64,000 nt of DNA from a virus: the IMG/VR virus record IMGVR_UViG_3300042527_000802, positions 53,481 to 117,480 of that record; one strand, given 5' to 3'. Under the pieces are notes generated by a model. The model was given only the letters and a program-made list of their open reading frames with translations, was not told where the DNA came from and did not search any database. The stretch's first letter is position 1, and each line of letters opens with the position of its first letter. Of this stretch, positions 1 through 64,000 are shown piece by piece. Position numbers and translations under genes: made by a program.

Positions 1-3000
1 TATCCAAATACTGATTCTTCTTTAAAGTTTTTAAATCCAGGAGAATCTTATTATTTTATTACAAAATCTGAAGCAAATTATCCTATAAAACTTCCAGTTA
101 TTGTTCATAGTAGATCAAAATATATTTCTGATAATATCAAAAATGAATTAACTAAAATAGGTGTTGTTGGTTCCAATCTAGAGGCATTATTAAAAAATGC
201 TCATATATCATATAGTGTTGCTATAGATGTATTACAAAAAGATATAGCTATATATGAAAAATCATCAGTTGATATTAAAACAATATTATTAGCTAAATCA
301 TTATTAGAACAATTAAAAGAAGAATATCTAAAATTTGGATCTGATTGTATATCTTTAGTACAAATGCAAAATGGATCATATGAATGGAATATAGATAATA
401 TTAGTATAAAGATTTTTGATTCAGAATACACCGTATCTGTTTTAGACAATAAAAACAATATAGTATACATTAATGATGATAAAAAACTAGTTGTTCCATT
501 GAACATACAAATTGGCAATCTTCCAACAAATAAAACATTTAGTTATGATTTTAAACTAGTTGGTGGCTCAGAGACATGTGATTCTATAGTGCCAAATAGC
601 GGATACTTTACAACAATCAAAGATACTTATAATTTAAATACCATATTTCAATTTTGTAAAAATATTGACCACGATAACACAGATATTAGTTATGCCCAGA
701 TGGACCTTACTATTGCTCCAGTTAATAATGATATTATTGGAAATACTGCAAACTATAAGAATTTAGCAAAATGGGGCGATAGTGATAAAGGTGGTCTTAC
801 AACAGTAGGATCTAATGGCCGAGCAAATTATTATGGTTTATATGATATTAGTGGACAACTATATGAATGGCTAGAAAACAGCGACATAAATAATCCTAAT
901 CTAAGAATAGTTAGAGGTGGATGCTACTTAGATACTAATTCTTATAGCCTAAGTAAAAATAATAGAAAAGCATTTTACTTTAATAGCACACTAAAAGAAG
1001 GTATTTTTGGTTTCAGAATTGCTAGTAAAAATAATTTATTAAATCTAAGCGGATTTAGTGAGATAGCGCTGTTAGTTAATCCAAACGACGATTGTTTGAT
1101 TTCGAATTATGGTAGAGTTATGTACAAATATTATATATCTACTAATCTAGTAACTAATCAAGAATATATTAATTATCTAAATATTGTTGATCCACAAGGT
1201 CACAATACACATAAGATATATGATTCAAAAATGTCATCTAGTAGTATTGGAGGTATAGAACTCAAATTGTGCAATGATATTGGCAATAAATATGTGGTTA
1301 AAAATAATATGGGCAATAAACCAGTAACCTTTATTACATGGTTAATGGTAGCAAAATATTGCAACTGGCTACATAATGATAGATATGCTAATGCTGATTT
1401 ATATGATGGAGCATACAATCTATCCAATGCGCAAATATCAAGATCAAATGATGCCAAGTATTTTATACCAAATGAAAACGAATGGTACAAAGCCGCGTAT
1501 TATGATCTTACAAAAGATAATAATGTTGGCGGGTATTGGACATATGGAACCGCATCAGATGATGAGCCGAAAGCTATTTTAGCTAATGATACTGGAAATG
1601 CCATTAATGTTGAAGGATATTTTGACAGTAGAAAAATAGTATCTATTATGTTACAAAGAGACAATACAAAATCATTTATCACAATACCCAAAGAATGTTG
1701 CGAAATTTCTAGCCTATATGCTACTAGAAGCACTAGCGAATTAAACAATACATATATAATCACAGCAGATTTAATCAATTTAATACCAAATCAAAAATAT
1801 GAATATAATTTTAGTTCTATGTTTTCTAATTGGCCCGCTAATATAGAACAAATATCCGGAATAATATACCCACAGTCTACAACACATCAAATTAACAATA
1901 TTTTAAAGTTTTGCCCTAAATATTTAAATAATAGTAATATTGATTGTGATTATAATTTATCTTTTAATGCATTAAATAATGCCCCATATTTAGATCATAT
2001 TAATAATAATGCAAATATAAATCTTGAATTAATAGTAAAGCATACAGGATGTCTAGACAGCAGAAAGAGTACCAGCATATCAACAACTGTATCAGACGAA
2101 GCTGGAATACCATCTATTAAATATAATGATTTTATTATTCCAAAAATTTTAACATCAATAATAAGTCCAAATACTATATCTTTAGAAGGCCCATTATGTT
2201 CTGAACCAATACCTATTATTGTAGAAGTAACTAATGCCACACCAGGTTCTGAATATACTTTTACATTTAGCAACTCTAATAATAGCGTTATTGTTTATCC
2301 AAATATTATTACTAAATCTTTCGGAAGCAATATTGGGAAAGTTACAACACTAGTATATCTAAATAATGTATCATACAATATACTTTCTGTTGATGTTTCA
2401 AAAAATGGATTACCATATACTGTTGGAGATAAAATCAGCATTAAATGTTTGCAAGAGTGCGTGACTGTATCACCAACTCCAACTCCTAGTATATCGCCCA
2501 CTTCGGTTACTAGGACTCCAACTAGAACCCCAACTCCTACTCCAACTATTACAACCAGTGTTACAGTAACTCCTACTGTTAGCTTGAGTGTAAGTTCAAC
2601 GCTTACTCCAACGCCAAGCATAACAACAAGTATAACCCCCACATGTTCTATAACACAATCTATAACACCAACAATTACAAGGACACCAACTGTTACTCCA
2701 ACAATATGCCAGTTCTCCAATTGCGATACTGGATATGTTGTTGATCCAGAATCATGTGCTTGCGTTCCAGAGCCTACTAGTACAATTGTTCCTAGTCCAA
2801 CACCACCAAAAGTTCCGTGTGAACCTTCATCAGATCCAGTAGTATTAAATGGATATGCCTTTTATAAAGACGCTATGGGATCAGAAACAATTCCAGGAGT
2901 TGGTTCTGTTAGTTCGCCATGTGCTGGAGGTCATATATGCAACCGCACAGACTTTATGCCTAAATTAGTGACTAGTGGAGGTACTATATTGTCTAGCAAT

Positions 3001-3276
3001 GCTATTTCCATGAATAATGGATCAACTGGTGGCGATGTATCTGATACATTCTCATTTACGATTAATGATCCAACAGTATTTAATAATCAAGTAGACATAA
3101 CCTTAGAATGCTTAACCAGTGGCGGTTGTCACAATGGAGTAACATGGGTAATACTAACTTGGACTGATCCAGTAACAAGCTCATCCTATATAGTATTTAA
3201 TGACTGCGTTGTACCTGGATCATTAGATGGTATCTCTATAGAATGCAGTGACTATACTGATTATACCGAGGAATAA
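1..3276 (+). CDS. Large adhesin with FGE-like domain and Thr/Pro linker (5' partial)
   Basis: The frame is open from base 1, so the start lies outside the window; 1091 residues are visible. Order in the visible part: a short helical stretch (about 65-120); an Ig-like beta module (about 125-235); an FGE/SUMF1-like domain (about 247-525) in which the GLYD...EW, RGG and GFR elements come before the TNQEY, YCNWLH and NENEWYKAAYY elements; two more beta modules sharing a weak Pro-x-x-x-Tyr-x-Tyr-x-Phe motif; a Thr/Pro linker (about 824-902); a Cys-rich EGF-like segment; and a C-terminal beta domain ending in SDYTDYTEE. FGE-like folds in phages usually bind ligands. The Cys residues of active FGE are not seen, so binding rather than catalysis is inferred. 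It is probably a virion fibre or surface protein. Confidence 0.75.
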   Translation, partial: YPNTDSSLKFLNPGESYYFITKSEANYPIKLPVIVHSRSKYISDNIKNELTKIGVVGSNLEALLKNAHISYSVAIDVLQKDIAIYEKSSVDIKTILLAKSLLEQLKEEYLKFGSDCISLVQMQNGSYEWNIDNISIKIFDSEYTVSVLDNKNNIVYINDDKKLVVPLNIQIGNLPTNKTFSYDFKLVGGSETCDSIVPNSGYFTTIKDTYNLNTIFQFCKNIDHDNTDISYAQMDLTIAPVNNDIIGNTANYKNLAKWGDSDKGGLTTVGSNGRANYYGLYDISGQLYEWLENSDINNPNLRIVRGGCYLDTNSYSLSKNNRKAFYFNSTLKEGIFGFRIASKNNLLNLSGFSEIALLVNPNDDCLISNYGRVMYKYYISTNLVTNQEYINYLNIVDPQGHNTHKIYDSKMSSSSIGGIELKLCNDIGNKYVVKNNMGNKPVTFITWLMVAKYCNWLHNDRYANADLYDGAYNLSNAQISRSNDAKYFIPNENEWYKAAYYDLTKDNNVGGYWTYGTASDDEPKAILANDTGNAINVEGYFDSRKIVSIMLQRDNTKSFITIPKECCEISSLYATRSTSELNNTYIITADLINLIPNQKYEYNFSSMFSNWPANIEQISGIIYPQSTTHQINNILKFCPKYLNNSNIDCDYNLSFNALNNAPYLDHINNNANINLELIVKHTGCLDSRKSTSISTTVSDEAGIPSIKYNDFIIPKILTSIISPNTISLEGPLCSEPIPIIVEVTNATPGSEYTFTFSNSNNSVIVYPNIITKSFGSNIGKVTTLVYLNNVSYNILSVDVSKNGLPYTVGDKISIKCLQECVTVSPTPTPSISPTSVTRTPTRTPTPTPTITTSVTVTPTVSLSVSSTLTPTPSITTSITPTCSITQSITPTITRTPTVTPTICQFSNCDTGYVVDPESCACVPEPTSTIVPSPTPPKVPCEPSSDPVVLNGYAFYKDAMGSETIPGVGSVSSPCAGGHICNRTDFMPKLVTSGGTILSSNAISMNNGSTGGDVSDTFSFTINDPTVFNNQVDITLECLTSGGCHNGVTWVILTWTDPVTSSSYIVFNDCVVPGSLDGISIECSDYTDYTEE
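2470..2706 (+). repeat. Degenerate Thr/Pro-coding repeat linker
   Basis: Imperfect tandem units of the ACTCCAACT type encode a Thr-Pro-rich linker with interspersed Ser, Val and Ile. The same kind of linker occurs at 3552-3834 and, on the other strand, at 55640-56122, 57125-57190, 58200-58430 and 58925-59050. It separates globular modules. Confidence 0.85.
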
Positions 3277-3298
3277 ATAATCAATAAATCAAATGGTG

Positions 3299-3304
3299 TA
3301 TAAT
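3299..3304 (+). promoter_or_regulatory. Candidate -10 element (TATAAT)
   Basis: TATAAT lies in the 54-nt gap between the first adhesin and the next gene, inside the 10-mer GGTGTATAAT (3295-3304). The same 10-mer recurs in the gap before the PhoH gene at 14172-14181. No convincing -35 box is seen, so this would be an extended -10 or a phage-specific promoter. Confidence 0.35.
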
Positions 3305-3330
3305 TTTATATCTTTAACCAAGGGAATATT

Positions 3331-4707
3331 ATGGCTAATGAAATATTAACTATTGATTCATTAAAAGATATAAATACAATCAATATTATATGCTCTACAC
3401 AACAAAATGGCCAATCTTCAATTAGACTTGTAAGAGATAATTATCCTGGTAATTTAACTATAGAAGAGATACAATCAAAATTTATAGATAGATTTGACGA
3501 AATAAGATACTATACTGTTTGCAGTGGTTTTGCTCCGCCAAATATATTGATTACGCCAACTCCAACAAGAACCCCAACAAGAACACCCACTGGCACTCCA
3601 GTAGCGCCAACTCCTACTCCAACAATAAGTATTACTCCAACCATTAGTTTGACCCCAACTAGGACATCTACTATTACTCCAACTCCAACTGTTACTAGTA
3701 CCAATACTCCAACTCCAAGTATCACACCATCTACCAATGCTAGTACTTCAACACCAACACCATCAATAACTTCAACAGCCACGCCAACACCATCTATAAC
3801 TCCAACAAAGACAATAACTCCAACGCCCACAACATCTTATGGAGCATTACAACCTTTAACCAGTAATACTGCTAATTTCAATAATTGTGCTGATTGGAAT
3901 TCTTTAGATGGTAATGTAACAACAGTTGGTACAAATGGAATAGCATCACCATACGGTATATATGATTTGAATGGTAATGTTTGGGAGTGGACAGAAGCGA
4001 TAGTATCTAGCAATAGAGTATTAAGAGGTGGAGCATACTCAACTCCAGATACCCTCTTCTTATCTTCTTCATATAGAGGAAATAATGATCCTAATACAAC
4101 ATTAGCTAGATATGGTTTTAGAGTTGCTAGTATTGACGATCCAAATAATTTAAATACATTTAGCGATATTGCAGATATTAATAATAATGCCGATCTTAAC
4201 GGTTATGGCTCAGTGTCTTACGAATATAAAATGTCTACTAATTTAATTACAAATAATGACTATGTTGAATTTTTAAATAGCATAGCATCAACAGATGCAT
4301 ATTCAGTATTTGCAAATGAAATGGATAGCGACCCAAGATCGGGCATATCCAGAGCAGGATCTGGTAACTATACATATTCTATTAGATCCAATATGGGTAA
4401 TAAGCCCGTTAATTTAGTTAATTGGTATAATGCAGCCAGATATTGCAATTGGCTTCATAATGGCAAGCCATCAGGTGTACAAGATAATAATACTACAGAA
4501 AATGGCGCATATCAATTGATCGGAAGTAGCGGATCTCCTACTAGAGATTTTGGGGCAAAATATTTCTTGCCAAGCGAAAACGAGTGGTACAAAGCGGCAT
4601 TCTATAAGAGCATAGGCAGTTCAGCAGGATACTGGGCATACGCCACACGATCAGATTCTGCACCAAATTGTATTTCAGCAACCTCCACAGGAAATGGAAC
4701 ATTATAA
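3331..4707 (+). CDS. Adhesin: small head module, Thr/Pro linker, permuted FGE-like domain
   Basis: A 458-aa protein. Residues 1-66 form a small head module that is paralogous to the complete protein encoded at 4967-5167. Residues about 74-168 are a Thr/Pro-rich linker. The rest is an FGE/SUMF1-like domain with halves in swapped order: NVWEW, VLRGGAY and YGFRVAS come first (about 175-266), then TNLITNNDYVEFL, NKPVNLVNWYNAARYCNWLHN and LPSENEWYKAAFY (about 290-458). The gene stops right after this second half. The start ATG follows an AAGGGA ribosome site. No catalytic Cys pair is visible. The likely role is a receptor- or glycan-binding virion appendage. Confidence 0.75.
   Translation: MANEILTIDSLKDINTINIICSTQQNGQSSIRLVRDNYPGNLTIEEIQSKFIDRFDEIRYYTVCSGFAPPNILITPTPTRTPTRTPTGTPVAPTPTPTISITPTISLTPTRTSTITPTPTVTSTNTPTPSITPSTNASTSTPTPSITSTATPTPSITPTKTITPTPTTSYGALQPLTSNTANFNNCADWNSLDGNVTTVGTNGIASPYGIYDLNGNVWEWTEAIVSSNRVLRGGAYSTPDTLFLSSSYRGNNDPNTTLARYGFRVASIDDPNNLNTFSDIADINNNADLNGYGSVSYEYKMSTNLITNNDYVEFLNSIASTDAYSVFANEMDSDPRSGISRAGSGNYTYSIRSNMGNKPVNLVNWYNAARYCNWLHNGKPSGVQDNNTTENGAYQLIGSSGSPTRDFGAKYFLPSENEWYKAAFYKSIGSSAGYWAYATRSDSAPNCISATSTGNGTL
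3552..3834 (+). repeat. Thr/Pro-coding repeat linker
   Basis: Tandem imperfect ACTCCAACT-type units encode about 95 residues rich in Thr, Pro, Ser and Ile between the head module and the FGE-like domain. It is similar to the linkers on the - strand but lies in opposite orientation. Confidence 0.85.
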
Positions 4708-4955
4708 TGAGCGCAAATTTTACTTTAATTTCAGAAATAACACTAAATAATTATATTGCAAAAATTTATAGATTTGATACAACGGCTTCGTATGTTGACC
4801 AATCCACAATAGATGCTGCTACCCCAAACCTCAATGCTCAACAATATCCAAGTGAAATAGTTGAATTATTGCAGGTTTTATTAGGAGTATCTAAAATAGA
4901 AATTTATAACAAATCAAATGGTTTGTTAATTAGTAGTGGCGTTCTTGTAGAATAA
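4707..4955 (+). CDS. Small protein of unknown function
   Basis: An 82-aa product starting at the ATG that overlaps the stop of the adhesin gene (TAATG), which indicates translational coupling. An upstream in-frame start at 4668 would lie inside the adhesin gene and is less likely. It has no Cys and no obvious membrane segment, and the hydrophobic pattern suggests a small mixed alpha/beta domain. I do not recognise the family. Its position between an adhesin and a copy of that adhesin's head module suggests a virion accessory or chaperone role; this is inference. Confidence 0.6.
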   Translation: MSANFTLISEITLNNYIAKIYRFDTTASYVDQSTIDAATPNLNAQQYPSEIVELLQVLLGVSKIEIYNKSNGLLISSGVLVE

Positions 4956-4966
4956 AGGGCACAAAT

Positions 4967-5167
4967 ATGGCAACAGATATTATAGCAATAGACACAGATA
5001 AAGATACCAATACAATAAGTATAACTTGTTCAACATCCCTCACAGGATACTCTGCTAAAAGAACCACACTAGCAGATGCTCCAGTTGACCAACAAATACA
5101 AAACATAGAATCTAAGTTTGATGATAAATTTGATGATCCAGTATATTATTTTGACGATTGTCAATAA
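4967..5167 (+). CDS. Stand-alone copy of the adhesin head module
   Basis: A 66-aa protein that aligns along its length with residues 1-66 of the protein at 3331-4707: both begin with a short Met-Ala-x-(D/E)-Ile start, share a (D/S)-x-(K)D-x-NTI core followed by CST, and end with an (E/Q)SKF-x-(D)-(K/R)-F segment before a Tyr-Tyr. It lacks the linker and the FGE-like domain. It could cap or plug the same attachment site, or be the remnant of a second adhesin. An AAAGGG ribosome site precedes the ATG. Confidence 0.65.
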   Translation: MATDIIAIDTDKDTNTISITCSTSLTGYSAKRTTLADAPVDQQIQNIESKFDDKFDDPVYYFDDCQ

Positions 5168-5179
5168 TAGGAATATAAT

Positions 5180-5536
5180 ATGATTAAGCCTGCGTATAGA
5201 ACTAGTGAATTTTGGTTTACATTAGTTAGCTTTTTATTTAGTGGATTATATTTGATTGGATTATTTGGAGAGGACGCCCAACAAAAAGAAGATCTTATTA
5301 GAGATGTAAGCCATGGCGTTGAAAGTGTTATATTAATTAGTGGACAAATAGCAATATTATGGAAATATGTTAATAGTAGAAAAGAAATTAAAAAAACTTG
5401 GTGGAGTACGGCATCAGAACAAGAAAGACTAGAAGCATCCAAAAGGTTTCACAAAACTAAACCGCCAAGCACAGAAACAACTCAGATCAAACCCAAAACA
5501 GCCAAGAAAAAAGCTAAGCCAAAACCAAAAAAGTAA
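5180..5536 (+). CDS. Small membrane protein, holin-like by architecture
   Basis: 118 aa with two predicted membrane segments, at about residues 12-30 (FWFTLVSFLFSGLYLIGLFG) and about 50-66, separated by an acidic loop. The highly basic C-terminal tail ends in repeated KPK. Size, two membrane segments and charged tail fit a holin-like protein, but no family match can be shown from sequence alone. It is preceded by an AGGA site and opens a run of small membrane proteins. Confidence 0.5.
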   Translation: MIKPAYRTSEFWFTLVSFLFSGLYLIGLFGEDAQQKEDLIRDVSHGVESVILISGQIAILWKYVNSRKEIKKTWWSTASEQERLEASKRFHKTKPPSTETTQIKPKTAKKKAKPKPKK

Positions 5537-5574
5537 TCAATTTTTGGTGTATTACATTAATGAAAGGACAGGAT

Positions 5575-6024
5575 ATGTCAGACAATATACAAATATTAAA
5601 TGCTGTCAAATTAGAATTAGATAAATTAGTGGATCAATCTAAACAGTCTTTAAATGAAGTTAAAGCAGTGGCTGTTGCACAAGCATGGAAGATTCTACAG
5701 CTCGCCGTAGCATTATCTGTACAATTGTTAGAAAATATAGCAATTGATCTTAGTGGACCAGATAAAAAAATAATTGCTATGAATGCGATCTCAACATTCT
5801 ATGATAAGATGTTTACTGTGATAGATATTCCATTGGTTCCAAACATTCTAGAGCCAATCATGCACAAGTATATGAAAGCCTTTTTGATGGCTTTGGTTGG
5901 CGCTAGTATTGATGCTACAGTAACAACATTTAGACAAGTTGGTGTTTTCAAAAGCAAAGATGTTCAAGTTCAATCAGTTATTAAAAAAGTAAAAGCTAAA
6001 AAATCCACAAAGAAGAGGAAATAA
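5575..6024 (+). CDS. Unknown protein with Lys-rich C-terminus
   Basis: 149 aa if translation starts at the ATG at 5575, which has AAAGGA six bases upstream. An in-frame ATG at 5560 overlaps that site and is less likely. The protein is mainly helical, with an amphipathic helix near the N-terminus and a moderately hydrophobic segment at about 105-125. Its last 20 residues are Lys-rich, like the tail of the preceding protein, which suggests both bind a negatively charged partner such as DNA or membrane phosphate. Family not recognised. Confidence 0.55.
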   Translation: MSDNIQILNAVKLELDKLVDQSKQSLNEVKAVAVAQAWKILQLAVALSVQLLENIAIDLSGPDKKIIAMNAISTFYDKMFTVIDIPLVPNILEPIMHKYMKAFLMALVGASIDATVTTFRQVGVFKSKDVQVQSVIKKVKAKKSTKKRK

Positions 6025-6025
6025 G

Positions 6026-6412
6026 ATGAATTATACAGAGTCATTTAATGAATTTGCTAGCAGAGTCACAACATTAGATTTAGCATTATATGCTGGCGTA
6101 GGATTAGTATTATGGGTTTTATTCAAGGATAGAATGAGTCCAGTACAAAAATTTGTATCTGACTTAGTGTCAAAAATTAAGTCTCCACAAGGAGGCTCTC
6201 AACTACCAGCATTGCCAACAATTAATGTTCCAGTTAAATCAGACAATAAGAATGAAGATGTGTTCTTCAAACTTATAGCTTCATGGAAACAAACTAGGGA
6301 CTTGGCAGTACAGAGCAACTGCTCAGAGGCTATTAAGGTTATTGATCAGATATTCCCGTATCTAAGTCCCAATGCTTGTGTTCCACCATCAGTATCTGTA
6401 GATCAAAAATAA
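6026..6412 (+). CDS. Single-span membrane protein, unknown
   Basis: 128 aa. One membrane segment at about residues 18-35 (LALYAGVGLVLWVLF), then a charged linker and a helical domain with two Cys near the C-terminus. It starts two bases after the stop of the preceding gene, with AGAGGAA upstream. It belongs to the small membrane protein run at 5180-6904. Function unknown. Confidence 0.55.
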   Translation: MNYTESFNEFASRVTTLDLALYAGVGLVLWVLFKDRMSPVQKFVSDLVSKIKSPQGGSQLPALPTINVPVKSDNKNEDVFFKLIASWKQTRDLAVQSNCSEAIKVIDQIFPYLSPNACVPPSVSVDQK

Positions 6413-6424
6413 AAGGATATACTT

Positions 6425-6904
6425 ATGAATAAGATAGTATTATTAACTATAGCAGCACTATTAATTTTAATAGGATTAGTTCAACCAGATTTTTCATCAT
6501 TATTTCCTCAAAAGTCAAATAATGTTGTGGTATCTTTAGAAGCTCCTGATGATGAGGATGTTCTTAAAGAATGTAAAGATGTTGCAAAAATTCTAAGCTC
6601 TGGTGATAAAAAAGACGCTGCAAGATTAAGAGACTTATATATAGATATATCTGATCTTATAGCATTAGATGGTGATCAAACTGTAATTAAAAATACAGAA
6701 GATATTCGTCAAGCAAATAGTTTAGCTGGAGTAATGTTAAAATTAGATATTAAAGATAAATATGCAGATTTGGGTAAAGAGGCACAACAGGTTATCGTTT
6801 CTGTTATAGGTGACGATAGTGTTTTATTATCTCCAGAATTAAGAACACAAGCATCTCAATCATTTAGATATTTAGCTTGGGCATGCAATGAGGGGGCCAA
6901 ATAA
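6425..6904 (+). CDS. Membrane-anchored or exported helical protein, unknown
   Basis: 159 aa with an N-terminal hydrophobic segment (residues 4-20) that could be a signal anchor. An acidic linker and a soluble helical domain with two Cys follow. Its stop overlaps the start of the papain-like peptidase gene (TAATG), so the two are probably translationally coupled, and this protein could be a partner or membrane tether for the peptidase. Confidence 0.55.
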   Translation: MNKIVLLTIAALLILIGLVQPDFSSLFPQKSNNVVVSLEAPDDEDVLKECKDVAKILSSGDKKDAARLRDLYIDISDLIALDGDQTVIKNTEDIRQANSLAGVMLKLDIKDKYADLGKEAQQVIVSVIGDDSVLLSPELRTQASQSFRYLAWACNEGAK

Positions 6905-7827
6905 TGCCACGATTTACACCAGACGAGTTATATAATAATTATAGAAAAGGATTTAGTGGCTGTTTATGGGAGCAGCATGTGTTTGATCATTTAATGGAAG
7001 TTAGTAAATACCCATTATTTGGCGATGCTAATAAAAAAATTAAAACTAGTGGCAAGGGCAAGTTATCAACTCCATACAAGAGCGTATTGAAGTTTGATAA
7101 GAATCCTTATAATGAAAGACAAACTACCGGAGATTGTGTCAGTCATGCAACACGAAATGCTTGTGATGTTAGTCGAGCAGTAGAAATAGATGTACATAAT
7201 GATAGAGAAGCTTGGATAGCAAGAGGAGCAACAGAAGCAATCTATGGAGCACGAGGTCATGGTGGACAAGGAATGAGTTGCTCACGAGCTGCTGAATTTG
7301 TTAGCAAGAATGGCGGTATAGTAATAAGAAAAAACTATAAGGGCGTAGTTGACTTTACTAAATATAATGGAAATCTAGGAGCTGGTTGGGGTGGACGAGG
7401 TTTACCTGATCCTGTTATTGATTTAGCTAATGATCATCAAATTAAAACTGTTAGTTTAGTAAGAACCATAGAAGAAGCGAGAGACGCTCTTGCAAATGGT
7501 TATGGATTATCAGTATGTTCGAATTATGGATTTAGTAATAAAAGAGATAAAAAGGGTATTGCTAACGTTAGTGGTAATTGGGCCCACGCTATGGCCTGGA
7601 TAGCCTGTGACGATACTGGAAATGAGCCATTATTCTTAGTTCAAAATAGTTGGGGCAAATGGAATGATGGTGGACATCCAGAATGGGGAAATATTCCAGA
7701 CGGTTCATTTCTTATCAGAGCCGAAGTTGCTGCTGGAATGTTGGCGGCTAATGGTAGTTATGCTTTCAGTAATTTTGATGGGTTCCCTGTGCAAAAATTA
7801 CCGGACTATGGTTTTACTTACCTATAA
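6904..7827 (+). CDS. Papain-like (C1-type) cysteine peptidase
   Basis: 307 aa. The papain catalytic set is visible in order: Gln73 in QTTGDCVSHA (oxyanion hole), Cys78 (nucleophile), His228 in NWAHAMAWI and Asn248 in QNSWG. These match the Q..C, H and NSWG signatures of family C1, including the Gly-Trp spacing after Asn. There is no signal peptide and no long inhibitory propeptide; about 70 residues precede Gln73. It sits between membrane proteins and a virion-type beta protein. It may mature virion proteins, or act on the host surface or host proteins. Family assignment is firm; the substrate is unknown. Confidence 0.8.
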   Translation: MPRFTPDELYNNYRKGFSGCLWEQHVFDHLMEVSKYPLFGDANKKIKTSGKGKLSTPYKSVLKFDKNPYNERQTTGDCVSHATRNACDVSRAVEIDVHNDREAWIARGATEAIYGARGHGGQGMSCSRAAEFVSKNGGIVIRKNYKGVVDFTKYNGNLGAGWGGRGLPDPVIDLANDHQIKTVSLVRTIEEARDALANGYGLSVCSNYGFSNKRDKKGIANVSGNWAHAMAWIACDDTGNEPLFLVQNSWGKWNDGGHPEWGNIPDGSFLIRAEVAAGMLAANGSYAFSNFDGFPVQKLPDYGFTYL

Positions 7828-7839
7828 GAGATTTTTTAA

Positions 7840-10152
7840 ATGAGTAATGATTCCCCGAATGTAAGATATTTTAATAATCAAGCATATATCAGATATAGTA
7901 ATGGAAGTATATATTTATGTACTCCTAATTCATTAGCAACAGATGAATGCATAGAATGCTGCCCAAATACATTTGCTACATTATGGGAGCATCCTAATAT
8001 TGCATGTTCAAATCCTAGAATAACACATCCTATAGATCTATCCAAACCGTATTGGCATTTTCCATCTGGAAATACAAACGGTCAAGTCAACCCTGTCCCA
8101 GTACAAGGATTTAACGCTTTGTGCGGCACTCCTCCACAGACTAATTTATCAAGTAGAATAGAAATTAAAATACCATACGATTCTATATTTAGTGGAACAT
8201 ATGTTTTTGATTGGAGACAAGGGAATTGGAATTATCAATCTTCATTAAGTAAAACGTCATTATCACCATATCCAGATGCTGGATCTTCTTATTATAATCA
8301 AATACTAGTTAGTTTAACAGAAACTAGTGGCGAACCAACATATAAGGGATACGTAGAGGCTGCAAGACAAACTACGCATACTTCTAATTTGAGCGGAGTA
8401 TTTGCATATCCCGCTCAATTTGTATTTACGGCGATGCAAGCACCATCTGATGCTGCTAGTCAAAGTCCATTTCCAACAGGATCAGGACACAGAGCAGTTG
8501 TTGGATTTACGTTACCTATCAGATGGAGGCATGAATATAATGATTGGGTTGTCGTAGATTCGGTAGGACATAAAATTAGTGGCACCAAAACTTCTAATGC
8601 GGCCAATACTAACTGGCTACCAAGCACAGACTGCTTCCCAAGCGGCTATGCAACATCAAGAAGTGGTCCATATACAGTTGGATTAAGTGGTATAACAAAT
8701 AGTCCAGCCACGTATGATCTTTCTAATACTACAACTGCTATAACAGGATCGTGTACCGGATTAGCACATCTTGGTTTTTCTTATAGAACATCAGCAAGCG
8801 GATTACCATTTGATAGTACAACATATGATACTAAACTTGTTAATTTTTCTGGTATACGACCAAAATTTGGTGGCGCAATCAGTCACGGAGGATCAAATAT
8901 TAATGAATTAAGATTATTTGAACCTAAAACACCAATGGAATCATGGCTAACATTCACCTTCTCTTGTAGAACTAGCGGAACAACATGTAATGAATTTGAT
9001 TATATAACTCCAGTATCAACAGGATCAACAAGCATATCTGCTACATGCTTAGGATCTTATATTAATGCTGATTTTGTTTGTATAGATTCTAAAGCTCGTC
9101 CTAGCGGTGATTATTTTATTACTGAAGGAGTATCAGGACTTAAAGTAGTTTACTCTGGATTACCAGAAAATATACATCCTCTTGTTAAAACAAATTCATC
9201 AACAGCAAAATTATTCAAAGCAGGTTCTGGACAAATGATTTTTGTAGACTATAGCGGAGCATCAACACCAGAAGCCTTACGAGACTGGATAAATAAAGAA
9301 TTTAATTTTGTAAAAACAGATATTAATAATAGTGTAACATATTCATATCCTGGCGTTGATTTATATTGGAATCTTAAAGAATCTGTTATTGTTTCGGGAA
9401 TAGATGCTAGTAATCTAGGATTAGACGGAGTATATTATTTAGCAAATAATCTTGATGCTGGTCTTCTTTATTATTCAAAAGATGCTGGAAATACTTATCC
9501 AAGAATATCAATGGATGGAGGTTGGTGGGTGCTTAATAACGGTACAACCTCTCCATTCGTTTTAGAAAACGTATCATATCCAACTATTCCTGTAGGAACT
9601 TGGGGAGATTATACCTCCACAGTTGAGTCTCCACCATTAACAAGCGACAATAATAAAACAGCATTTGCTAGACTAATCCCGTGTGATTCTGCTGCTTTTG
9701 AATCGCCATTACCAGGAATATATTTAATTTCTGTTGATGGCAAGTTTGGATCTGATCCCACAGCTTCTGATCTTATAGGAGCATATGGACACGATTCAAC
9801 AACTGGTCGATATATTAATGTTAATAATGGTAATGGAAATTATCAGATGAGATTTATTACAGATAAATGGCATTTAGGAAAAATAGAAAATGGTAATTTT
9901 GTTACATACTATGTATTAGAATATCTTACTGGTGGTATTCCATTAGATCTATTAAATAGTGCTTTTTTGGATTATAGCAATTATTTACCATCACCAGATT
10001 ATACTTGGAATACACTACAAATTCCTGCAACTTGTAAATCGGCTCCTATTGGAGAATGGACTAGTGCAGGGTACGCTGGAACTGGTGTTGCGGCTAGTCT
10101 TAAGGATCCTATTCCTACAGCATGGAACGCTGGCAATACATGTGGGGCTTAA
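7840..10152 (+). CDS. Beta-rich virion protein, paralogue of a fused adhesin domain
   Basis: A 770-aa protein that aligns along almost its whole length with the C-terminal 650 residues of the protein at 53681-60157. Shared blocks include PPQTNLSSRIEIKIPYD, LPIRWRHEYNDWVV, SCRTSGTTCNEFD and ARLIPCDSAAFES. It has about 90 extra residues (roughly 510-605) that look like a duplicate of its own C-terminal module (Gly-x-Tyr, a Trp strand, then Pro-x-Gly-x-Trp). Such short beta modules are common in phage tail fibres. It has no enzyme motif. It is probably a host-binding or decorating virion protein. Confidence 0.65.
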   Translation: MSNDSPNVRYFNNQAYIRYSNGSIYLCTPNSLATDECIECCPNTFATLWEHPNIACSNPRITHPIDLSKPYWHFPSGNTNGQVNPVPVQGFNALCGTPPQTNLSSRIEIKIPYDSIFSGTYVFDWRQGNWNYQSSLSKTSLSPYPDAGSSYYNQILVSLTETSGEPTYKGYVEAARQTTHTSNLSGVFAYPAQFVFTAMQAPSDAASQSPFPTGSGHRAVVGFTLPIRWRHEYNDWVVVDSVGHKISGTKTSNAANTNWLPSTDCFPSGYATSRSGPYTVGLSGITNSPATYDLSNTTTAITGSCTGLAHLGFSYRTSASGLPFDSTTYDTKLVNFSGIRPKFGGAISHGGSNINELRLFEPKTPMESWLTFTFSCRTSGTTCNEFDYITPVSTGSTSISATCLGSYINADFVCIDSKARPSGDYFITEGVSGLKVVYSGLPENIHPLVKTNSSTAKLFKAGSGQMIFVDYSGASTPEALRDWINKEFNFVKTDINNSVTYSYPGVDLYWNLKESVIVSGIDASNLGLDGVYYLANNLDAGLLYYSKDAGNTYPRISMDGGWWVLNNGTTSPFVLENVSYPTIPVGTWGDYTSTVESPPLTSDNNKTAFARLIPCDSAAFESPLPGIYLISVDGKFGSDPTASDLIGAYGHDSTTGRYINVNNGNGNYQMRFITDKWHLGKIENGNFVTYYVLEYLTGGIPLDLLNSAFLDYSNYLPSPDYTWNTLQIPATCKSAPIGEWTSAGYAGTGVAASLKDPIPTAWNAGNTCGA

Positions 10153-10154
10153 AA

Positions 10155-10316
10155 ATGAGACTCTTAGATAAAATAGCATTAAATCGTTTAATTAGTATAA
10201 TTACTAATTTTATACTGGGATTAATAAAAATATTTGCTCCAAAATCAGTTGAAGATATAGAAATTCCAAAACCCAAACGTAAAAAAATATTGCCATGGAG
10301 AAATAAAGATGAATAA
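10155..10316 (+). CDS. Small amphipathic or membrane peptide
   Basis: 53 aa, beginning at an ATG two bases after the preceding stop; an in-frame upstream start at 10122 would overlap that gene. One hydrophobic stretch at about residues 9-27 is followed by a basic Pro/Lys-rich tail (PKPKRKK). It overlaps the next gene by 8 nt. Unknown function; it resembles other small basic membrane peptides in this run. Confidence 0.5.
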   Translation: MRLLDKIALNRLISIITNFILGLIKIFAPKSVEDIEIPKPKRKKILPWRNKDE

Positions 10317-10650
10317 ATTAATAGGCATATTGCTAATAGGATCAATTTTTGCAACATTTGGTTCTCAGCAATATAATGGATCAACAACAGCTGCTGTTAT
10401 TTTAGCTGGTGGAATTATTAAAGCTCAAAATGTAGTAATAGATAAAAAATATAAAAGAAAAGATTGCCCTATATGCAAAGGAAAAGGCTACTATATTAGT
10501 GGCGATGGTATAAGTAAAGTAAATTGTGGATACTGTGAGCCAGATCAAAAAGCAGCCCCAGTAGCATCTAATCCTAAAGTAGTAATACATTCACCAATAA
10601 CTTTACAACAAAATTGTTTATCTGGAACCTGTCAACAGCCTAAAAGGTAA
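10309..10650 (+). CDS. Membrane-anchored zinc-finger-like protein
   Basis: 113 aa. Residues 4-18 are hydrophobic and could be a signal or anchor. A DnaJ-type half finger follows: CPICKGKGYY, then CGYC. Such Cys-x-x-Cys-x-Gly-x-Gly motifs bind zinc. There are further Cys near the C-terminus. Function unknown. Confidence 0.55.
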   Translation: MNKLIGILLIGSIFATFGSQQYNGSTTAAVILAGGIIKAQNVVIDKKYKRKDCPICKGKGYYISGDGISKVNCGYCEPDQKAAPVASNPKVVIHSPITLQQNCLSGTCQQPKR

Positions 10651-10653
10651 TAT

Positions 10654-11052
10654 ATGAATAATGATAATCCAAAACTTAATGCTATAGCATCAAAGGTACT
10701 TCAACAATCTAATATACCAGAAGATCAAAAATTTGGTAGTGTTATAGCTATTTTAATGATGGTTAGTATTATATTAACCGTTATTAGAGTTTTACAGGAA
10801 TGCAATAAAAATAAAACTCAAAATATGACAGCTCATGATAAGTGTGCTATTTATGGAGAAAATATTAGGTCATATAGTAAAAAAAGAGGATGGTTTACCA
10901 GGATGCGCATTAAACGTATAGTTAAAAAACAATTAAACTCATCAGAAGATTTTAATAAATATGGTATTAAAATTACAGAAGCATTGTTAGATACAGGAGA
11001 AAATCTCAAGGATGATGAAGTTTCAACACTAGTGGAGGCTGCAAATGTTTAA
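10654..11052 (+). CDS. Single-span membrane protein, unknown
   Basis: 132 aa. A membrane segment at about residues 30-48 (IAILMMVSIILTVIRVL) is flanked by a short polar N-terminus and a basic, then acidic, cytoplasmic-type domain. The ATG has AAAAGG upstream. It overlaps the next membrane protein gene by 8 nt. Family not recognised. Confidence 0.55.
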   Translation: MNNDNPKLNAIASKVLQQSNIPEDQKFGSVIAILMMVSIILTVIRVLQECNKNKTQNMTAHDKCAIYGENIRSYSKKRGWFTRMRIKRIVKKQLNSSEDFNKYGIKITEALLDTGENLKDDEVSTLVEAANV

Positions 11053-11290
11053 TTTATTAATATGGGCTGTTTATGGTCTATTTGTTGGTAGTATTGCCAA
11101 ATCTTTAGTTCCTGGTGAAGAGAATTTTGGCTTTGTTAAAACCGTAGCACTAGGAGTAGCAGGATCTTATATGGGAGGCGCCATCCTCTATCTGATAGGG
11201 TCATATAATAGTTTGAGTCCAGCGGGGCTTTTCATGGGTGTTGCAGGATCTGTGCTAGCACTGGTTCTGTATAATAAACTCAATAAGTAA
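11045..11290 (+). CDS. Small multi-span membrane protein, transglycosylase-associated (GlsB/YeaQ) type
   Basis: 81 aa, almost entirely hydrophobic, with three membrane segments and Gly-rich helices. The arrangement of an N-terminal Trp/Gly helix, a Pro-Gly loop (LVPGEENFGF), a Gly-rich second helix (LGVAGSYMGGAILYLIG) and a third Gly/Ala helix is that of the transglycosylase-associated protein family. The cellular role of that family is poorly defined. It closes the membrane-protein run of this region. Confidence 0.6.
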   Translation: MFNLLIWAVYGLFVGSIAKSLVPGEENFGFVKTVALGVAGSYMGGAILYLIGSYNSLSPAGLFMGVAGSVLALVLYNKLNK

Positions 11291-11307
11291 AAACTGTCTC
11301 AACCCTA

Positions 11308-11335
11308 TTGACTTTTTCATTGGTTCATGTAATAT
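11308..11335 (+). promoter_or_regulatory. Candidate sigma70-type promoter for dCMP deaminase gene
   Basis: TTGACT (11308-11313), a 16-nt spacer and TAATAT (11330-11335) lie in the 51-nt gap before the deaminase gene. The predicted transcript start falls at about the ATG at 11342, so the message would be leaderless or nearly so. An alternative -10 (TATAAC, 11333-11338) has a poorer 19-nt spacing. Confidence 0.45.
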
Positions 11336-11341
11336 AACTGC

Positions 11342-11809
11342 ATGAGACCACAATGGACTGATTATTTTCTCGGTTTGGCTAAAGTTGTTTCTCAACGTAG
11401 TCACGATATTCATACGCAACATGGTTGTGTAATTACAGATTCTCATAATAGAATCTTAGGAGCAGGATATAATGGCTTCCCAAAGGGCCTAGATGATACT
11501 GCTTTACCAACACACAGGCCAGACAAATATCAATGGATGGTACATGCAGAAAGAAACGCATTAAGCAATTGTGTGGTAAGGCCAGATAATGGAATAGCAT
11601 ACGTCACCGGCCAATCGTGCAACGACTGTATAACAGCCTTATGGCAAGAAGGAATAAAAAAAGTTTACATGACAGATGATCATGGAACTTTATTATTTGA
11701 TAAGGCAGCAAAAGAAAGATTTGATACTTTTGTAAAAATGAGTGGTATTGAAATAGTATATTGCAAACCAAATCTAGATTGGCTGAGACATTTGATCGGT
11801 GTATTATGA
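11342..11809 (+). CDS. Deoxycytidylate (dCMP) deaminase
   Basis: 155 aa. Converts dCMP to dUMP, feeding dTMP synthesis. The zinc-dependent cytidine-deaminase signature is complete: His68-Ala-Glu70 (VHAERNAL) and Cys93-x-x-Cys96, with Ser in place of the usual Pro before the first Cys (QSCNDC). The GYNGFPKG substrate loop typical of dCMP deaminases is present. Length matches the family. It starts the nucleotide-metabolism and replication segment and overlaps the following gene by 4 nt (ATGA). Confidence 0.9.
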   Translation: MRPQWTDYFLGLAKVVSQRSHDIHTQHGCVITDSHNRILGAGYNGFPKGLDDTALPTHRPDKYQWMVHAERNALSNCVVRPDNGIAYVTGQSCNDCITALWQEGIKKVYMTDDHGTLLFDKAAKERFDTFVKMSGIEIVYCKPNLDWLRHLIGVL

Positions 11810-11961
11810 TTTTACCATTATTTACATTTTACGTTTCCATATTTTTTTATTTGATCCAAAGATGGCTAAATTCTTCAAATATAGAAATGATAAATTTATC
11901 GTTTCAGGCCACTGTAATTCTAGGGATCATTTCAATACTTAATATCCTCAATAGGAGATAA
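11806..11961 (+). CDS. Two-span membrane peptide
   Basis: 51 aa from the ATG that overlaps the deaminase stop (ATGA). Two hydrophobic segments (about 2-17 and 31-46) are separated by a short polar loop. It sits between deaminase and reductase. Function unknown; expression is probably coupled to the deaminase. Confidence 0.45.
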   Translation: MILPLFTFYVSIFFYLIQRWLNSSNIEMINLSFQATVILGIISILNILNRR

Positions 11962-11962
11962 T

Positions 11963-14158
11963 ATGTCCGCACTTCAAGAACTTCAAAATTATACATTTGT
12001 TAGTAAGTATGCTCGTTGGATAGAAAAAGAAAATCGCAGAGAAACTTGGAAAGAAGCAGTTGATCGTGTGCGTAACATGATGCATACTCAATATGCTGAT
12101 TTTGATATTAAAACCGATATTGATTGGGCATATGATATGATGTATAAGAAAAAGGTTCTTGGCTCACAAAGAGCATTGCAGTTCGGTGGAGACCCAATCT
12201 TAAAAAGACACGCCAAGATTTACAACTGCACAAGTTCATATTGTGACAGACTAAGATTTTTCCAAGAATGTTTCTGGTTATTGCTTTGCGGTAGCGGTAC
12301 AGGATTCAGTGTACAAAAACACCATGTTGCTAAGCTTCCAACTTTAGAACATGAAGTTGATGAAAACACTATTGGAGTAAAATATACTATTGATGATAGC
12401 ATTGAAGGCTGGGCAGACGCTCTAGGCGTTCTTCTTAGTAGTTATTCCAGCAAGCCAATTGAAGAATTTAAAATGTACAAGAATAGTTATGTGGTATTTG
12501 ACTATTCAAACATCAGAGCAAAAGGTTCCAATCTAGCAAGTGGAGTTGGCAAGGCTCCTGGATTTGAACCATTACAAAATGGCTTAGAAAAAATAAGAAC
12601 ATTACTAGATCGTTGTATTAAAGATGGTCAGAAGAAACTAAGACCAGTTGATGCTTATGATATTATTATGCATAGTAGCGATGCTGTATTAAGTGGTGGA
12701 GTAAGGCGTTCTGCTAGTTTAGCATTGTTTAGTCATAATGATGAAGAAATGGCAAAGGCTAAAACTGGAAATTGGTATGTAGAAAATCCACAAAGAGCAC
12801 GAAGCAATAATTCTGCTTTATTACTGAAAGACGATACCACATTCGAAGAATTCCAAACACTTATGAATAGCGTTAAAGAGTTTGGTGAACCAGGATTTAT
12901 TTGGAGCGATTCTACAGAGATGACATTTAATCCATGTGTAGAAGTAGGTATGTGGCCTGTTGATGAAGAAAGTGGAAAGAGTGGATGGCAAGGATGCAAT
13001 CTTACTACCATTAATTGTTCATCCATAGAAGATGAAGATGATTTCTACGAAAGATGCAAGGCTGCTGCTATCATAGGAACATTACAAGCAGGTTTTACCA
13101 AACTAGATTATTTAGGAGACATTAGTTGCAAGATCTTTGCTAGAGAAGCTTTACTAGGAGTATCATTAACTGGTACTATGGAAAAGCACGATCTGGTATT
13201 ATCAGAGAAGGTCTTACGCAATGGTGCAAAAATTGCTGTTGATACCAATAAGCTTATGGCAAAAGCTATAAAAATAAATCAAGCAGCAAGAGTAACTTGT
13301 TTAAAGCCAGAAGGAACAAGTAGTAGTATGCTTGGCACTAGTTCGGGAATTCATCCTCATCATGCCAAGAGATATATACGTCATGTACAAGCCAATATTT
13401 TAGAGGCGCCTTATCAACACTTCAAAAAAGTAAATGAGCAGGCTTGTGAAAAATCGCGTTGGTCTGCGAATAATACTGATGAGGTTATTAAATTTCCAAT
13501 AGAAGTGCCAGATGGTGCAAAACTAAAGAATCAATTACCAGCAGTAGAAATGCTCTCTGTTGTTAAAGATACTCAGAAAAATTGGGTTCAGTCTGGAAAG
13601 AACAGATCATTATGCACACAAGAGTATTTGAGCCATAATGTTAGCAACACCGTAACTGTTAAACCAGATGAATGGGATGATGTTACCAAATATATCTACG
13701 ATAATCGTAAATATTTTGCTGGCATTAGTCTTATTCCACAAAGCGGAGATAAAGATTATCCTCAAGCACCATTTACAACCGTTTATACAAGCAGAGAAAT
13801 TGTAAAAGAATACGGAGATGCTGCGCTATGGTGTTCTGGTCTAATTGAACTAGCACTAAATGCTTTTGATAATAATCTATGGGCAGCATGTGACTATGTT
13901 ACTTTAAATCAAGCAAATAAAGATGACAATGAATCAAAATTAATGTTTGTTACTAAAATGAAAAATTTTGCTGGTAAATATTTTGAAGGAGATACCAGAA
14001 GATTAACATATTGTATGAAAGATGTTTATAATTGGAAAATTTATTGCGATCTATTCAATACTTTTAATAAGGTAGATTATACACAACTAAAAGAGCATGA
14101 AGATAACACTGCTGGAATAGAAGAAATTAGTTGCGCCGGAGGAGCCTGTCTAATTTAA
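11963..14158 (+). CDS. Adenosylcobalamin-dependent ribonucleoside-triphosphate reductase (class II, monomeric)
   Basis: 731 aa, close to the length of the monomeric Lactobacillus-type enzyme (about 739 aa). It reduces NTPs to dNTPs using vitamin B12. Visible signatures: the N-terminal redox Cys near residue 89, FNPCVEVG with the thiyl-radical Cys325 plus Asn323 and Glu327, the partner Cys345 (GCNLTTIN), a KPEGTSS loop, and the C-terminal relay pair Cys724-x4-Cys729 two residues from the end. An AGGAG site precedes the ATG. It works with dCMP deaminase and dNMP kinase in dNTP supply. Class II use avoids an oxygen-dependent or oxygen-sensitive cofactor but requires cobalamin. Confidence 0.92.
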   Translation: MSALQELQNYTFVSKYARWIEKENRRETWKEAVDRVRNMMHTQYADFDIKTDIDWAYDMMYKKKVLGSQRALQFGGDPILKRHAKIYNCTSSYCDRLRFFQECFWLLLCGSGTGFSVQKHHVAKLPTLEHEVDENTIGVKYTIDDSIEGWADALGVLLSSYSSKPIEEFKMYKNSYVVFDYSNIRAKGSNLASGVGKAPGFEPLQNGLEKIRTLLDRCIKDGQKKLRPVDAYDIIMHSSDAVLSGGVRRSASLALFSHNDEEMAKAKTGNWYVENPQRARSNNSALLLKDDTTFEEFQTLMNSVKEFGEPGFIWSDSTEMTFNPCVEVGMWPVDEESGKSGWQGCNLTTINCSSIEDEDDFYERCKAAAIIGTLQAGFTKLDYLGDISCKIFAREALLGVSLTGTMEKHDLVLSEKVLRNGAKIAVDTNKLMAKAIKINQAARVTCLKPEGTSSSMLGTSSGIHPHHAKRYIRHVQANILEAPYQHFKKVNEQACEKSRWSANNTDEVIKFPIEVPDGAKLKNQLPAVEMLSVVKDTQKNWVQSGKNRSLCTQEYLSHNVSNTVTVKPDEWDDVTKYIYDNRKYFAGISLIPQSGDKDYPQAPFTTVYTSREIVKEYGDAALWCSGLIELALNAFDNNLWAACDYVTLNQANKDDNESKLMFVTKMKNFAGKYFEGDTRRLTYCMKDVYNWKIYCDLFNTFNKVDYTQLKEHEDNTAGIEEISCAGGACLI

Positions 14159-14175
14159 AATGTAAAGATAAGGTG

Positions 14176-14181
14176 TATAAT
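14176..14181 (+). promoter_or_regulatory. Candidate -10 element (TATAAT) before PhoH gene
   Basis: TATAAT is embedded in GGTGTATAAT in the 65-nt gap, identical to the 10-mer at 3295-3304. No clear -35 is seen. It may be a phage-specific promoter motif. Confidence 0.35.
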
Positions 14182-14223
14182 ATAGTATTATATTTGTAAC
14201 CTTTTCTTACAGAAAGATATAAC

Positions 14224-14958
14224 TTGAGAAAAAAAAATACAAAAAAGAAGAAAGTTATAGATGCAACAAATAATCTCAAACCAATCAATGAAGGGGCTGC
14301 AGCATATAGAAATAGATTAAAACCAAGAAGTGAAAATCAAAAAGAATACATCAGGACTGTAGCAGAAAATACTATTACGTTTTGTCAAGGATTAGCTGGT
14401 AGTGGTAAAACACATATAGCTATTGGAATGGCTATAGAATATCTATTAGATAATAAAATATCAAAAATAGTTATTACTAGACCAATTGTTGAAGCAGGAG
14501 AAAAGATGGGATATCTCCCAGGCTCTGCTGAAGAAAAAATTCATCCTTACTTATTACCGCTAATAGATGAAATAAATCACTTTATTTCTCCAGCAATGTA
14601 TGCTTCTTTAAAATTAAATAATAAGATTGAAATTGTTCCATTAGGATTAATGAGAGGACGAAGTTTTCACAATTGTTTTATAGTAGCGGATGAATGTCAG
14701 AATTCATCATATGATCAACTTAAAATGTTAATCACTAGAATTGGACAGAATAGCAAGATGGTTCTTACTGGTGACGTTCATCAGTCAGACTTGTCAAGAC
14801 ATTTACAAGGTGGTTTTTTACAAATAATAAAATCTTTAGAAGGATTAGAAGGCATAGGAGTAGCAAAACTAGATAGTTCAGACATAGTACGAAATGCTAT
14901 TATTGGCAGAATATTATCTAGGCTTGACCAATTAGAAAATGGGAATACACAATACTAG
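14224..14958 (+). CDS. phoH: PhoH-like ATPase
   Basis: 244 aa. A P-loop ATPase of the PhoH family, related to the helicase superfamily 1 core and common in phages. Walker A is GLAGSGKT (56-63) and Walker B is FIVADE (about 152-157), with the PhoH-typical ITRP, GYLPG and LTGD motifs. The only usable start is TTG at 14224: an in-frame stop lies just upstream and the first internal Met comes after Walker A. The N-terminal 12 residues are very basic. It overlaps the HNH gene by 20 nt. RNA-related activity is suggested for the family; the role in phages is unsettled. Confidence 0.88.
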   Translation: MRKKNTKKKKVIDATNNLKPINEGAAAYRNRLKPRSENQKEYIRTVAENTITFCQGLAGSGKTHIAIGMAIEYLLDNKISKIVITRPIVEAGEKMGYLPGSAEEKIHPYLLPLIDEINHFISPAMYASLKLNNKIEIVPLGLMRGRSFHNCFIVADECQNSSYDQLKMLITRIGQNSKMVLTGDVHQSDLSRHLQGGFLQIIKSLEGLEGIGVAKLDSSDIVRNAIIGRILSRLDQLENGNTQY

Positions 14959-15523
14959 ATGCTTATTACTAAATTCTGACTATAGCCCACTTACTATTAT
15001 TGGTTGGCAAAGAGCTTTAGTATGGTCTATTAAATATAGTGATAATCCGTCCTATGGAATAGAAATCATAGATTTTTATAAAAATGATTTTATTCAAGGT
15101 GCGTGTGGTAAAAAATATCCTGTCCCAGCAGTTGCTAAAACCAAAAAATTCTTTAAACGAGCAAATAATAGTGTAGTTTTTTCCAGAAAAAATATATACA
15201 TAAGAGACAATTATACTTGTCAATACTGTAATACAAAATTGGATCCATCACAATTAACTTATGATCATGTTATTCCAAAATCTAAATGGACAGATAATAA
15301 TAGATCTCCAACTAATTGGACCAATATAACTACTGCTTGCATAAAATGTAATAGGAAAAAAGGTAACAAAACACCAAAACAAGCAAATATGACAATTAAA
15401 AATTTTCCTTTTACTCCAGATAAGACGGACAAATACTTGCCAGTTGTCCACTTATTGTCTAGAATAAAGCATGAGATCCCTGATGAGTGGTCGTTGTATC
15501 TTCCAGATTCCTATCTAAAATAG
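14939..15523 (+). CDS. HNH endonuclease
   Basis: 194 aa. The N-terminal RCLLLNSDYSPLTII segment is typical of a phage and bacterial HNH subfamily. The zinc-bound HNH core is CQYC (94-97), DH (109-110), Asn at 126-129, and CIKC (134-137). Such free-standing HNH proteins can be homing nucleases or DNA-processing enzymes. It overlaps the PhoH gene and is followed after 1 nt by the zinc ribbon gene. The substrate is unknown. Confidence 0.85.
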   Translation: MGIHNTRCLLLNSDYSPLTIIGWQRALVWSIKYSDNPSYGIEIIDFYKNDFIQGACGKKYPVPAVAKTKKFFKRANNSVVFSRKNIYIRDNYTCQYCNTKLDPSQLTYDHVIPKSKWTDNNRSPTNWTNITTACIKCNRKKGNKTPKQANMTIKNFPFTPDKTDKYLPVVHLLSRIKHEIPDEWSLYLPDSYLK

Positions 15524-15524
15524 T

Positions 15525-15869
15525 ATGCCAACATATTCGTATCATTGTAATAGCTGCAAAAAAGATTTTGAGCTGTTTTTTTATATCAAAGATTATATTC
15601 CAGACCCATCCTGCGTATATTGTAATAAAAAACAATCAGAAAGAAGATATGTAGACGATGTATTAAGCCAGAATACGTCTGTAAAAAAATCTGATTCAGA
15701 ACTAAAGACTGTGGGAGATTTAGCAAATAGGAACAGAGATAGATTAAGCGATGATCAAAAGGCCGAGCTAAATCGTAAGCATAACGAGTATAAAGACACA
15801 GAAGTAGAGAAGGCTCTACCAAAAGGTATGACAAGACTTAAGAAACAACCAAAAATTAAATGGACATAA
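15525..15869 (+). CDS. FmdB-like zinc ribbon protein
   Basis: 114 aa. The N-terminal MPTYSYHCNSC with a second Cys pair CVYC (Cys8, 11, 30, 33) is the FmdB-type putative regulatory zinc ribbon. The remainder is a charged helical region. The family is common in phages near nucleases and is presumed to bind nucleic acid. Its position in a tight operon suggests a replication or transcription accessory role. Confidence 0.7.
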   Translation: MPTYSYHCNSCKKDFELFFYIKDYIPDPSCVYCNKKQSERRYVDDVLSQNTSVKKSDSELKTVGDLANRNRDRLSDDQKAELNRKHNEYKDTEVEKALPKGMTRLKKQPKIKWT

Positions 15870-15870
15870 A

Positions 15871-16245
15871 ATGAGTAACGATAATAATGAATCTGCTATC
15901 GATCCTGATCTTATTAAAGAGCTTAATAATATCCAATCAATGGATGATGATAAGTTTAAAGAATGGATAGGACAGAAAGAATTAGACTTACCAGAAGCTG
16001 AAAGTATAAAAAAGCTAATCGATTGCCAGCACGAAATAGTATTTACTATTACTGGTAATGTACTATCTCAAAATGATAAGGGAGAAATCATTGGATTGAA
16101 AGAAATGTGTAAAAAAAACTTTCATATACCAGTTCCAACAAATAGAGACTATAAAAAATATATGAGAAGATTTTTTGAATACTTGGAAAGTAACCTATTG
16201 CAGACAATATCGGACACTAACGAAAAAGAAGAAAATAATGAATAA
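15871..16245 (+). CDS. Acidic protein of unknown function
   Basis: 124 aa, acidic and probably helical at both ends, with a central segment carrying one Cys and a basic stretch (KEMCKKNFHIP). It starts one base after the preceding stop and overlaps the following gene by 8 nt. No recognised family. Its place in the pre-recombinase operon suggests a replication accessory. Confidence 0.55.
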   Translation: MSNDNNESAIDPDLIKELNNIQSMDDDKFKEWIGQKELDLPEAESIKKLIDCQHEIVFTITGNVLSQNDKGEIIGLKEMCKKNFHIPVPTNRDYKKYMRRFFEYLESNLLQTISDTNEKEENNE

Positions 16246-16615
16246 TTCATTTATACACGAGCATTCAAAGACAACACAATCAGAAATTAATAATTATTAT
16301 TCTACTATAAATAGTTATGATTTTATTGATGAAGAAAATAATCCAAGAATCAAAAAAGAAAATGATCAACGAGTACTAGCAAAGGCAAAATCAAGGCCAG
16401 ATAGTACTGTTAAATATTTGATCAAGCTAGATAATATGAAAAATCTTTATAATCCATTGCTACCTCTTTCAGAGAATAAGCAATCAACCCTATATGAAGA
16501 TAAGGCATATATACCGTTCAAAGAAGTAAGTAAACCAGTATTCGACATGTATATAACTTTTTTAAGAACTCTTAATCCTGTATGGATTAGAAATGCAGAA
16601 AGGGAAGGATTTTAA
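16238..16615 (+). CDS. Unknown operon protein
   Basis: 125 aa from the ATG at 16238 inside the end of the previous gene; an in-frame ATG at 16175 would extend it 21 residues into that gene and is less likely. Hydrophilic and Asn/Lys-rich, with a C-terminal FLRTLNPVWIRNAEREGF that looks like a conserved short motif. Family not recognised. Confidence 0.5.
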   Translation: MNNSFIHEHSKTTQSEINNYYSTINSYDFIDEENNPRIKKENDQRVLAKAKSRPDSTVKYLIKLDNMKNLYNPLLPLSENKQSTLYEDKAYIPFKEVSKPVFDMYITFLRTLNPVWIRNAEREGF

Positions 16616-16948
16616 ATGGCTAGAATCAATAAGACTCAAACATATGCAATAAGATGGCTTAATTCACAAGGTCTTACTAACGAAAAAATTGCAGAAGAGT
16701 TGGATCTAAATATAGAACAAGTACAAAAAACTATAGAAAAATTTACTATAGCATCTAATGAGCAACAAGTAACAACAGCAAGTTCGCCAGTCAACAATCC
16801 AATGATTACTAAAACTTCTGGCAAAGGAATCAACAACGTAGCCATTATGACAAAGGAAGCAGCAGAACAGCATGATGCCAATAGAGCAAAATTTACTTCA
16901 TCATCACAAACAAGCAAGGCAATTTTCAGACCCAAAAAAAATGGATAA
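16616..16948 (+). CDS. Small helix-turn-helix DNA-binding protein
   Basis: 110 aa. Residues 1-43 form a clear HTH pattern (YAIRWLNSQGLTNEKIAEEL, then a recognition-type helix) like the sigma region 4 or resolvase HTH. The rest is a Ser/Thr-rich tail. AAGGA precedes the ATG. A regulator or DNA-binding accessory is likely. Confidence 0.55.
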   Translation: MARINKTQTYAIRWLNSQGLTNEKIAEELDLNIEQVQKTIEKFTIASNEQQVTTASSPVNNPMITKTSGKGINNVAIMTKEAAEQHDANRAKFTSSSQTSKAIFRPKKNG

Positions 16949-17351
16949 GTTTGCTTCTAAGTATTCTAATGGCAAATCCGTCTCAGCCGCTCAATATATC
17001 ACGGAACTAATCTGTGAAAGCAAAGCAAAAAAAGATAAAAAGGATTTACATTATAGATTTTGGACTACTAAATACTGGGAAAGATATTATAAGGATCAAA
17101 TAGCAACAGCATATAAACTATTAAAAAAATATGAAGCTAAAGCTATAATAAACGCTCTGAGAAGTGATAAGGGGCAAAAAATCTATTCTTTGCGTGCTCC
17201 ATTTTTGGAGCCTATCATAGAACAGATGGCAGACAAGATAAAATCAGAGAACACAGTTTTATCCAAAGAGCTTGATAGAACTGAAAAAAAGACATTCAGG
17301 AATAACCATCAGAAGTCCAATATCATATCAAAACTTAAGGATTTAGAATAA
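16941..17351 (+). CDS. Basic helical protein upstream of the recombinase
   Basis: 136 aa from an ATG overlapping the previous stop by 8 nt; a start at 16872 would overlap much further. It is rich in Lys and aromatic residues (DLHYRFWTTKYWERYYKDQ) and lacks Cys. Its last base overlaps the ATG of the recombinase gene, so it is tightly coupled to it. It could be a recombinase mediator, but no similarity is visible. Confidence 0.5.
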   Translation: MDKFASKYSNGKSVSAAQYITELICESKAKKDKKDLHYRFWTTKYWERYYKDQIATAYKLLKKYEAKAIINALRSDKGQKIYSLRAPFLEPIIEQMADKIKSENTVLSKELDRTEKKTFRNNHQKSNIISKLKDLE

Positions 17352-18367
17352 TGACAACTTTAAAAGAAGATGTAATCAAAAAATTTGGTGATGAAATTAT
17401 ATTGTCTGGCAATGCTTTAATTGATAAAAAGGTCTTAACTATTCCTGTTAGTCCATCGCTTGATATTGCTCTTAATGGTGGTATTCCAGAAGGAAGTTTT
17501 GTTGTATTAACAGGACAACCAAAGTGTGGTAAAACAACGTCCTCATTAGACTTTGCAGCAACTGCACAAAGAAAAGAGTATGCTCATGGATCATTTAAAG
17601 ATGGGCGCCAAGTATACTATCTTAATATTGAAGGAAGATTAAAGAAAAGAGACCTAGAAGGCATACCCGGACTAGACTTATCCAGATTCCATATCATCGG
17701 AAGTCAACAGGGTAAAATTCTTCATGGAGAAGAATATCTACAAATCGGTGAAAGAATTATCAATGAAGTTCCAGGATGTGTTTTGATTATAGACTCATAT
17801 TCTGCTTTGTGTACAGAAGCTGAAATTACCAGCGATATGGATAAAATGCAAAGAGCAGATGGTGCCAAATTATTAGCCAAATTTTGTCGTAAGATTGCAA
17901 ATGTGATTCCTGTAAATAGAAATATTGTAATTGGTATTACGCACTTAATGGGTAATCCAACAGGATATGGTGCAGAGTTTAAGGAGAAGAGCGGTCAGGC
18001 TATTGCATACCAAACTGATATTAAATTACGAGCAAAAACATTCAAGCCATGGGTTGTAGGGACCGATAATACTCAGATCGGCCAAGAAATAGAGTGGCAA
18101 GTTGTTTGTTCCGCATTAGGTGCGCCAGGAGCAACTGCTACTAGTTTTATACGATATGGTCAAGGTATTGACAAGCACACGGAACTGATTAATCTAGCAT
18201 CAGACTTGGGCGTAATTCAAAAGGGTGGTGCTTGGTATACAATACCTAGTTTAGAAGATAAGCCTAAATTTCAAGGTGTTGAAAAAGTTAGAGCGTTTTT
18301 AGTAGAAAATAATGAAGCATATAAAAAGATAAGTGAATCAGTCAAAGAGCTACTAGGATTAAAATGA
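17351..18367 (+). CDS. RecA/UvsX-like strand-exchange recombinase
   Basis: 338 aa, the usual length for RecA. Walker A GQPKCGKT (55-62), Walker B VLIIDS (144-149), the FVVLTGQ and LNIEG strands, and a short C-terminal domain follow the RecA fold order. It catalyses ATP-dependent homologous pairing for phage recombination and repair, and possibly recombination-primed replication. It is coupled to genes on both sides by 1-nt and 4-nt overlaps, followed by a nuclease. Confidence 0.88.
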   Translation: MTTLKEDVIKKFGDEIILSGNALIDKKVLTIPVSPSLDIALNGGIPEGSFVVLTGQPKCGKTTSSLDFAATAQRKEYAHGSFKDGRQVYYLNIEGRLKKRDLEGIPGLDLSRFHIIGSQQGKILHGEEYLQIGERIINEVPGCVLIIDSYSALCTEAEITSDMDKMQRADGAKLLAKFCRKIANVIPVNRNIVIGITHLMGNPTGYGAEFKEKSGQAIAYQTDIKLRAKTFKPWVVGTDNTQIGQEIEWQVVCSALGAPGATATSFIRYGQGIDKHTELINLASDLGVIQKGGAWYTIPSLEDKPKFQGVEKVRAFLVENNEAYKKISESVKELLGLK

Positions 18368-18771
18368 CAATTGTGGATTTAGACAATAATGTTGTTAACT
18401 GGCAATTAACAGGACATATTGCAAAGGGAAGACTGCAGAATAAATCCTCTCTTCATCTACAGGCTAGAAAACTGATTACTATATCATTTCCAACATTACA
18501 AATACTAGAAGAAGTTCCTATACCATTACGACGATCTGAGACTTTGTATTTGGATTTTTATTTGCCACTAATTAAAACATGTATAGAAGTTCATGGAGAA
18601 CAACATTTTAAATTTGTTCCATTTTATCACAGTACAGTATTAAACTTTTTAAAAGCAAAAAAACGAGATCAACAAAAACTTGAATGGTGTGAAAAAAACG
18701 GAATCAATCATATAATACTATCATACAATGAATCAGAATCACAATGGAAAGATAAATTAAAACATGAATAA
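18364..18771 (+). CDS. Vsr-like PD-(D/E)XK endonuclease
   Basis: 135 aa. The core LYLDFYLP (Asp64), IEVHGEQH (Glu75, His77, His81), a Lys/Arg helix and INHIILSYNE reproduces the order of Vsr-like nucleases of the restriction-endonuclease fold. It overlaps the recombinase gene (ATGA), suggesting a recombination or repair role rather than homing. A second Vsr-like nuclease is encoded at 35224-36024. Exact substrate unknown. Confidence 0.65.
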   Translation: MTIVDLDNNVVNWQLTGHIAKGRLQNKSSLHLQARKLITISFPTLQILEEVPIPLRRSETLYLDFYLPLIKTCIEVHGEQHFKFVPFYHSTVLNFLKAKKRDQQKLEWCEKNGINHIILSYNESESQWKDKLKHE

Positions 18772-19255
18772 GCCAGCAAAAGAAGAACTACAATATTGGG
18801 ATAAAATATTAGATGATTATGAAAAAACTCTGTCACTTCCAGACTATGCCGCTGGTTGTGCTGTGACAGAATCTGAAATGAATTCTTATCTAAATATGAC
18901 TAGAGATGAAATAGAAAAACTAGGCCCAGAAGACTGTGCTCAAATTTCGTATAGGTTATCTCAATTTGGATTTTATCTACAAAGAAGTTTAAATAGAGAG
19001 ATTGCTAGGCATAATTGGTCAGAAGAGTCTATTAAAGAAGCAATAGCAGACGAAATCAATAACTATAAAGGTTATGGATATATTGAAAAATCATTACAAG
19101 CCATCAAGCACAATGACAAAGCATCTGCATTAAATAATATTAAAAAATATGCTAAACAACGAATGGATAGACTGTCTTATCTAGCTAATACCATAAAAAA
19201 TTTAAGTGATATATTACTATCAATTCAAAAGACAAAGGTGAAACATGCCTCTTGA
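18764..19255 (+). CDS. Helical recombination-operon protein, unknown
   Basis: 163 aa, almost entirely helical, with an acidic N-terminal half and a C-terminal coiled-coil-like region ending in a basic tail. No motif recognised. It overlaps genes on both sides by 8-11 nt within the recombinase-helicase operon. The similar position of small helical proteins in other phages suggests a recombination or replication accessory. Confidence 0.5.
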   Translation: MNKPAKEELQYWDKILDDYEKTLSLPDYAAGCAVTESEMNSYLNMTRDEIEKLGPEDCAQISYRLSQFGFYLQRSLNREIARHNWSEESIKEAIADEINNYKGYGYIEKSLQAIKHNDKASALNNIKKYAKQRMDRLSYLANTIKNLSDILLSIQKTKVKHAS

Positions 19256-19619
19256 TAATGATGATATTAAGCAGTTGATTGCTATTTTACAAAAGGGCTT
19301 GACGGATAACTCTGTGTCGGATACACTTGAGGAAGAGCCTGTTCAAAAACCTAAAAAGGCCGCTAAAAAAGCTGTCAAAAAAGAGCAGACAAAATCAACT
19401 AATAAATTCGATCAGATGTTAGAAAAAAGTATGCACAGAGAGGATATAGAGATTGATCGCAAATTAGCACAGCACCCACCGTCTATACGAGCAAGAGAGT
19501 TTTCTCCTGTAGAAGCTACTTGCAGAGTATGTGGTAAAGTAGAACAAGTTAATCCGGCCTTAATATATGATGCCCCCAATAGATATAAATGTAACAAGTG
19601 CGCAAGGACTCCTGGATAA
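19245..19619 (+). CDS. Zinc ribbon protein with basic linker
   Basis: 124 aa. A short N-terminal helix, an Ala/Lys-rich basic linker (about 36-52), then a four-Cys zinc ribbon at Cys93, 96, 116 and 119. DNA or RNA binding is likely. It lies three bases upstream of the replicative helicase gene and may act in its loading or regulation; that is inference from position. Confidence 0.6.
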   Translation: MPLDNDDIKQLIAILQKGLTDNSVSDTLEEEPVQKPKKAAKKAVKKEQTKSTNKFDQMLEKSMHREDIEIDRKLAQHPPSIRAREFSPVEATCRVCGKVEQVNPALIYDAPNRYKCNKCARTPG

Positions 19620-19622
19620 TTT

Positions 19623-21080
19623 ATGATTTTATGCGACCCGTCTGCTGAAAGAGCAGTATTAAGCTGTATTCTCCAACATGGAGATAAGGCTTATCTTGAG
19701 ATTAATGATATTCTTAATCAAGAATGTTTTACTGTAGATAGTAATCAACTAATATATAGTTGTATCAAACATATATTTTCTAAAGATACAGTGTCATCGC
19801 TGGATATAGCGTCAATATATTCAGCAGCACAGGATCTGGGCGTTAGTCATATTCTTAATAAAAAAGAAGAAGTACAACATCTAAAAGCAATTAAAGATTT
19901 TCCAGCCAATATAGATAACATCAAGCAGTTCGCTGCCAAAATAAAAAAGCTAGAGATCGCCCGTTCTTTACATAAAGAATTAGAAAGGGCTCAAGATAGA
20001 TTATTAGATGTCACTGGTTCAGAACCAATCTCTTCTATTCTGTCTATAGCGGAAGACTCTCTATTTGAGTTCGGATCAAATCTATCAAATGACAATGAGC
20101 CATATCATATTGGCGATGGTCTAGATGAATATATAGAATATCTATCCACCAATCCAGTAGATCAAGTTGGTATATCTAGCGGATTCCCCATATATGATCA
20201 GTCAATTGGTGGAGGATTCCGCAAAGGAACAGTAAATATTATTGCTGCTAGACCAAAAGCTGGTAAGTCTATGTGGGCAGATAATGTAGGATTTTATGTT
20301 GCTAATAAATTAGGTATTCCAGTATTAAATATGGATACCGAAATGAGCAATAAAGATCATATTCATCGAGTTATGGCTATGATGACAGAAGTTGAAATTA
20401 ATGCTATAGAAACCGGCAAGTTCAATAAATCCCCTGTACAATTAGAAAAGATAAAGAAAGCATCTGAAGATCTAAAAAATACTAAACTTTATTATAAGTC
20501 TATTGCTGGGAAACCATTTGATGAACAACTTAGTATTATGCGTAGGTGGATTTGTAAAGAAGTGGGTTTGAATTCGGATGGCACAGCAAAGGATTGTTTG
20601 ATCATTTATGACTATTTAAAATTGATGGACACTAGCGGTATGTCTCAAGATTTAAAGGAATACCAACTCCTTGGATTCATGATGACAGCACTGCATAACT
20701 TTGCTGTTAAATATCAGGTTCCTATTCTTGGATTTATCCAATTAAATAGAGATGGTATTACCAAGGAAAGTACAGATACCGCATCTGGGTCTGATAGAAT
20801 TATATGGCTATGTAGCAATTTCAGTATATTCAAAAGAAAAAGCGATGAAGAAATTGCTGAAGATGGTGGAAAATCTGGTAATAGAAAATTAGTACCATTA
20901 ATTAGTAGACACGGAGGTTGTCTTGATGATAATGATTATATCAACTTTAACTTAACGGGTTGGTGTGCAAAAATATCAGAAGGACAAACCAAACTAGAAA
21001 TTTCTCATAATACCTCATCTAAAAAAGATGGATTTGTAGTCGATGAAAACAATGATCAAGAAGAAATACCATTCGTATAA
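19623..21080 (+). CDS. dnaB: DnaB-type replicative DNA helicase
   Basis: 485 aa. The N-terminal DnaB-like helical domain (AERAVLSCILQHGD onward) is followed by the RecA-type motor: Walker A ARPKAGKS (209-216), a DTE motif (NMDTEMS), Walker B with LIIYDYLKLMD near residue 330, and a C-terminal arginine-containing segment. It unwinds DNA at the fork. Its 3' end overlaps the primase gene by 38 nt, the classic helicase-primase pairing. Confidence 0.9.
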   Translation: MILCDPSAERAVLSCILQHGDKAYLEINDILNQECFTVDSNQLIYSCIKHIFSKDTVSSLDIASIYSAAQDLGVSHILNKKEEVQHLKAIKDFPANIDNIKQFAAKIKKLEIARSLHKELERAQDRLLDVTGSEPISSILSIAEDSLFEFGSNLSNDNEPYHIGDGLDEYIEYLSTNPVDQVGISSGFPIYDQSIGGGFRKGTVNIIAARPKAGKSMWADNVGFYVANKLGIPVLNMDTEMSNKDHIHRVMAMMTEVEINAIETGKFNKSPVQLEKIKKASEDLKNTKLYYKSIAGKPFDEQLSIMRRWICKEVGLNSDGTAKDCLIIYDYLKLMDTSGMSQDLKEYQLLGFMMTALHNFAVKYQVPILGFIQLNRDGITKESTDTASGSDRIIWLCSNFSIFKRKSDEEIAEDGGKSGNRKLVPLISRHGGCLDDNDYINFNLTGWCAKISEGQTKLEISHNTSSKKDGFVVDENNDQEEIPFV

Positions 21081-22206
21081 TCAACAAAAATTAAAGATTT
21101 TATCTGATAAACTATGCGATGATATAGATTCACTATTATCGTATTTTGATATCGAATATAAAACTTTATCCAAAATGATCACTATGAGTTGTCCAATTCA
21201 TGGTGGTGATAATTCCTCTGCATTAAATTTGTATCCTGATGGAGATACATATAGAGGCAACTGGAAGTGCAGAACTCATCAGTGTGAAGAAGTCTTTAAG
21301 TCTTCTATAATAGGATTTATTAGAGGCGTTCTTTCTCATCAAGAACACGGATGGAAGTGTAACGGAGATCAGACTTGTACTTTTGATGAGGCTATAAAAT
21401 TTGCAGAAAAATTTATTAAACAAAATTTAGATGATATCAAGATAGATAAAAAACATGTTGAGAAGACTAATTTTGTAAATACGGTCAACTATATTAGCAC
21501 AGCACAAAATGCTAATTCGTCCAATAAATTGACCAGAAAACAAATTCAGAAGGCTCTAGATATCCCTTCCTCCTACTTTTTAAATAGGGGGTATAGCGAG
21601 CACATACTTAAAAAATATGACGTTGGTGACTGCGTGGCAAGCGGTAAAGAGATGTCCGACAGGGCGGTTGTTCCTGTTTATGACATGGATTATAAATATA
21701 TGATTGGTTGCACAGGAAGAAGCATTCATGAAAAGTGTGCAATTTGTAAATCTTTTCATAATATTGATGATAAATGTCCAAACGATAATGAATTATGGCT
21801 AATGTCAAAGTGGAGACACAGCAAGGATTTTAAGACCCAGGAATCCTTATATAATTTTTGGTTTGCTAAAGAATATATTGTTAAACAACAATTTGCTATT
21901 TTAGTAGAAAGTCCTGGTAACGTATGGAGATTAGAAGAATCTGGAATACATAATTCTGTTGCCGTCTTTGGATCTTCCCTGTCAGATCGTCAGAAGATAC
22001 TATTAGATATCTCAGGTGCGTTGTCTTTGGTTCTAATCATGGATAACGATGAGGCTGGACGCAAGGCTTGTGAAATGATAAAGAAAAAATGTCACAAGAT
22101 ATATAATATATTCACAATCAACATTTCAGGAAGTGATATAGGATCCATGACAGTAGATCAGATTAAAAGCGAAATCTTACCCCAAATAGAAGCATTAAAT
22201 TTATGA
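21043..22206 (+). CDS. dnaG: DnaG-type DNA primase
   Basis: 387 aa, shorter than bacterial DnaG. An N-terminal CHC2-like zinc finger (Cys50, His53, Cys76, Cys81) and a Toprim domain with Glu289 (VESPGNVW) and Asp334-x-Asp336 (IMDNDEAG) are visible. A second Cys cluster (about 225-242) lies in the middle. It makes RNA primers for the helicase-polymerase fork. The C-terminal helicase-interaction domain appears reduced. Confidence 0.85.
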   Translation: MKTMIKKKYHSYNQQKLKILSDKLCDDIDSLLSYFDIEYKTLSKMITMSCPIHGGDNSSALNLYPDGDTYRGNWKCRTHQCEEVFKSSIIGFIRGVLSHQEHGWKCNGDQTCTFDEAIKFAEKFIKQNLDDIKIDKKHVEKTNFVNTVNYISTAQNANSSNKLTRKQIQKALDIPSSYFLNRGYSEHILKKYDVGDCVASGKEMSDRAVVPVYDMDYKYMIGCTGRSIHEKCAICKSFHNIDDKCPNDNELWLMSKWRHSKDFKTQESLYNFWFAKEYIVKQQFAILVESPGNVWRLEESGIHNSVAVFGSSLSDRQKILLDISGALSLVLIMDNDEAGRKACEMIKKKCHKIYNIFTINISGSDIGSMTVDQIKSEILPQIEALNL

Positions 22207-22823
22207 CAACAATTATAGCATTTGCTGGACGCAAGCAGTCAGGAAAAACAACATGCGCTCAATTTGTTAACAATATCCTCAGCACTTTAGGTTCTGTACA
22301 AATATATAATTTTGCAGATCCTCTTAAACAAGATATATGCATGAATATGCTTGGATTAACATATGATCAATGCTATGGGGATGATAATAAGAAAAATGAA
22401 TTTACTGATATTGATTGGAAAGACGTTCCAGGATATAGTGAAAATTGGAGTGAATATGGCGGTCTGATGACTGCTAGACAAGTTATGCAAGTTGTGGGGA
22501 CTGATATATTTCGTAAAATGAAAAATGATATATGGGCGTCTGCAACTGTTAAGAAGATTGCTCAGGATAATTTGGATTTTGCTATAATAGCAGATTGTAG
22601 ATTTCCAAATGAAGTAGATGTTGTTAAGAATGCTAACGGATGGGTGATTAAATTGACAAGAGACCCTCATCATTCCGATCATGCCAGTGAATCAGCATTA
22701 GACCCTATAAATTATGATGAAGATAATTTTGATTGTGTTATAGACAATGCAAATATGACCATCTCAGAACAAAATAATAAAATTCTTGAATTTCTCCAAC
22801 AAAAAGGAATGATCCTATTATAA
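22203..22823 (+). CDS. Deoxynucleoside monophosphate kinase
   Basis: 206 aa. P-loop GRKQSGKTT (9-17), then FADPLKQ, a long lid region, TARQVMQVVGTD and an IIADCRFPNE motif match T4 gp1-like dNMP kinases. It phosphorylates dNMPs to dNDPs and so completes dNTP supply with the deaminase and reductase. The start overlaps the primase stop (ATGA). The next gene begins within or just after its 3' end. Confidence 0.85.
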   Translation: MTTIIAFAGRKQSGKTTCAQFVNNILSTLGSVQIYNFADPLKQDICMNMLGLTYDQCYGDDNKKNEFTDIDWKDVPGYSENWSEYGGLMTARQVMQVVGTDIFRKMKNDIWASATVKKIAQDNLDFAIIADCRFPNEVDVVKNANGWVIKLTRDPHHSDHASESALDPINYDEDNFDCVIDNANMTISEQNNKILEFLQQKGMILL

Positions 22824-23857
22824 TTACATATTTTCGTAGCTCATCATACAATACTCATGGCATGTGTGAGCAACAATATTTTCTCGAATATGTTCTTGGA
22901 TGGAGAGGCCCGTCAGGACAAAAAGCAGACAAAGGAACTATTGTACATAAGGTATTAGAAATATTGGCCATTATTAAAAAAGCTCAACAAGACAATATTC
23001 AAATTGTTGATGACGATGTTGCTGGTAAGGTAGATACTTCAAACTATAACTTAAACACATTAATAGAAAAGTCATACAAGCATTATTCCGATGCCTCGCC
23101 CCATCATAAATGGACTCCCAAAGATTACAAAGATTGTCATGCTTGGGTTTACAAGGCTATAGAATTTAATAGTGGGATGTTTGATCCCAGGAATAGAAAT
23201 ATATTAAGACCAGAACAGCATTTTGATTTTACCATCAATAAAAAGTGGGCTGAATATTCATTTAAAACAGATGATGGTTTACTTACTGGAAATCTAGCAC
23301 TTAAAGGAACAATAGACTTAGTAACATTGGCCAATGAAAAAACTATTGAAATAGTAGACTGGAAAACTGGCAGACGGTTAGATTGGGCAACTGGTCAAGA
23401 AAAAACACAAGAAAAACTCGAAAAAGATCCACAATTAAGAATATATCATTATGCAATAAGTCATCTATATCCGAACATAGATCATATTATATTTTCCATA
23501 TATTTTATTAATGATGGTGGCCCATTCTCAATATGCTTTGATAAAAAAGATCTAGCAGACACAGAGAATATGTTAAGACAAAAATTTGAATACATTAAAC
23601 AAACAAAAAAGCCAAGACTTAACAAAAGCTGGATGTGTTCAAAATTATGTCATTTTGGAAAAACAACATTTGAAAATAGCAATATTTTACCTATTATTGA
23701 ATATAGGGATAATCAGTTATGTCAACAGGGGTCATACATGACTAAGTGCGAACAAATCAAGCATGATATGGACTTGCACGGCATGGATGCTGTGGTAAAA
23801 CAATACAAGCATACCAATCATACTTTTGGTTCTTATAAGGCTCCAGGATCAACTTGA
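22817..23857 (+). CDS. RecB/Cas4-like PD-(D/E)XK exonuclease (non-ATG start)
   Basis: 346 aa if translation begins at the ATT at 22817. The first ATG (22862) comes too late: it would cut off the in-frame ITYFRSSSYNTHG just before MCEQQYFLEYVLGW, and this Ser-x-x-x-Tyr...Cys...Tyr-x-x-x-Tyr pattern is the conserved N-terminus of RecB-family nucleases. AAGGA lies eight bases before the ATT. The catalytic core is GTIVHKVLE, GTIDLV (Asp), then EIVDWKTG (Asp...Lys) and a Gln/Tyr helix (LRIYHYAI). Late Cys residues could bind an Fe-S cluster or zinc. It probably processes DNA ends for recombination. Its 3' end touches the polymerase start (TGATG). Confidence 0.72.
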   Translation: MIITYFRSSSYNTHGMCEQQYFLEYVLGWRGPSGQKADKGTIVHKVLEILAIIKKAQQDNIQIVDDDVAGKVDTSNYNLNTLIEKSYKHYSDASPHHKWTPKDYKDCHAWVYKAIEFNSGMFDPRNRNILRPEQHFDFTINKKWAEYSFKTDDGLLTGNLALKGTIDLVTLANEKTIEIVDWKTGRRLDWATGQEKTQEKLEKDPQLRIYHYAISHLYPNIDHIIFSIYFINDGGPFSICFDKKDLADTENMLRQKFEYIKQTKKPRLNKSWMCSKLCHFGKTTFENSNILPIIEYRDNQLCQQGSYMTKCEQIKHDMDLHGMDAVVKQYKHTNHTFGSYKAPGST

Positions 23858-25728
23858 TGTCATATTATAGTCCGCTTCATGTCCATTCTCACTATTCTTT
23901 GTTAGATGGACTAAGCAAGCCGAAGCAAATAGCAGCAAGATGTCTAAGCATAGGAGCAAAATCCTGTGCATTAACAGATCATGGCAATATATCAGGAGCG
24001 GTACAATTCCATTCAAGTATGAAATCTGCTGGCATAAAGCCAATTTTGGGTTGTGAGATATATGTTTGCGAACAAGATCCGTCTATGCAAACAAAAGAAA
24101 ATGGAGATTTGTCCCACTTTTTATTATTGGCTAAAAATTATGCTGGATGGAAAAGTCTCATAAAAATCATATCAGAATGCAATCTGCCAAATTATTTCTA
24201 TAAAAAACCTCGTATTAATTTTGACACATTATCAGAATTATTAGATGGAAATATTATAGGATTTTGTGGTCACCTAGGGTCAACTCTGGCAAATAAATTA
24301 CATAATGCTGAAAACCCCATGAGCATTGGCAAAGAGTTTGTAGCCAAAATGAGAGATATGTTTGGTTATGATAATTTTTTATTGGAGTCTCAACTAATAG
24401 ACAAAGATCATAATCCTAGTCAGATTGAATTAACAGATACGATTAGAAGAATAGCCAAAGATAATAAGGTTAAATTAATAGCAACGCCAGATGCTCATTA
24501 TTGCGAAAGCGAAGACGCAATAGATCAAAGAATATTACTATGCAATAATCTCAAAGTAACTCTTTCTGATATAAATAGAAAACTATTATCTAATGAAGAT
24601 ATCCCAATGGGCTGCTTCTTTAGGTCTGATAAATACCATATACCTTCTTATGATGAAATGAAAGATATTCATACTCAAGAAGAATTAGACAATACTAATC
24701 TTGTTGCTGATTTATGCGAAGATTACGAAATCAAACATAAGCCATTTTTACCAGACTTCGAGTGCCCTAAAGGATACGATCCAGATACCTTTTTAAGACA
24801 ACTATGTAGAGATGGCTGGAAAGAAAAAATCAAAGGCAAAATAGATACCGACAAAGAAGAAGTTTATGTTGAAAGAGTAAAGCACGAATTAGAAGTATTA
24901 CAAGGAGCTGGTTTGTCCAGTTACTTCTTAATAGTTCAAGATATGGTAAATTACGTAAAAAATAACCAATGGCTAGCAGGACCGGGAAGAGGCAGTGCTG
25001 CTGGATGCTTAGTGTCATATTTAATTGGGATCACAGATATAGATCCTATCAAATATAAATTGATCTTTGAAAGATTTTATTCTGCTGGTCGAAATACTAA
25101 AGATAGAATATCGTTACCAGATATAGATATGGACGTACCAATTAATAAAAGAGAAAACGTTATTGAATACGTTAAAGAAAAATATGGCGAAGATAAAGTA
25201 TCTCAAATGATTACATATAATACCATGAAAGGTAGAGGAGCATTAAAAGAAGTACTTAGAGTATATGGTAATATAGGTTTTGAAGAGATGAATAGAATTA
25301 CCAAATATATTCCAGACGAAGCAAAAATTGCTGATGAACTACAAGAAATGAAAGAAGAAACAGGAGAGTCATCTATTATTAGATGGGCTTTAGAAAATCA
25401 ATCAGATAGACTAAAGGAATGGTGTTTTTTAAACGATGACGATACTTTGGCCGGTCCTCTTGCAAAAAGATTTGAGCAGGCTATTAGATTAGAGGGTACT
25501 AAGTCCAATCAGTCAAAACACGCAGCAGGAGTGGTTATATCTAGTCAAAAACTAAGCGAAATATGCCCTATGGTATATGACTCTAAAAATGATCAGACAA
25601 TAGCCGGTATGGAGATGCAAGACCTTGAATCTCTAGGTGTAATTAAATTTGATGTACTTGGTTTAGCCTTTTTGGATAAGGCTATGTACATTTCAGATTT
25701 ACTAATGAATGAAGGAATAGAATTATGA
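23857..25728 (+). CDS. dnaE: DNA polymerase III alpha subunit, N-terminal part (PHP and catalytic palm)
   Basis: 623 aa. The PHP domain begins with HVHSHYS (His8, His10) and LTDHGN. The palm contains GPGRGSAAG, the catalytic DIDMD (Asp422, Asp424), and the third Asp599 in IKFDVLGL. The protein ends 24 residues after this at a point equal to the loop after the palm in bacterial DnaE, and the fingers and C-terminal domains follow in a separate gene at 26588-28192. All three catalytic Asp are therefore in this chain, but DNA synthesis needs the other chain. TGATG start overlap with the nuclease gene. Confidence 0.9.
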   Translation: MSYYSPLHVHSHYSLLDGLSKPKQIAARCLSIGAKSCALTDHGNISGAVQFHSSMKSAGIKPILGCEIYVCEQDPSMQTKENGDLSHFLLLAKNYAGWKSLIKIISECNLPNYFYKKPRINFDTLSELLDGNIIGFCGHLGSTLANKLHNAENPMSIGKEFVAKMRDMFGYDNFLLESQLIDKDHNPSQIELTDTIRRIAKDNKVKLIATPDAHYCESEDAIDQRILLCNNLKVTLSDINRKLLSNEDIPMGCFFRSDKYHIPSYDEMKDIHTQEELDNTNLVADLCEDYEIKHKPFLPDFECPKGYDPDTFLRQLCRDGWKEKIKGKIDTDKEEVYVERVKHELEVLQGAGLSSYFLIVQDMVNYVKNNQWLAGPGRGSAAGCLVSYLIGITDIDPIKYKLIFERFYSAGRNTKDRISLPDIDMDVPINKRENVIEYVKEKYGEDKVSQMITYNTMKGRGALKEVLRVYGNIGFEEMNRITKYIPDEAKIADELQEMKEETGESSIIRWALENQSDRLKEWCFLNDDDTLAGPLAKRFEQAIRLEGTKSNQSKHAAGVVISSQKLSEICPMVYDSKNDQTIAGMEMQDLESLGVIKFDVLGLAFLDKAMYISDLLMNEGIEL

Positions 25729-25904
25729 ATAAAAACTTTTCAGATATTAAAGTGGGCGAAAGATTCACTATAAACGGTAAAGAATATGTTAGAATACAGG
25801 ATGTTAAAGTTAGTTGCTGTAGATCTATTAATGCTCAAGCAGTAGAAAATGCCGGTGAACGTATTTTTGTGCAACCTACAAATGTGGTGACCGTAAATGC
25901 CTAA
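25725..25904 (+). CDS. Small conserved phage protein between polymerase halves
   Basis: 59 aa: MNKNFSDIKVGERFTINGKE followed by a VSCCRSINAQ motif and VQPTNVVTVNA. Very small proteins with a 'VG-x-x-F-x-x-NG-x-x-Y' strand and a Cys/Asn-Ala motif are widespread in phages and look like a compact beta barrel. Function unknown. It overlaps the polymerase stop (ATGA) and the exonuclease start by 8 nt, so all are one translational unit. Confidence 0.6.
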   Translation: MNKNFSDIKVGERFTINGKEYVRIQDVKVSCCRSINAQAVENAGERIFVQPTNVVTVNA

Positions 25905-26607
25905 TTTTCAAAAATTGTGCGTTTTCGATTTGGAAACGGACGGAGTAGATCCAGGAAAATGTAGTCCAGTACAAATTGCTGCTATTATAGTTGATCCAAT
26001 TAAATTAGAAATTATACCAAATTCAGAATTTAATATCCATTTAAAGCCAGAAGCTTTAGAAAATAATGCTTCATATAAATATGAAGACAGCGATGTTTTA
26101 GATTTCCATTCAAAGGTAAGAGGGTGCTCTAAAGAAGATATTCTTAAATCATGGCGCTCTTATCAAGATCAAAAAACTGGATGGGAAATGTTTGTCTCAT
26201 ATCTAAATATGTATCATACTAGATCTAATGGTAAAAAATCCTGCTTCACTGCACCAATTGCTGCTGGATATAATATTAATAGGTTTGATCTTAGGATTAT
26301 AGAAAGATTAAGTACTAAATATGGCAATCTTAATAAAGAAGCCAAATCAGATTTGTTTTATCCTAGAGACGTTATTGATGTTATGAATATTCTGTTTTAT
26401 TGGTTTGAGTATAATAATGAGCTTAAAAATTATACGCTAGATAACCTAAGAGATTATCTGGGTTTGAGTAAAGAGGGTGCCCATGATGCTCTAAAGGATG
26501 TTAAAGATACTGCAGAAATCATGATTAGATTTTTAAAGTTACATAGAAAACTTGGAGAAAAGGTAAAATTTAAGGGATCCTTTGCAAATGCAAAAATACA
26601 AATTTAG
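25897..26607 (+). CDS. DnaQ-like 3'-5' exonuclease
   Basis: 236 aa. DEDDh-type exonuclease: Asp11-x-Glu13 (FDLETDG), a middle NINRFDLRII (Asp), and a final HDALKDVKDT (His...Asp). It gives proofreading or DNA-end trimming. Being placed between the two polymerase III alpha parts suggests it is the epsilon-like proofreading subunit of this polymerase. It overlaps both neighbours. Confidence 0.85.
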   Translation: MPNFQKLCVFDLETDGVDPGKCSPVQIAAIIVDPIKLEIIPNSEFNIHLKPEALENNASYKYEDSDVLDFHSKVRGCSKEDILKSWRSYQDQKTGWEMFVSYLNMYHTRSNGKKSCFTAPIAAGYNINRFDLRIIERLSTKYGNLNKEAKSDLFYPRDVIDVMNILFYWFEYNNELKNYTLDNLRDYLGLSKEGAHDALKDVKDTAEIMIRFLKLHRKLGEKVKFKGSFANAKIQI

Positions 26608-28192
26608 TTGCGGATGTTCATTTGACATAGTAGATAAGAACAAGTTAATATTTTCTCCTAAGATCACAGATATTAATTTACAATGTTCTAAAACTTGGGA
26701 ACTGATTTCGGATGGTAATACCAAAGGAATCTTTCAATTAGAATCTAGACTTGGACAAATGATGGCTAAAAAATTAAAGCCAGAAAATATTGAACAGTTA
26801 TCTGCTTTGATTGCTGTTTTAAGGCCAGGATCGCTAGAAGCCATGAGAGATGGTAAAAGTATTACTAATCATTATATAGATAGAAAAAATAGTAGAGAAA
26901 GCATAGACTATTTTCATCCTATATTAGAGACAGTTTTACAAGATACCTTCGGAGAAATGATTTATCAAGAACAGGCGATGGAAATTTCCAGAGTAATTGC
27001 TGGATTTAATTTGCAAGAGGCGGATGAATTGCGTAAAAGTATTGGAAAAAAGAACACAGAGTTGATGGCTAAAGTTAAGACAAAATTTCTTAATGGATGT
27101 CAACAATTAGGCAAAGTAACACAGAAAGAAGCAGAAGAAATTTTTAGCTGGATCGAAAAAGCTCAAAGATATCAATTTAATCTTTCTCATTCTATGTCTT
27201 ATGCTATGAACGCATACTTGTCTGCTTATACAAAAGCTCATTTCCCACAAGCGTTCTTTTGTTCCTATCTTAGATATGCCAAAGATAAAATTGATCCACA
27301 ACAAGAGATCAAACAACTAATTAAAAATGCTAATGAGATGGATATATTAGTTTGTTTACCAGATCTAAGATTATTAAATAAACTATTTTCTATCTTTAAT
27401 AAGAACATATATTTTGGCATCACAGATATTAAAGGTGTTGGATCATCTGTATTTGAGAAGATTTTAGAGCTAGATAAAAAATTCACTATTAAAAACTTAA
27501 ACTATATCTCTACTATATTTTTTATATTACAAAATATTAATTCTACAGCAGCAAAAGCATTAATTTGTTGTGGTGCTATAGATTATTTTCGTAAAAATAG
27601 AACTGAAATGCTTTTTGAATATGAGTTAACATCCAATCTAACTAAAAAAGAAATAGAGCATTGTTCAACTATCATTGCTAATAATGGTAGTATACAAGAT
27701 ATCTTTAAATATCTAATTAATCATCCTAAAGTGAATGTTAAGAGAAAAAAAGTAATACAGGATCTTTTATCAGCTAGTATAAATCCTCCTTATTCTCTAA
27801 TAGACAAAATAGAATGGTTGGCAGACAATGAAGAGTCTCTACTAGGAACCGCTATATCATGTTCAAAATTAGACACATATGATATTACAATGACCAATAC
27901 AAACTGTAGAGAATTTAAAAACACAGACTATGCTAAAAAAATATTAATTGCTGGAGAAATTTCTAATATTAATATAGTCAAAACTAAAACTGGTAAAAAT
28001 CCAGGACAAGAAATGGCATTCGTTAGTATAGAAGATCAGAGTGGAATTTTAGATTCGATTATATTTTTCCCTGACCAATATGATAAGTACAAGCATCATT
28101 TATTCCAAAGCAATATTTTGATTTTTGCTGGCGATAAGGGTAAGACCAAAGACGGCCTAATCGTAGATAAATGTTTTGTTCCACGATCTTGA
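26588..28192 (+). CDS. dnaE: DNA polymerase III alpha subunit, C-terminal part (fingers, HhH, OB fold)
   Basis: 534 aa. After a novel-looking N-terminal piece of about 25 residues with FSCGCSF, it picks up the DnaE sequence where the first chain ends: GIFQLESR, VLRPGSLEAM, EMIYQEQAM, RKSIGKKN and NLSHSMSYA fingers motifs, then GITDIKGVG (HhH) and an OB-fold (about 450-530). Start is the ATG at 26588 (a TTG at 26582 is less likely), 20 nt inside the exonuclease gene. It must pair with the product of 23857-25728. Confidence 0.88.
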   Translation: MQKYKFSCGCSFDIVDKNKLIFSPKITDINLQCSKTWELISDGNTKGIFQLESRLGQMMAKKLKPENIEQLSALIAVLRPGSLEAMRDGKSITNHYIDRKNSRESIDYFHPILETVLQDTFGEMIYQEQAMEISRVIAGFNLQEADELRKSIGKKNTELMAKVKTKFLNGCQQLGKVTQKEAEEIFSWIEKAQRYQFNLSHSMSYAMNAYLSAYTKAHFPQAFFCSYLRYAKDKIDPQQEIKQLIKNANEMDILVCLPDLRLLNKLFSIFNKNIYFGITDIKGVGSSVFEKILELDKKFTIKNLNYISTIFFILQNINSTAAKALICCGAIDYFRKNRTEMLFEYELTSNLTKKEIEHCSTIIANNGSIQDIFKYLINHPKVNVKRKKVIQDLLSASINPPYSLIDKIEWLADNEESLLGTAISCSKLDTYDITMTNTNCREFKNTDYAKKILIAGEISNINIVKTKTGKNPGQEMAFVSIEDQSGILDSIIFFPDQYDKYKHHLFQSNILIFAGDKGKTKDGLIVDKCFVPRS

Positions 28193-28216
28193 CACTGTGG
28201 CACCGGATGCTATAAT
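28189..28216 (+). promoter_or_regulatory. Sigma70-type promoter for ssb
   Basis: Perfect TTGACA (28189-28194), a 16-nt spacer and perfect TATAAT (28211-28216). The -35 box overlaps the stop of the polymerase gene. The predicted start near 28223 leaves a 34-nt leader containing GAGGAG (28244-28249). Confidence 0.8.
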
Positions 28217-28256
28217 AGATTAGTGATTTGTTTTTTAACTTTTGAGGAGATTCAGA

Positions 28257-28634
28257 ATGAATATTACATTGCTAAAGGGTAATCTAGCTCGCGATCCAGA
28301 AGTAAGAGTTGTAACAACTGGAAATAAGCAAACTTCTGTTGTTAATTTTACAGTTGCTACTTCTAGAGAGTACACTAAGGCTAATGGCGACAAGGATAAG
28401 ATTACATCTTTTATTAATTGCGAAGCTTGGGATAGTGGTGCGGAAATTATTGCTAATTCGTTTAAGAAAGGCGATCTGGTACTAATTGAAGGATCTCTTA
28501 GAAATGATAGTTGGGAAAAGGATGGAGTTAAGCATAGTACCCTAAAGGTACGCGTAAATAATTTCTCCAAGATTACAAGACTATCTAATCCTAAGTCAAA
28601 GTCAACAGAAGAAGCAGAGCCTGTTGCCTTTTGA
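28257..28634 (+). CDS. ssb: Single-stranded DNA-binding protein
   Basis: 125 aa. OB-fold SSB signatures: NITLLKGNLARDPEVR, VNFTVAT, INCEAWDSGAE, LIEGSLRNDSW. The acidic C-terminus ending EEAEPVAF resembles the partner-binding tip of bacterial SSB. ATG at 28257 has GAGGAG seven bases upstream. It coats ssDNA at the fork and in recombination. It has its own promoter and a hairpin terminator, unlike the tightly overlapped genes around it, consistent with high expression. Confidence 0.92.
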   Translation: MNITLLKGNLARDPEVRVVTTGNKQTSVVNFTVATSREYTKANGDKDKITSFINCEAWDSGAEIIANSFKKGDLVLIEGSLRNDSWEKDGVKHSTLKVRVNNFSKITRLSNPKSKSTEEAEPVAF

Positions 28635-28657
28635 TTCTAACCTATAGGAACTTTAGG

Positions 28658-28692
28658 AATAAGATTGGGGGCTAACCACCCCCATTCTTATT
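28658..28692 (+). terminator. Hairpin terminator after ssb
   Basis: A 14-bp stem with one mismatch (AATAAGATTGGGGG pairing with CCCCCATTCTTATT) and a 7-nt loop. The U-tract after the stem is weak (TTATT is within the stem), so it may act as terminator or as an RNA 3' stabiliser. Confidence 0.7.
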
Positions 28693-28701
28693 ATCTACAC
28701 A

Positions 28702-30381
28702 ATGCAATCATCTAACCAAAAATTAAGAATATTATTCGCAGCAGAAGCAAGTTTTGTTAACTCTGGTTTTGGAAATTATACTAGAGAATTATTAACCAGA
28801 CTACATGCTACAAATAAATATCATATAGCAGAGTTTGCTTCTTATGGCTTTGTCAATGATCCACGAGATAAAGATATAAAGTGGAGATATTATGCAAATG
28901 CTGTTAAGGATGGGGATCCTAGACATCAAGAATATATGTCGCGTGGAGACAATCAGTTTGGTAGATGGAGATTTGATAAAGTTGTTCTAGATTTCAAACC
29001 ACATGTTGTTATTGATTGGCGTGACTATTGGATGAGTTCATATCAAGGTATATCTCCATTAAGGCCATATTTTAATTGGGTTCTTATGCCAACGGTAGAC
29101 TCCGCTCCACAGCAAGAATCATGGATCGATACATATTTAGATGCCGATGCTATATTTACTTACTCTGATTGGGGAGCAAAAGTAATACTAGAACAAAGTA
29201 ATAATAAAATCAATTACATAGATACAACAAGACCTGGTGTTGATCTAAAAATTTTTAAGCCATATGATGATATTAAAGCAATAAAAAATAGATTGGGTCT
29301 GCCAGAAGATAGTTATATTATTGGAACCGTTATGCGTAATCAAAAACGTAAACTTTTCCCAGAATTAATGAAAGCATTTCGCCAATTATTAGACGAAATG
29401 TATGCAGAAGGATCTAAAGAAGCAGATAAGCTCTATTTATATCTACACACCAGTTATCCTGATGCTGGGTGGGATCTTCCAGAATTGCTCAAAGAACATA
29501 GACTATTAAATAGGGTTTATTTTACCTATAGATGTCATAGATGTGGCGATGTTGCCGCTAATGTATATTCACATCCAACAAAAATATGTAAAAAATGCTT
29601 TGAGCCATCAAGCAAATTTACTAGCGTTACAAATGGTGTTGATAATCCAACCCTATCTGACATATACAATGTTTTTGATCTGTACGTACAATATGCTATT
29701 TGTGAAGGTGCTGGTATGCCACAAATAGAAGCAGCCGCATGTGGTGTTCCAATAGCAACAGTAAATTATAGTGCTATGATAGATGTGATAAATAAACTAG
29801 ATGCCTATCCTATAAAGATCGGAGCATTCTTCAAAGAGCTAGAAACTAAAGCTGTTAGAGCATATCCGGACAATAACGATTTAGTTAAAATTATTAAAAA
29901 GCATATAAGATTACGACCAAATCAACTAAAAGAAAAAAAGAAAAATGTCAGAAGTCTTGCTGAAAGGTACTACGATTGGGACCATACTGCAAAAATATGG
30001 GAAAATTTCTTAGACTCTCCACATTTATTCCATGCACGACGATCATGGAATGATCCACCAACTTATCTACCAGCGCCAAATATTAACGCGCAAGATTTAG
30101 ATATTAAAAATGGCTTTTTCAATATATATAATATGTGTTCAAATAATTTGAAAGATATTAGTAAAATGTCTACCATGTCCATATTAGATATGTGCAAAGA
30201 CGCCACTCATGGATTTACACAAAATGGATTAAATATACAGAACGCTGCATATCAAGATGTAGCAAATAATATTTCGGTTATGGTCAATAACCATAATCAG
30301 GCGGAAAGAGCAAGAACAGAAAATATAAAATTTAATGAAGATTTTATTAAATATGCAGAGATAAAGGAGTCTTGTTCATGA
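28702..30381 (+). CDS. GT4-type glycosyltransferase with inserted zinc ribbon
   Basis: 559 aa. GT-B fold: an N-terminal Rossmann part starting LRILFAAEASFVNSGFGNYT, then GTVMRNQKRK and the nucleotide-sugar site Glu335-x7-Glu343 (EGAGMPQIEAAACGVP). Between the two donor-domain strands lies an unusual four-Cys zinc ribbon (Cys278, 281, 296, 299). A C-terminal extension of about 130 residues is helical. It transfers a sugar from a nucleotide donor; the acceptor is unknown. It is first of eight overlapping genes of this type and has no clear promoter other than read-through from ssb. Confidence 0.82.
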   Translation: MQSSNQKLRILFAAEASFVNSGFGNYTRELLTRLHATNKYHIAEFASYGFVNDPRDKDIKWRYYANAVKDGDPRHQEYMSRGDNQFGRWRFDKVVLDFKPHVVIDWRDYWMSSYQGISPLRPYFNWVLMPTVDSAPQQESWIDTYLDADAIFTYSDWGAKVILEQSNNKINYIDTTRPGVDLKIFKPYDDIKAIKNRLGLPEDSYIIGTVMRNQKRKLFPELMKAFRQLLDEMYAEGSKEADKLYLYLHTSYPDAGWDLPELLKEHRLLNRVYFTYRCHRCGDVAANVYSHPTKICKKCFEPSSKFTSVTNGVDNPTLSDIYNVFDLYVQYAICEGAGMPQIEAAACGVPIATVNYSAMIDVINKLDAYPIKIGAFFKELETKAVRAYPDNNDLVKIIKKHIRLRPNQLKEKKKNVRSLAERYYDWDHTAKIWENFLDSPHLFHARRSWNDPPTYLPAPNINAQDLDIKNGFFNIYNMCSNNLKDISKMSTMSILDMCKDATHGFTQNGLNIQNAAYQDVANNISVMVNNHNQAERARTENIKFNEDFIKYAEIKESCS

Positions 30382-31373
30382 ACACTCTGTATATAGGACC
30401 ATATAAAAATAATAACATATTGAGTATTAGTAGTCTAGATATTATAGACTGTCTTAACAATAGTACTAAAATAGAACATCTATCTATTAGACCTATCTAT
30501 GTAAACAATAATCAAAATAATCATAAAAGTCTAATAATCTCTAATTTGGAAAGAACAAAGTATTTAGAATCATATGATATGGTTATTCAACATGGCCCAG
30601 TTCAACTTTTATTAGATTATCTTCCGATATCATCAAAAAATGTTGCCATACCTCTTTTGGATAAAATCTATAATAGAAATAGATACTTTGAGTCTTTAGC
30701 TAATTTTGATCTAATATTAGTTGATACAGAAGAATATCATGACTTCTTAACGTCGGGATACGGATTCAAAAACGTAAGGATATTTGACTACTATGGATTG
30801 TATCACAATACAAAAACCTTAGATTTTAGCACTTGTAGATCAGATAAAAAGATTTATTACATAGGTCTGTATGACTCTGCTATAATAGAGAAAATTATTC
30901 GGGCATTTTATTTAGCGTCCACAGGTACGGATAACGTATCATTAATGCTGTTTATTAATCAGCCACCAGATACGATACCCGAAGATTTCAATAAAAAGAT
31001 TCAAGAGATACAAAAGTCGCTAAATATCAATAGTGTTAATGATAATATAAATTTATTTTTCAAGTATTTCGACACTGACGAGATAATCTCTATGCATAAT
31101 TCTTGTGACATTTATATTGATCTTTGTAATTATAATGCTGATTCTGGCTTTAACCGATACCTTGCTAGGAATAAAAATAAGACTATTATTGATAGAACAA
31201 AACTTGATACATATAATGAGTTTGCATTTCATAACAATGGATATATTTATCCAGAAACTATACAAGACTTTAGTTGTTTTTCTTTGGCGAGAGCGATTGG
31301 CGACTCTTTGACTTATGAAAACAAACATAAACACACAAAATATCCAAATATAGCCGAGATTGTATGTCAATAA
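30378..31373 (+). CDS. Glycosyltransferase-like protein
   Basis: 331 aa from the ATG at 30378 (AAAGGAGT seven bases upstream; a TTG at 30372 is less likely). A Rossmann-like alternation is seen (DLILVDTEEYHDFL, KKIYYIGLYDSAIIEKII, DIYIDLCNYN), as in GT-B enzymes, but the Glu-x7-Glu site is weak. It overlaps genes on both sides (4 and 10 nt). Probable sugar transferase or a degenerate relative. Confidence 0.5.
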   Translation: MNTLYIGPYKNNNILSISSLDIIDCLNNSTKIEHLSIRPIYVNNNQNNHKSLIISNLERTKYLESYDMVIQHGPVQLLLDYLPISSKNVAIPLLDKIYNRNRYFESLANFDLILVDTEEYHDFLTSGYGFKNVRIFDYYGLYHNTKTLDFSTCRSDKKIYYIGLYDSAIIEKIIRAFYLASTGTDNVSLMLFINQPPDTIPEDFNKKIQEIQKSLNINSVNDNINLFFKYFDTDEIISMHNSCDIYIDLCNYNADSGFNRYLARNKNKTIIDRTKLDTYNEFAFHNNGYIYPETIQDFSCFSLARAIGDSLTYENKHKHTKYPNIAEIVCQ

Positions 31374-32233
31374 ATTATCCAATAAGTAATATTATTCATG
31401 GTATTCTTTTTAATAAAGGAATAGGTTCTTTAAATATAGCATATAATCCAATTGGTGGCCTATATGATCTAGCTATCAATGATCTTAAAAAATATCAATT
31501 TATATCTGATAATATGATATTTGATAATAAATTAATAAACTATGGATTAAGCTTTATTAATGATCCGGTTAATTATTCTCAAAATATAGAGAAGTATAAG
31601 AAATTATATGCAAACAAGATATTGTTTATGCATAATCCTATTCCCAACTTCTTTAAAAAAGAAGATGTATTTTTGATGAATAGTCATTTATCAAATTATA
31701 CGATATATTCATTTACTAATTCTCAACCAGAAGTTTTACCAAATAAGAAATATATAAAGTATGGACTAAAAATAAGATCAACCAAGATAGCATCTGATAG
31801 ATCTAATAATGTAGCCATATTATATAATACAGAAGAAAAACAAGCTAAAATACTTCATAGTGTCATATCATCTAAATTCACTAATATAGAATTAATAGAT
31901 ATAAAAAATATAAAAGATATAGTTTCTATTGAAGAAAAATTAAACAATACAAAAATCTGTATAGATACAACAGATTATTACAATGTTTTATTTGGAGTAT
32001 CTTGTGGCTGTTACGGATTGACATCACTAGTCAATAATGATCAAGCAATAGTGTCAAGAATAGATAATTTTGAAAATTGTCTTAATATGATTGAACAAAT
32101 CTTAACTTCTTATAGTCAAAATACTATTGACAACAGTACACAATATTTGGAAGCAAATTATAACTATGATAGTTTTGTTACTATTATAGATACCATCATT
32201 TCTAATAACTACTATATATCAGTACAACTATGA
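31364..32233 (+). CDS. Degenerate glycosyltransferase-like protein
   Basis: 289 aa. Rossmann-type strands (KILFMHNPIPNFF, NVAILYNTEEKQAKIL, TKICIDTTDYYNVLFGVSCGCY) suggest a GT-B relative. The final segment, a Gly/Cys turn followed by a short helix, sits where the nucleotide-sugar loop would be. Very AT-rich. Overlaps both neighbours. Confidence 0.45.
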   Translation: MSINYPISNIIHGILFNKGIGSLNIAYNPIGGLYDLAINDLKKYQFISDNMIFDNKLINYGLSFINDPVNYSQNIEKYKKLYANKILFMHNPIPNFFKKEDVFLMNSHLSNYTIYSFTNSQPEVLPNKKYIKYGLKIRSTKIASDRSNNVAILYNTEEKQAKILHSVISSKFTNIELIDIKNIKDIVSIEEKLNNTKICIDTTDYYNVLFGVSCGCYGLTSLVNNDQAIVSRIDNFENCLNMIEQILTSYSQNTIDNSTQYLEANYNYDSFVTIIDTIISNNYYISVQL

Positions 32234-32658
32234 GTAAAAAAATAAACTTAGTCACAGGAAATCAACAATCTTCTCAACCGCTTGGTCCGGGAATAGATAA
32301 CTTTAATGTTGAGCATTTAGGCTCATTATTCAGTTGTTCTATAGACGCAGTATATTGTTATATGTTTAATCTTTTTGACGAGACAAATGCATATAATGCT
32401 TTAGATACTATTTTAGATAAAATTAAGCCCGGTGGAGCTTTATTATTATCTATTCCAAATCTAAAAAGGATTGCTAAACTTTTTATTGATGGTACGATGC
32501 CAGATAAAGACTTCTTTCAAAATATTAGATCTATCAATAATACTATATCATATAATGATATCATCAAATATTGTAAACAAAAAAATAATCTTGTTGTGGC
32601 TGATCTAAAGAAAGAAGAAATTTTATCATTTATAACAATAAATAAAACAGGAATCTAA
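32230..32658 (+). CDS. Truncated class I methyltransferase-like protein
   Basis: 142 aa. It contains the later half of a SAM-methyltransferase fold: IDAVYCYMFNLFDE (strand 4), ILDKIKPGGALLLSIPNLKR (strand 5) and later strands. The Gly-rich SAM-binding motif I at the N-terminus is missing; only a short GPGIDN replaces it. It could be inactive, or a subunit or scaffold. The overlap with the preceding stop (ATGA) argues it is expressed. Confidence 0.5.
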   Translation: MSKKINLVTGNQQSSQPLGPGIDNFNVEHLGSLFSCSIDAVYCYMFNLFDETNAYNALDTILDKIKPGGALLLSIPNLKRIAKLFIDGTMPDKDFFQNIRSINNTISYNDIIKYCKQKNNLVVADLKKEEILSFITINKTGI

Positions 32659-32659
32659 T

Positions 32660-33421
32660 ATGGCAAACACTCACTGTAAATTGTGTCTATATGCTAAAGA
32701 AGTAACTTCTGATGAACCGTGTGAGTTCAATATAATATCATATATTAAAGATATTAAAGAAATCTCCACTCTAGATGATTATTTTTATATCAAAAATTAT
32801 AAATGTTCATATGGATTTTCTAAAGATAAATATCTTAATGAAAAAAATGAGTTAGATTCTATAGATCTAAAGCAACATATTATTCAAGAAGCTAAAATCT
32901 CATATTATCTTGTTGTCGATATGAGATCACTAAATAATGAGCAAATTACAACATGCGTAGACTACATAAATAATCTAGATATTAAACCAAAATTTTTATC
33001 ATTAATAGTTAGAACATCAACAAATATATTAGAAAAAATTGATATATTTAATAAAACCGTTGCTAAAGAAATTAAATGGAAAGCTCATGCATTTATTGAA
33101 GATGTAACATTTAATAGCTGTTTGAACATAGCTGCAGAAACCAATGTAGCAGATTCTAACTGTCAATTCCTTATGGCAATCGATGGTGGAAAAGAAAATA
33201 ATTTAATAAATGATATGGTAAATCATTGTCATTATATGTTTAAAGTTCTTCAAGATAATGTTCATATAATAATGAAATCTCCCGATGATCTGAATGGAAT
33301 TTTTATTCCTGTTACTATATACAAGTCTATGATTAATGCTATTGGTGGTGATTTAATTAAAGCCTTATCCATGATACCCAATATCATTATTAAAAACTAT
33401 GAAATTGAAAAATCAATATAA
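32660..33421 (+). CDS. Unknown protein with N-terminal Cys cluster
   Basis: 253 aa. An N-terminal CKLC with further Cys at about 21 and 50 could bind zinc. The rest alternates strands and helices (YYLVVDMRS, KFLSLIVRTS, IKWKAHAFIED) as in GT-A-like folds but lacks a clear DxD site. It lies between the methyltransferase-like and nucleotidyltransferase-like genes and overlaps the next by 23 nt. Confidence 0.45.
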   Translation: MANTHCKLCLYAKEVTSDEPCEFNIISYIKDIKEISTLDDYFYIKNYKCSYGFSKDKYLNEKNELDSIDLKQHIIQEAKISYYLVVDMRSLNNEQITTCVDYINNLDIKPKFLSLIVRTSTNILEKIDIFNKTVAKEIKWKAHAFIEDVTFNSCLNIAAETNVADSNCQFLMAIDGGKENNLINDMVNHCHYMFKVLQDNVHIIMKSPDDLNGIFIPVTIYKSMINAIGGDLIKALSMIPNIIIKNYEIEKSI

Positions 33422-34106
33422 TGCTATCTTATTAGTATCAGACATTACTAAGGGTATGAAATCGATTGGGTCTAAATCATTATTGGAAGTATCTAAAAAT
33501 TTAACCGTAATAGACTATCAAATACAATATCTAAAAAGATTCTATTATCCAGTTAACATTTATATTTGTACAGGGTTTGAGCATGATAAGATTGTTAAAA
33601 AAACTAGCAAATATAAAAATATAACTTATGTATACAATGCAGATTATGATGATGATAATCAATCAGGATCATTGATAAAATGTCTTCAGGAATATTCAAT
33701 TAATAATGCTATAGTAATAAATAACGGAATTTTACCACTGGATAAATTAACGATAGATATACTATATTCATCTATTCCTATTACTTCAAAAGACCCAAAG
33801 ACGCAATTTGACATAGGATGTAATGATACCAATCAAATTAAATACCTATTCTATGATCTGCCTAATAGATGGTTGGAATTTGCATATTTAAATAAACAAA
33901 CAATTGAAAAGATTATTGAATTATATAAAGATAAAAAATATAATAAGCTATTTCTGTTTGAACTTCTTAATATACTAATGGATCACGGAGTAGATCTAAA
34001 AGCAACCGTTATCAACAAAAATCTACCTATCAAAATAAATACTATAAAAGATTTATCCATAGCAAAGAAACATTATGACAAATATTTGTATCACAAGACA
34101 AAATAG
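33399..34106 (+). CDS. Sugar nucleotidyltransferase-like protein
   Basis: 235 aa. N-terminal AILLVSDITKGMKSIGSKSL resembles a degenerate nucleotidyltransferase signature (Leu-x-x-Gly...Pro-Lys-x-Leu), followed by VIDYQIQYLKRF, NIYICTGFEHDKI and a DDNQSGSL acidic/Gly turn as in the GlmU/LicC family. It may activate a sugar or polyol phosphate with CTP or UTP for the neighbouring transferases. Catalytic residues are partly changed, so activity is uncertain. Confidence 0.55.
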   Translation: MKLKNQYNAILLVSDITKGMKSIGSKSLLEVSKNLTVIDYQIQYLKRFYYPVNIYICTGFEHDKIVKKTSKYKNITYVYNADYDDDNQSGSLIKCLQEYSINNAIVINNGILPLDKLTIDILYSSIPITSKDPKTQFDIGCNDTNQIKYLFYDLPNRWLEFAYLNKQTIEKIIELYKDKKYNKLFLFELLNILMDHGVDLKATVINKNLPIKINTIKDLSIAKKHYDKYLYHKTK

Positions 34107-34797
34107 TAAATTTAATAGAAATATATTTTACTATAAAAACAGTAATTATAATATGATTGAGTATGTGTCAGGGTATGGTATTTATAAATATTACTTTGGT
34201 ATGAATACTAATATAGACCTGATGATTATTAATGCCTCTATCTTAAGTCCAGAAATAGAATCATTTATTCAAGAATTTCATCAAAAAATCAAATTTATTG
34301 TCTATAACGATAATGACACAAAAATCTTTTCTGATAAATATAGTAATTTCATATATAAATTCTTAGTTCATGAGTCATTGGGGCTATCAAATGAAATTAT
34401 TTTACCAAAGCATATTATTAATGATAAGATTTTTCATAGTCTAGACATTAAACACAAACAGAAGCAATATATCTATTTTCTAGACAATATATCGTCCATA
34501 CCCATTCAACTTGAACAAATTTTATATCCTAATACTGTCGAGCCAATCAAAATGTTCAATGGTAATAATATAAAACACTATCAGCACTTAGGACACATAA
34601 CAGAGGAAGTTAGAAAAGATCTTCTTTTAGAATCATCTGATTATCTTTATAGTAATAATGACTATCTAATGGAAGCAAAGTTATGTGGCTGTAATCTTAT
34701 AGACATTAGCGGACAGTCTGTAGATCTCAACAAAACATCAGATATTACAACAGAATATACAACATACGGCGACATTCTTAAGGTATTAGTATGCTAA
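34075..34797 (+). CDS. Glycosylation-cluster protein, unknown
   Basis: 240 aa. Rossmann-like strand pattern (IDLMIINASIL, IKFIVYNDNDTKIF, KQYIYFLDN) and a late MEAKLCGCNLIDIS resembling a GT-B donor-site helix. It overlaps the previous gene by 32 nt and the next by 7 nt. No firm family assignment. Confidence 0.45.
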   Translation: MTNICITRQNSKFNRNIFYYKNSNYNMIEYVSGYGIYKYYFGMNTNIDLMIINASILSPEIESFIQEFHQKIKFIVYNDNDTKIFSDKYSNFIYKFLVHESLGLSNEIILPKHIINDKIFHSLDIKHKQKQYIYFLDNISSIPIQLEQILYPNTVEPIKMFNGNNIKHYQHLGHITEEVRKDLLLESSDYLYSNNDYLMEAKLCGCNLIDISGQSVDLNKTSDITTEYTTYGDILKVLVC

Positions 34798-35252
34798 AAA
34801 ATAATATAGGATTCATGATCCCGGTGCTAGAGAATAATAATTTCTGCACCCATCTCTGCTCAATCGTTAAATCATTTATTGTTAATAACAAAAAGTTAGA
34901 TTTTTGCATATTTAATCAATATTGCGAAATGCATGATACTTATAATGTTCCATTATTACCAATAAGCCATGCTAGATATTTTGAAGGAGATTTATTTGTT
35001 TTTGATATATCATCATTGTTGTTAAGTGTTAATTTTCCAAAAACTAACAATATATATTTCTTTACAAATTCAACACCTTGGACAGCATCATATAATAACT
35101 ATATAGAATGGAAAAATATATTTAACAAATCTAATGTAAAAATAATATCAAACACCAAACACATTCATGATATTTATACTATTGCATGGAATAATAGTAT
35201 CGGAATAGCGGAGAATATGACATATGACACAATCTATAAATGTATACTCTGA
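34791..35252 (+). CDS. Small glycosylation-cluster protein, unknown
   Basis: 153 aa. It resembles only an N-terminal Rossmann-type domain (IGFMIPVLENNNF, KLDFCIFNQYCEMH, DLFVFDISSLL). It could be a transferase fragment or an accessory chain. It ends 29 nt inside the following nuclease gene and closes the cluster. Confidence 0.4.
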   Translation: MLKNNIGFMIPVLENNNFCTHLCSIVKSFIVNNKKLDFCIFNQYCEMHDTYNVPLLPISHARYFEGDLFVFDISSLLLSVNFPKTNNIYFFTNSTPWTASYNNYIEWKNIFNKSNVKIISNTKHIHDIYTIAWNNSIGIAENMTYDTIYKCIL

Positions 35253-36024
35253 TTTAACAGATTCAGAAAAAAAGAGCTTATTACATAAACTTTATATAGG
35301 AGATAAGCTAAGTTTTGCTTCTATTGCTAAAAAATATAATACGTATGCGAATAGAATTCGTAGAGACGCTGTTAAGCTTGGTATAGAGATTAGAGATAAA
35401 TCAGAAGCGCAAAAGAATGCCTTGGAAACAGGATCTCATTGTCATCCAACAAAAGGCAAAGAAAGATCAGAAAAAACCAAGCAGCAAATAGGCGCTTCTG
35501 TTATGAATGCATGGGATAACTTATCAGAAAGTGAACTTGAAGCAAGAAAAGAACAGAGCAGACAAAATTGGGAAAATCTTGATGATTATACCAAAGAAAA
35601 TATATTAAAGATGGCAAATGAAGCTGTTAGACTAGCAAGTAAAACAGGATCAAAACTTGAGAAATATTTATTAAATAAATTGATGAAAGATTCCTATAAA
35701 GTTGATTTTCACAAAGAACAAACATTATCAAATACGAAGTTGCAGATAGACCTGTTTTTGCCTACCATGAACATAGCAATAGAAGTTGATGGTCCTAGTC
35801 ATTTTGAACCAGTGTGGGGAGATGATTCTCTCAAGCGAAACAAAAAATACGATTCAAAAAAAGAAGGACTTATTATTGGTAAAGGATGGCATCTGATTAG
35901 AATAAAACAAACAAAGGACTTTTCTAAATCACGAGCAGATAGATTATATACTGAATTATTACAAGCAATTGGTCAAATAAATGGGAAAAATTCTTCACAA
36001 AAAATAATAATAGAGGACAAATAA
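35224..36024 (+). CDS. Vsr/EDxHD-type homing-like endonuclease with HTH
   Basis: 266 aa. An N-terminal HTH-like part (FASIAKKYNTYANRIRRDAV), then a basic region with HCHPTKGKERSEKT (NUMOD-like), then a PD-(D/E)XK domain: Glu145 helix, QIDLFLP (Asp176), IAIEVDGPSH (Glu187, Asp189, His193) and WHLIRIK. The order resembles EDxHD homing endonucleases of the Vsr fold. It interrupts the path between the glycosylation genes and the putative annealing protein, as an inserted mobile gene would, but overlaps the preceding gene and shares one base with the next. Confidence 0.7.
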   Translation: MTQSINVYSDLTDSEKKSLLHKLYIGDKLSFASIAKKYNTYANRIRRDAVKLGIEIRDKSEAQKNALETGSHCHPTKGKERSEKTKQQIGASVMNAWDNLSESELEARKEQSRQNWENLDDYTKENILKMANEAVRLASKTGSKLEKYLLNKLMKDSYKVDFHKEQTLSNTKLQIDLFLPTMNIAIEVDGPSHFEPVWGDDSLKRNKKYDSKKEGLIIGKGWHLIRIKQTKDFSKSRADRLYTELLQAIGQINGKNSSQKIIIEDK

Positions 36025-36761
36025 TGAGCAAGAAGAAGGAAACTAAGGACACTGTTGAAGTTAATGCCACGCCAGAATCTGTTGTAGAAACTGTTAATGT
36101 AACACCAAATGATTTGGGTTGGACAGACTATGTGCTAAGTCTATTGTCAGATGATGAAAAAATTAAGGGTAATCCTACAACAGACGGATTAAGAAGAATA
36201 TTTGAAAAGGCCTTAAATTGTAGAGTGATAGCCTCTCAAACAAAATTGGCCCAAACTCCAGATATTAATAACGAAAAAAGAGCATCGGCTATTCACAGCA
36301 TAACATACCGTTTAAATCCACACGAGGAGGATACTCTTGGTTTAAATACTGTGTCTGTGGATGGCGCCGCCGACGTTTATTGGGGTAATTGCGATAAAAT
36401 CTTTAGGAATCATCCAGTTGCCGTAGCAGAAACCAGAGCAGAAGGTCGAGCATTACGAAGAGCATTAAAACTTAGGAAGGTTGTTGCTGCTGAAGAAATG
36501 GCAGAAGAAATTGATGACCATCCAGATGCTAATTCGGTCAATAAAATCACCAATAATCAAATTAACTTTATTGATGTGATTGGACAAAGATTGAATATAG
36601 ATATCAAGAAACTATTAAAGGCTAATGGTTTAGAAAGTGATAATGTCTATAGCTTGCAACATGAAAATGCTGTTGATATTATAAGGTTGTTGTCTAGATA
36701 TCAACAAAATATCTCAGACATACCTTCTGATATTTTAGGCTATTCAAATGAATGGAAATAA
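36024..36761 (+). CDS. Putative ssDNA-annealing or recombination protein
   Basis: 245 aa. An acidic N-terminal linker, then WTDYVLSLLSDDEK, DGLRRIFEK, and an ETRAEGRALRRALKLRKVVA helix resembling the conserved ATR-x-x-GRAL helix of phage Erf/Rad52-like annealing proteins. The C-terminal ITNNQINFIDVIGQRL domain also occurs at the end of such proteins. Function is inferred from this and from the zinc ribbon neighbour. Confidence 0.45.
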   Translation: MSKKKETKDTVEVNATPESVVETVNVTPNDLGWTDYVLSLLSDDEKIKGNPTTDGLRRIFEKALNCRVIASQTKLAQTPDINNEKRASAIHSITYRLNPHEEDTLGLNTVSVDGAADVYWGNCDKIFRNHPVAVAETRAEGRALRRALKLRKVVAAEEMAEEIDDHPDANSVNKITNNQINFIDVIGQRLNIDIKKLLKANGLESDNVYSLQHENAVDIIRLLSRYQQNISDIPSDILGYSNEWK

Positions 36762-36763
36762 TT

Positions 36764-37084
36764 ATGAAAGTTTTATACAGAGCTAATGACAAACTGACTT
36801 TTGAACTAGAGGGTGCTGGACAAAAAGAGGTCTTTAAAGAATTGGCACTAATTCAAGAAATTTTTTCTGAAGAAAAGTGCGGTCTTTGCGGCAGCACCAA
36901 CATTAAGTTTGTTGTTAGAAATGTTGATGGTAATGACTACTATGAACTAAGATGCTCAGAATGTGGAGCAGTTTTAGCATTTGGTCAGCACAAAAAGGGT
37001 GGTACTTTGTTTCCAAAGCGCAAAGATGACGATGGAAACTATCTCCCAAATAAGGGCTGGCATAAATATCAGAAGAAAGACTAA
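36764..37084 (+). CDS. Phage zinc ribbon protein
   Basis: 106 aa from the ATG at 36764 (the in-frame 36752 start overlaps the previous gene). A KVLYRANDKLTFELEG strand and a helix precede a four-Cys ribbon: CGLC, then CSEC, with a FGQHKKGG and FPKRK tail. It resembles zinc ribbon proteins common in phages. It is the last + strand gene, and its stop overlaps the stop of the opposing gene. Confidence 0.65.
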   Translation: MKVLYRANDKLTFELEGAGQKEVFKELALIQEIFSEEKCGLCGSTNIKFVVRNVDGNDYYELRCSECGAVLAFGQHKKGGTLFPKRKDDDGNYLPNKGWHKYQKKD

Positions 37085-37488
37085 TTGTCTGATTCTGTCC
37101 ATAATCCCATCGGACAACTCTCTGTCTTTATAGCTATTTTATTTAAATAGTTTCTATCTCGAATGATAGCGCAGCCACATTGGCTGCAGCTATTATTCTG
37201 ATAGTATTCACAACTATTACAAATATTATGTCTTTTTTCTATTGTAGATAAAGAACATAGATTATTATCTTCTATTGCAGCGTTTGCGAACGCGTGTATA
37301 TTTATCGGAATATTATTTCCTATCAACGGACTTCGACAGGGTAGTTTAGGTATTTCGTTTATATTATCTGTTATCTTTATTTTATTTCCACATTTAGAAC
37401 ATTCAAACCAATCTCCTATAGATATGAAACTACAAAATATATCATCAAAACTATCAATTGTAATCGTACGGGATCCAGTATGTTTCAT
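37081..37488 (-). CDS. Cys-rich zinc-binding protein (DUF6171-like)
   Basis: 135 aa. Two zinc-binding parts: ECSKCGNK with a later Cys near residue 51, and a C-terminal CNSCEYYQNNSCSQCGC...CPMGLW that matches the DUF6171-type small phage motif. GGAG lies just upstream of the ATG, within the 3' end of the giant structural gene (35-nt overlap). It is the last gene of the - strand block. Confidence 0.65.
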   Translation of the reverse strand: MKHTGSRTITIDSFDDIFCSFISIGDWFECSKCGNKIKITDNINEIPKLPCRSPLIGNNIPINIHAFANAAIEDNNLCSLSTIEKRHNICNSCEYYQNNSCSQCGCAIIRDRNYLNKIAIKTESCPMGLWTESDN

Positions 37489-40400
37489 CTTTTGACTCCG
37501 AGTTCATAACCCCCTTATGTTCTATTGCATCAACACTACCAAAATGAGCCCTGAATAACATTTCATTCAACCATTTATAATATAATGGCGGCTCAACATA
37601 TGCACCAGATTCAATGTCTAAGCACTTCCAAACCTTAAATGTACTGTCAATAGGACCACCAGGAGAAGGTATAATACTCTTAGATAGTTGTCCTCTGTCG
37701 TTAGGTTCATATATATCATATTGGGTATCTTTATTCTTGATCATTCGTGGTATTCTTTTAAAATCTACTTTTAATCTATTAATATCATCTAAATTAAATA
37801 TATTATAAACTTTATTTTGTACAGTTGTTGTGAATGGTCTTTCAACATTAATATCAATAACTGGTAATATATACTCATATGTCGCTTTAACTAGCTGGGC
37901 TTTCTCGATTCCTGCAAAATTTAAAAAGAACTCTCTCTGCACAAATTCTCCAATCGCATCATTATCTGGCCACTTTAGTTTAGGATACTTAGCTTTCGCC
38001 TCATTAATATTTTTATCACTTAAAGTATATGTAGTATTCCACATACGAGCTTGAACCTTTTCATCAATTCCATCAATTTCGTTCGTTCCTCCATATGCGG
38101 CATTTGGAACGCATATTTGATCTGCCAAATCTGTTACTTTATCATTGAATGGTATGCATACAAAAGTTACGCTTTTTAATATTTTAGTTGTTTTATCTTT
38201 ATCTATTGAGCACGATTGATCGGGATCTATATTAATCCAATAATAATCATTATGATGATTTTCTTCAAATCTCATTTGTTTAGTTTCTGGATCAACAATT
38301 ACTCTAACAGAAATATGCGGGTAGTCTGATACACTAGATACTCTATCTCTATAAAATATTATTTCTTCTTTTTCTTTATATAGAATTGCTAGCTTCTTAA
38401 GATCTTTCTCTGACTCTATTTCTTTGTCAATAGTTTTTATTCTGTTTTTTAAATCATCAATTGTAGATGGAGTATCTATCTTATAAATTAAATTTGTACT
38501 AATATCTTTTTTAAATATAAGCGTTCCATCAAGGCCATTAGAAATATCAGTATCAACTTCTATTAAATTTCCATGTTCATTATGACGCGTAACAACGCTA
38601 TTGTATAATCTATCAAATGCTTCTAGGATTTGAGTTCTATAATTTTCACTTATATCTCCATTTCCATTTGGTATCATATTTATAATATTATTAATATTAT
38701 ACTGTGAAGATATTATATTTTCTATACTATATTGAAATCCTAAAGATTTTGTTGATCCTTCAATCAAACTATTATCATCTGATGATTTATACTTAAAAGA
38801 CTGTGACACAAAATACGAATTTTTATTTGTATTAATAATATCCGATATATCTCTCAACTGATTATTGATTTCTTGACTACTTATTTTATATGGCCTAACT
38901 AAATTTGATCCGTATCCATAATTACCAACACCCCATGAAACAGTTTTATCTACTGGTGTTGATAAATTATATTTTGTATGGTCTGCATTTGACCATAAAT
39001 CAAATGGTATAGAGTCATCCTTATGAAATCCTGTAAAATTATTTCTAGTGATAAGAATGCGTTTTGATACTTCTGGTTCTATAGAAATGTCTGTGCCCAA
39101 CAATTCCTTATCAAAAATTAAAATTGTCTTATGATCATTATTAATCGCTACATATCCTTGGCCTATGATTCTGTTAGTGTACTTATTGTATGTTAGATCC
39201 CATATTTCATTTTGTATTCTAGTAATTTCATATATATCTGTCGCTTGTGCTAAATTAGATTGTAATTCTTCTAGTTTCTCTTGATCTATATCGTTTTGAT
39301 CTTTTTTACTAAATGATACTATGTTCTTATGTTCTGAATTATTAAAAAAATGATAAGCTCTTATATCATTAATTATTGCAATTTTTTTGGTATTAATTAG
39401 CGTCTCTAAATCCACATCTAAGTTTATATTATCGTTTGTATTTAATGATGAGGTCAAACTAAACAAATCATTGTATTGTAAAATATTTTTGCTTAAACAT
39501 AGATCTTTTATATAGTATATCTTAGTTAAGGATTTTACAAAACTATTATCAGTATTTCTTTTTGTAGTGTCGAGCGATAACACATACATACCATTAAGGT
39601 TTTCATCTGATTGCTCAGACAGTTCAATTATATCGCCATCTTCCAATTCGTAACCAATATTGTTTAAAGTATTTAATATATTTGTTAATTGTTTATTTTT
39701 ATCTGATAATTCCTTTGATAATTCTTCTGATGGGTTTTCTTTTAATTGATCTTCTATTTGTTTTATTTCTTGTTTTATTTTTTTAGCATCATCAATAAGA
39801 TGTTGTTTCGTTGGTATATTTTCGAATTCCTTGCCAATGTCTATACTTATTTTTCTTATATGATTCTGAAAACAGCTTCTAATAAAATTGTCTGTGTCTG
39901 ATGGTATTAATGACTTAAATATTGATAAGGATCTTAATAAGCTCTTGTAATGTAATTTAAAAAATTTATATTCATTATTTTTTACAGTTAGTGAGTTGTT
40001 ATATTTGAATATCGATGCCTCTAATTTATACCAAGTTTGTCCTTGATCTTTGCTTACGCTGATGAGAGATTTGTCTGAATATCCAAATGGATATCTGTCA
40101 TATTTAGGTACAAACCAAGACCTATTGAATAATTCTTTTTGTTCTCCTCTTCTAAAAGATCCCAAATAGTTTGCTATATCTTTAGCTTGTTGATTTAACT
40201 GAGAGTCTACTAAAGATAAAGATACTAATGCTCCAATTAAAGTAAATGGCATTAATGGAATAATAGGAGATATATTTAATGTTTGGGGTGGAGCAAACGA
40301 TGGTATGTTAAGAGATTCTTTCGAATATGAGCATAATCTGCCATCAACAGTATACATATTAGGAGCATTTAAATTAATTGGAGGTAATAGATGTGTTTTA

Positions 40401-43400
40401 TTTTCTAAATTAGCTATGAAATTATAACCACTCATTACTGGCTTATCATTATAATAATCTATATTATTTAAACTATTTTTACCGTATGTTTCTAAGCCAT
40501 CTGCTTTATGTAATAGTAACTCCCAGCTACATAAACTATTATCTATTAAATTAGATTTATTTTTAATTTTTGATCCAATAAATCCTAATGACGCATCAGT
40601 TGTTCGTAGTCGATCAAAAGGCTCCAGCGACTCTGTTTCACCAACTACCGCTATACACAAAGTAAAAGAGGTTGAACTACTATTAGAAATAGACTCTGGA
40701 CCAGGTGTGGGATCATAAAGAGGCATACTCTTAAATTTAGAAAATCTATGGCTAGAATTATATAAATTATTATTTAAAATAATATTTTTGTATCTATAAA
40801 TTTCTGTATCCGAAAAATTACTAGCAGATAATGTTGGAGATAATAGTATTTGACCATTAACAGATGGAGATACATTATTATTTCTAAATCTATGTATTCC
40901 ATAGGGAATAAATAAACTTGATGTATTTATAATGTTATGGTTATGAGCCACATAGTATTTGTCACAATAATCTGTAAATAAAATATTATTATTAATATGA
41001 AAATTATGTATATGGTCTTGATTTAATAAATATAGATAATATTTATTTTTTCTTTTTTGTAATATAGTATTTCTGTCTTCATTAGAACCTGGTTGTTTTG
41101 TCAAATCAGGAATATAATTATCTACAAAATCATTGTCATTCATATCCCATAATCTATACATAAAATTCTGAACATCGGTATTTTTAATTTGTATTATTTT
41201 TTTATATTGTTCGGTATATGTTTCTGTATTAAAATACCATGGATCGCTTAAATTTATAGTGACTCCTCCCTCTTCTTTAGGTCCGCTAGGTGGACTTAAA
41301 GAACTAGCTATTTTATCACAAGCATCAATCTCTATCCATACTATTAATTCTTTAGGATTTGTATAATTAAGATGATTTAATTTAATCTCAATATTATAGG
41401 CCGATCCACCAATACCTCCTTGACCCATTGAATAAGTGGCATTATATTCTATTAAAGATAATCCATCATTACAGTATTCTTCAGATGATACAGGACTGTC
41501 CGATTCAATAGCAAAATCAGATATATATGTGTCATTATATTGTAACATTTTTATAGAAGTATCTGTGCTTGCTGCTCTATATCCATAATGTGCAATCTGA
41601 TCGTCTACTCCAAATGTTATTCCTTTTGGTAGCTTTCTAACTTTTAAAAACTCAGGATCAGTCTGCAAAGTAATAGTACTCTTATATATTACTGGTTTAG
41701 AGTCCAAAAAATTATTTTTTAAATCATAAATACCCAAACCTTTAAAAGATTGTATATTAGTATTTTGTTTAAAATTAGTAACAGATGTTTTATTATGAAA
41801 ATCAGGATTCTCATATGTACTCAACCAACCAGAAAAAGGATGAAAATAACCCTTACTAAATTCTATACTGGCGTCATACGAGTGATGAGTATCATGGCAG
41901 ATATGAGCTATGGCTTTGCCTAATGCAGCGTTTTCACTATCTATAGTTGGCGTGTTTAATAGTTCTTCAGTTAATTCCAATTTATCAAGTAGTTTTTCTG
42001 GTTCTGGGTGAAATGGTATATCCAATTTAAGATTAGCTATTTCATTTTTACTAAATCCACCATAGGCTTTGATTCTAGCAGCTTTTGTTGATAATGAAAC
42101 TGGTGCGGATACATCCTTGATGGTATCTGTTGGTATATCATAAAAAGAAAAACTATATCCAGCGTCTAATATAAAGCCATTATTATCTGGAATACTTCTA
42201 TATATACTTTCACATTGTGAGCAATCATCATTATTATCCATTATATATGATAAAATTAATCTAGAAATTTCTACTATAGTATCCTGACATTTGTATCTGA
42301 TAGATAAATCAGCGTCTGTTTCTTCAACAACCTTATTGCCTTTATCGTCTACCGGCATAGGTATAGCAAATTTATGATATGACTGTCCCAACGACACAAC
42401 TATAGGTATTTTACTACCTCCGGGTTGTGGTAAATTATTTATATTTTCTGCTATTTCTTTAGCCTGTGGTATTTTGACACTACAATCACTATAGCACGGC
42501 CAGAAAACTCCTTGTTTACCAAATACACATTCTCGTATACTTGGTATCATAATAATTAGATTATCCTGCGGACTTAGAAATTTTGTTTCTGCTACTAATA
42601 ACGGTTCGGTCCTTTTATATACATTATTCTCGGTAACATGTATAGTAACTATATCATATTTTAAACTAAATGATGTTTTAGCCATCATTTGTAATACATA
42701 CTTACCTGGTCTTTTAATATACAATGTAGGACTATAATCATACGATGTTGGATATCTTGATGTAGTATCTGTAGGAGATAGTTTTCTATTACTAAATCTT
42801 AAGCAGTCTGGTCCAGATATTCTTGTCCATTCAATTTCTGGTTGATCTTCTATAATTACTTCTACGTTAAAATTATCTCCAAGAGTTACATTAGCATCAG
42901 ATAGCTCATACTCTATTTCTCTATATTTAATACCTATAACTTGATTGTTTTCGTCTAAAATATTGACTGTTCTGTTTTTAATTTTAGGATCTAAAAAGTC
43001 AATCTCTACATCTTTTCCGGCGGTAAATGAAATTCTCTGATCTGTTAAATTCTTTTTTTGTATATCCCAAAGAGGAATTGTTACTTGTTGTCCGGGAATA
43101 GTTTGATTGCTTAATACTAATTCTGTATTTTTATCGCCAATTTTTGATTCTACTTGGAATTTACCTACTTGAAATTTTACATTGTTATAGACTAATTTAT
43201 TATTGGCTTCTAGCGTACACCTACTTATTGCATCATGGTTTATTTTAACATGAGGGCCGTACTTTAGTTTATTTTTATATGTTATATATGCTGAATCCCC
43301 GAATAATACTAGTTTAGAACCATATTTAAATAATAACCTATAGAATAAATCTTTTTTGCTCGTAACTAATCCATTTTGACCACTAGATCCATTATTGTGT

Positions 43401-44698
43401 TTGTCAATACTAATCATTGAAGTTAATCTCTGACTAATCTCTAAAACAAACATAAAGATTGCTTGTTGTTCTGCTTCTGGTGACGCAATTTTTCGAGGAA
43501 GTCGTTTACCTCCTTCAGCATCATATACGCTAAATGTTAATAAATTTTGCAATTCTAATATTGTACTACGATCATTATATAATATCTTTTCTAATAAACC
43601 CACAGTAGTACGATCCATATAGGGCATTGTTGATAGTATATGAGCTATCTTTTTAATTATTCTAGATTCTTTTAGAGGCAATAATGGTTTTGGTATTCTT
43701 TCTACGGTTTCGCCATTTTCTGTGACAATTTTTACTTTATCTATGCGTTTTTTATACTTAAAAATATCTGGCCCATCAGGAAGACCCAATGTTAATAGAT
43801 GATATATTTCTCTATATACTGGATGTAATACTGGTGATAAATATGATTTTGAAATTATATCATTTTTATATTGTTCTGATGCTAATTCTTCTGATTCTAT
43901 ATAACTATATGTGTCTCCATCTGGGATCCATATTGATAATGTTCCATCTGAAAATATATTGTTATTGCTTGAAGATTTGTATATAGAAAATTTTACATCG
44001 TCTATATTTATATTGTTGAATTTTAAATATCTACTAATGGAAAAATGTTTATTATGTACTGGTTTTATATTATTTTGATCATATGCGATTTTATCTTCTA
44101 TTATTAATAGTAGATCGTCTGTTTTTTTAATTAATTTTGTTGTTGGATTGATACTATTAATACCGTCATGATATTCTTTAATAGGCTTAACAATATCATA
44201 TGTATTAATATCTGCCATAGACTGTTTTTGAATGACAGAACTAGATTTTTTATACCAGAACATTAATCCATATTTAGGTATGAATGGCATCATTTCTGGG
44301 GTTAAAATCCAATTAACAGACATATAGGAACTTCCAGAGTCCCAATTTTGAAATTTTGGATCAAACCAAAAAGCTTTTTCTAATCCTATAGAATCTGGTA
44401 TAGAACTAGATCCTTTAAATAGCATTTTTGTTTCAATCTTACTATCTTTTACAGACACGAAACATGGAACCCATACGTCCTTTAATTCAACATTATTCCA
44501 TTTTTTATCTGTCGCTTCTATAGACGACACTATAAATTTGATCAATTCGTCCATATATACATTATATGAATCTAAAAAGGCGCCATCTTTATAATAGTCT
44601 ATTGTATCTGTTTTATTATTATATTTATATGGATATAGGTCATCTAAAAAATATTTATCATATAAGATACACTTATTTTGAGCATCCTTTTTTAGCAT
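37454..44698 (-). CDS. Giant virion structural protein (tail or baseplate), 2414 aa
   Basis: Start is the ATG at 44698 sharing a base with the upstream stop (TGATG). The only recognisable domain is an Ig/PKD-like beta domain at about 603-695 (EIEWTRISGPDCLRFSN). Charged coiled-coil stretches lie at about 1630-1680, 1800-1830 and 2080-2110. There is no enzyme motif. Length, mixed beta/coil make-up, and its position after another giant protein suggest a tail, baseplate or neck component. Family not recognised. Confidence 0.6.
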   Translation of the reverse strand: MLKKDAQNKCILYDKYFLDDLYPYKYNNKTDTIDYYKDGAFLDSYNVYMDELIKFIVSSIEATDKKWNNVELKDVWVPCFVSVKDSKIETKMLFKGSSSIPDSIGLEKAFWFDPKFQNWDSGSSYMSVNWILTPEMMPFIPKYGLMFWYKKSSSVIQKQSMADINTYDIVKPIKEYHDGINSINPTTKLIKKTDDLLLIIEDKIAYDQNNIKPVHNKHFSISRYLKFNNINIDDVKFSIYKSSSNNNIFSDGTLSIWIPDGDTYSYIESEELASEQYKNDIISKSYLSPVLHPVYREIYHLLTLGLPDGPDIFKYKKRIDKVKIVTENGETVERIPKPLLPLKESRIIKKIAHILSTMPYMDRTTVGLLEKILYNDRSTILELQNLLTFSVYDAEGGKRLPRKIASPEAEQQAIFMFVLEISQRLTSMISIDKHNNGSSGQNGLVTSKKDLFYRLLFKYGSKLVLFGDSAYITYKNKLKYGPHVKINHDAISRCTLEANNKLVYNNVKFQVGKFQVESKIGDKNTELVLSNQTIPGQQVTIPLWDIQKKNLTDQRISFTAGKDVEIDFLDPKIKNRTVNILDENNQVIGIKYREIEYELSDANVTLGDNFNVEVIIEDQPEIEWTRISGPDCLRFSNRKLSPTDTTSRYPTSYDYSPTLYIKRPGKYVLQMMAKTSFSLKYDIVTIHVTENNVYKRTEPLLVAETKFLSPQDNLIIMIPSIRECVFGKQGVFWPCYSDCSVKIPQAKEIAENINNLPQPGGSKIPIVVSLGQSYHKFAIPMPVDDKGNKVVEETDADLSIRYKCQDTIVEISRLILSYIMDNNDDCSQCESIYRSIPDNNGFILDAGYSFSFYDIPTDTIKDVSAPVSLSTKAARIKAYGGFSKNEIANLKLDIPFHPEPEKLLDKLELTEELLNTPTIDSENAALGKAIAHICHDTHHSYDASIEFSKGYFHPFSGWLSTYENPDFHNKTSVTNFKQNTNIQSFKGLGIYDLKNNFLDSKPVIYKSTITLQTDPEFLKVRKLPKGITFGVDDQIAHYGYRAASTDTSIKMLQYNDTYISDFAIESDSPVSSEEYCNDGLSLIEYNATYSMGQGGIGGSAYNIEIKLNHLNYTNPKELIVWIEIDACDKIASSLSPPSGPKEEGGVTINLSDPWYFNTETYTEQYKKIIQIKNTDVQNFMYRLWDMNDNDFVDNYIPDLTKQPGSNEDRNTILQKRKNKYYLYLLNQDHIHNFHINNNILFTDYCDKYYVAHNHNIINTSSLFIPYGIHRFRNNNVSPSVNGQILLSPTLSASNFSDTEIYRYKNIILNNNLYNSSHRFSKFKSMPLYDPTPGPESISNSSSTSFTLCIAVVGETESLEPFDRLRTTDASLGFIGSKIKNKSNLIDNSLCSWELLLHKADGLETYGKNSLNNIDYYNDKPVMSGYNFIANLENKTHLLPPINLNAPNMYTVDGRLCSYSKESLNIPSFAPPQTLNISPIIPLMPFTLIGALVSLSLVDSQLNQQAKDIANYLGSFRRGEQKELFNRSWFVPKYDRYPFGYSDKSLISVSKDQGQTWYKLEASIFKYNNSLTVKNNEYKFFKLHYKSLLRSLSIFKSLIPSDTDNFIRSCFQNHIRKISIDIGKEFENIPTKQHLIDDAKKIKQEIKQIEDQLKENPSEELSKELSDKNKQLTNILNTLNNIGYELEDGDIIELSEQSDENLNGMYVLSLDTTKRNTDNSFVKSLTKIYYIKDLCLSKNILQYNDLFSLTSSLNTNDNINLDVDLETLINTKKIAIINDIRAYHFFNNSEHKNIVSFSKKDQNDIDQEKLEELQSNLAQATDIYEITRIQNEIWDLTYNKYTNRIIGQGYVAINNDHKTILIFDKELLGTDISIEPEVSKRILITRNNFTGFHKDDSIPFDLWSNADHTKYNLSTPVDKTVSWGVGNYGYGSNLVRPYKISSQEINNQLRDISDIINTNKNSYFVSQSFKYKSSDDNSLIEGSTKSLGFQYSIENIISSQYNINNIINMIPNGNGDISENYRTQILEAFDRLYNSVVTRHNEHGNLIEVDTDISNGLDGTLIFKKDISTNLIYKIDTPSTIDDLKNRIKTIDKEIESEKDLKKLAILYKEKEEIIFYRDRVSSVSDYPHISVRVIVDPETKQMRFEENHHNDYYWINIDPDQSCSIDKDKTTKILKSVTFVCIPFNDKVTDLADQICVPNAAYGGTNEIDGIDEKVQARMWNTTYTLSDKNINEAKAKYPKLKWPDNDAIGEFVQREFFLNFAGIEKAQLVKATYEYILPVIDINVERPFTTTVQNKVYNIFNLDDINRLKVDFKRIPRMIKNKDTQYDIYEPNDRGQLSKSIIPSPGGPIDSTFKVWKCLDIESGAYVEPPLYYKWLNEMLFRAHFGSVDAIEHKGVMNSESKDETYWIPYDYN

Positions 44699-47600
44699 CA
44701 ACTAGTTCCTATTAAGATCCATGATCCATTTTCGTACATAAACATACCACGTTTTTTATCAGTTAATGTAAAATTAAATCTTGTATTATCAAAAACAATA
44801 TTTATTTTAGGAATATTATCTGCTGATTTAACACCTTGAATATAAGTTAAATCTGCAATAGCATTATTTCCTCCGAGCATAGATCCAAACACAATATATT
44901 GTTGTTTTGTAATAGGTTCATAATATCCAGTTTCCCTATCAAATCTACATAATATTTTAGCTCCTCTAGGAGCAGTATATCCACATCTATCTTTAATATA
45001 TATTAATTTTCTAGTATTTTCAGGCAATACATTTAAACTATATTCAGAATCATCCAAGAAACCTCTTGTTGGATATGTTTCATCAATACCATCAATTTTA
45101 GTCATATCTTCTTCTAATACAACATAAACTAATTTATATGGACATTTTTTACCACTATCTTTACTAGCAGTAGACAAATAAGCTGATAGAGTTTTGGTAT
45201 CATTACTTGCCGTTATTATAAATGGAGGATCTACTTCTCCACAACCTCCTTCTCCGCCAACCCAAACTTTTCTATCTCTATCCCATCTTAAATCTATCGG
45301 ACCTATTGGCCACAAGTCCGACCTTTCTGCCCAATTTAAATGAAATAAGTTCGTTGGATTTCTTTTCCAAATTCCATCTTCTTTTTTGTATCCTGATCCT
45401 ATTATATCTCCTAGTCCATAGTCTGATGTTGGAAGATATGCTCCGTCATTATCATAGTCATTGGTTCCAGACGATGTTAATCTGAATCTTAATGGTCTGC
45501 CTTCATTATCAAACGTTGCTGGTTCATCAGCTTGATTTGGCACTGGATATCCATCAGTATCAAATCCCCAACCATGTAACATCATTGGTCCACGAAATGC
45601 AAAAAATCTGTTATTTAGTAAGATTTTTTTATCTTCTTTACTAGTAAAAGATAAATCATACTTATAAAAATCTGGATTAACAAATTCTAAACTATTATAT
45701 TCCTCTCCAGCTTCTGTTAATTCTGTATTTGTATTCTTATTACCAGAATGTTGTATTAATGGTAAATTATTTGTAGTATCTAAACCAATATCTCCTATTT
45801 GATGAGAATCTTGACGCCCAACTATTCTAATATTATGTCTTGCTCTTTCTAATGGATTGATATACAATTGAGAACGAGGATTAATAAAATCGCCATATGG
45901 AACAACAATAGGATTCAATGATAAGAAATTAATATCAGGAGGAGATCCAGAATTTTCTGGACTACCAGTTGGAAAAATTAGTCTTGGCTTATTACAAACT
46001 GGACATGGATAATCAATTTCTTTTTCCTGTCCATTAAAATATCGAGAATATTTTACTATTTTAGTATTATTGCATTTAGGACACGTTACGTTATCCTCTT
46101 GTAATTCTGGAGTTATATATCTAGAAGATACTGGAAAGGTTCCTAAGTCTGTTGTTGGGAAAAATGACACAGGAGAGAAAATACCGTCTAAACTCATTGC
46201 TGCTTTGGTGCTAAAACCATATGATAGTTCAGCCAATGCTTCTCTTTCCATGAATCCGCCGATCCAAGATTTTGTTCTAGAAACATTCATATTATATAAA
46301 GATTCATCTTTTAAACTATTTCCAATAGACTCTCTTAATTTTTTATATTCTGTTGATTTTAATCCAGGATCACCACAGATAGGTAATCCAACATTAGGTA
46401 TATAATATTGAGCAGTACCTACTAAGCATTGCATTGGACTATTGCCGAATAGATCGCTTTTCCAGTCTGATTTTTGACTTGTATTTTTACCACGACTCTT
46501 TATAATTTTATCTATTTGTTGCGCAATTTTTTTATCCAAATCTCTTTGTGTTTTAGATAGTTTGCTTGCTAATTCTATTTTATTAGTAAGTATAAGTTTA
46601 TTTCTATCAGACATTTCTTTACTATACATACCAAGAGTAGGATTATATGTAGCAAATCTATAGATTGTTGAAATATTTCTATCAGAAACAGAGGTAGAAA
46701 TAGTAGATAATATTAAACCATTATAAGGATTAGCATTGCATTGTACTAAAGCATGATACTGATATCCCATAAATTTATTTGTTTTAATTTGATGAACATC
46801 AGAGTCTGTTAATTTGTATTGCAATCCTCCGCTTAAAGACATTAATGGCATTCCTGGCATACCAATTGTTCCATTCTCTAAAATCAATTGATATGAAGCC
46901 CCTGATTCTATTTGATTTATTATTTCTCTATCTAGAATAGACATTCCGCCGTAATTCCACGGAGCCCAATCATCATTTATTTTTAAATCTACATCATTAA
47001 TTAATTGTTCAATTAGCAGATTTTTATTTACAACACCAGGATATACTTTATAATTTGATAAGCTTAATAACCAAGGATAATTTGTCCATGGTCCATAACA
47101 ATTTTGATTATCTTTTAATGGAACAGCAGCGTAGAATGGGTGTGCTTTTCTTGGAGCAATAACTCTGTGTCTTTGTGTTACGTTAATCTTTTTATCTTGT
47201 AAGAAAAAGTCATCAACATTGCCAGTTGGAATAAAGTAAGTTGAAGCATCATTGGGGTTAGCCTCTGGATTTGGTTTAAGACCAATTATTCTAGATAATA
47301 ATATATTATATATATGTTCTAAAATCTTTGCGCAGGTTACTTCCTCGTCTTTATCTCTTGTTTTATGACCAGCTGGATCTTGATCTGTTATCCATAGCAT
47401 ATCTTTAGCTAAAATTCTAACAAAAGAATCCAATTGTTCTTTTTGTTGATCTGTAACAGCTTGTAGTTGCATCTTTTTTAGAATAGCATAATCTTCAGTA
47501 ACCGCATTATTAATAACAGTTAAGTTTGGATCTTCTTGATAAGACATACTAGTGAAGTATAAATCTACTCCAGGAGCATTCATTATAGCCCTAGGACATA

Positions 47601-50600
47601 ATAAATTAATAGGATCTAAAAAGATAATATCTCCATCGACCGTTGTTGGAAAATATACTTTATTAGTAGGTATAGGAATTATTTCATTAGTTGGTGGTTG
47701 ATAAAAAGTGGGTTCTGAACTATTTGGTTGTTTCTTACCAAATGTAACTGTTGTATTGCGTCCAATGACCCTATTTCCAAAAGGATCTTGTCTACCAGCA
47801 TCCGGGACTTGCACCATAACATAAGGATCTGCAACTGGTCCTAAGTCTAACGAAGGAACCATTAAATCACCACAGTTTGGTAAATATCTACTTAGTTGAT
47901 CTAATTGTTTACGACGATATGCAGCTTGTTTTTTTAATTGTTCAATTTTTTCTTTTTGTATATCATTTTTACCAATACCTAAGCCATCATCAGCATCTGC
48001 TATTTCTTCAGCTAAATCTGCTAATTCTTGATTAATTTGAGCCAAAGCCTTTTGTCTACGAGGCCCATCAAGATTGCACCATGCTTCTGTAACATAATCT
48101 TTGTTTAAGTTAGCATTATATCCAAGTATAGGTGGAATAGTTCCATTTTCATTACAAAGTTTAAAAAAGTTTGGCGTTCCTATAAGAATACTATCGTCTA
48201 TATAGTTTCCTGGTTCTTCCCAAGCACCGTCTACTAATTCTTTGTTTAAAAATATTTTACCACTACCTTGATAAACTGCTATTGTTGTTTCCGGATTAAT
48301 TGGCTGTTTCTTTTCTTTTGGTGGAACTGGTCCTACATCTTTTTCGTCATATGAAGAATCAACATTTCCTTGTGTACAGTTTGAGCCAAAAGTGGGAGTT
48401 GCAGCAACATAATCTGGCAAAGATATTCCTGCTAATGCTATTAAAGATAATATTTCTGGTTCAGATACATTTATGCCTTGCTGTCGTAATGCTTTTAATA
48501 ATGCTTTTAATAAAAGGCTAGGATCGTTGGCCGAACCAGATATAGATGATGCAACCGTGCCTAATATACTAGTTATTCTCTCTGTTAAAAGTTGTGTTCC
48601 AAAATCAGGATCATTGATTGAAATAATTGGTATTTGTATATCGGCATATTGTTGATCTCTATACTTTAAAATTTCTGGTAATCTAACAATATATTTTTTG
48701 CCATAAAACTCATCATGGATACCTTTTAAATATTCTACAATAATTTGTAAATCTTTAATGAATTCATGATTTAATACCCAATTAAAGTTATAATTCAATT
48801 GAAGATAAGCTGGATCTGGAGTATTGGCGATTTTTGCTGGATCGTCCTTTCCTGCTTGATTGTCTGCTTTACCAGGAGCATTATGACTACCCATACCTCC
48901 AACACCAAATAAGTTTGCCTTTGCGGCTGCTGCTGTTAAGAATAATTTTCCTTGAGATCTATATATTGAAACTAATTGAATAAATAAATCTGGTTTATTC
49001 ATAGGTAGTTTCATTAAACAATAAGCAAGATAACTTTCCCATCCATTTGCTGCTGCTCTCAACTCTGTTTCTGTTACAACAAAACCTATTTCGGATAGTG
49101 TATTTTCTGGATTTCTATATGGATTATTAATTGATTCTGTAGGATCTATACCATCTGATGCTGACGGAGGACTTCCATCTAGTTCTACTATTTCAGGATC
49201 GGCCGCCTTTGGAGTATTGTTAGGATCTGTTTTATTTTCATCCGTTCCACCCGGCGCTTGATTTCCTTGTATACCAGTATTAGAACCTGTTGTACTATTA
49301 GGGTTTACGAATCTAGTTTTATAAAGTGGTGGCAATAATCCCAAACTTAATGGTGGTAATTCATTTGGTCTAAAGCCTATCACTAAAATACCAGCCCATG
49401 TGTCTAAGTATACTGGTCTAGTAAATCTATAAAGATTAGATCCTCGTCCAGTATCTCCTAAGTTTATTTGTTGATCATAAGCATATCCAAAAAATGGACT
49501 AATAGCATGATGCCACAATGGAATATATCTAAATTCATCAGATTCTGTTTCTAAATTTTCTCCACAATATATTTCGCTATTTGGATCATCCACCAATATG
49601 TCTGAAGCATTTGCATTATCCATTTTTACAGTTTGCGCTGGCCAATAGTTTCCTATAAGTGGTTCAGCATATCCACCAACTGGTTTATCGACAAACCCTT
49701 GATCTGCTTCCAAAGGATCTATTAGCGAGCCTTCTGCTGCACTAGGGGCTGTGACGCCAGCATCACCTTCTGCCCCTTCCGCATTAGCCTCCATGTTTTC
49801 TTGATCAAATCCATTTTGATCATTGATAGCGGCTCCTTCAGCACTAAATACAACACCGCTATTAGCATCTACAAGTTCTTGTTCATTAGCAAATAGTCTA
49901 GTTATAATAGGACTATTAACGGCATTAGATAATGTTAAATTTCTAATAGAATAAGCCAATGGTAATTTATATGAATCAACCCATTTATCTTTTATGTCTA
50001 TTTTCCATACTATTCCTTTGTTTGTTTTAACCCCTTCGTCATCAGGAGTAGATTTGCCAAATCTATAATAATCAACAAATTTTTTCAACATTGGATGATA
50101 TACTAAATGGGTATTAGAATATCCTAACAATAAAGATTTTGTTTGAAATAGTCGTTGCTGATTAGCGCCAATATATAATATTCTTGGTTTAGCATCTTGA
50201 TTAACTTCTTTACCAAAAGAAGATTGTGAAACTGGCAATCCACTTTGCTCTAATGCTCTAACAGCATATTCTACGCTATTTGATGGAACTGTGACCGTTC
50301 TATCTACAGTCTTAACTTTAATATAGTTTTTTCCATCTTTTCTAATAACGGTAGTATAAAAATCTCTACCAGTTCTTTGACAGGCTTCTCTGATAATATC
50401 TAATATGTCCGCGTGACCCTCTCCTCCATTATATCTAACGTCTAACGGAGGTCTTGGAACCTCTGATAAGTCTAACAAAAATTCTACTCTGGGAATACCT
50501 TTTTGATCTTTAGTTGGAGGAATTATGCCAAAACCATAGTCTGTGCCAGAATATGCAAAATAAGCATTGATTGGATTAAGTTTATCGTCAGTCATTAAAG

Positions 50601-51681
50601 ATGGTGCTATAATTCTACCAAAAGGAGAAAATGCATTATGATATCCTAATTTATTCTTCTGTGTAGGAGCAGTATATCCTGGAAATATTTTGTCAAATTC
50701 TTTTTCGCTCTTATCAGTATTTCTTCCAGAAGATGATGTTAATACGCATAGACTATCAATAATATGGGCTAATGGAATACCGCCATTGTCATTATGATTA
50801 GATGTACCAAAACCATAACTTTCTAAAAAACCATATATATTAAAAACATTAGGAATATTTCCATATTTTGTTTGATTAAAATGATTAGCCTTACCAGAAT
50901 AATTTGTTGGACTACCAAAACTATCTGATCCAAAAGAGGTAAATACGGATCCTGCAAATTTGGATAAAATAACCTTACAATTTTTCAATAAATTATCTGC
51001 TGAACTAATTCTTATGGTATATGTTGGAGTGCCAACTCTATTATTACAATCCCAACTTTCTATAATTCCTCCAAATGTAAAATATCCAAATCTAAAATAA
51101 ACTGGTATACCTATTAGATTATATCTCCATTCTCCGGTGCTTAATAATCCATTTGGTGCTATTCTTGTTCTATTACCAAAAAATCCAGGATCAGTCCGTC
51201 TCCAATAATGTTGATCAATACTATCATTTGAGCATCTATGATAGACTTTTCCAGGAACAACTTTAATTTTACTAGGACCACTACAACTATCAAGACTTCT
51301 ATTAGGATTATATGGTAATCCAAATTCATCTATATAACAATTATTATTTATGCAATTATAATAGTGATTTACTACATCATAATCTGCATGTGTTTCACTT
51401 GGTTGCCTGCATTGACTATTAGGATTAAGAGGATCATATTGACCAGCTGTTAATCTGAAATTCAATGATGCTGGGTCCACTATTTGTATAACTTGAACAT
51501 CCGGTCTTGCATTACTTTCTCCCCATGCAAAGCATCCAAAATCGTCAGCAACCGTAACTGTTAAACTAGAGGCTGTTCCTCCCCATCCAGTATTAGAATT
51601 AAAGTCTACTATACTTGATCCTAAAAATAAATGTTGTGCTACAGTAGACGATCCGAACTCTGTGGTGCAAGTTAATGCCAT
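44698..51681 (-). CDS. Giant virion structural protein with baseplate-hub-like N-terminus, 2327 aa
   Basis: N-terminal beta-rich region with a FGGIIESWDC motif (near 207) and an ADILDIIREACQRTGRDFY helix (near 427); this combination resembles gpD/gp27-type baseplate hub proteins, but the match is weak. A charged coiled coil lies at about 1214-1264 and a four-Cys zinc ribbon (CPKC...CPVC) at about 1864-1899. Preceded and followed by structural genes with 1-2 nt spacing or overlap. No signal peptide. Confidence 0.6.
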   Translation of the reverse strand: MALTCTTEFGSSTVAQHLFLGSSIVDFNSNTGWGGTASSLTVTVADDFGCFAWGESNARPDVQVIQIVDPASLNFRLTAGQYDPLNPNSQCRQPSETHADYDVVNHYYNCINNNCYIDEFGLPYNPNRSLDSCSGPSKIKVVPGKVYHRCSNDSIDQHYWRRTDPGFFGNRTRIAPNGLLSTGEWRYNLIGIPVYFRFGYFTFGGIIESWDCNNRVGTPTYTIRISSADNLLKNCKVILSKFAGSVFTSFGSDSFGSPTNYSGKANHFNQTKYGNIPNVFNIYGFLESYGFGTSNHNDNGGIPLAHIIDSLCVLTSSSGRNTDKSEKEFDKIFPGYTAPTQKNKLGYHNAFSPFGRIIAPSLMTDDKLNPINAYFAYSGTDYGFGIIPPTKDQKGIPRVEFLLDLSEVPRPPLDVRYNGGEGHADILDIIREACQRTGRDFYTTVIRKDGKNYIKVKTVDRTVTVPSNSVEYAVRALEQSGLPVSQSSFGKEVNQDAKPRILYIGANQQRLFQTKSLLLGYSNTHLVYHPMLKKFVDYYRFGKSTPDDEGVKTNKGIVWKIDIKDKWVDSYKLPLAYSIRNLTLSNAVNSPIITRLFANEQELVDANSGVVFSAEGAAINDQNGFDQENMEANAEGAEGDAGVTAPSAAEGSLIDPLEADQGFVDKPVGGYAEPLIGNYWPAQTVKMDNANASDILVDDPNSEIYCGENLETESDEFRYIPLWHHAISPFFGYAYDQQINLGDTGRGSNLYRFTRPVYLDTWAGILVIGFRPNELPPLSLGLLPPLYKTRFVNPNSTTGSNTGIQGNQAPGGTDENKTDPNNTPKAADPEIVELDGSPPSASDGIDPTESINNPYRNPENTLSEIGFVVTETELRAAANGWESYLAYCLMKLPMNKPDLFIQLVSIYRSQGKLFLTAAAAKANLFGVGGMGSHNAPGKADNQAGKDDPAKIANTPDPAYLQLNYNFNWVLNHEFIKDLQIIVEYLKGIHDEFYGKKYIVRLPEILKYRDQQYADIQIPIISINDPDFGTQLLTERITSILGTVASSISGSANDPSLLLKALLKALRQQGINVSEPEILSLIALAGISLPDYVAATPTFGSNCTQGNVDSSYDEKDVGPVPPKEKKQPINPETTIAVYQGSGKIFLNKELVDGAWEEPGNYIDDSILIGTPNFFKLCNENGTIPPILGYNANLNKDYVTEAWCNLDGPRRQKALAQINQELADLAEEIADADDGLGIGKNDIQKEKIEQLKKQAAYRRKQLDQLSRYLPNCGDLMVPSLDLGPVADPYVMVQVPDAGRQDPFGNRVIGRNTTVTFGKKQPNSSEPTFYQPPTNEIIPIPTNKVYFPTTVDGDIIFLDPINLLCPRAIMNAPGVDLYFTSMSYQEDPNLTVINNAVTEDYAILKKMQLQAVTDQQKEQLDSFVRILAKDMLWITDQDPAGHKTRDKDEEVTCAKILEHIYNILLSRIIGLKPNPEANPNDASTYFIPTGNVDDFFLQDKKINVTQRHRVIAPRKAHPFYAAVPLKDNQNCYGPWTNYPWLLSLSNYKVYPGVVNKNLLIEQLINDVDLKINDDWAPWNYGGMSILDREIINQIESGASYQLILENGTIGMPGMPLMSLSGGLQYKLTDSDVHQIKTNKFMGYQYHALVQCNANPYNGLILSTISTSVSDRNISTIYRFATYNPTLGMYSKEMSDRNKLILTNKIELASKLSKTQRDLDKKIAQQIDKIIKSRGKNTSQKSDWKSDLFGNSPMQCLVGTAQYYIPNVGLPICGDPGLKSTEYKKLRESIGNSLKDESLYNMNVSRTKSWIGGFMEREALAELSYGFSTKAAMSLDGIFSPVSFFPTTDLGTFPVSSRYITPELQEDNVTCPKCNNTKIVKYSRYFNGQEKEIDYPCPVCNKPRLIFPTGSPENSGSPPDINFLSLNPIVVPYGDFINPRSQLYINPLERARHNIRIVGRQDSHQIGDIGLDTTNNLPLIQHSGNKNTNTELTEAGEEYNSLEFVNPDFYKYDLSFTSKEDKKILLNNRFFAFRGPMMLHGWGFDTDGYPVPNQADEPATFDNEGRPLRFRLTSSGTNDYDNDGAYLPTSDYGLGDIIGSGYKKEDGIWKRNPTNLFHLNWAERSDLWPIGPIDLRWDRDRKVWVGGEGGCGEVDPPFIITASNDTKTLSAYLSTASKDSGKKCPYKLVYVVLEEDMTKIDGIDETYPTRGFLDDSEYSLNVLPENTRKLIYIKDRCGYTAPRGAKILCRFDRETGYYEPITKQQYIVFGSMLGGNNAIADLTYIQGVKSADNIPKINIVFDNTRFNFTLTDKKRGMFMYENGSWILIGTS

Positions 51682-51682
51682 A

Positions 51683-53611
51683 TTAATGATCCATATAATT
51701 TATATTTGTTAAGCATTGTTGATAAACCCATGTTACTGTCCTTGAAAATCTTCCCTCTGTAGGATTCCATGTTTCTTGGTCGCTTTGTACAAATACTGTT
51801 CCTGGTATATTTGTTCTGGCGGCATTCGTACCAAATATAATAGCATTACGATAACTAAAAGGCTTGTTTCCTTCTATTAATTCGCTTATTTGTCTTCTTA
51901 GTATTGTATTAATACCTACTGGACAAGTACTATAATTTTCTAGCATTCCAGCATCATCAACAGGTGGTTGTATTACAACATCTACTGTAATTGTTTTTCT
52001 AGCATTTGTTCGACCAATTGCTTGTAATAATGGGCCAAGATAACGGCCAATAATTTGTGTTTCTGATATATTATCTGCTGGAGCATCATGTGTTATATTA
52101 ATATTTTCACTAATTACTCCAGGAAATACTTTATATTTATTATTAAATTCATAAGTATATGATATTGTACCATTTAATGGATCGTGTCCTTCTGATGTGC
52201 TAACAGGAATATTTGATAATGCTCTTTCATCATAATATGTTGGACTTATTCCTTTTTGTGGATCTTGAACTAAATTCGGCCTGTTCGCTCTTGTTCCAGT
52301 ATTAATCCCTAAACAAGCTCTTCTGTACAAATATGGTTTGATCTCTTTTTCCCAGGCATTATAAGCATTTGTATATTTATCGTTTTCAATATTAGTATTC
52401 GTAGAATTTGTTCCGTCAACACTAGCCAATTCTCGCTGTGATCCTGGCTGAGTATCATTAGGATTACTTTGTCCACTAGTTAAGCTTAATATTAATCCAC
52501 TTCCATTATTATTAGAATTAGGTTGCAGATAATGATTTCCAGAAGTTGCCATGTGAGAAGGTTTATGTAGTGCTAATCCATTAATATTACCAACAACTCG
52601 TACTGTTTTAGTAAAATTGTCAGTTGTTCCACATTCTATAGTATATTTTTCAGTATGTCCAATACCTGTTGGCATTGCTATCCAATTATCTGTAATTTCA
52701 TAAGTTCCATTGTAAGCATCTGCTGATACCGAACGAATATGATTATATAGAAAAGTGTTTCCTGACGCGCCATTTGTTGCTAATACATTTATTGTTCCAT
52801 TAGGATTAGTTCCAAAAGATTTTGCTGATTGATTTTCTACCCAATTTTTTGCATTTAATAATTTAATAGCATTAATACCTTCTATATTATTAACACATGT
52901 TGAATTTGTATTAGATGGTGGAATAGGCAATCCTTTTGCTGATAATCTTCTGGTTATTCTATATTGTGGAGTTTGTTTCATTTGGAGAGGATGTGGTACT
53001 GTTCCATCTGTAGATGTTCCATTAATAAATGCTTGTCCTGGAACTGATCTGGTTATATTTGGTTCAGTCGGAAGCATATTAGGGGCTAAATATTCAGGAC
53101 CTGATGCTACATTTACATTTCTTTCAACGTATTGAGCATCTTCTATTTGTTCTATTGTCCATGATTCTGATTTATTTTCAACAGGATCTGAGCCGCTTTG
53201 GAATACTTCTCTAGAGTCTAGGGTAATAGTATAATCAGCAAACCTAACCCAGTTATTATCGCTCTTATCTACTTGAAATTGTCTTACAGATACTCCGGAA
53301 GATTGGTATAGTTTAACATTATCACATTCTATATAAAAATTTCCTAATGAGCATTTTCTAACTAATGCTTCTAAACTCTTAATTTTGTCCGTAATACTAG
53401 ATAATCCTGTTGTTACAATTTTACCAGTTAAATTAATAGTAGTGCTAATAGACATTGGAATATTATCTTCAGCATTATAGCTTTTACTTATATCAACAAA
53501 AGGAGTCGGCCCAGTGATTAAAGCAATATCTTCATCAAATAATGAAACCTTAACTTTTGAAGGGGTAGGCGAGCCGGCCAGACTATTGAACAGTGCTATA
53601 TTATTTAACAA
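51683..53611 (-). CDS. Tail or baseplate structural protein, 642 aa
   Basis: Translation most likely starts at TTG (53611): an AGGAG lies eight bases upstream and no in-frame ATG occurs nearby. Beta-rich protein with repeated short strands (KVKVSLFDEDIALITG, NNWVRFADYTITLDSREV) and a C-terminal domain with YKVFPGVISENINITHD and TITVDVVIQPP. This style is typical of phage tail or baseplate proteins. It lies 1 nt from the giant hub-like gene. Family not recognised. Confidence 0.6.
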   Translation of the reverse strand: MLNNIALFNSLAGSPTPSKVKVSLFDEDIALITGPTPFVDISKSYNAEDNIPMSISTTINLTGKIVTTGLSSITDKIKSLEALVRKCSLGNFYIECDNVKLYQSSGVSVRQFQVDKSDNNWVRFADYTITLDSREVFQSGSDPVENKSESWTIEQIEDAQYVERNVNVASGPEYLAPNMLPTEPNITRSVPGQAFINGTSTDGTVPHPLQMKQTPQYRITRRLSAKGLPIPPSNTNSTCVNNIEGINAIKLLNAKNWVENQSAKSFGTNPNGTINVLATNGASGNTFLYNHIRSVSADAYNGTYEITDNWIAMPTGIGHTEKYTIECGTTDNFTKTVRVVGNINGLALHKPSHMATSGNHYLQPNSNNNGSGLILSLTSGQSNPNDTQPGSQRELASVDGTNSTNTNIENDKYTNAYNAWEKEIKPYLYRRACLGINTGTRANRPNLVQDPQKGISPTYYDERALSNIPVSTSEGHDPLNGTISYTYEFNNKYKVFPGVISENINITHDAPADNISETQIIGRYLGPLLQAIGRTNARKTITVDVVIQPPVDDAGMLENYSTCPVGINTILRRQISELIEGNKPFSYRNAIIFGTNAARTNIPGTVFVQSDQETWNPTEGRFSRTVTWVYQQCLTNINYMDH

Positions 53612-53680
53612 ATCTTTTTCTCCTAATTGATAGAATATTACAGTCTTATGTCCATTATGCTCCTAATTATAATTACACCA

Positions 53681-56600
53681 TTAATTACATGGATTATTTT
53701 CATTATAGGCCAATGGCATAGGATCCTTAATTGATATTGCATTTCCAGTACCAAGATAGCCAACGCTAGTCCAAGAACCTATCGGTAAAGTGGTGCAAGT
53801 TGTTGGTAGGGCGGTTTCATTCCATGTACTTAGAGGAGATGAACTGTAATCACTGTAATCTACAAATTCTGGATCCAATAATTGAGGAACCCCACCTGTA
53901 GTAAGCTCTAATATATAATATGTTTGTAAAGCATTAGATACTATTTTTCCTAAATGCCATTTATCTTCTATAAATCTTATTTGAATAGAATCATCATTAA
54001 CGTTAATATATCTATTATTATTTGAGTCATGAGCATATTGGCCTAAGAATTCGGTTCCAGATTGTCCATTAGCCTCCCATATTCTGATATTGTTTACAGC
54101 AAATATATAAATACCAGCTAAAGAACTTTCAAACGCTGCTGAATCACATGGTATAAGTCTAGCCCATGCTATATTTTGATTGTTAGGATTCTTTGACCAA
54201 TATAGATCAACTCCTGGCCATTTTCTAGTAATAATATTATTATCTAATTCAACAAAGTTAAATTTAGAATTTACCCACGATCTAAAATTATCAGGATTGG
54301 AAACACCTGTATAATTGATATATATCACTTGATTTCTTGATGCTGTGTATACATTCCCAGAAGATACATTATCTAATTTAATAAATGGATATACATTATT
54401 TGATAATCCAGAATATAGTACTTGGATACCTGTAATGTTTTCAGTTGTAAAATATGTATTATCTGGTCTAGCAACGCTATCTCCACATGCAAAATCAGCA
54501 TTAATATAAGACCCAGCACAAGAACCACTAATAGTAGTAAATCCTGTTGTGACTGGACTTAAGAAATCAAATTCATTACATGTTGTACCTGATGTTCTAC
54601 ATGAAAAACTAAATGTTATCCATGCTTCCATATCTGTCTTATTTCTCAATAGTTGAGTTTCATCCAGAGTATATCCACCAGAAATCGAATACTTGTTGTA
54701 TTGTTGTCTTATGCCAGTAAAATTTCCTATATTTATTCCATAAGTACTATTGTCAAATGGTAAACCACTAGCAGAAGTTCTGTAGCAGAATCCCATGTAG
54801 TCTAACTTTGTTGATACTCCGGTAATTTTCGTGGTCGTATCATATAAATTATATATAGGAGGATTATTTGTTATGCCACTTAGTCTAATAGAATTTGACC
54901 CAGACATGGATGTGGCATATCCACTGACAGAAAGATTACTTGATGGATTCCAACTAAATGGACCCAATGTTTCCCATCCTTTAGAGTATTTTGATCCACT
55001 AACTCTATGTCCACCAGCATCGGTAACTACCCAATCATTATATTCATGTCTCCATCTGATTGGTAAATTAAATCCTAATACGCTTCTATGTCCTGACCCT
55101 GTGGGTAATGGATTCTGATTACTAGCGTCAGTAGGTGGCTGTATAGCAGAGAATACGAATCTAGTAGGAAATGCAAATACTCCACTAAGATTTGATCCAG
55201 AATTGCCCAATCTGGCTACTTCTACATATCCATTGTATGTAGGCTCATTATGTGTTTCGGCTAAGCTAATAATTTTTTGATTATGTCTACTAGATGAAAC
55301 ATCGTTATATGATGCTAATGATGTTTGTGTCATCGTTGTATTTAGTTGCCAAGTGTCTGTTGAGTTCTTCCAGTCGAATACATATACTCCACTAAATATT
55401 GGATCATAAGGTATCTTGATCTCTATTCTTGACGATAAATTAGTTTGTGGTGGGGTTCCACTTAATACGACATAAGCATTTGATGGTGGATTATTTTCTT
55501 GTATGATTCCATAGTATGGGGATAACAAAGATATTGGGTGCGTAATTCTGCTATCAGAACATACTAAATTAGGATCATCCCAAAAAGTTAATGACGTATG
55601 AGGACAACAAGATTGACATTCTAAAGCATTTAATCCTGATGGGGTTGGTGATGGAGTTAATGAAACTGTGGGAGTAACTGTTTTAGTTACAGATATTGTT
55701 GGTGTTATTGATGAGGTTAATGTTGGAGTTCTTGTTAGTGTTTTAGTTAATGAGACTGTTGGAGTAACTGTTTTAGTTACAGATATTGTTGGTGTTGGAG
55801 TTTGTTCCCAAGGAAATATTCTTGTTGCAGTAACCGTTGGAGTTACGGTGACAGTTTTTGTTGGAGTAGGAGTTCTTGTTAATGCAATACTCTTAGTTGG
55901 AGTAGGACTAAATGCTACTGTTCTAGTAGGAGTAACTGTTTTTGTTGGAGTAACTGTTTTGGTTTTAGTTGGGGTTGGAGTTGATCTAGTTCGTGTTGGA
56001 GTTGCTGTCTTAGTTGGTGTTTTTGTTTTAGTTGGAGTAGGAGTTTGTGTTTTGGTTTTAGTTGGGGTCGGACTTTGTTGCCACGGCGGTAATCTTGTTG
56101 GAGTAACTGTCGGAGTTATTGGTGGTAGTGGAGGATTGCATACATAAGAAGTAATAAACTGTCCATCTCCAATTATTGTTGCGACATTACATCGTGGAAT
56201 ACCATTAATATCATATATAGACGATCCTGCTGGTAATGAAACTTGTGTTGGATAATCCCAATACCCGGCATTGGTTGATCCTCCTTTATAATAACCGGCT
56301 TTATACCATTCATGAATATTAGGTAAATAGTATTTAGCGTTATCATTTTTATTAATAAATGGACCACTAGTTGTACCATATAAAGAATATGCTCCATCTT
56401 CTGTGGTAAGATTATTCATTGTTCCATTTGGTTGATTATTATGCAGCCAATTACAGTATCTAGCAGCAGAGAACCAACTTAAAAATACAACAGGCTTACT
56501 ACCCATATTAGACTTAACATAATAAGTATATGGAATATTTGAAGATGGGTTATATAATCTACCAATCCCGCCAGCAATATCAGTATCCATTTTTGAATCA

Positions 56601-59600
56601 TATACTTCAAAAGCGTCTGAGTCAGAATATCTGGCAACACTATTCAAAAAATCAGCATATTGACAATTTGTAATAGGATATTTTCCTATTTTATAAACAT
56701 ATGATACAGATCCGACTGTTTCTGTTGAAGATAAATTGGGATTAGTTTTAAATCCAATATTATTTGGATCTCCAACTGATACAAATTCTGGTCCGAGTGT
56801 TATATTTTCTTTAGATACTATTCTAAAACCTATATTATTATTTTTTCTATTAGGCATAGTACCCAGATCGTTAATTACAATTAGATTTTTTATCGATAAA
56901 TATATTCTATCATCTATTGGGGTATTATAGGCGCCACCAAAAACTCTGGGCCATCCAAAACTAAATCCCATTGTATTTGACCACTCCCATACTTGGCCAG
57001 CCTGATCATAAGTGCCATATGCGCTTCTGCCACCATTACTACCAACGCTTGTTAAATTTCCTTCTGTTGAATTATTCCAATTAGCGCATGTTGCCCAATT
57101 AGCATAATGAGCAGACAGTTTATTTGTTTGAGATGGGGTGACAGTTCTTGTTGGTGTTATTGTTTGCGTTTTAGTTGGGGTCGGAGTTATAATTGATATG
57201 CAACTAAGTATTGGCGGTGGATTTATACCACCATCTCCACTAAATGTTTGGGCTATGGGATTAATAATAGCATTACTTTGAGTAGCATATGTCCAGTATG
57301 TTGTATTTATTGGATTATAAAAACCAGCTTTGATCCATTCATTCTCAGATGGAATATAATATGTAGAAATATTAAATCGTTTAGATATCCACGCCACATT
57401 CCACAGCACATCGGGATATGTAATTTGATAGACTCCATCTTCTGTGGTTTGGTTCGATATAGATCCCACTGGCTTTCCATTATGTAACCAATTGCAATAT
57501 CTTGCAGCATTTACCATATCTATATTATTCATTGGCTTATTATTAAATACAGGATCGACAACACTATAAGTATAACTTCCTCTATTGCCTGTTCTAACTA
57601 TAGTATCAAATCCACTTTGATGACCTGACCATATAACATCATCAATTAAATTATCCTGACTAATATCGGTTTTAGCAATACTATTTAAAAATTCTACATA
57701 TTCGCATTGTGTCACTAAAAATTTACTGATATAATACTCATATGATACTGATCCTATAGATCTATTAGTAAAGGGAATTGCTGGTGGATTATTTGGATTT
57801 GCAACCCATACAAAATTATTTAAATTTAATGGATTATTCAAGGAGCATATTCTAAATCCTCTGTGTAGCGCACCCACTCGATAAGAACCTTCAGTATATC
57901 CAGGACTAGGTATTGTTGCTATAATAGGAGTCAATTGTTCGCGTGATGAAAGATAACTACCTCCATATAATTTTACTATTGGGTTGAACGGATTAAGATT
58001 TTCACCATTATGGGTCCATTCTTCTAATAATCCGCATTGATCATAAGTTCCATAATAACTTGGCCCACCATTTGTTCCAACAGTTGTTATATTGGTTGTT
58101 TGCCAATTGCCATATTGATCTTTATAATACCAAGTTATACGACGGCAGATTTCATCAAAGCAACCGAAATTGGCGGAGTTATATGATCCTACTACGCCAT
58201 TATCACGAGTTTTTGTTGGAGTAGGAGTTTTAGTTTGTGTTGGTGTTGAAGTAATATTCTTAGTTTTAGTTGGTGTGACAGTTGGGGTGGTGGTGTTAGT
58301 TTTGGTAACCGTTGGAGTCGGAGTTAAATTACTTGATTTTGTTACAGTCTGAGTAGGAGTACGAGTTGGAGTAACTGTTGGAGTTTTAGTTATTGTGGGT
58401 GTTTGAGTTGGAGTTGGAGTAATGTCTAAAGTTGTTAATCTTGTAATAGATAATATCTGTCCAGTGTATGGATTATATTCTACTTTCTTATAGACGCTGT
58501 CATATGTTCGCCCGTCATTAATTCTAAATCTTGTTTTATAAATAAATTGCCATACTGGACCAGATACTTGATAACTAAATGGCAAAATTCGTTTATCTTC
58601 AATAAGCCTATCATTATCGTCTGTTCTCCATGTTATTGCTTGCATATTTTTTGCATTAGGAGACGAGAATTCTGGAGAGCATGTATATATTGTTGAATTT
58701 TGTTGTCCCAATGAATTATATGTTATTATTTGTGCATCAAGTATATCTGATGTTTGAAATATTGGATAACTTGTAGAAATAACAGTTGTGAACAACCAAT
58801 ACGTACCTATATAAGCGTTTGCATTAGGCGCTGGTGGAGTTAAATTTGTATTCCATGGAAATCCACCATAGTCTCCCCAATAATCATATCCATATCTAAT
58901 AGATATAGGGGCGGATACAGTTATTTTGGCCGGTGTTGGGGTAGATGTTGGAGTTTTACTTTTTGTTGGAGTTAAACTTTTTGTTATTGTTGGAGTTGCA
59001 GTTATTGTGCGAGTTGGTGTTCTTGTTGGAGTCTGGGTTCTTGTATGAGTTGGTAGAGGAGGAAGTGGAGTTGCAATATTAGTGCATGGTACTATTGTGG
59101 ACTGAGCGATATTATTTATAACATTTTCAATCCAATCCGTTCTATATAAACTTATACTATCTCTCATAATTTGAACTTGACTATTAGAAAACATATACAG
59201 ATCGATATCGTCTGTATAATCCATAAAATTCATAAATAATGTACCATTAACTTTATCACAAGAATTTGTTGTATATGGATACGTCACATCTCCACGAGTA
59301 GGGCCGGTTTGATCTGGCAAATCCGCTGGACTAGAGCAGCATCTTCCGGGCGCACCACAACACGTTGCATAATTATTTGCTGCACATTGCTCATAAAAAT
59401 TTGGCCCTGCTCCACAACACCAACTATGACTTAATCCTAACCAGTGACCTATTTCATGAGTTAATGTTCTTCCTCTACTATATCTAGTGTTCCTAGGATT
59501 GATATTTGGTCTTCTTAAACTACCAATAGTAGTTGAATCAACTATAACTCCATCATTTCTAGCCCAATAACTTAATTCCATAGCATTAAAATCTGATAAA

Positions 59601-60157
59601 CTTTTCCATCCTGGTGGAGTTTGATCGTCATTATAATATTGAAACCAAGGGAAATATGCTATTCCTAATAAACCAGCATCTAATATATTACCAACCCAAA
59701 TATTTAATGGTTTTATACCATTATCTAGTTGTAAAGTTGGATCTATTCCTCCTTGCGGTGAAGCATATTTTATAGCATCAACTCCAAAGTATGATTCCCA
59801 CTCAGCACTGATTCTGCGGTTAATTCCAGCTAAAGTAAAATTGATTCCAGCACCCCTAGACATGTATCTACAAAATGCTGATGGTAATTGTGTAACGCTA
59901 GTAGTAGTAGCATTAAAATTACTGTTTAGTTCAAACATTTGTTCTTGTACTTGAGCATCAGTAATCTCTGTATATGCCAGACTAGGATTAATCAAAATAT
60001 TGAATACAACCGGTATTGTTACAGTAGTATTTGAATTAGGATCCCATATTCTAGACGATTCATTTAATGTACGTAACGGTAAATACCTACTAGCATATGC
60101 TATATTTGGAAAATCTTCAAATATTTTATCTATTCCACATCTATTTATATTATCCAT
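53681..60157 (-). CDS. Modular adhesin: pappalysin-type metalloprotease, two permuted FGE-like domains, beta modules
   Basis: 2158 aa. Residues 1-345: M43 pappalysin-type metalloprotease with HEIGHWLGLSH (His234, Glu235, His238, His244) and a Met-turn NFMDYTDD. Then Thr/Pro linker (369-411); a beta domain (411-575); linker (576-652); FGE-like copy A (about 657-964); linker (989-1011); FGE-like copy B (1014-1307); long linker (1345-1506); and a C-terminal 650-residue part paralogous to the protein at 7840-10152. In both FGE-like copies the RGG/GFR half precedes the YCNWLHN half. It is probably a virion fibre that cuts or binds host surface protein and glycans. Confidence 0.8.
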   Translation of the reverse strand: MDNINRCGIDKIFEDFPNIAYASRYLPLRTLNESSRIWDPNSNTTVTIPVVFNILINPSLAYTEITDAQVQEQMFELNSNFNATTTSVTQLPSAFCRYMSRGAGINFTLAGINRRISAEWESYFGVDAIKYASPQGGIDPTLQLDNGIKPLNIWVGNILDAGLLGIAYFPWFQYYNDDQTPPGWKSLSDFNAMELSYWARNDGVIVDSTTIGSLRRPNINPRNTRYSRGRTLTHEIGHWLGLSHSWCCGAGPNFYEQCAANNYATCCGAPGRCCSSPADLPDQTGPTRGDVTYPYTTNSCDKVNGTLFMNFMDYTDDIDLYMFSNSQVQIMRDSISLYRTDWIENVINNIAQSTIVPCTNIATPLPPLPTHTRTQTPTRTPTRTITATPTITKSLTPTKSKTPTSTPTPAKITVSAPISIRYGYDYWGDYGGFPWNTNLTPPAPNANAYIGTYWLFTTVISTSYPIFQTSDILDAQIITYNSLGQQNSTIYTCSPEFSSPNAKNMQAITWRTDDNDRLIEDKRILPFSYQVSGPVWQFIYKTRFRINDGRTYDSVYKKVEYNPYTGQILSITRLTTLDITPTPTQTPTITKTPTVTPTRTPTQTVTKSSNLTPTPTVTKTNTTTPTVTPTKTKNITSTPTQTKTPTPTKTRDNGVVGSYNSANFGCFDEICRRITWYYKDQYGNWQTTNITTVGTNGGPSYYGTYDQCGLLEEWTHNGENLNPFNPIVKLYGGSYLSSREQLTPIIATIPSPGYTEGSYRVGALHRGFRICSLNNPLNLNNFVWVANPNNPPAIPFTNRSIGSVSYEYYISKFLVTQCEYVEFLNSIAKTDISQDNLIDDVIWSGHQSGFDTIVRTGNRGSYTYSVVDPVFNNKPMNNIDMVNAARYCNWLHNGKPVGSISNQTTEDGVYQITYPDVLWNVAWISKRFNISTYYIPSENEWIKAGFYNPINTTYWTYATQSNAIINPIAQTFSGDGGINPPPILSCISIITPTPTKTQTITPTRTVTPSQTNKLSAHYANWATCANWNNSTEGNLTSVGSNGGRSAYGTYDQAGQVWEWSNTMGFSFGWPRVFGGAYNTPIDDRIYLSIKNLIVINDLGTMPNRKNNNIGFRIVSKENITLGPEFVSVGDPNNIGFKTNPNLSSTETVGSVSYVYKIGKYPITNCQYADFLNSVARYSDSDAFEVYDSKMDTDIAGGIGRLYNPSSNIPYTYYVKSNMGSKPVVFLSWFSAARYCNWLHNNQPNGTMNNLTTEDGAYSLYGTTSGPFINKNDNAKYYLPNIHEWYKAGYYKGGSTNAGYWDYPTQVSLPAGSSIYDINGIPRCNVATIIGDGQFITSYVCNPPLPPITPTVTPTRLPPWQQSPTPTKTKTQTPTPTKTKTPTKTATPTRTRSTPTPTKTKTVTPTKTVTPTRTVAFSPTPTKSIALTRTPTPTKTVTVTPTVTATRIFPWEQTPTPTISVTKTVTPTVSLTKTLTRTPTLTSSITPTISVTKTVTPTVSLTPSPTPSGLNALECQSCCPHTSLTFWDDPNLVCSDSRITHPISLLSPYYGIIQENNPPSNAYVVLSGTPPQTNLSSRIEIKIPYDPIFSGVYVFDWKNSTDTWQLNTTMTQTSLASYNDVSSSRHNQKIISLAETHNEPTYNGYVEVARLGNSGSNLSGVFAFPTRFVFSAIQPPTDASNQNPLPTGSGHRSVLGFNLPIRWRHEYNDWVVTDAGGHRVSGSKYSKGWETLGPFSWNPSSNLSVSGYATSMSGSNSIRLSGITNNPPIYNLYDTTTKITGVSTKLDYMGFCYRTSASGLPFDNSTYGINIGNFTGIRQQYNKYSISGGYTLDETQLLRNKTDMEAWITFSFSCRTSGTTCNEFDFLSPVTTGFTTISGSCAGSYINADFACGDSVARPDNTYFTTENITGIQVLYSGLSNNVYPFIKLDNVSSGNVYTASRNQVIYINYTGVSNPDNFRSWVNSKFNFVELDNNIITRKWPGVDLYWSKNPNNQNIAWARLIPCDSAAFESSLAGIYIFAVNNIRIWEANGQSGTEFLGQYAHDSNNNRYINVNDDSIQIRFIEDKWHLGKIVSNALQTYYILELTTGGVPQLLDPEFVDYSDYSSSPLSTWNETALPTTCTTLPIGSWTSVGYLGTGNAISIKDPMPLAYNENNPCN
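55640..56122 (-). repeat. Long Thr/Pro-coding repeat linker
   Basis: About 160 residues of TPT(K/R)T-type repeats, including two near-identical SVTKTVTPTVSLT stretches. It is the longest of the linkers in the window and joins FGE-like copy B to the C-terminal beta modules. Confidence 0.85.
57125..57190 (-). repeat. Thr/Pro-coding repeat linker between FGE-like copies
   Basis: A short linker of about 22 residues in the TPTPTKTQTITPTRTVTPS style separates FGE-like copy A from copy B. Confidence 0.7.
58200..58430 (-). repeat. Thr/Pro-coding repeat linker
   Basis: About 77 residues of TPTxTxTPT repeats before FGE-like copy A. Confidence 0.8.
58925..59050 (-). repeat. Thr/Pro-coding repeat linker after metalloprotease
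   Basis: About 42 residues of TRTPTRT-type repeats joining the metalloprotease domain to the next beta domain. Confidence 0.75.
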
Positions 60158-60158
60158 A

Positions 60159-61913
60159 TTATGGGCTCACAGTATAATCGGAGTAATCTATGTCACATTC
60201 ACAAGTATTATTATTTAGGGTTTCTCCCTCTGGGCAAGTTTTGGGAGCAACCAATACTGGTATATTATTGAACGCTTCATATGCAGCATATGCTGATGCT
60301 AAAAGAGCAGCACTTTGAGCTAACAATGATTTATAGTTCATTTGTTCATTATTCATGCCCGCATTAATATTTTCTATATCAATATATTTACCTTGTATTT
60401 GATTCTGTAAATCTAGTAATTCATTTTCTTCACTTGCTATATTACTTAATATTTCTTGTCCTTTTGTTTGTAGAGCGGCTTTGGTTGTTTGTTTTTCAGC
60501 GATTTCTGATTGTACTTGAATAATTGCTTTCTCTATTTGGTCTCTATTAACTGGAAAGTCATCTAAAATAATTGTTCCATCAGGAGCCCTTGGAGTTGCT
60601 TCATCTAATTTTTTATATAATGCCTGTAAAATTTCATCTTGTCGAAGTATATCATCGCTTATATTTTGAATTTGAGGCAAGATACTAGCTAATTCATCAT
60701 ATAGTTGATTGATAATTGTTAAACTAAGATTACTAGATGCTTCAAGTAAATTTTTAGCCGCATTTACATCCGCTAATTGTTTTGCTAGTGCGGCAATAGC
60801 AGCAGCACTTGCTTTAATTCCACTCATTATTGCTTTAAAGGCAAAAAAAGCAGTAGATAAAAGTTCTATTGCAGAAATTACTGCGCCTAAACTTAATGCT
60901 GTTTCCCAACATCCGCACTGTCCAGTTAATGGACTATATATATTTTGCACAGTATATGTTTGATTGCCTTCGCACTCAATATATTGTGTTTCAAAACGAT
61001 TAAATGAGCCATCTGGATTATAAATGGTCTGTACAGAATTTCCACCACTAGTAATTGTTGTAAATATATTATTTACTTGTGATTCCATATCTCCTAGTGA
61101 TAGAGTGGGCGCATTTTCAGAATCAGTAGGTTGTGTTTGTAGAACAAATGGGCTTAACGAAGTAACAATACCGCATATTTCTCTTGTCGCTTCATTGACA
61201 GAAATAGTTGGAACGTCAACAAATATTCCGCTATTAAAATGCACTAAATTAGTATTATAAAGATCAGAACCGCTAGGAACGGTGGCGCATATTTTTATAT
61301 TTCCAGTATATTGCGCAGTTGTGGAGATATCAAATATTGGAAGACTATTACTAATATCGTTCTGTATGAATAAAAAGCCTGATGTGCTAATAGAATCAAA
61401 AGTTACAGAGATACCATGATTGGTATTTATAGTAATATTATTTCCTGCTTCTATAAAGGTTTCATAAACACTAGGATCTGGCGTGACTTGTATAGTTAAC
61501 ATATCAAAAAGAACAATAGTATCATCAATAATTGCTCTAATATATATATTATAACTTTTTTGTATACTATAATTAGGAGTAGAAATAAATTTTAATTGAT
61601 TATCAGTAATAATAAATTCATTATTATCAATAAATGTTGTACTATTTTCTAAAGAATAAACTATAGTACTATTAATAGTATTTGTTACAGATAATGCGCC
61701 AATCAAAAAAATGGGGTCTGCGTCCCAAGGGAGATAATTACTTGATAGTCTAATAAATTTACCACAAGATCCATTTTTAACTGACGCTATACATTCAGCA
61801 ACCGATGAATATTGGCCACCATCGTCTTGGTAACAAAGTCCATTTGCATCACAACTGTATTTGATTTCGTCAGGACAAATACATGAACAGTCTTTATTAA
61901 TATAAGTACTCAT
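60159..61913 (-). CDS. Cadherin-like and coiled-coil virion protein
   Basis: 584 aa from the ATG overlapping the actin-like gene stop (TAATG). Cys-rich N-terminus (CSCICPDE), a cadherin-like beta repeat (about 65-155, with SYNIYIRAIIDD), further beta strands, a hydrophobic/Ala-rich helix (about 350-385), and a long heptad coiled coil (about 385-560). The C-terminus is an EGF-like Cys motif followed by DIDYSDYTVSP, resembling the end of the adhesin at 1-3276. A fibrous or membrane-inserting structural role is likely. Confidence 0.6.
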   Translation of the reverse strand: MSTYINKDCSCICPDEIKYSCDANGLCYQDDGGQYSSVAECIASVKNGSCGKFIRLSSNYLPWDADPIFLIGALSVTNTINSTIVYSLENSTTFIDNNEFIITDNQLKFISTPNYSIQKSYNIYIRAIIDDTIVLFDMLTIQVTPDPSVYETFIEAGNNITINTNHGISVTFDSISTSGFLFIQNDISNSLPIFDISTTAQYTGNIKICATVPSGSDLYNTNLVHFNSGIFVDVPTISVNEATREICGIVTSLSPFVLQTQPTDSENAPTLSLGDMESQVNNIFTTITSGGNSVQTIYNPDGSFNRFETQYIECEGNQTYTVQNIYSPLTGQCGCWETALSLGAVISAIELLSTAFFAFKAIMSGIKASAAAIAALAKQLADVNAAKNLLEASSNLSLTIINQLYDELASILPQIQNISDDILRQDEILQALYKKLDEATPRAPDGTIILDDFPVNRDQIEKAIIQVQSEIAEKQTTKAALQTKGQEILSNIASEENELLDLQNQIQGKYIDIENINAGMNNEQMNYKSLLAQSAALLASAYAAYEAFNNIPVLVAPKTCPEGETLNNNTCECDIDYSDYTVSP

Positions 61914-62914
61914 TATAATATTTGAGATGCTATTAGGCATCCCTTACTTACTGCGTGTAATGGATCTTTTGCGTGTCTTACTTCTTTTATTTTAATCGGA
62001 AAATTATTTTCGGCAATCTTTTTAGAAAATTCTTCTATATATCCATTTGCAAGAGATGTTCCTCCAGCAATGACTATTGTTAATGGATTTTTAAATTTAG
62101 GCAGAGCTTTATGATTTTGCAATGAGACGCTAAGTTGTTTAGTGGTATAATCTATTAGTCTTTCATAGTAAGAAGAAACAGCAGACAAGATAGCATTATC
62201 ATTGGGTTCACCAATTTTAAAAGAGCCGCCCTCTTTTTCTGCTTGAACAACACTATCTGGTTCACCAGTTGCAACAGCACTCATTCTATCTATCCAATCG
62301 CCAGACTTGGTTGTACTAAATACCACTGTAGGCTCACCATTTAACATGATACAAACGTTCGTCATTCCAGCCCCACAACTAATACCAATACCAGTATATT
62401 CATCATTCTCTAATTCGGCATAGCACAATGCTTCTGCTTCATTAATTGCTCTGGCCTCATAACCACATTCAGCTAAAATATTGGTAATAATATCTTCATG
62501 ATATCCTACATCAAAATCATCATCTTCTTGATCTACTGGTTGTGCAGGAACACAGAATACTATCTTTTCATTGGGTTCAGATGATTGGCCAGCAACTTCT
62601 TTTAAAATAAAAGCAAGGATTCGCTTTGCATCTTTTTCTTTAGCCGATACGACGCCCCTAAACATGGGCCTTTTTGCTGTATCATTTCTTTCTACTGCTT
62701 TTTCTAAAGCATCTTTTCCTAATATGATGAATGAGCCATCTTCATCTTTAATGAATACTTTTCCAGCTAATCCTTTTTCTATCATTTTTGTGGCAACTGG
62801 GGTTGTTGGCTTTATGATATAAAATGCATCCCTAAAATCTTTATATTCAATACCATCTTTAGTTTCTTGAGATAATATAATATAACTTGTACCAACATCT
62901 AAGCCTTTTGCCAT
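61913..62914 (-). CDS. Actin-like (ParM/MreB-type) ATPase
   Basis: 333 aa. The actin/Hsp70 nucleotide-binding motifs are in order: phosphate 1 LDVGTSY (5-11), connect 1 NEAEALCYAE (158-167), phosphate 2 GISCGAGMTNV (177-187), adenosine IVIAGGTSLANGY (280-292), connect 2 AVSKGCLIAS. Length matches ParM, Alp and MreB proteins. It may form filaments for positioning or segregating phage DNA or for cell-shape effects. It lies between a 100-aa membrane protein gene and a coiled-coil structural gene. Confidence 0.82.
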   Translation of the reverse strand: MAKGLDVGTSYIILSQETKDGIEYKDFRDAFYIIKPTTPVATKMIEKGLAGKVFIKDEDGSFIILGKDALEKAVERNDTAKRPMFRGVVSAKEKDAKRILAFILKEVAGQSSEPNEKIVFCVPAQPVDQEDDDFDVGYHEDIITNILAECGYEARAINEAEALCYAELENDEYTGIGISCGAGMTNVCIMLNGEPTVVFSTTKSGDWIDRMSAVATGEPDSVVQAEKEGGSFKIGEPNDNAILSAVSSYYERLIDYTTKQLSVSLQNHKALPKFKNPLTIVIAGGTSLANGYIEEFSKKIAENNFPIKIKEVRHAKDPLHAVSKGCLIASQIL

Positions 62915-62917
62915 AAT

Positions 62918-63220
62918 TTATCCTTTCATGTTTTTTAATTTATTAATCGCAGAAGATATATTATCATCTGTTTTTTTTGTTTCCCCAATATTATCGTATT
63001 TTTTTTCTAAATTATCTGTACTAATTTTGGTAACAACTTTCCTCTCGTCTATTGATACAGACTGTTGAGCATCGTTGTTCTGAAAAGTTGATTTATTTTT
63101 ATTTTTACTATTTACAAGTCCAATAGTGTTAGTTGCCACACACTGAGTTCTTCCGTAAAAATATCCACAAAAAAAGACCAATATATTTAATATAATAAGA
63201 TAGTATATTTCAGATACCAT
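62918..63220 (-). CDS. Small membrane protein next to actin-like gene
   Basis: 100 aa from the ATG at 63220, with AGAGGAA upstream; an in-frame start 18 codons earlier lies in the promoter-terminator gap and is unlikely. One membrane segment (about 5-22, YYLIILNILVFFCGYFYG), then a Lys/Asp/Ser-rich, probably disordered tail. It ends three bases before the actin-like gene. It may be a membrane anchor or adaptor for the filament; inference from pairing. Confidence 0.55.
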   Translation of the reverse strand: MVSEIYYLIILNILVFFCGYFYGRTQCVATNTIGLVNSKNKNKSTFQNNDAQQSVSIDERKVVTKISTDNLEKKYDNIGETKKTDDNISSAINKLKNMKG

Positions 63221-63230
63221 TATGATTCCT

Positions 63231-63258
63231 CTTATAGTCTTTTTACACCAAGAGTCAA
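63231..63258 (-). promoter_or_regulatory. Candidate sigma70-type promoter for the actin-like operon
   Basis: On the - strand: TTGACT (63258-63253), a 16-nt spacer and TATAAG (63236-63231). The predicted start is only about 4 nt before the ATG at 63220, and the -10 abuts the AGAGGAA ribosome site, so either the message is almost leaderless or the box is fortuitous. Confidence 0.4.
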
Positions 63259-63260
63259 TA

Positions 63261-63286
63261 AAAAAAGGGGCCAAAAGGCCCCCTTA
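63261..63286 (-). terminator. Rho-independent terminator
   Basis: On the - strand: a GGGGCC stem, TTTT loop, GGCCCC, followed by TTTTTT. It lies just after the HNH gene stop, and ends the transcript from the RuvB-like and HNH genes before the actin-like operon. Confidence 0.85.
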
Positions 63287-63290
63287 GTTA

Positions 63291-63620
63291 TTATGGTCTA
63301 TCTTTAATTTTAAGCAGATATTCTTGACAATCGGATGCTACGTTTGAATTCCAACTTTTATAGTTCATTAAGTGACCAAATACCATATGACATGGACTGT
63401 CACACAATGTTATTAAATTAGACGGATCCAATTCTCTGTTGGGATTAACGTGAACAGGTTCTATATGATGAACTTCTAATTTATCACATCTGCCACAAGC
63501 AGCACAACAAGGATTATCCTTTAAATGTTGTTTTCTAACAGATGACCATTTGGGCGATCTGGTAGCAAATCTTAAAAATCTAGATTTAATACCAAAATCA
63601 ATTCCCAAAATCTTCATCAT
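63291..63620 (-). CDS. Small HNH endonuclease
   Basis: 109 aa. CAAC (38-41), HH (about 51-52, EVHHIEPVHVN), NLITLC and a final CH in CDSPCH give the zinc-type HNH fold. Two adjacent ATGs (63620 and 63617) overlap the RuvB-like stop. Its size fits HNH proteins of phage packaging modules or homing nucleases. A rho-independent terminator follows directly. Confidence 0.82.
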   Translation of the reverse strand: MMKILGIDFGIKSRFLRFATRSPKWSSVRKQHLKDNPCCAACGRCDKLEVHHIEPVHVNPNRELDPSNLITLCDSPCHMVFGHLMNYKSWNSNVASDCQEYLLKIKDRP

Positions 63621-64000
63621 ATGTCGCCTATAATTCGCCCCTTTTGAGTTCTGATAATATATCCTTTTCTAACAAGATATGGCTCAATACTATTTTCAAT
63701 AGTATCAATAGCAATACCTGTCATAGATGATATGGACTTTAAACCAAGAGGAGTACCTTTACTTTTTTGAAGTGTTGATAGATACGTTCTATCATACACA
63801 TCCAATCCATTTTCATCTATTCCCTGTACATTAAAAATATCATCAATTGTAGACGAATCATTATGACAGAATTTATAGTTTTTATACCATTGTAGTCTAG
63901 CATTTAAAATTCGTGGAGTCCCTTTACTTCTTTTAGCAATTTCCAAGAGGTCTTGATCCTCCATGACTATGCCTAGTTTGTCACAATTCAACCTTGCTAG
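63617..64000 (-). CDS. ruvB: RuvB-like Holliday junction helicase, C-terminal part (5' partial)
   Basis: 127 residues are visible; the frame is open to the window edge, so the AAA+ domain lies outside. The visible part has the end of the lid domain (IAKRSKGTPRI) and the winged-helix domain: GLDVYDRTYLSTL, TPLGLKSISSMTGI, ENSIEPYLVRKGYI and TQKGR. This matches the C-terminus of RuvB closely. It is expected to drive branch migration. The stop overlaps the HNH start codon (ATGATGA). Confidence 0.82.
   Translation of the reverse strand, partial: LARLNCDKLGIVMEDQDLLEIAKRSKGTPRILNARLQWYKNYKFCHNDSSTIDDIFNVQGIDENGLDVYDRTYLSTLQKSKGTPLGLKSISSMTGIAIDTIENSIEPYLVRKGYIIRTQKGRIIGDI

Follow-up and report, generated by a model that had tools for sequence, protein, structure and literature searches.

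A phage protein joining a pappalysin-type metalloprotease to permuted FGE-like modules: a candidate tail adhesin

The gene and the architecture of its product

The window analysed here is a stretch of 64,000 nucleotides from the virus record IMGVR_UViG_3300042527_000802. Its minus strand carries a complete open reading frame with an ATG start, encoding a protein of 2158 aa in which the following parts can be told apart:

53681..60157, minus strand: whole gene, candidate protease-adhesin of 2158 aa (ORF, Pfam and PDB matches, paralogue comparison)
60056..60157, minus strand: N-terminal pro-segment, aa ~1-34, a putative cysteine switch (Cys7 in NRCGID; without signal peptide)
59123..60055, minus strand: M43B metalloprotease catalytic domain, aa ~35-345 (Pfam, phmmer, motifs, Foldseek)
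59426-59458, minus strand: zinc site, aa 234-244 (HEIGHWLGLSH)
59207-59236, minus strand: Met-turn, aa 308-317 (FMNFMDYTDD)
58907..59101, minus strand: Thr/Pro linker 1, aa 353-417 (composition)
58457..58906, minus strand: domain X, aa ~418-567 (linkers alone matched by Pfam and PHROG)
58187..58456, minus strand: Thr/Pro linker 2, aa 568-657 (composition)
57209..58168, minus strand: permuted FGE-like module 1 (C-half, N-half), aa ~664-983 (order of halves)
56198..57127, minus strand: permuted FGE-like module 2, aa ~1011-1320 (order of halves; AF2 pTM 0.90)
55628..56158, minus strand: long Thr/Pro linker 4, aa ~1334-1510 (composition)
53681..55627, minus strand: C-terminal module, aa ~1511-2158 (paralogue of the product of 7840-10152)
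7840..10152, plus strand: stand-alone paralogue of the C-terminal module, 770 aa, directly 3' of a papain-like gene

An earlier note on this DNA described a complete pappalysin-type protease joined via Thr/Pro linkers to two FGE-like domains, and Pfam, phmmer and the sequence motifs all agree with that description. Besides the three linkers listed, a fourth Thr/Pro-rich stretch occupies aa ~984-1014. Searches of Pfam and PHROG with domain X gave no match outside its flanking linkers. The C-terminal region is 52-56% identical to the 770-aa protein of the same phage; no match was returned by a PDB search with this module or by a Pfam search with its paralogues. The reversed order of the FGE halves, the Cys7 pro-segment and the synteny of the tail region had been overlooked in the earlier reading.

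The metalloprotease domain and its pro-segment

Residues 1-345 make up a pappalysin-type (M43B) metalloprotease in which the zinc site, the Met-turn and the Tyr-switch are all intact. Peptidase_M43 scores 24.1 bits against a Pfam cut-off of 23, and ulilysin and mirolysin were matched with E ~1e-16 in a phmmer search of the PDB. In alignment A4, the His and Glu columns of the HExxHxxGxxH zinc motif are invariant, and so are M312 of the Met-turn and the Tyr-switch residue Y314 two residues downstream. The structure model of the domain is of moderate quality (pLDDT 69, pTM 0.79); Foldseek matched it to ulilysin (E 1.6e-18, TMt 0.81) and aligned the promirolysin zymogen with it across 353 columns, at a TMq of 0.67 as compared with 0.60 for the mature enzymes and a TMt of 0.77.

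Alignment A4 also suggests some departures from the family. Both Cys of one canonical M43B disulphide pair appear as Asp, the other pair is unassignable among extra Cys, the calcium-site Thr (residues as given in the accessible portion of PMC11674741) appears aligned to Leu, and there is an insertion rich in Cys after the zinc site. The apparent replacement of a disulphide pair and the Cys-rich insertion are what speak for a degenerate, inactive binding module. That reading has only the slightest chance of being correct in our view, considering that the zinc His residues, Glu235, the Met-turn and Tyr314 are all retained and that the predicted fold agrees with those of active pappalysins.

The N-terminal Cys7 lies in an ‘RCG’ pro-segment and is invariant in an alignment of 18 viral M43 proteins. 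The N-terminal hydropathy is 0.33, against 2.2-3.4 in viral M43s with signal peptides; by this measure the protein has no signal peptide, whereas many of the ~400-aa viral M43s carry one. Because the Cys7 pro-segment is invariant and a signal peptide is absent, the protein looks like a latent zymogen that would be made in the cytosol. The latency of mirolysin is due to a cysteine-switch mechanism (PMC8259862; the switch is also a subject of PMC6949598, in the portion available), and the enzyme matures via self-cleavage (PMC8259862). Judging from sequence conservation and from the known mirolysin mechanism, Cys7 would be expected to cap the catalytic zinc.

Circularly permuted FGE-like modules

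The FGE-sulfatase family (PF03781) was matched in three stretches of the protein, at 61.2 bits against a cut-off of 23.3. In both modules the C-half comes ahead of the N-half, the reverse of the order seen in PDB chains of the family among the matches listed. The C-half-first order was found in 98 distinct viral modules, while 100 distinct bacterial modules have the normal order. The sole exception on a bacterial contig is a gene within a Mu-like prophage tail operon, where it sits directly after those for GP46, Baseplate_J and Mu Gp48, in the place where a tail fibre is usually encoded. A tree of 92 phage and 97 bacterial modules needed four label changes, against a mean of 63 when labels were shuffled. 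As far as sequence goes, then, the FGE-like domains are circularly permuted in phages, and reversed halves are confined to phage proteins and that one prophage gene among the bacterial relatives examined.

A short Thr/Pro linker separates N-half 1 from C-half 2, which would also suit a pair of ordinary domains split by Thr/Pro linkers, with N-half 1 pairing with C-half 2 and no permutation at all. This arrangement, to which we assign little probability, was rejected in view of the proteins that have a single unit. In two surveys, most phage proteins (42 and 53 of them) contain a single C-half and, after it, a single N-half, and many end at the N-half; one such protein is encoded in the window itself:

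3331..4707, plus strand: 458-aa paralogue whose C-terminus is a single permuted FGE unit (C-half, N-half), encoded at 3841-4704 (order of halves)

In nearly all copies only a few residues separate the C-half from the N-half, and a lone C-N unit (module 2) was modelled by AF2 as a single compact domain with a pTM of 0.90, its helices and strands located at the FGE motif positions. A Foldseek search of the PDB and BFVD with the permuted model gave no meaningful match, FGE-like or other, which again would suit the split arrangement. The M43 family was correctly found by the same pipeline; either the permutation defeats the search or the model is wrong.

Two further identities were considered for these modules. 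At what we take to be the active-site position, placed from human FGE, a Cys pair after the conserved GG occurs in 0/95 phage modules and 1/97 bacterial modules, and a catalytic FGE was rejected for lack of it. The variable proteins of DGRs have a C-type-lectin fold, according to the accessible portions of PMC5006420 and PMC6328139; such an identity was rejected for lack of an RVT_1 reverse transcriptase in 34 records (this one and 33 related records, which may be fragments). The permuted FGE/C-type-lectin domain, with its many examples, is a naturally occurring circular permutation, and its reversed halves are a clean sequence marker that could flag phage adhesins in metagenomes.

The tail-region neighbourhood

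Two genes lie next to that of the 2158-aa protein:

51683..53611, minus strand: 642-aa neighbour, a syntenic tail-region protein (matched in 13/21 related records)
44698..51681, minus strand: 2327-aa neighbour, a syntenic tail-region protein (matched in 15/21 related records)

A peptide-pattern search of viral contigs with the 642-, 2327- and 2415-aa neighbours and the M43 domain found no close relatives; distant homologues of the 642- and 2327-aa proteins were found by whole-record searches. In nine records examined, the 642-aa homologue immediately precedes that of the 2327-aa protein. The gene order in related phages runs from the tape measure through a fibre and permuted-FGE/Thr-Pro adhesins to these two homologues, and a minimal record (G009) has the tape measure, the fibre and the two homologues. 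The slot of the M43 gene is filled, in several related phages, by a permuted-FGE/Thr-Pro adhesin that lacks M43 and, in one (L257), by a trypsin-like protein. The tail region of the present phage appears split and rearranged by comparison; its genes matched no PHROG family on their own, and the record, a linear fragment, has no recognised terminase. The assignment to the tail is made because relatives have permuted-FGE/Thr-Pro adhesins at this very slot by the 642- and 2327-aa genes, downstream of the tape measure. The earlier description of the protein as virion-type is backed by this synteny, and a virion location is supported at the level of gene order.

The earlier note had also enlisted a second protease of the window in cutting a protein barrier:

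6904..7827, plus strand: papain-like (C1) peptidase, core gene of the lineage, separate from the adhesin (motifs; conservation)

Peptidase_C1 stays below the Pfam cut-off here (18.3 vs 20.7 bits), and the sequence displays the Cys, His and Asn motifs. This gene is near-universal in the lineage, with 77-85% identity as compared with 34-41% for the 642-aa neighbour among the same phages, and it comes after four small proteins with hydrophobic stretches. For these reasons a conserved function is the likelier one, and the gene was set aside as a barrier cutter.

Recurrence of proteases on phage adhesins

M43 occurs in only 1/34 records having permuted-FGE genes, and therefore it is not a core part of the tail. 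No other isolate with an M43 fusion was found among close relatives of the tail-region proteins. A 323-kb phage has two tandem M43 + Thr/Pro + FnIII proteins (FnIII being Pfam-confirmed in the one copy scanned), as well as a permuted-FGE protein and a terminase. Other records contain M43 proteins of 1131-1135 aa, the one scanned having SprB repeats, and in an unrelated jumbo phage (L235/L244) a trypsin-like domain is fused to a permuted FGE module. These unrelated proteases, in the fusion and in the slot, lend indirect backing to the earlier note's suggestion that the phage may cut an S-layer, sheath or pilus. It is conceivable, and we put it forward tentatively, as something that may well prove wrong, that the permuted C-type-lectin/FGE domain is a standard tail adhesin module of a phage lineage, to which some phages attach, or place in the same slot, interchangeable proteases (latent M43, trypsin-like), making the tail tip a targeted protease against host protein coats. 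No literature on phage pappalysins or permuted FGE was found, in a search that was in part loosely framed.

A proposed role and its alternatives

The computations establish the domain content, the catalytic residues, the conserved Cys7, the lack of a signal peptide, the permuted halves and the position by syntenic tail-region genes; a virion location, latency, activity and a target are what we infer for the protein. It seems to us somewhat better than an even chance that it is a fibre-type tail adhesin of a tailed phage, whose latent pappalysin-type protease, at the N-terminal end, trims a protein layer of the host. The protein would be synthesised in the host cytosol and held latent by Cys7 on the catalytic zinc. 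The two permuted modules and the C-terminal module, spaced by Thr/Pro linkers, may anchor it on the tail, bind the cell surface, or both. Outside the cell the pro-segment would be displaced or cleaved, and the freed protease could then cleave a protein located on the next host cell or around it, giving access to the receptor. The known tail-borne enzymes act for the most part on polysaccharide or peptidoglycan. A latent true protease on a tail adhesin, if real, would be a rarely considered route through protein coats.

The protease might instead act on the phage itself, trimming its own or neighbouring fibres (for instance at Thr/Pro linkers) at assembly or adsorption, as a maturation or release protease. 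A latent cytosolic zymogen would fit such timed processing, fibres with Thr/Pro linkers are numerous in the record, and self-cleavage has its precedent in mirolysin (PMC8259862). However, permuted-FGE fibres do not need M43, since it is absent from 33/34 records having them, and the trypsin-like proteins, in the slot and as a fusion in other phages, better fit host-directed variation; we regard self-processing as unlikely, if worth keeping in mind. Less probable again is an effector that is directed at the host in or just outside the infected cell, as a lysis aid or in anti-defence, and has no relation to the tail. The lack of a signal peptide agrees with it, and latency by a Cys switch could shield the infected cell, but the adhesin architecture, the tail-region slot and the tail-fibre position of the Mu-like prophage gene all argue for the tail adhesin.

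Comparison with known systems

The phage M43 domain has in common with mirolysin and ulilysin, as M43B enzymes are described in the accessible part of PMC11674741, the zinc site, the Met-turn, the Tyr switch, the N-terminal Cys pro-segment and the predicted fold. It differs from them in lacking a signal peptide, in the adhesin of ~1800 aa attached to it, in its insertions, one of them Cys-rich, and in the apparent loss of one canonical disulphide pair. Cytophagalysin resembles the phage protein in that a pro-segment and an M43B enzyme are followed by many beta domains; it is a secreted bacterial enzyme with Ig-like domains, and that part of PMC11674741 makes no mention of FGE or Thr/Pro modules.

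The variable proteins of DGRs (e.g. TvpA, PDB 2y3c) belong by profile to the same superfamily as the phage modules, which differ from them in their permuted order and in the lack of a reverse transcriptase in the 34 records. The FGE/SUMF1-like domains (PF03781) of Planctomycetota and Verrucomicrobiota share motifs with the phage modules and reach ~45-48% identity to them in matched segments. The FGE-type Cys pair is likewise missing in most of the bacterial relatives, and what sets the phage modules apart from them is the reversal of the two halves.

Architecture of the protein

The source record is linear and 117480 bases long, the window being its positions 53481-117480, and the gene of interest reads as follows:

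53681-60157, minus strand: complete ORF of the 2158-residue protein

Both FGE-sulfatase and Peptidase_M43 exceed the curated Pfam cut-offs in this protein, its PDB matches by phmmer are ulilysin and mirolysin (E about 1e-16), Thr/Pro-rich runs set its regions apart, and a 770-residue protein (7840-10152) is a paralogue of its C-terminal part at about 55% identity. Since the ORF, domain matches, Thr/Pro runs and paralogue were all recovered, the parts list of the earlier note is right, and we consider this anatomy very probable. A 159-residue plus-strand ORF (window 55668-56147) was rejected as an artefact, the antisense of a Thr/Pro linker. The record also carries a sugar cluster (L010:3522-16478, contig about 22.5-35.5 kb) with a PfkB kinase, a cytidylyltransferase-like protein, an epimerase, two DegT aminotransferases and GFO_IDH_MocA, the products of which could glycosylate the linkers. 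The coding sequence of DNA polymerase III alpha is broken into two ORFs (window 23854-25728 and 26582-28192), the gap between which holds an exonuclease-like gene and a small ORF; inspection by eye showed no intein motifs.

Permuted FGE-like modules

In each FGE-like region, the segment corresponding to the C-terminal half of an ordinary FGE domain (C-half, GxYDxxGxVxEW to GFR) stands first, and the N-half (VTNxxYxxFLN to EWYKAAYY) comes within a few residues after it. Half-domain profiles gave the same C-before-N order in phage proteins from a first, full-length search (33 loci kept, from 34 relatives), and N before C in proteins of 80 bacterial loci drawn mainly from Planctomycetota and Verrucomicrobiota. 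A further and larger viral search, covering the best 80 of 236 relatives in a ranking that favours the query's order, returned C before N again apart from a few proteins of partial or mixed make-up, among them the CNNC form at locus L180; in the bacterial search the same bias acts against the N-C result. With duplicates removed, there were 98 viral C-N versus 100 bacterial N-C modules, and in a tree it takes four label changes to part the two classes, compared with 63 once the labels are shuffled. The sole C-N protein on a bacterial contig (L095) is encoded immediately behind genes for GP46, Baseplate_J and Mu Gp48, and is thus in a prophage tail-fibre position.

Many phage proteins hold exactly one C-half and one N-half, so a linker inserted into a normal FGE domain does not account for these. 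A plausible source of the permuted form is the tandem N-C-N-C unit, which occurs in bacterial proteins, through loss of the outer halves. The predicted structure of module 2 has a pLDDT of 87 and a pTM of 0.90, but Foldseek found no FGE-like match to it in the PDB or BFVD; the FGE-like fold of the permuted modules is a putative assignment from sequence profiles.

The M43 protease

The zinc motif HEIGHWLGLSH (234-244), Met-turn and Tyr314 are all intact, and in an alignment with 17 M43 proteins of viral contigs, Cys7, the zinc ligands, Glu235, Met312, Asp313 and Tyr314 are invariant. Mirolysin has an equivalent N-terminal Cys, which keeps its zinc capped for as long as the pro-segment is in place (PMC8259862; also PMC6949598). 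The predicted M43 model (pLDDT 69, pTM 0.79) matches ulilysin (E 1.6e-18, TMt 0.81) and, over more columns, the zymogen promirolysin. In the 2158-residue protein the same alignment places two Asp where one canonical Cys pair would be, and a Cys-rich insertion after the zinc site. Among the viral M43s found here that are about 400 residues long, many carry a hydrophobic signal peptide ahead of the Cys; the 2158-residue protein and the phage proteins of L127 (two copies), L213 and L230 are without one. The M43 domain is likely an active enzyme, made in the cytosol as a latent zymogen.

Genomic position

Homologues of two neighbours, of 642 and 2327 residues, neither with a PHROG match, are next to each other in the majority of the permuted-FGE phage records tested (13/21 and 15/21 with matches). 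Where visible whole, the order is tape measure, fibre, adhesin-like run, 642-homologue, 2327-homologue, and the slot directly upstream of the 642-homologue is where the M43 protein stands in the studied phage. Five of nine examined relatives (L253, L256, L258, L259, L260) fill this slot with a permuted-FGE protein that bears Thr/Pro repeats and lacks M43; in one (L257) the occupant is a trypsin-like protein scoring below the Pfam cut-off, whose His, Asp and GDSG columns are conserved among four homologues. This arrangement supports a tail adhesin slot, and we consider a tail location of the 2158-residue protein quite probable. The tail region of the studied record is split between the record's two ends, and no terminase was recognised in the record. 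Other observations are a tape-measure-like ORF at the contig start (L009:2-400) with repeats of GDGYARDAERRKRQ, a Volactin-matching actin-like protein near putative tail genes (window 61913-62914; Pfam, 213.7 bits, E 5.9e-63), and a TAG inside the 642-homologue of viral record G026.

Proteases and adhesins

The exact fusion is so far unique, as just one of the 34 permuted-FGE records contains M43. A DNA motif search located M43-like zinc sites in 31 viral stretches; a 149-kb viral record (G047, L234) has three adjoining M43 ORFs. One source of these stretches, a 323-kb phage record with a terminase (G035), holds two tandem M43 and Thr/Pro genes with FnIII (Pfam-confirmed in the one copy scanned), as well as a 1009-residue protein in which a trypsin-like domain (HV...DxALV...GDSGS) is joined to a permuted FGE module (L244:6698-9733). 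Its terminase match (G035:C1:274697-276265) has one in-frame TGA. In another record (L041) a trypsin-like gene adjoins a permuted-FGE gene. Given the M43 fusion and this trypsin-like fusion and adjacency, protease and permuted lectin occur together with two protease types.

The papain-like gene (window 6904-7827), preceded by four small proteins with hydrophobic stretches, had been counted as a second barrier-cutting protease. It is an unusually conserved core gene of the lineage (77-85% identity, versus 34-41% for the 642-residue neighbour), and should therefore not count as such evidence. A subtilase (S8) lies downstream of fibre genes (contig and L009:13205-14116), with same-family matches in 8 of 11 records, the studied one included.

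The best reading, which we favour by a modest degree, is a tail adhesin with a latent pappalysin-type protease; that its target is a host protein layer is a more tentative proposal. Such a protein would be a variant of kinds already known, the M43B zymogen and the FGE/CLec adhesin, with the adhesin in a permuted form.
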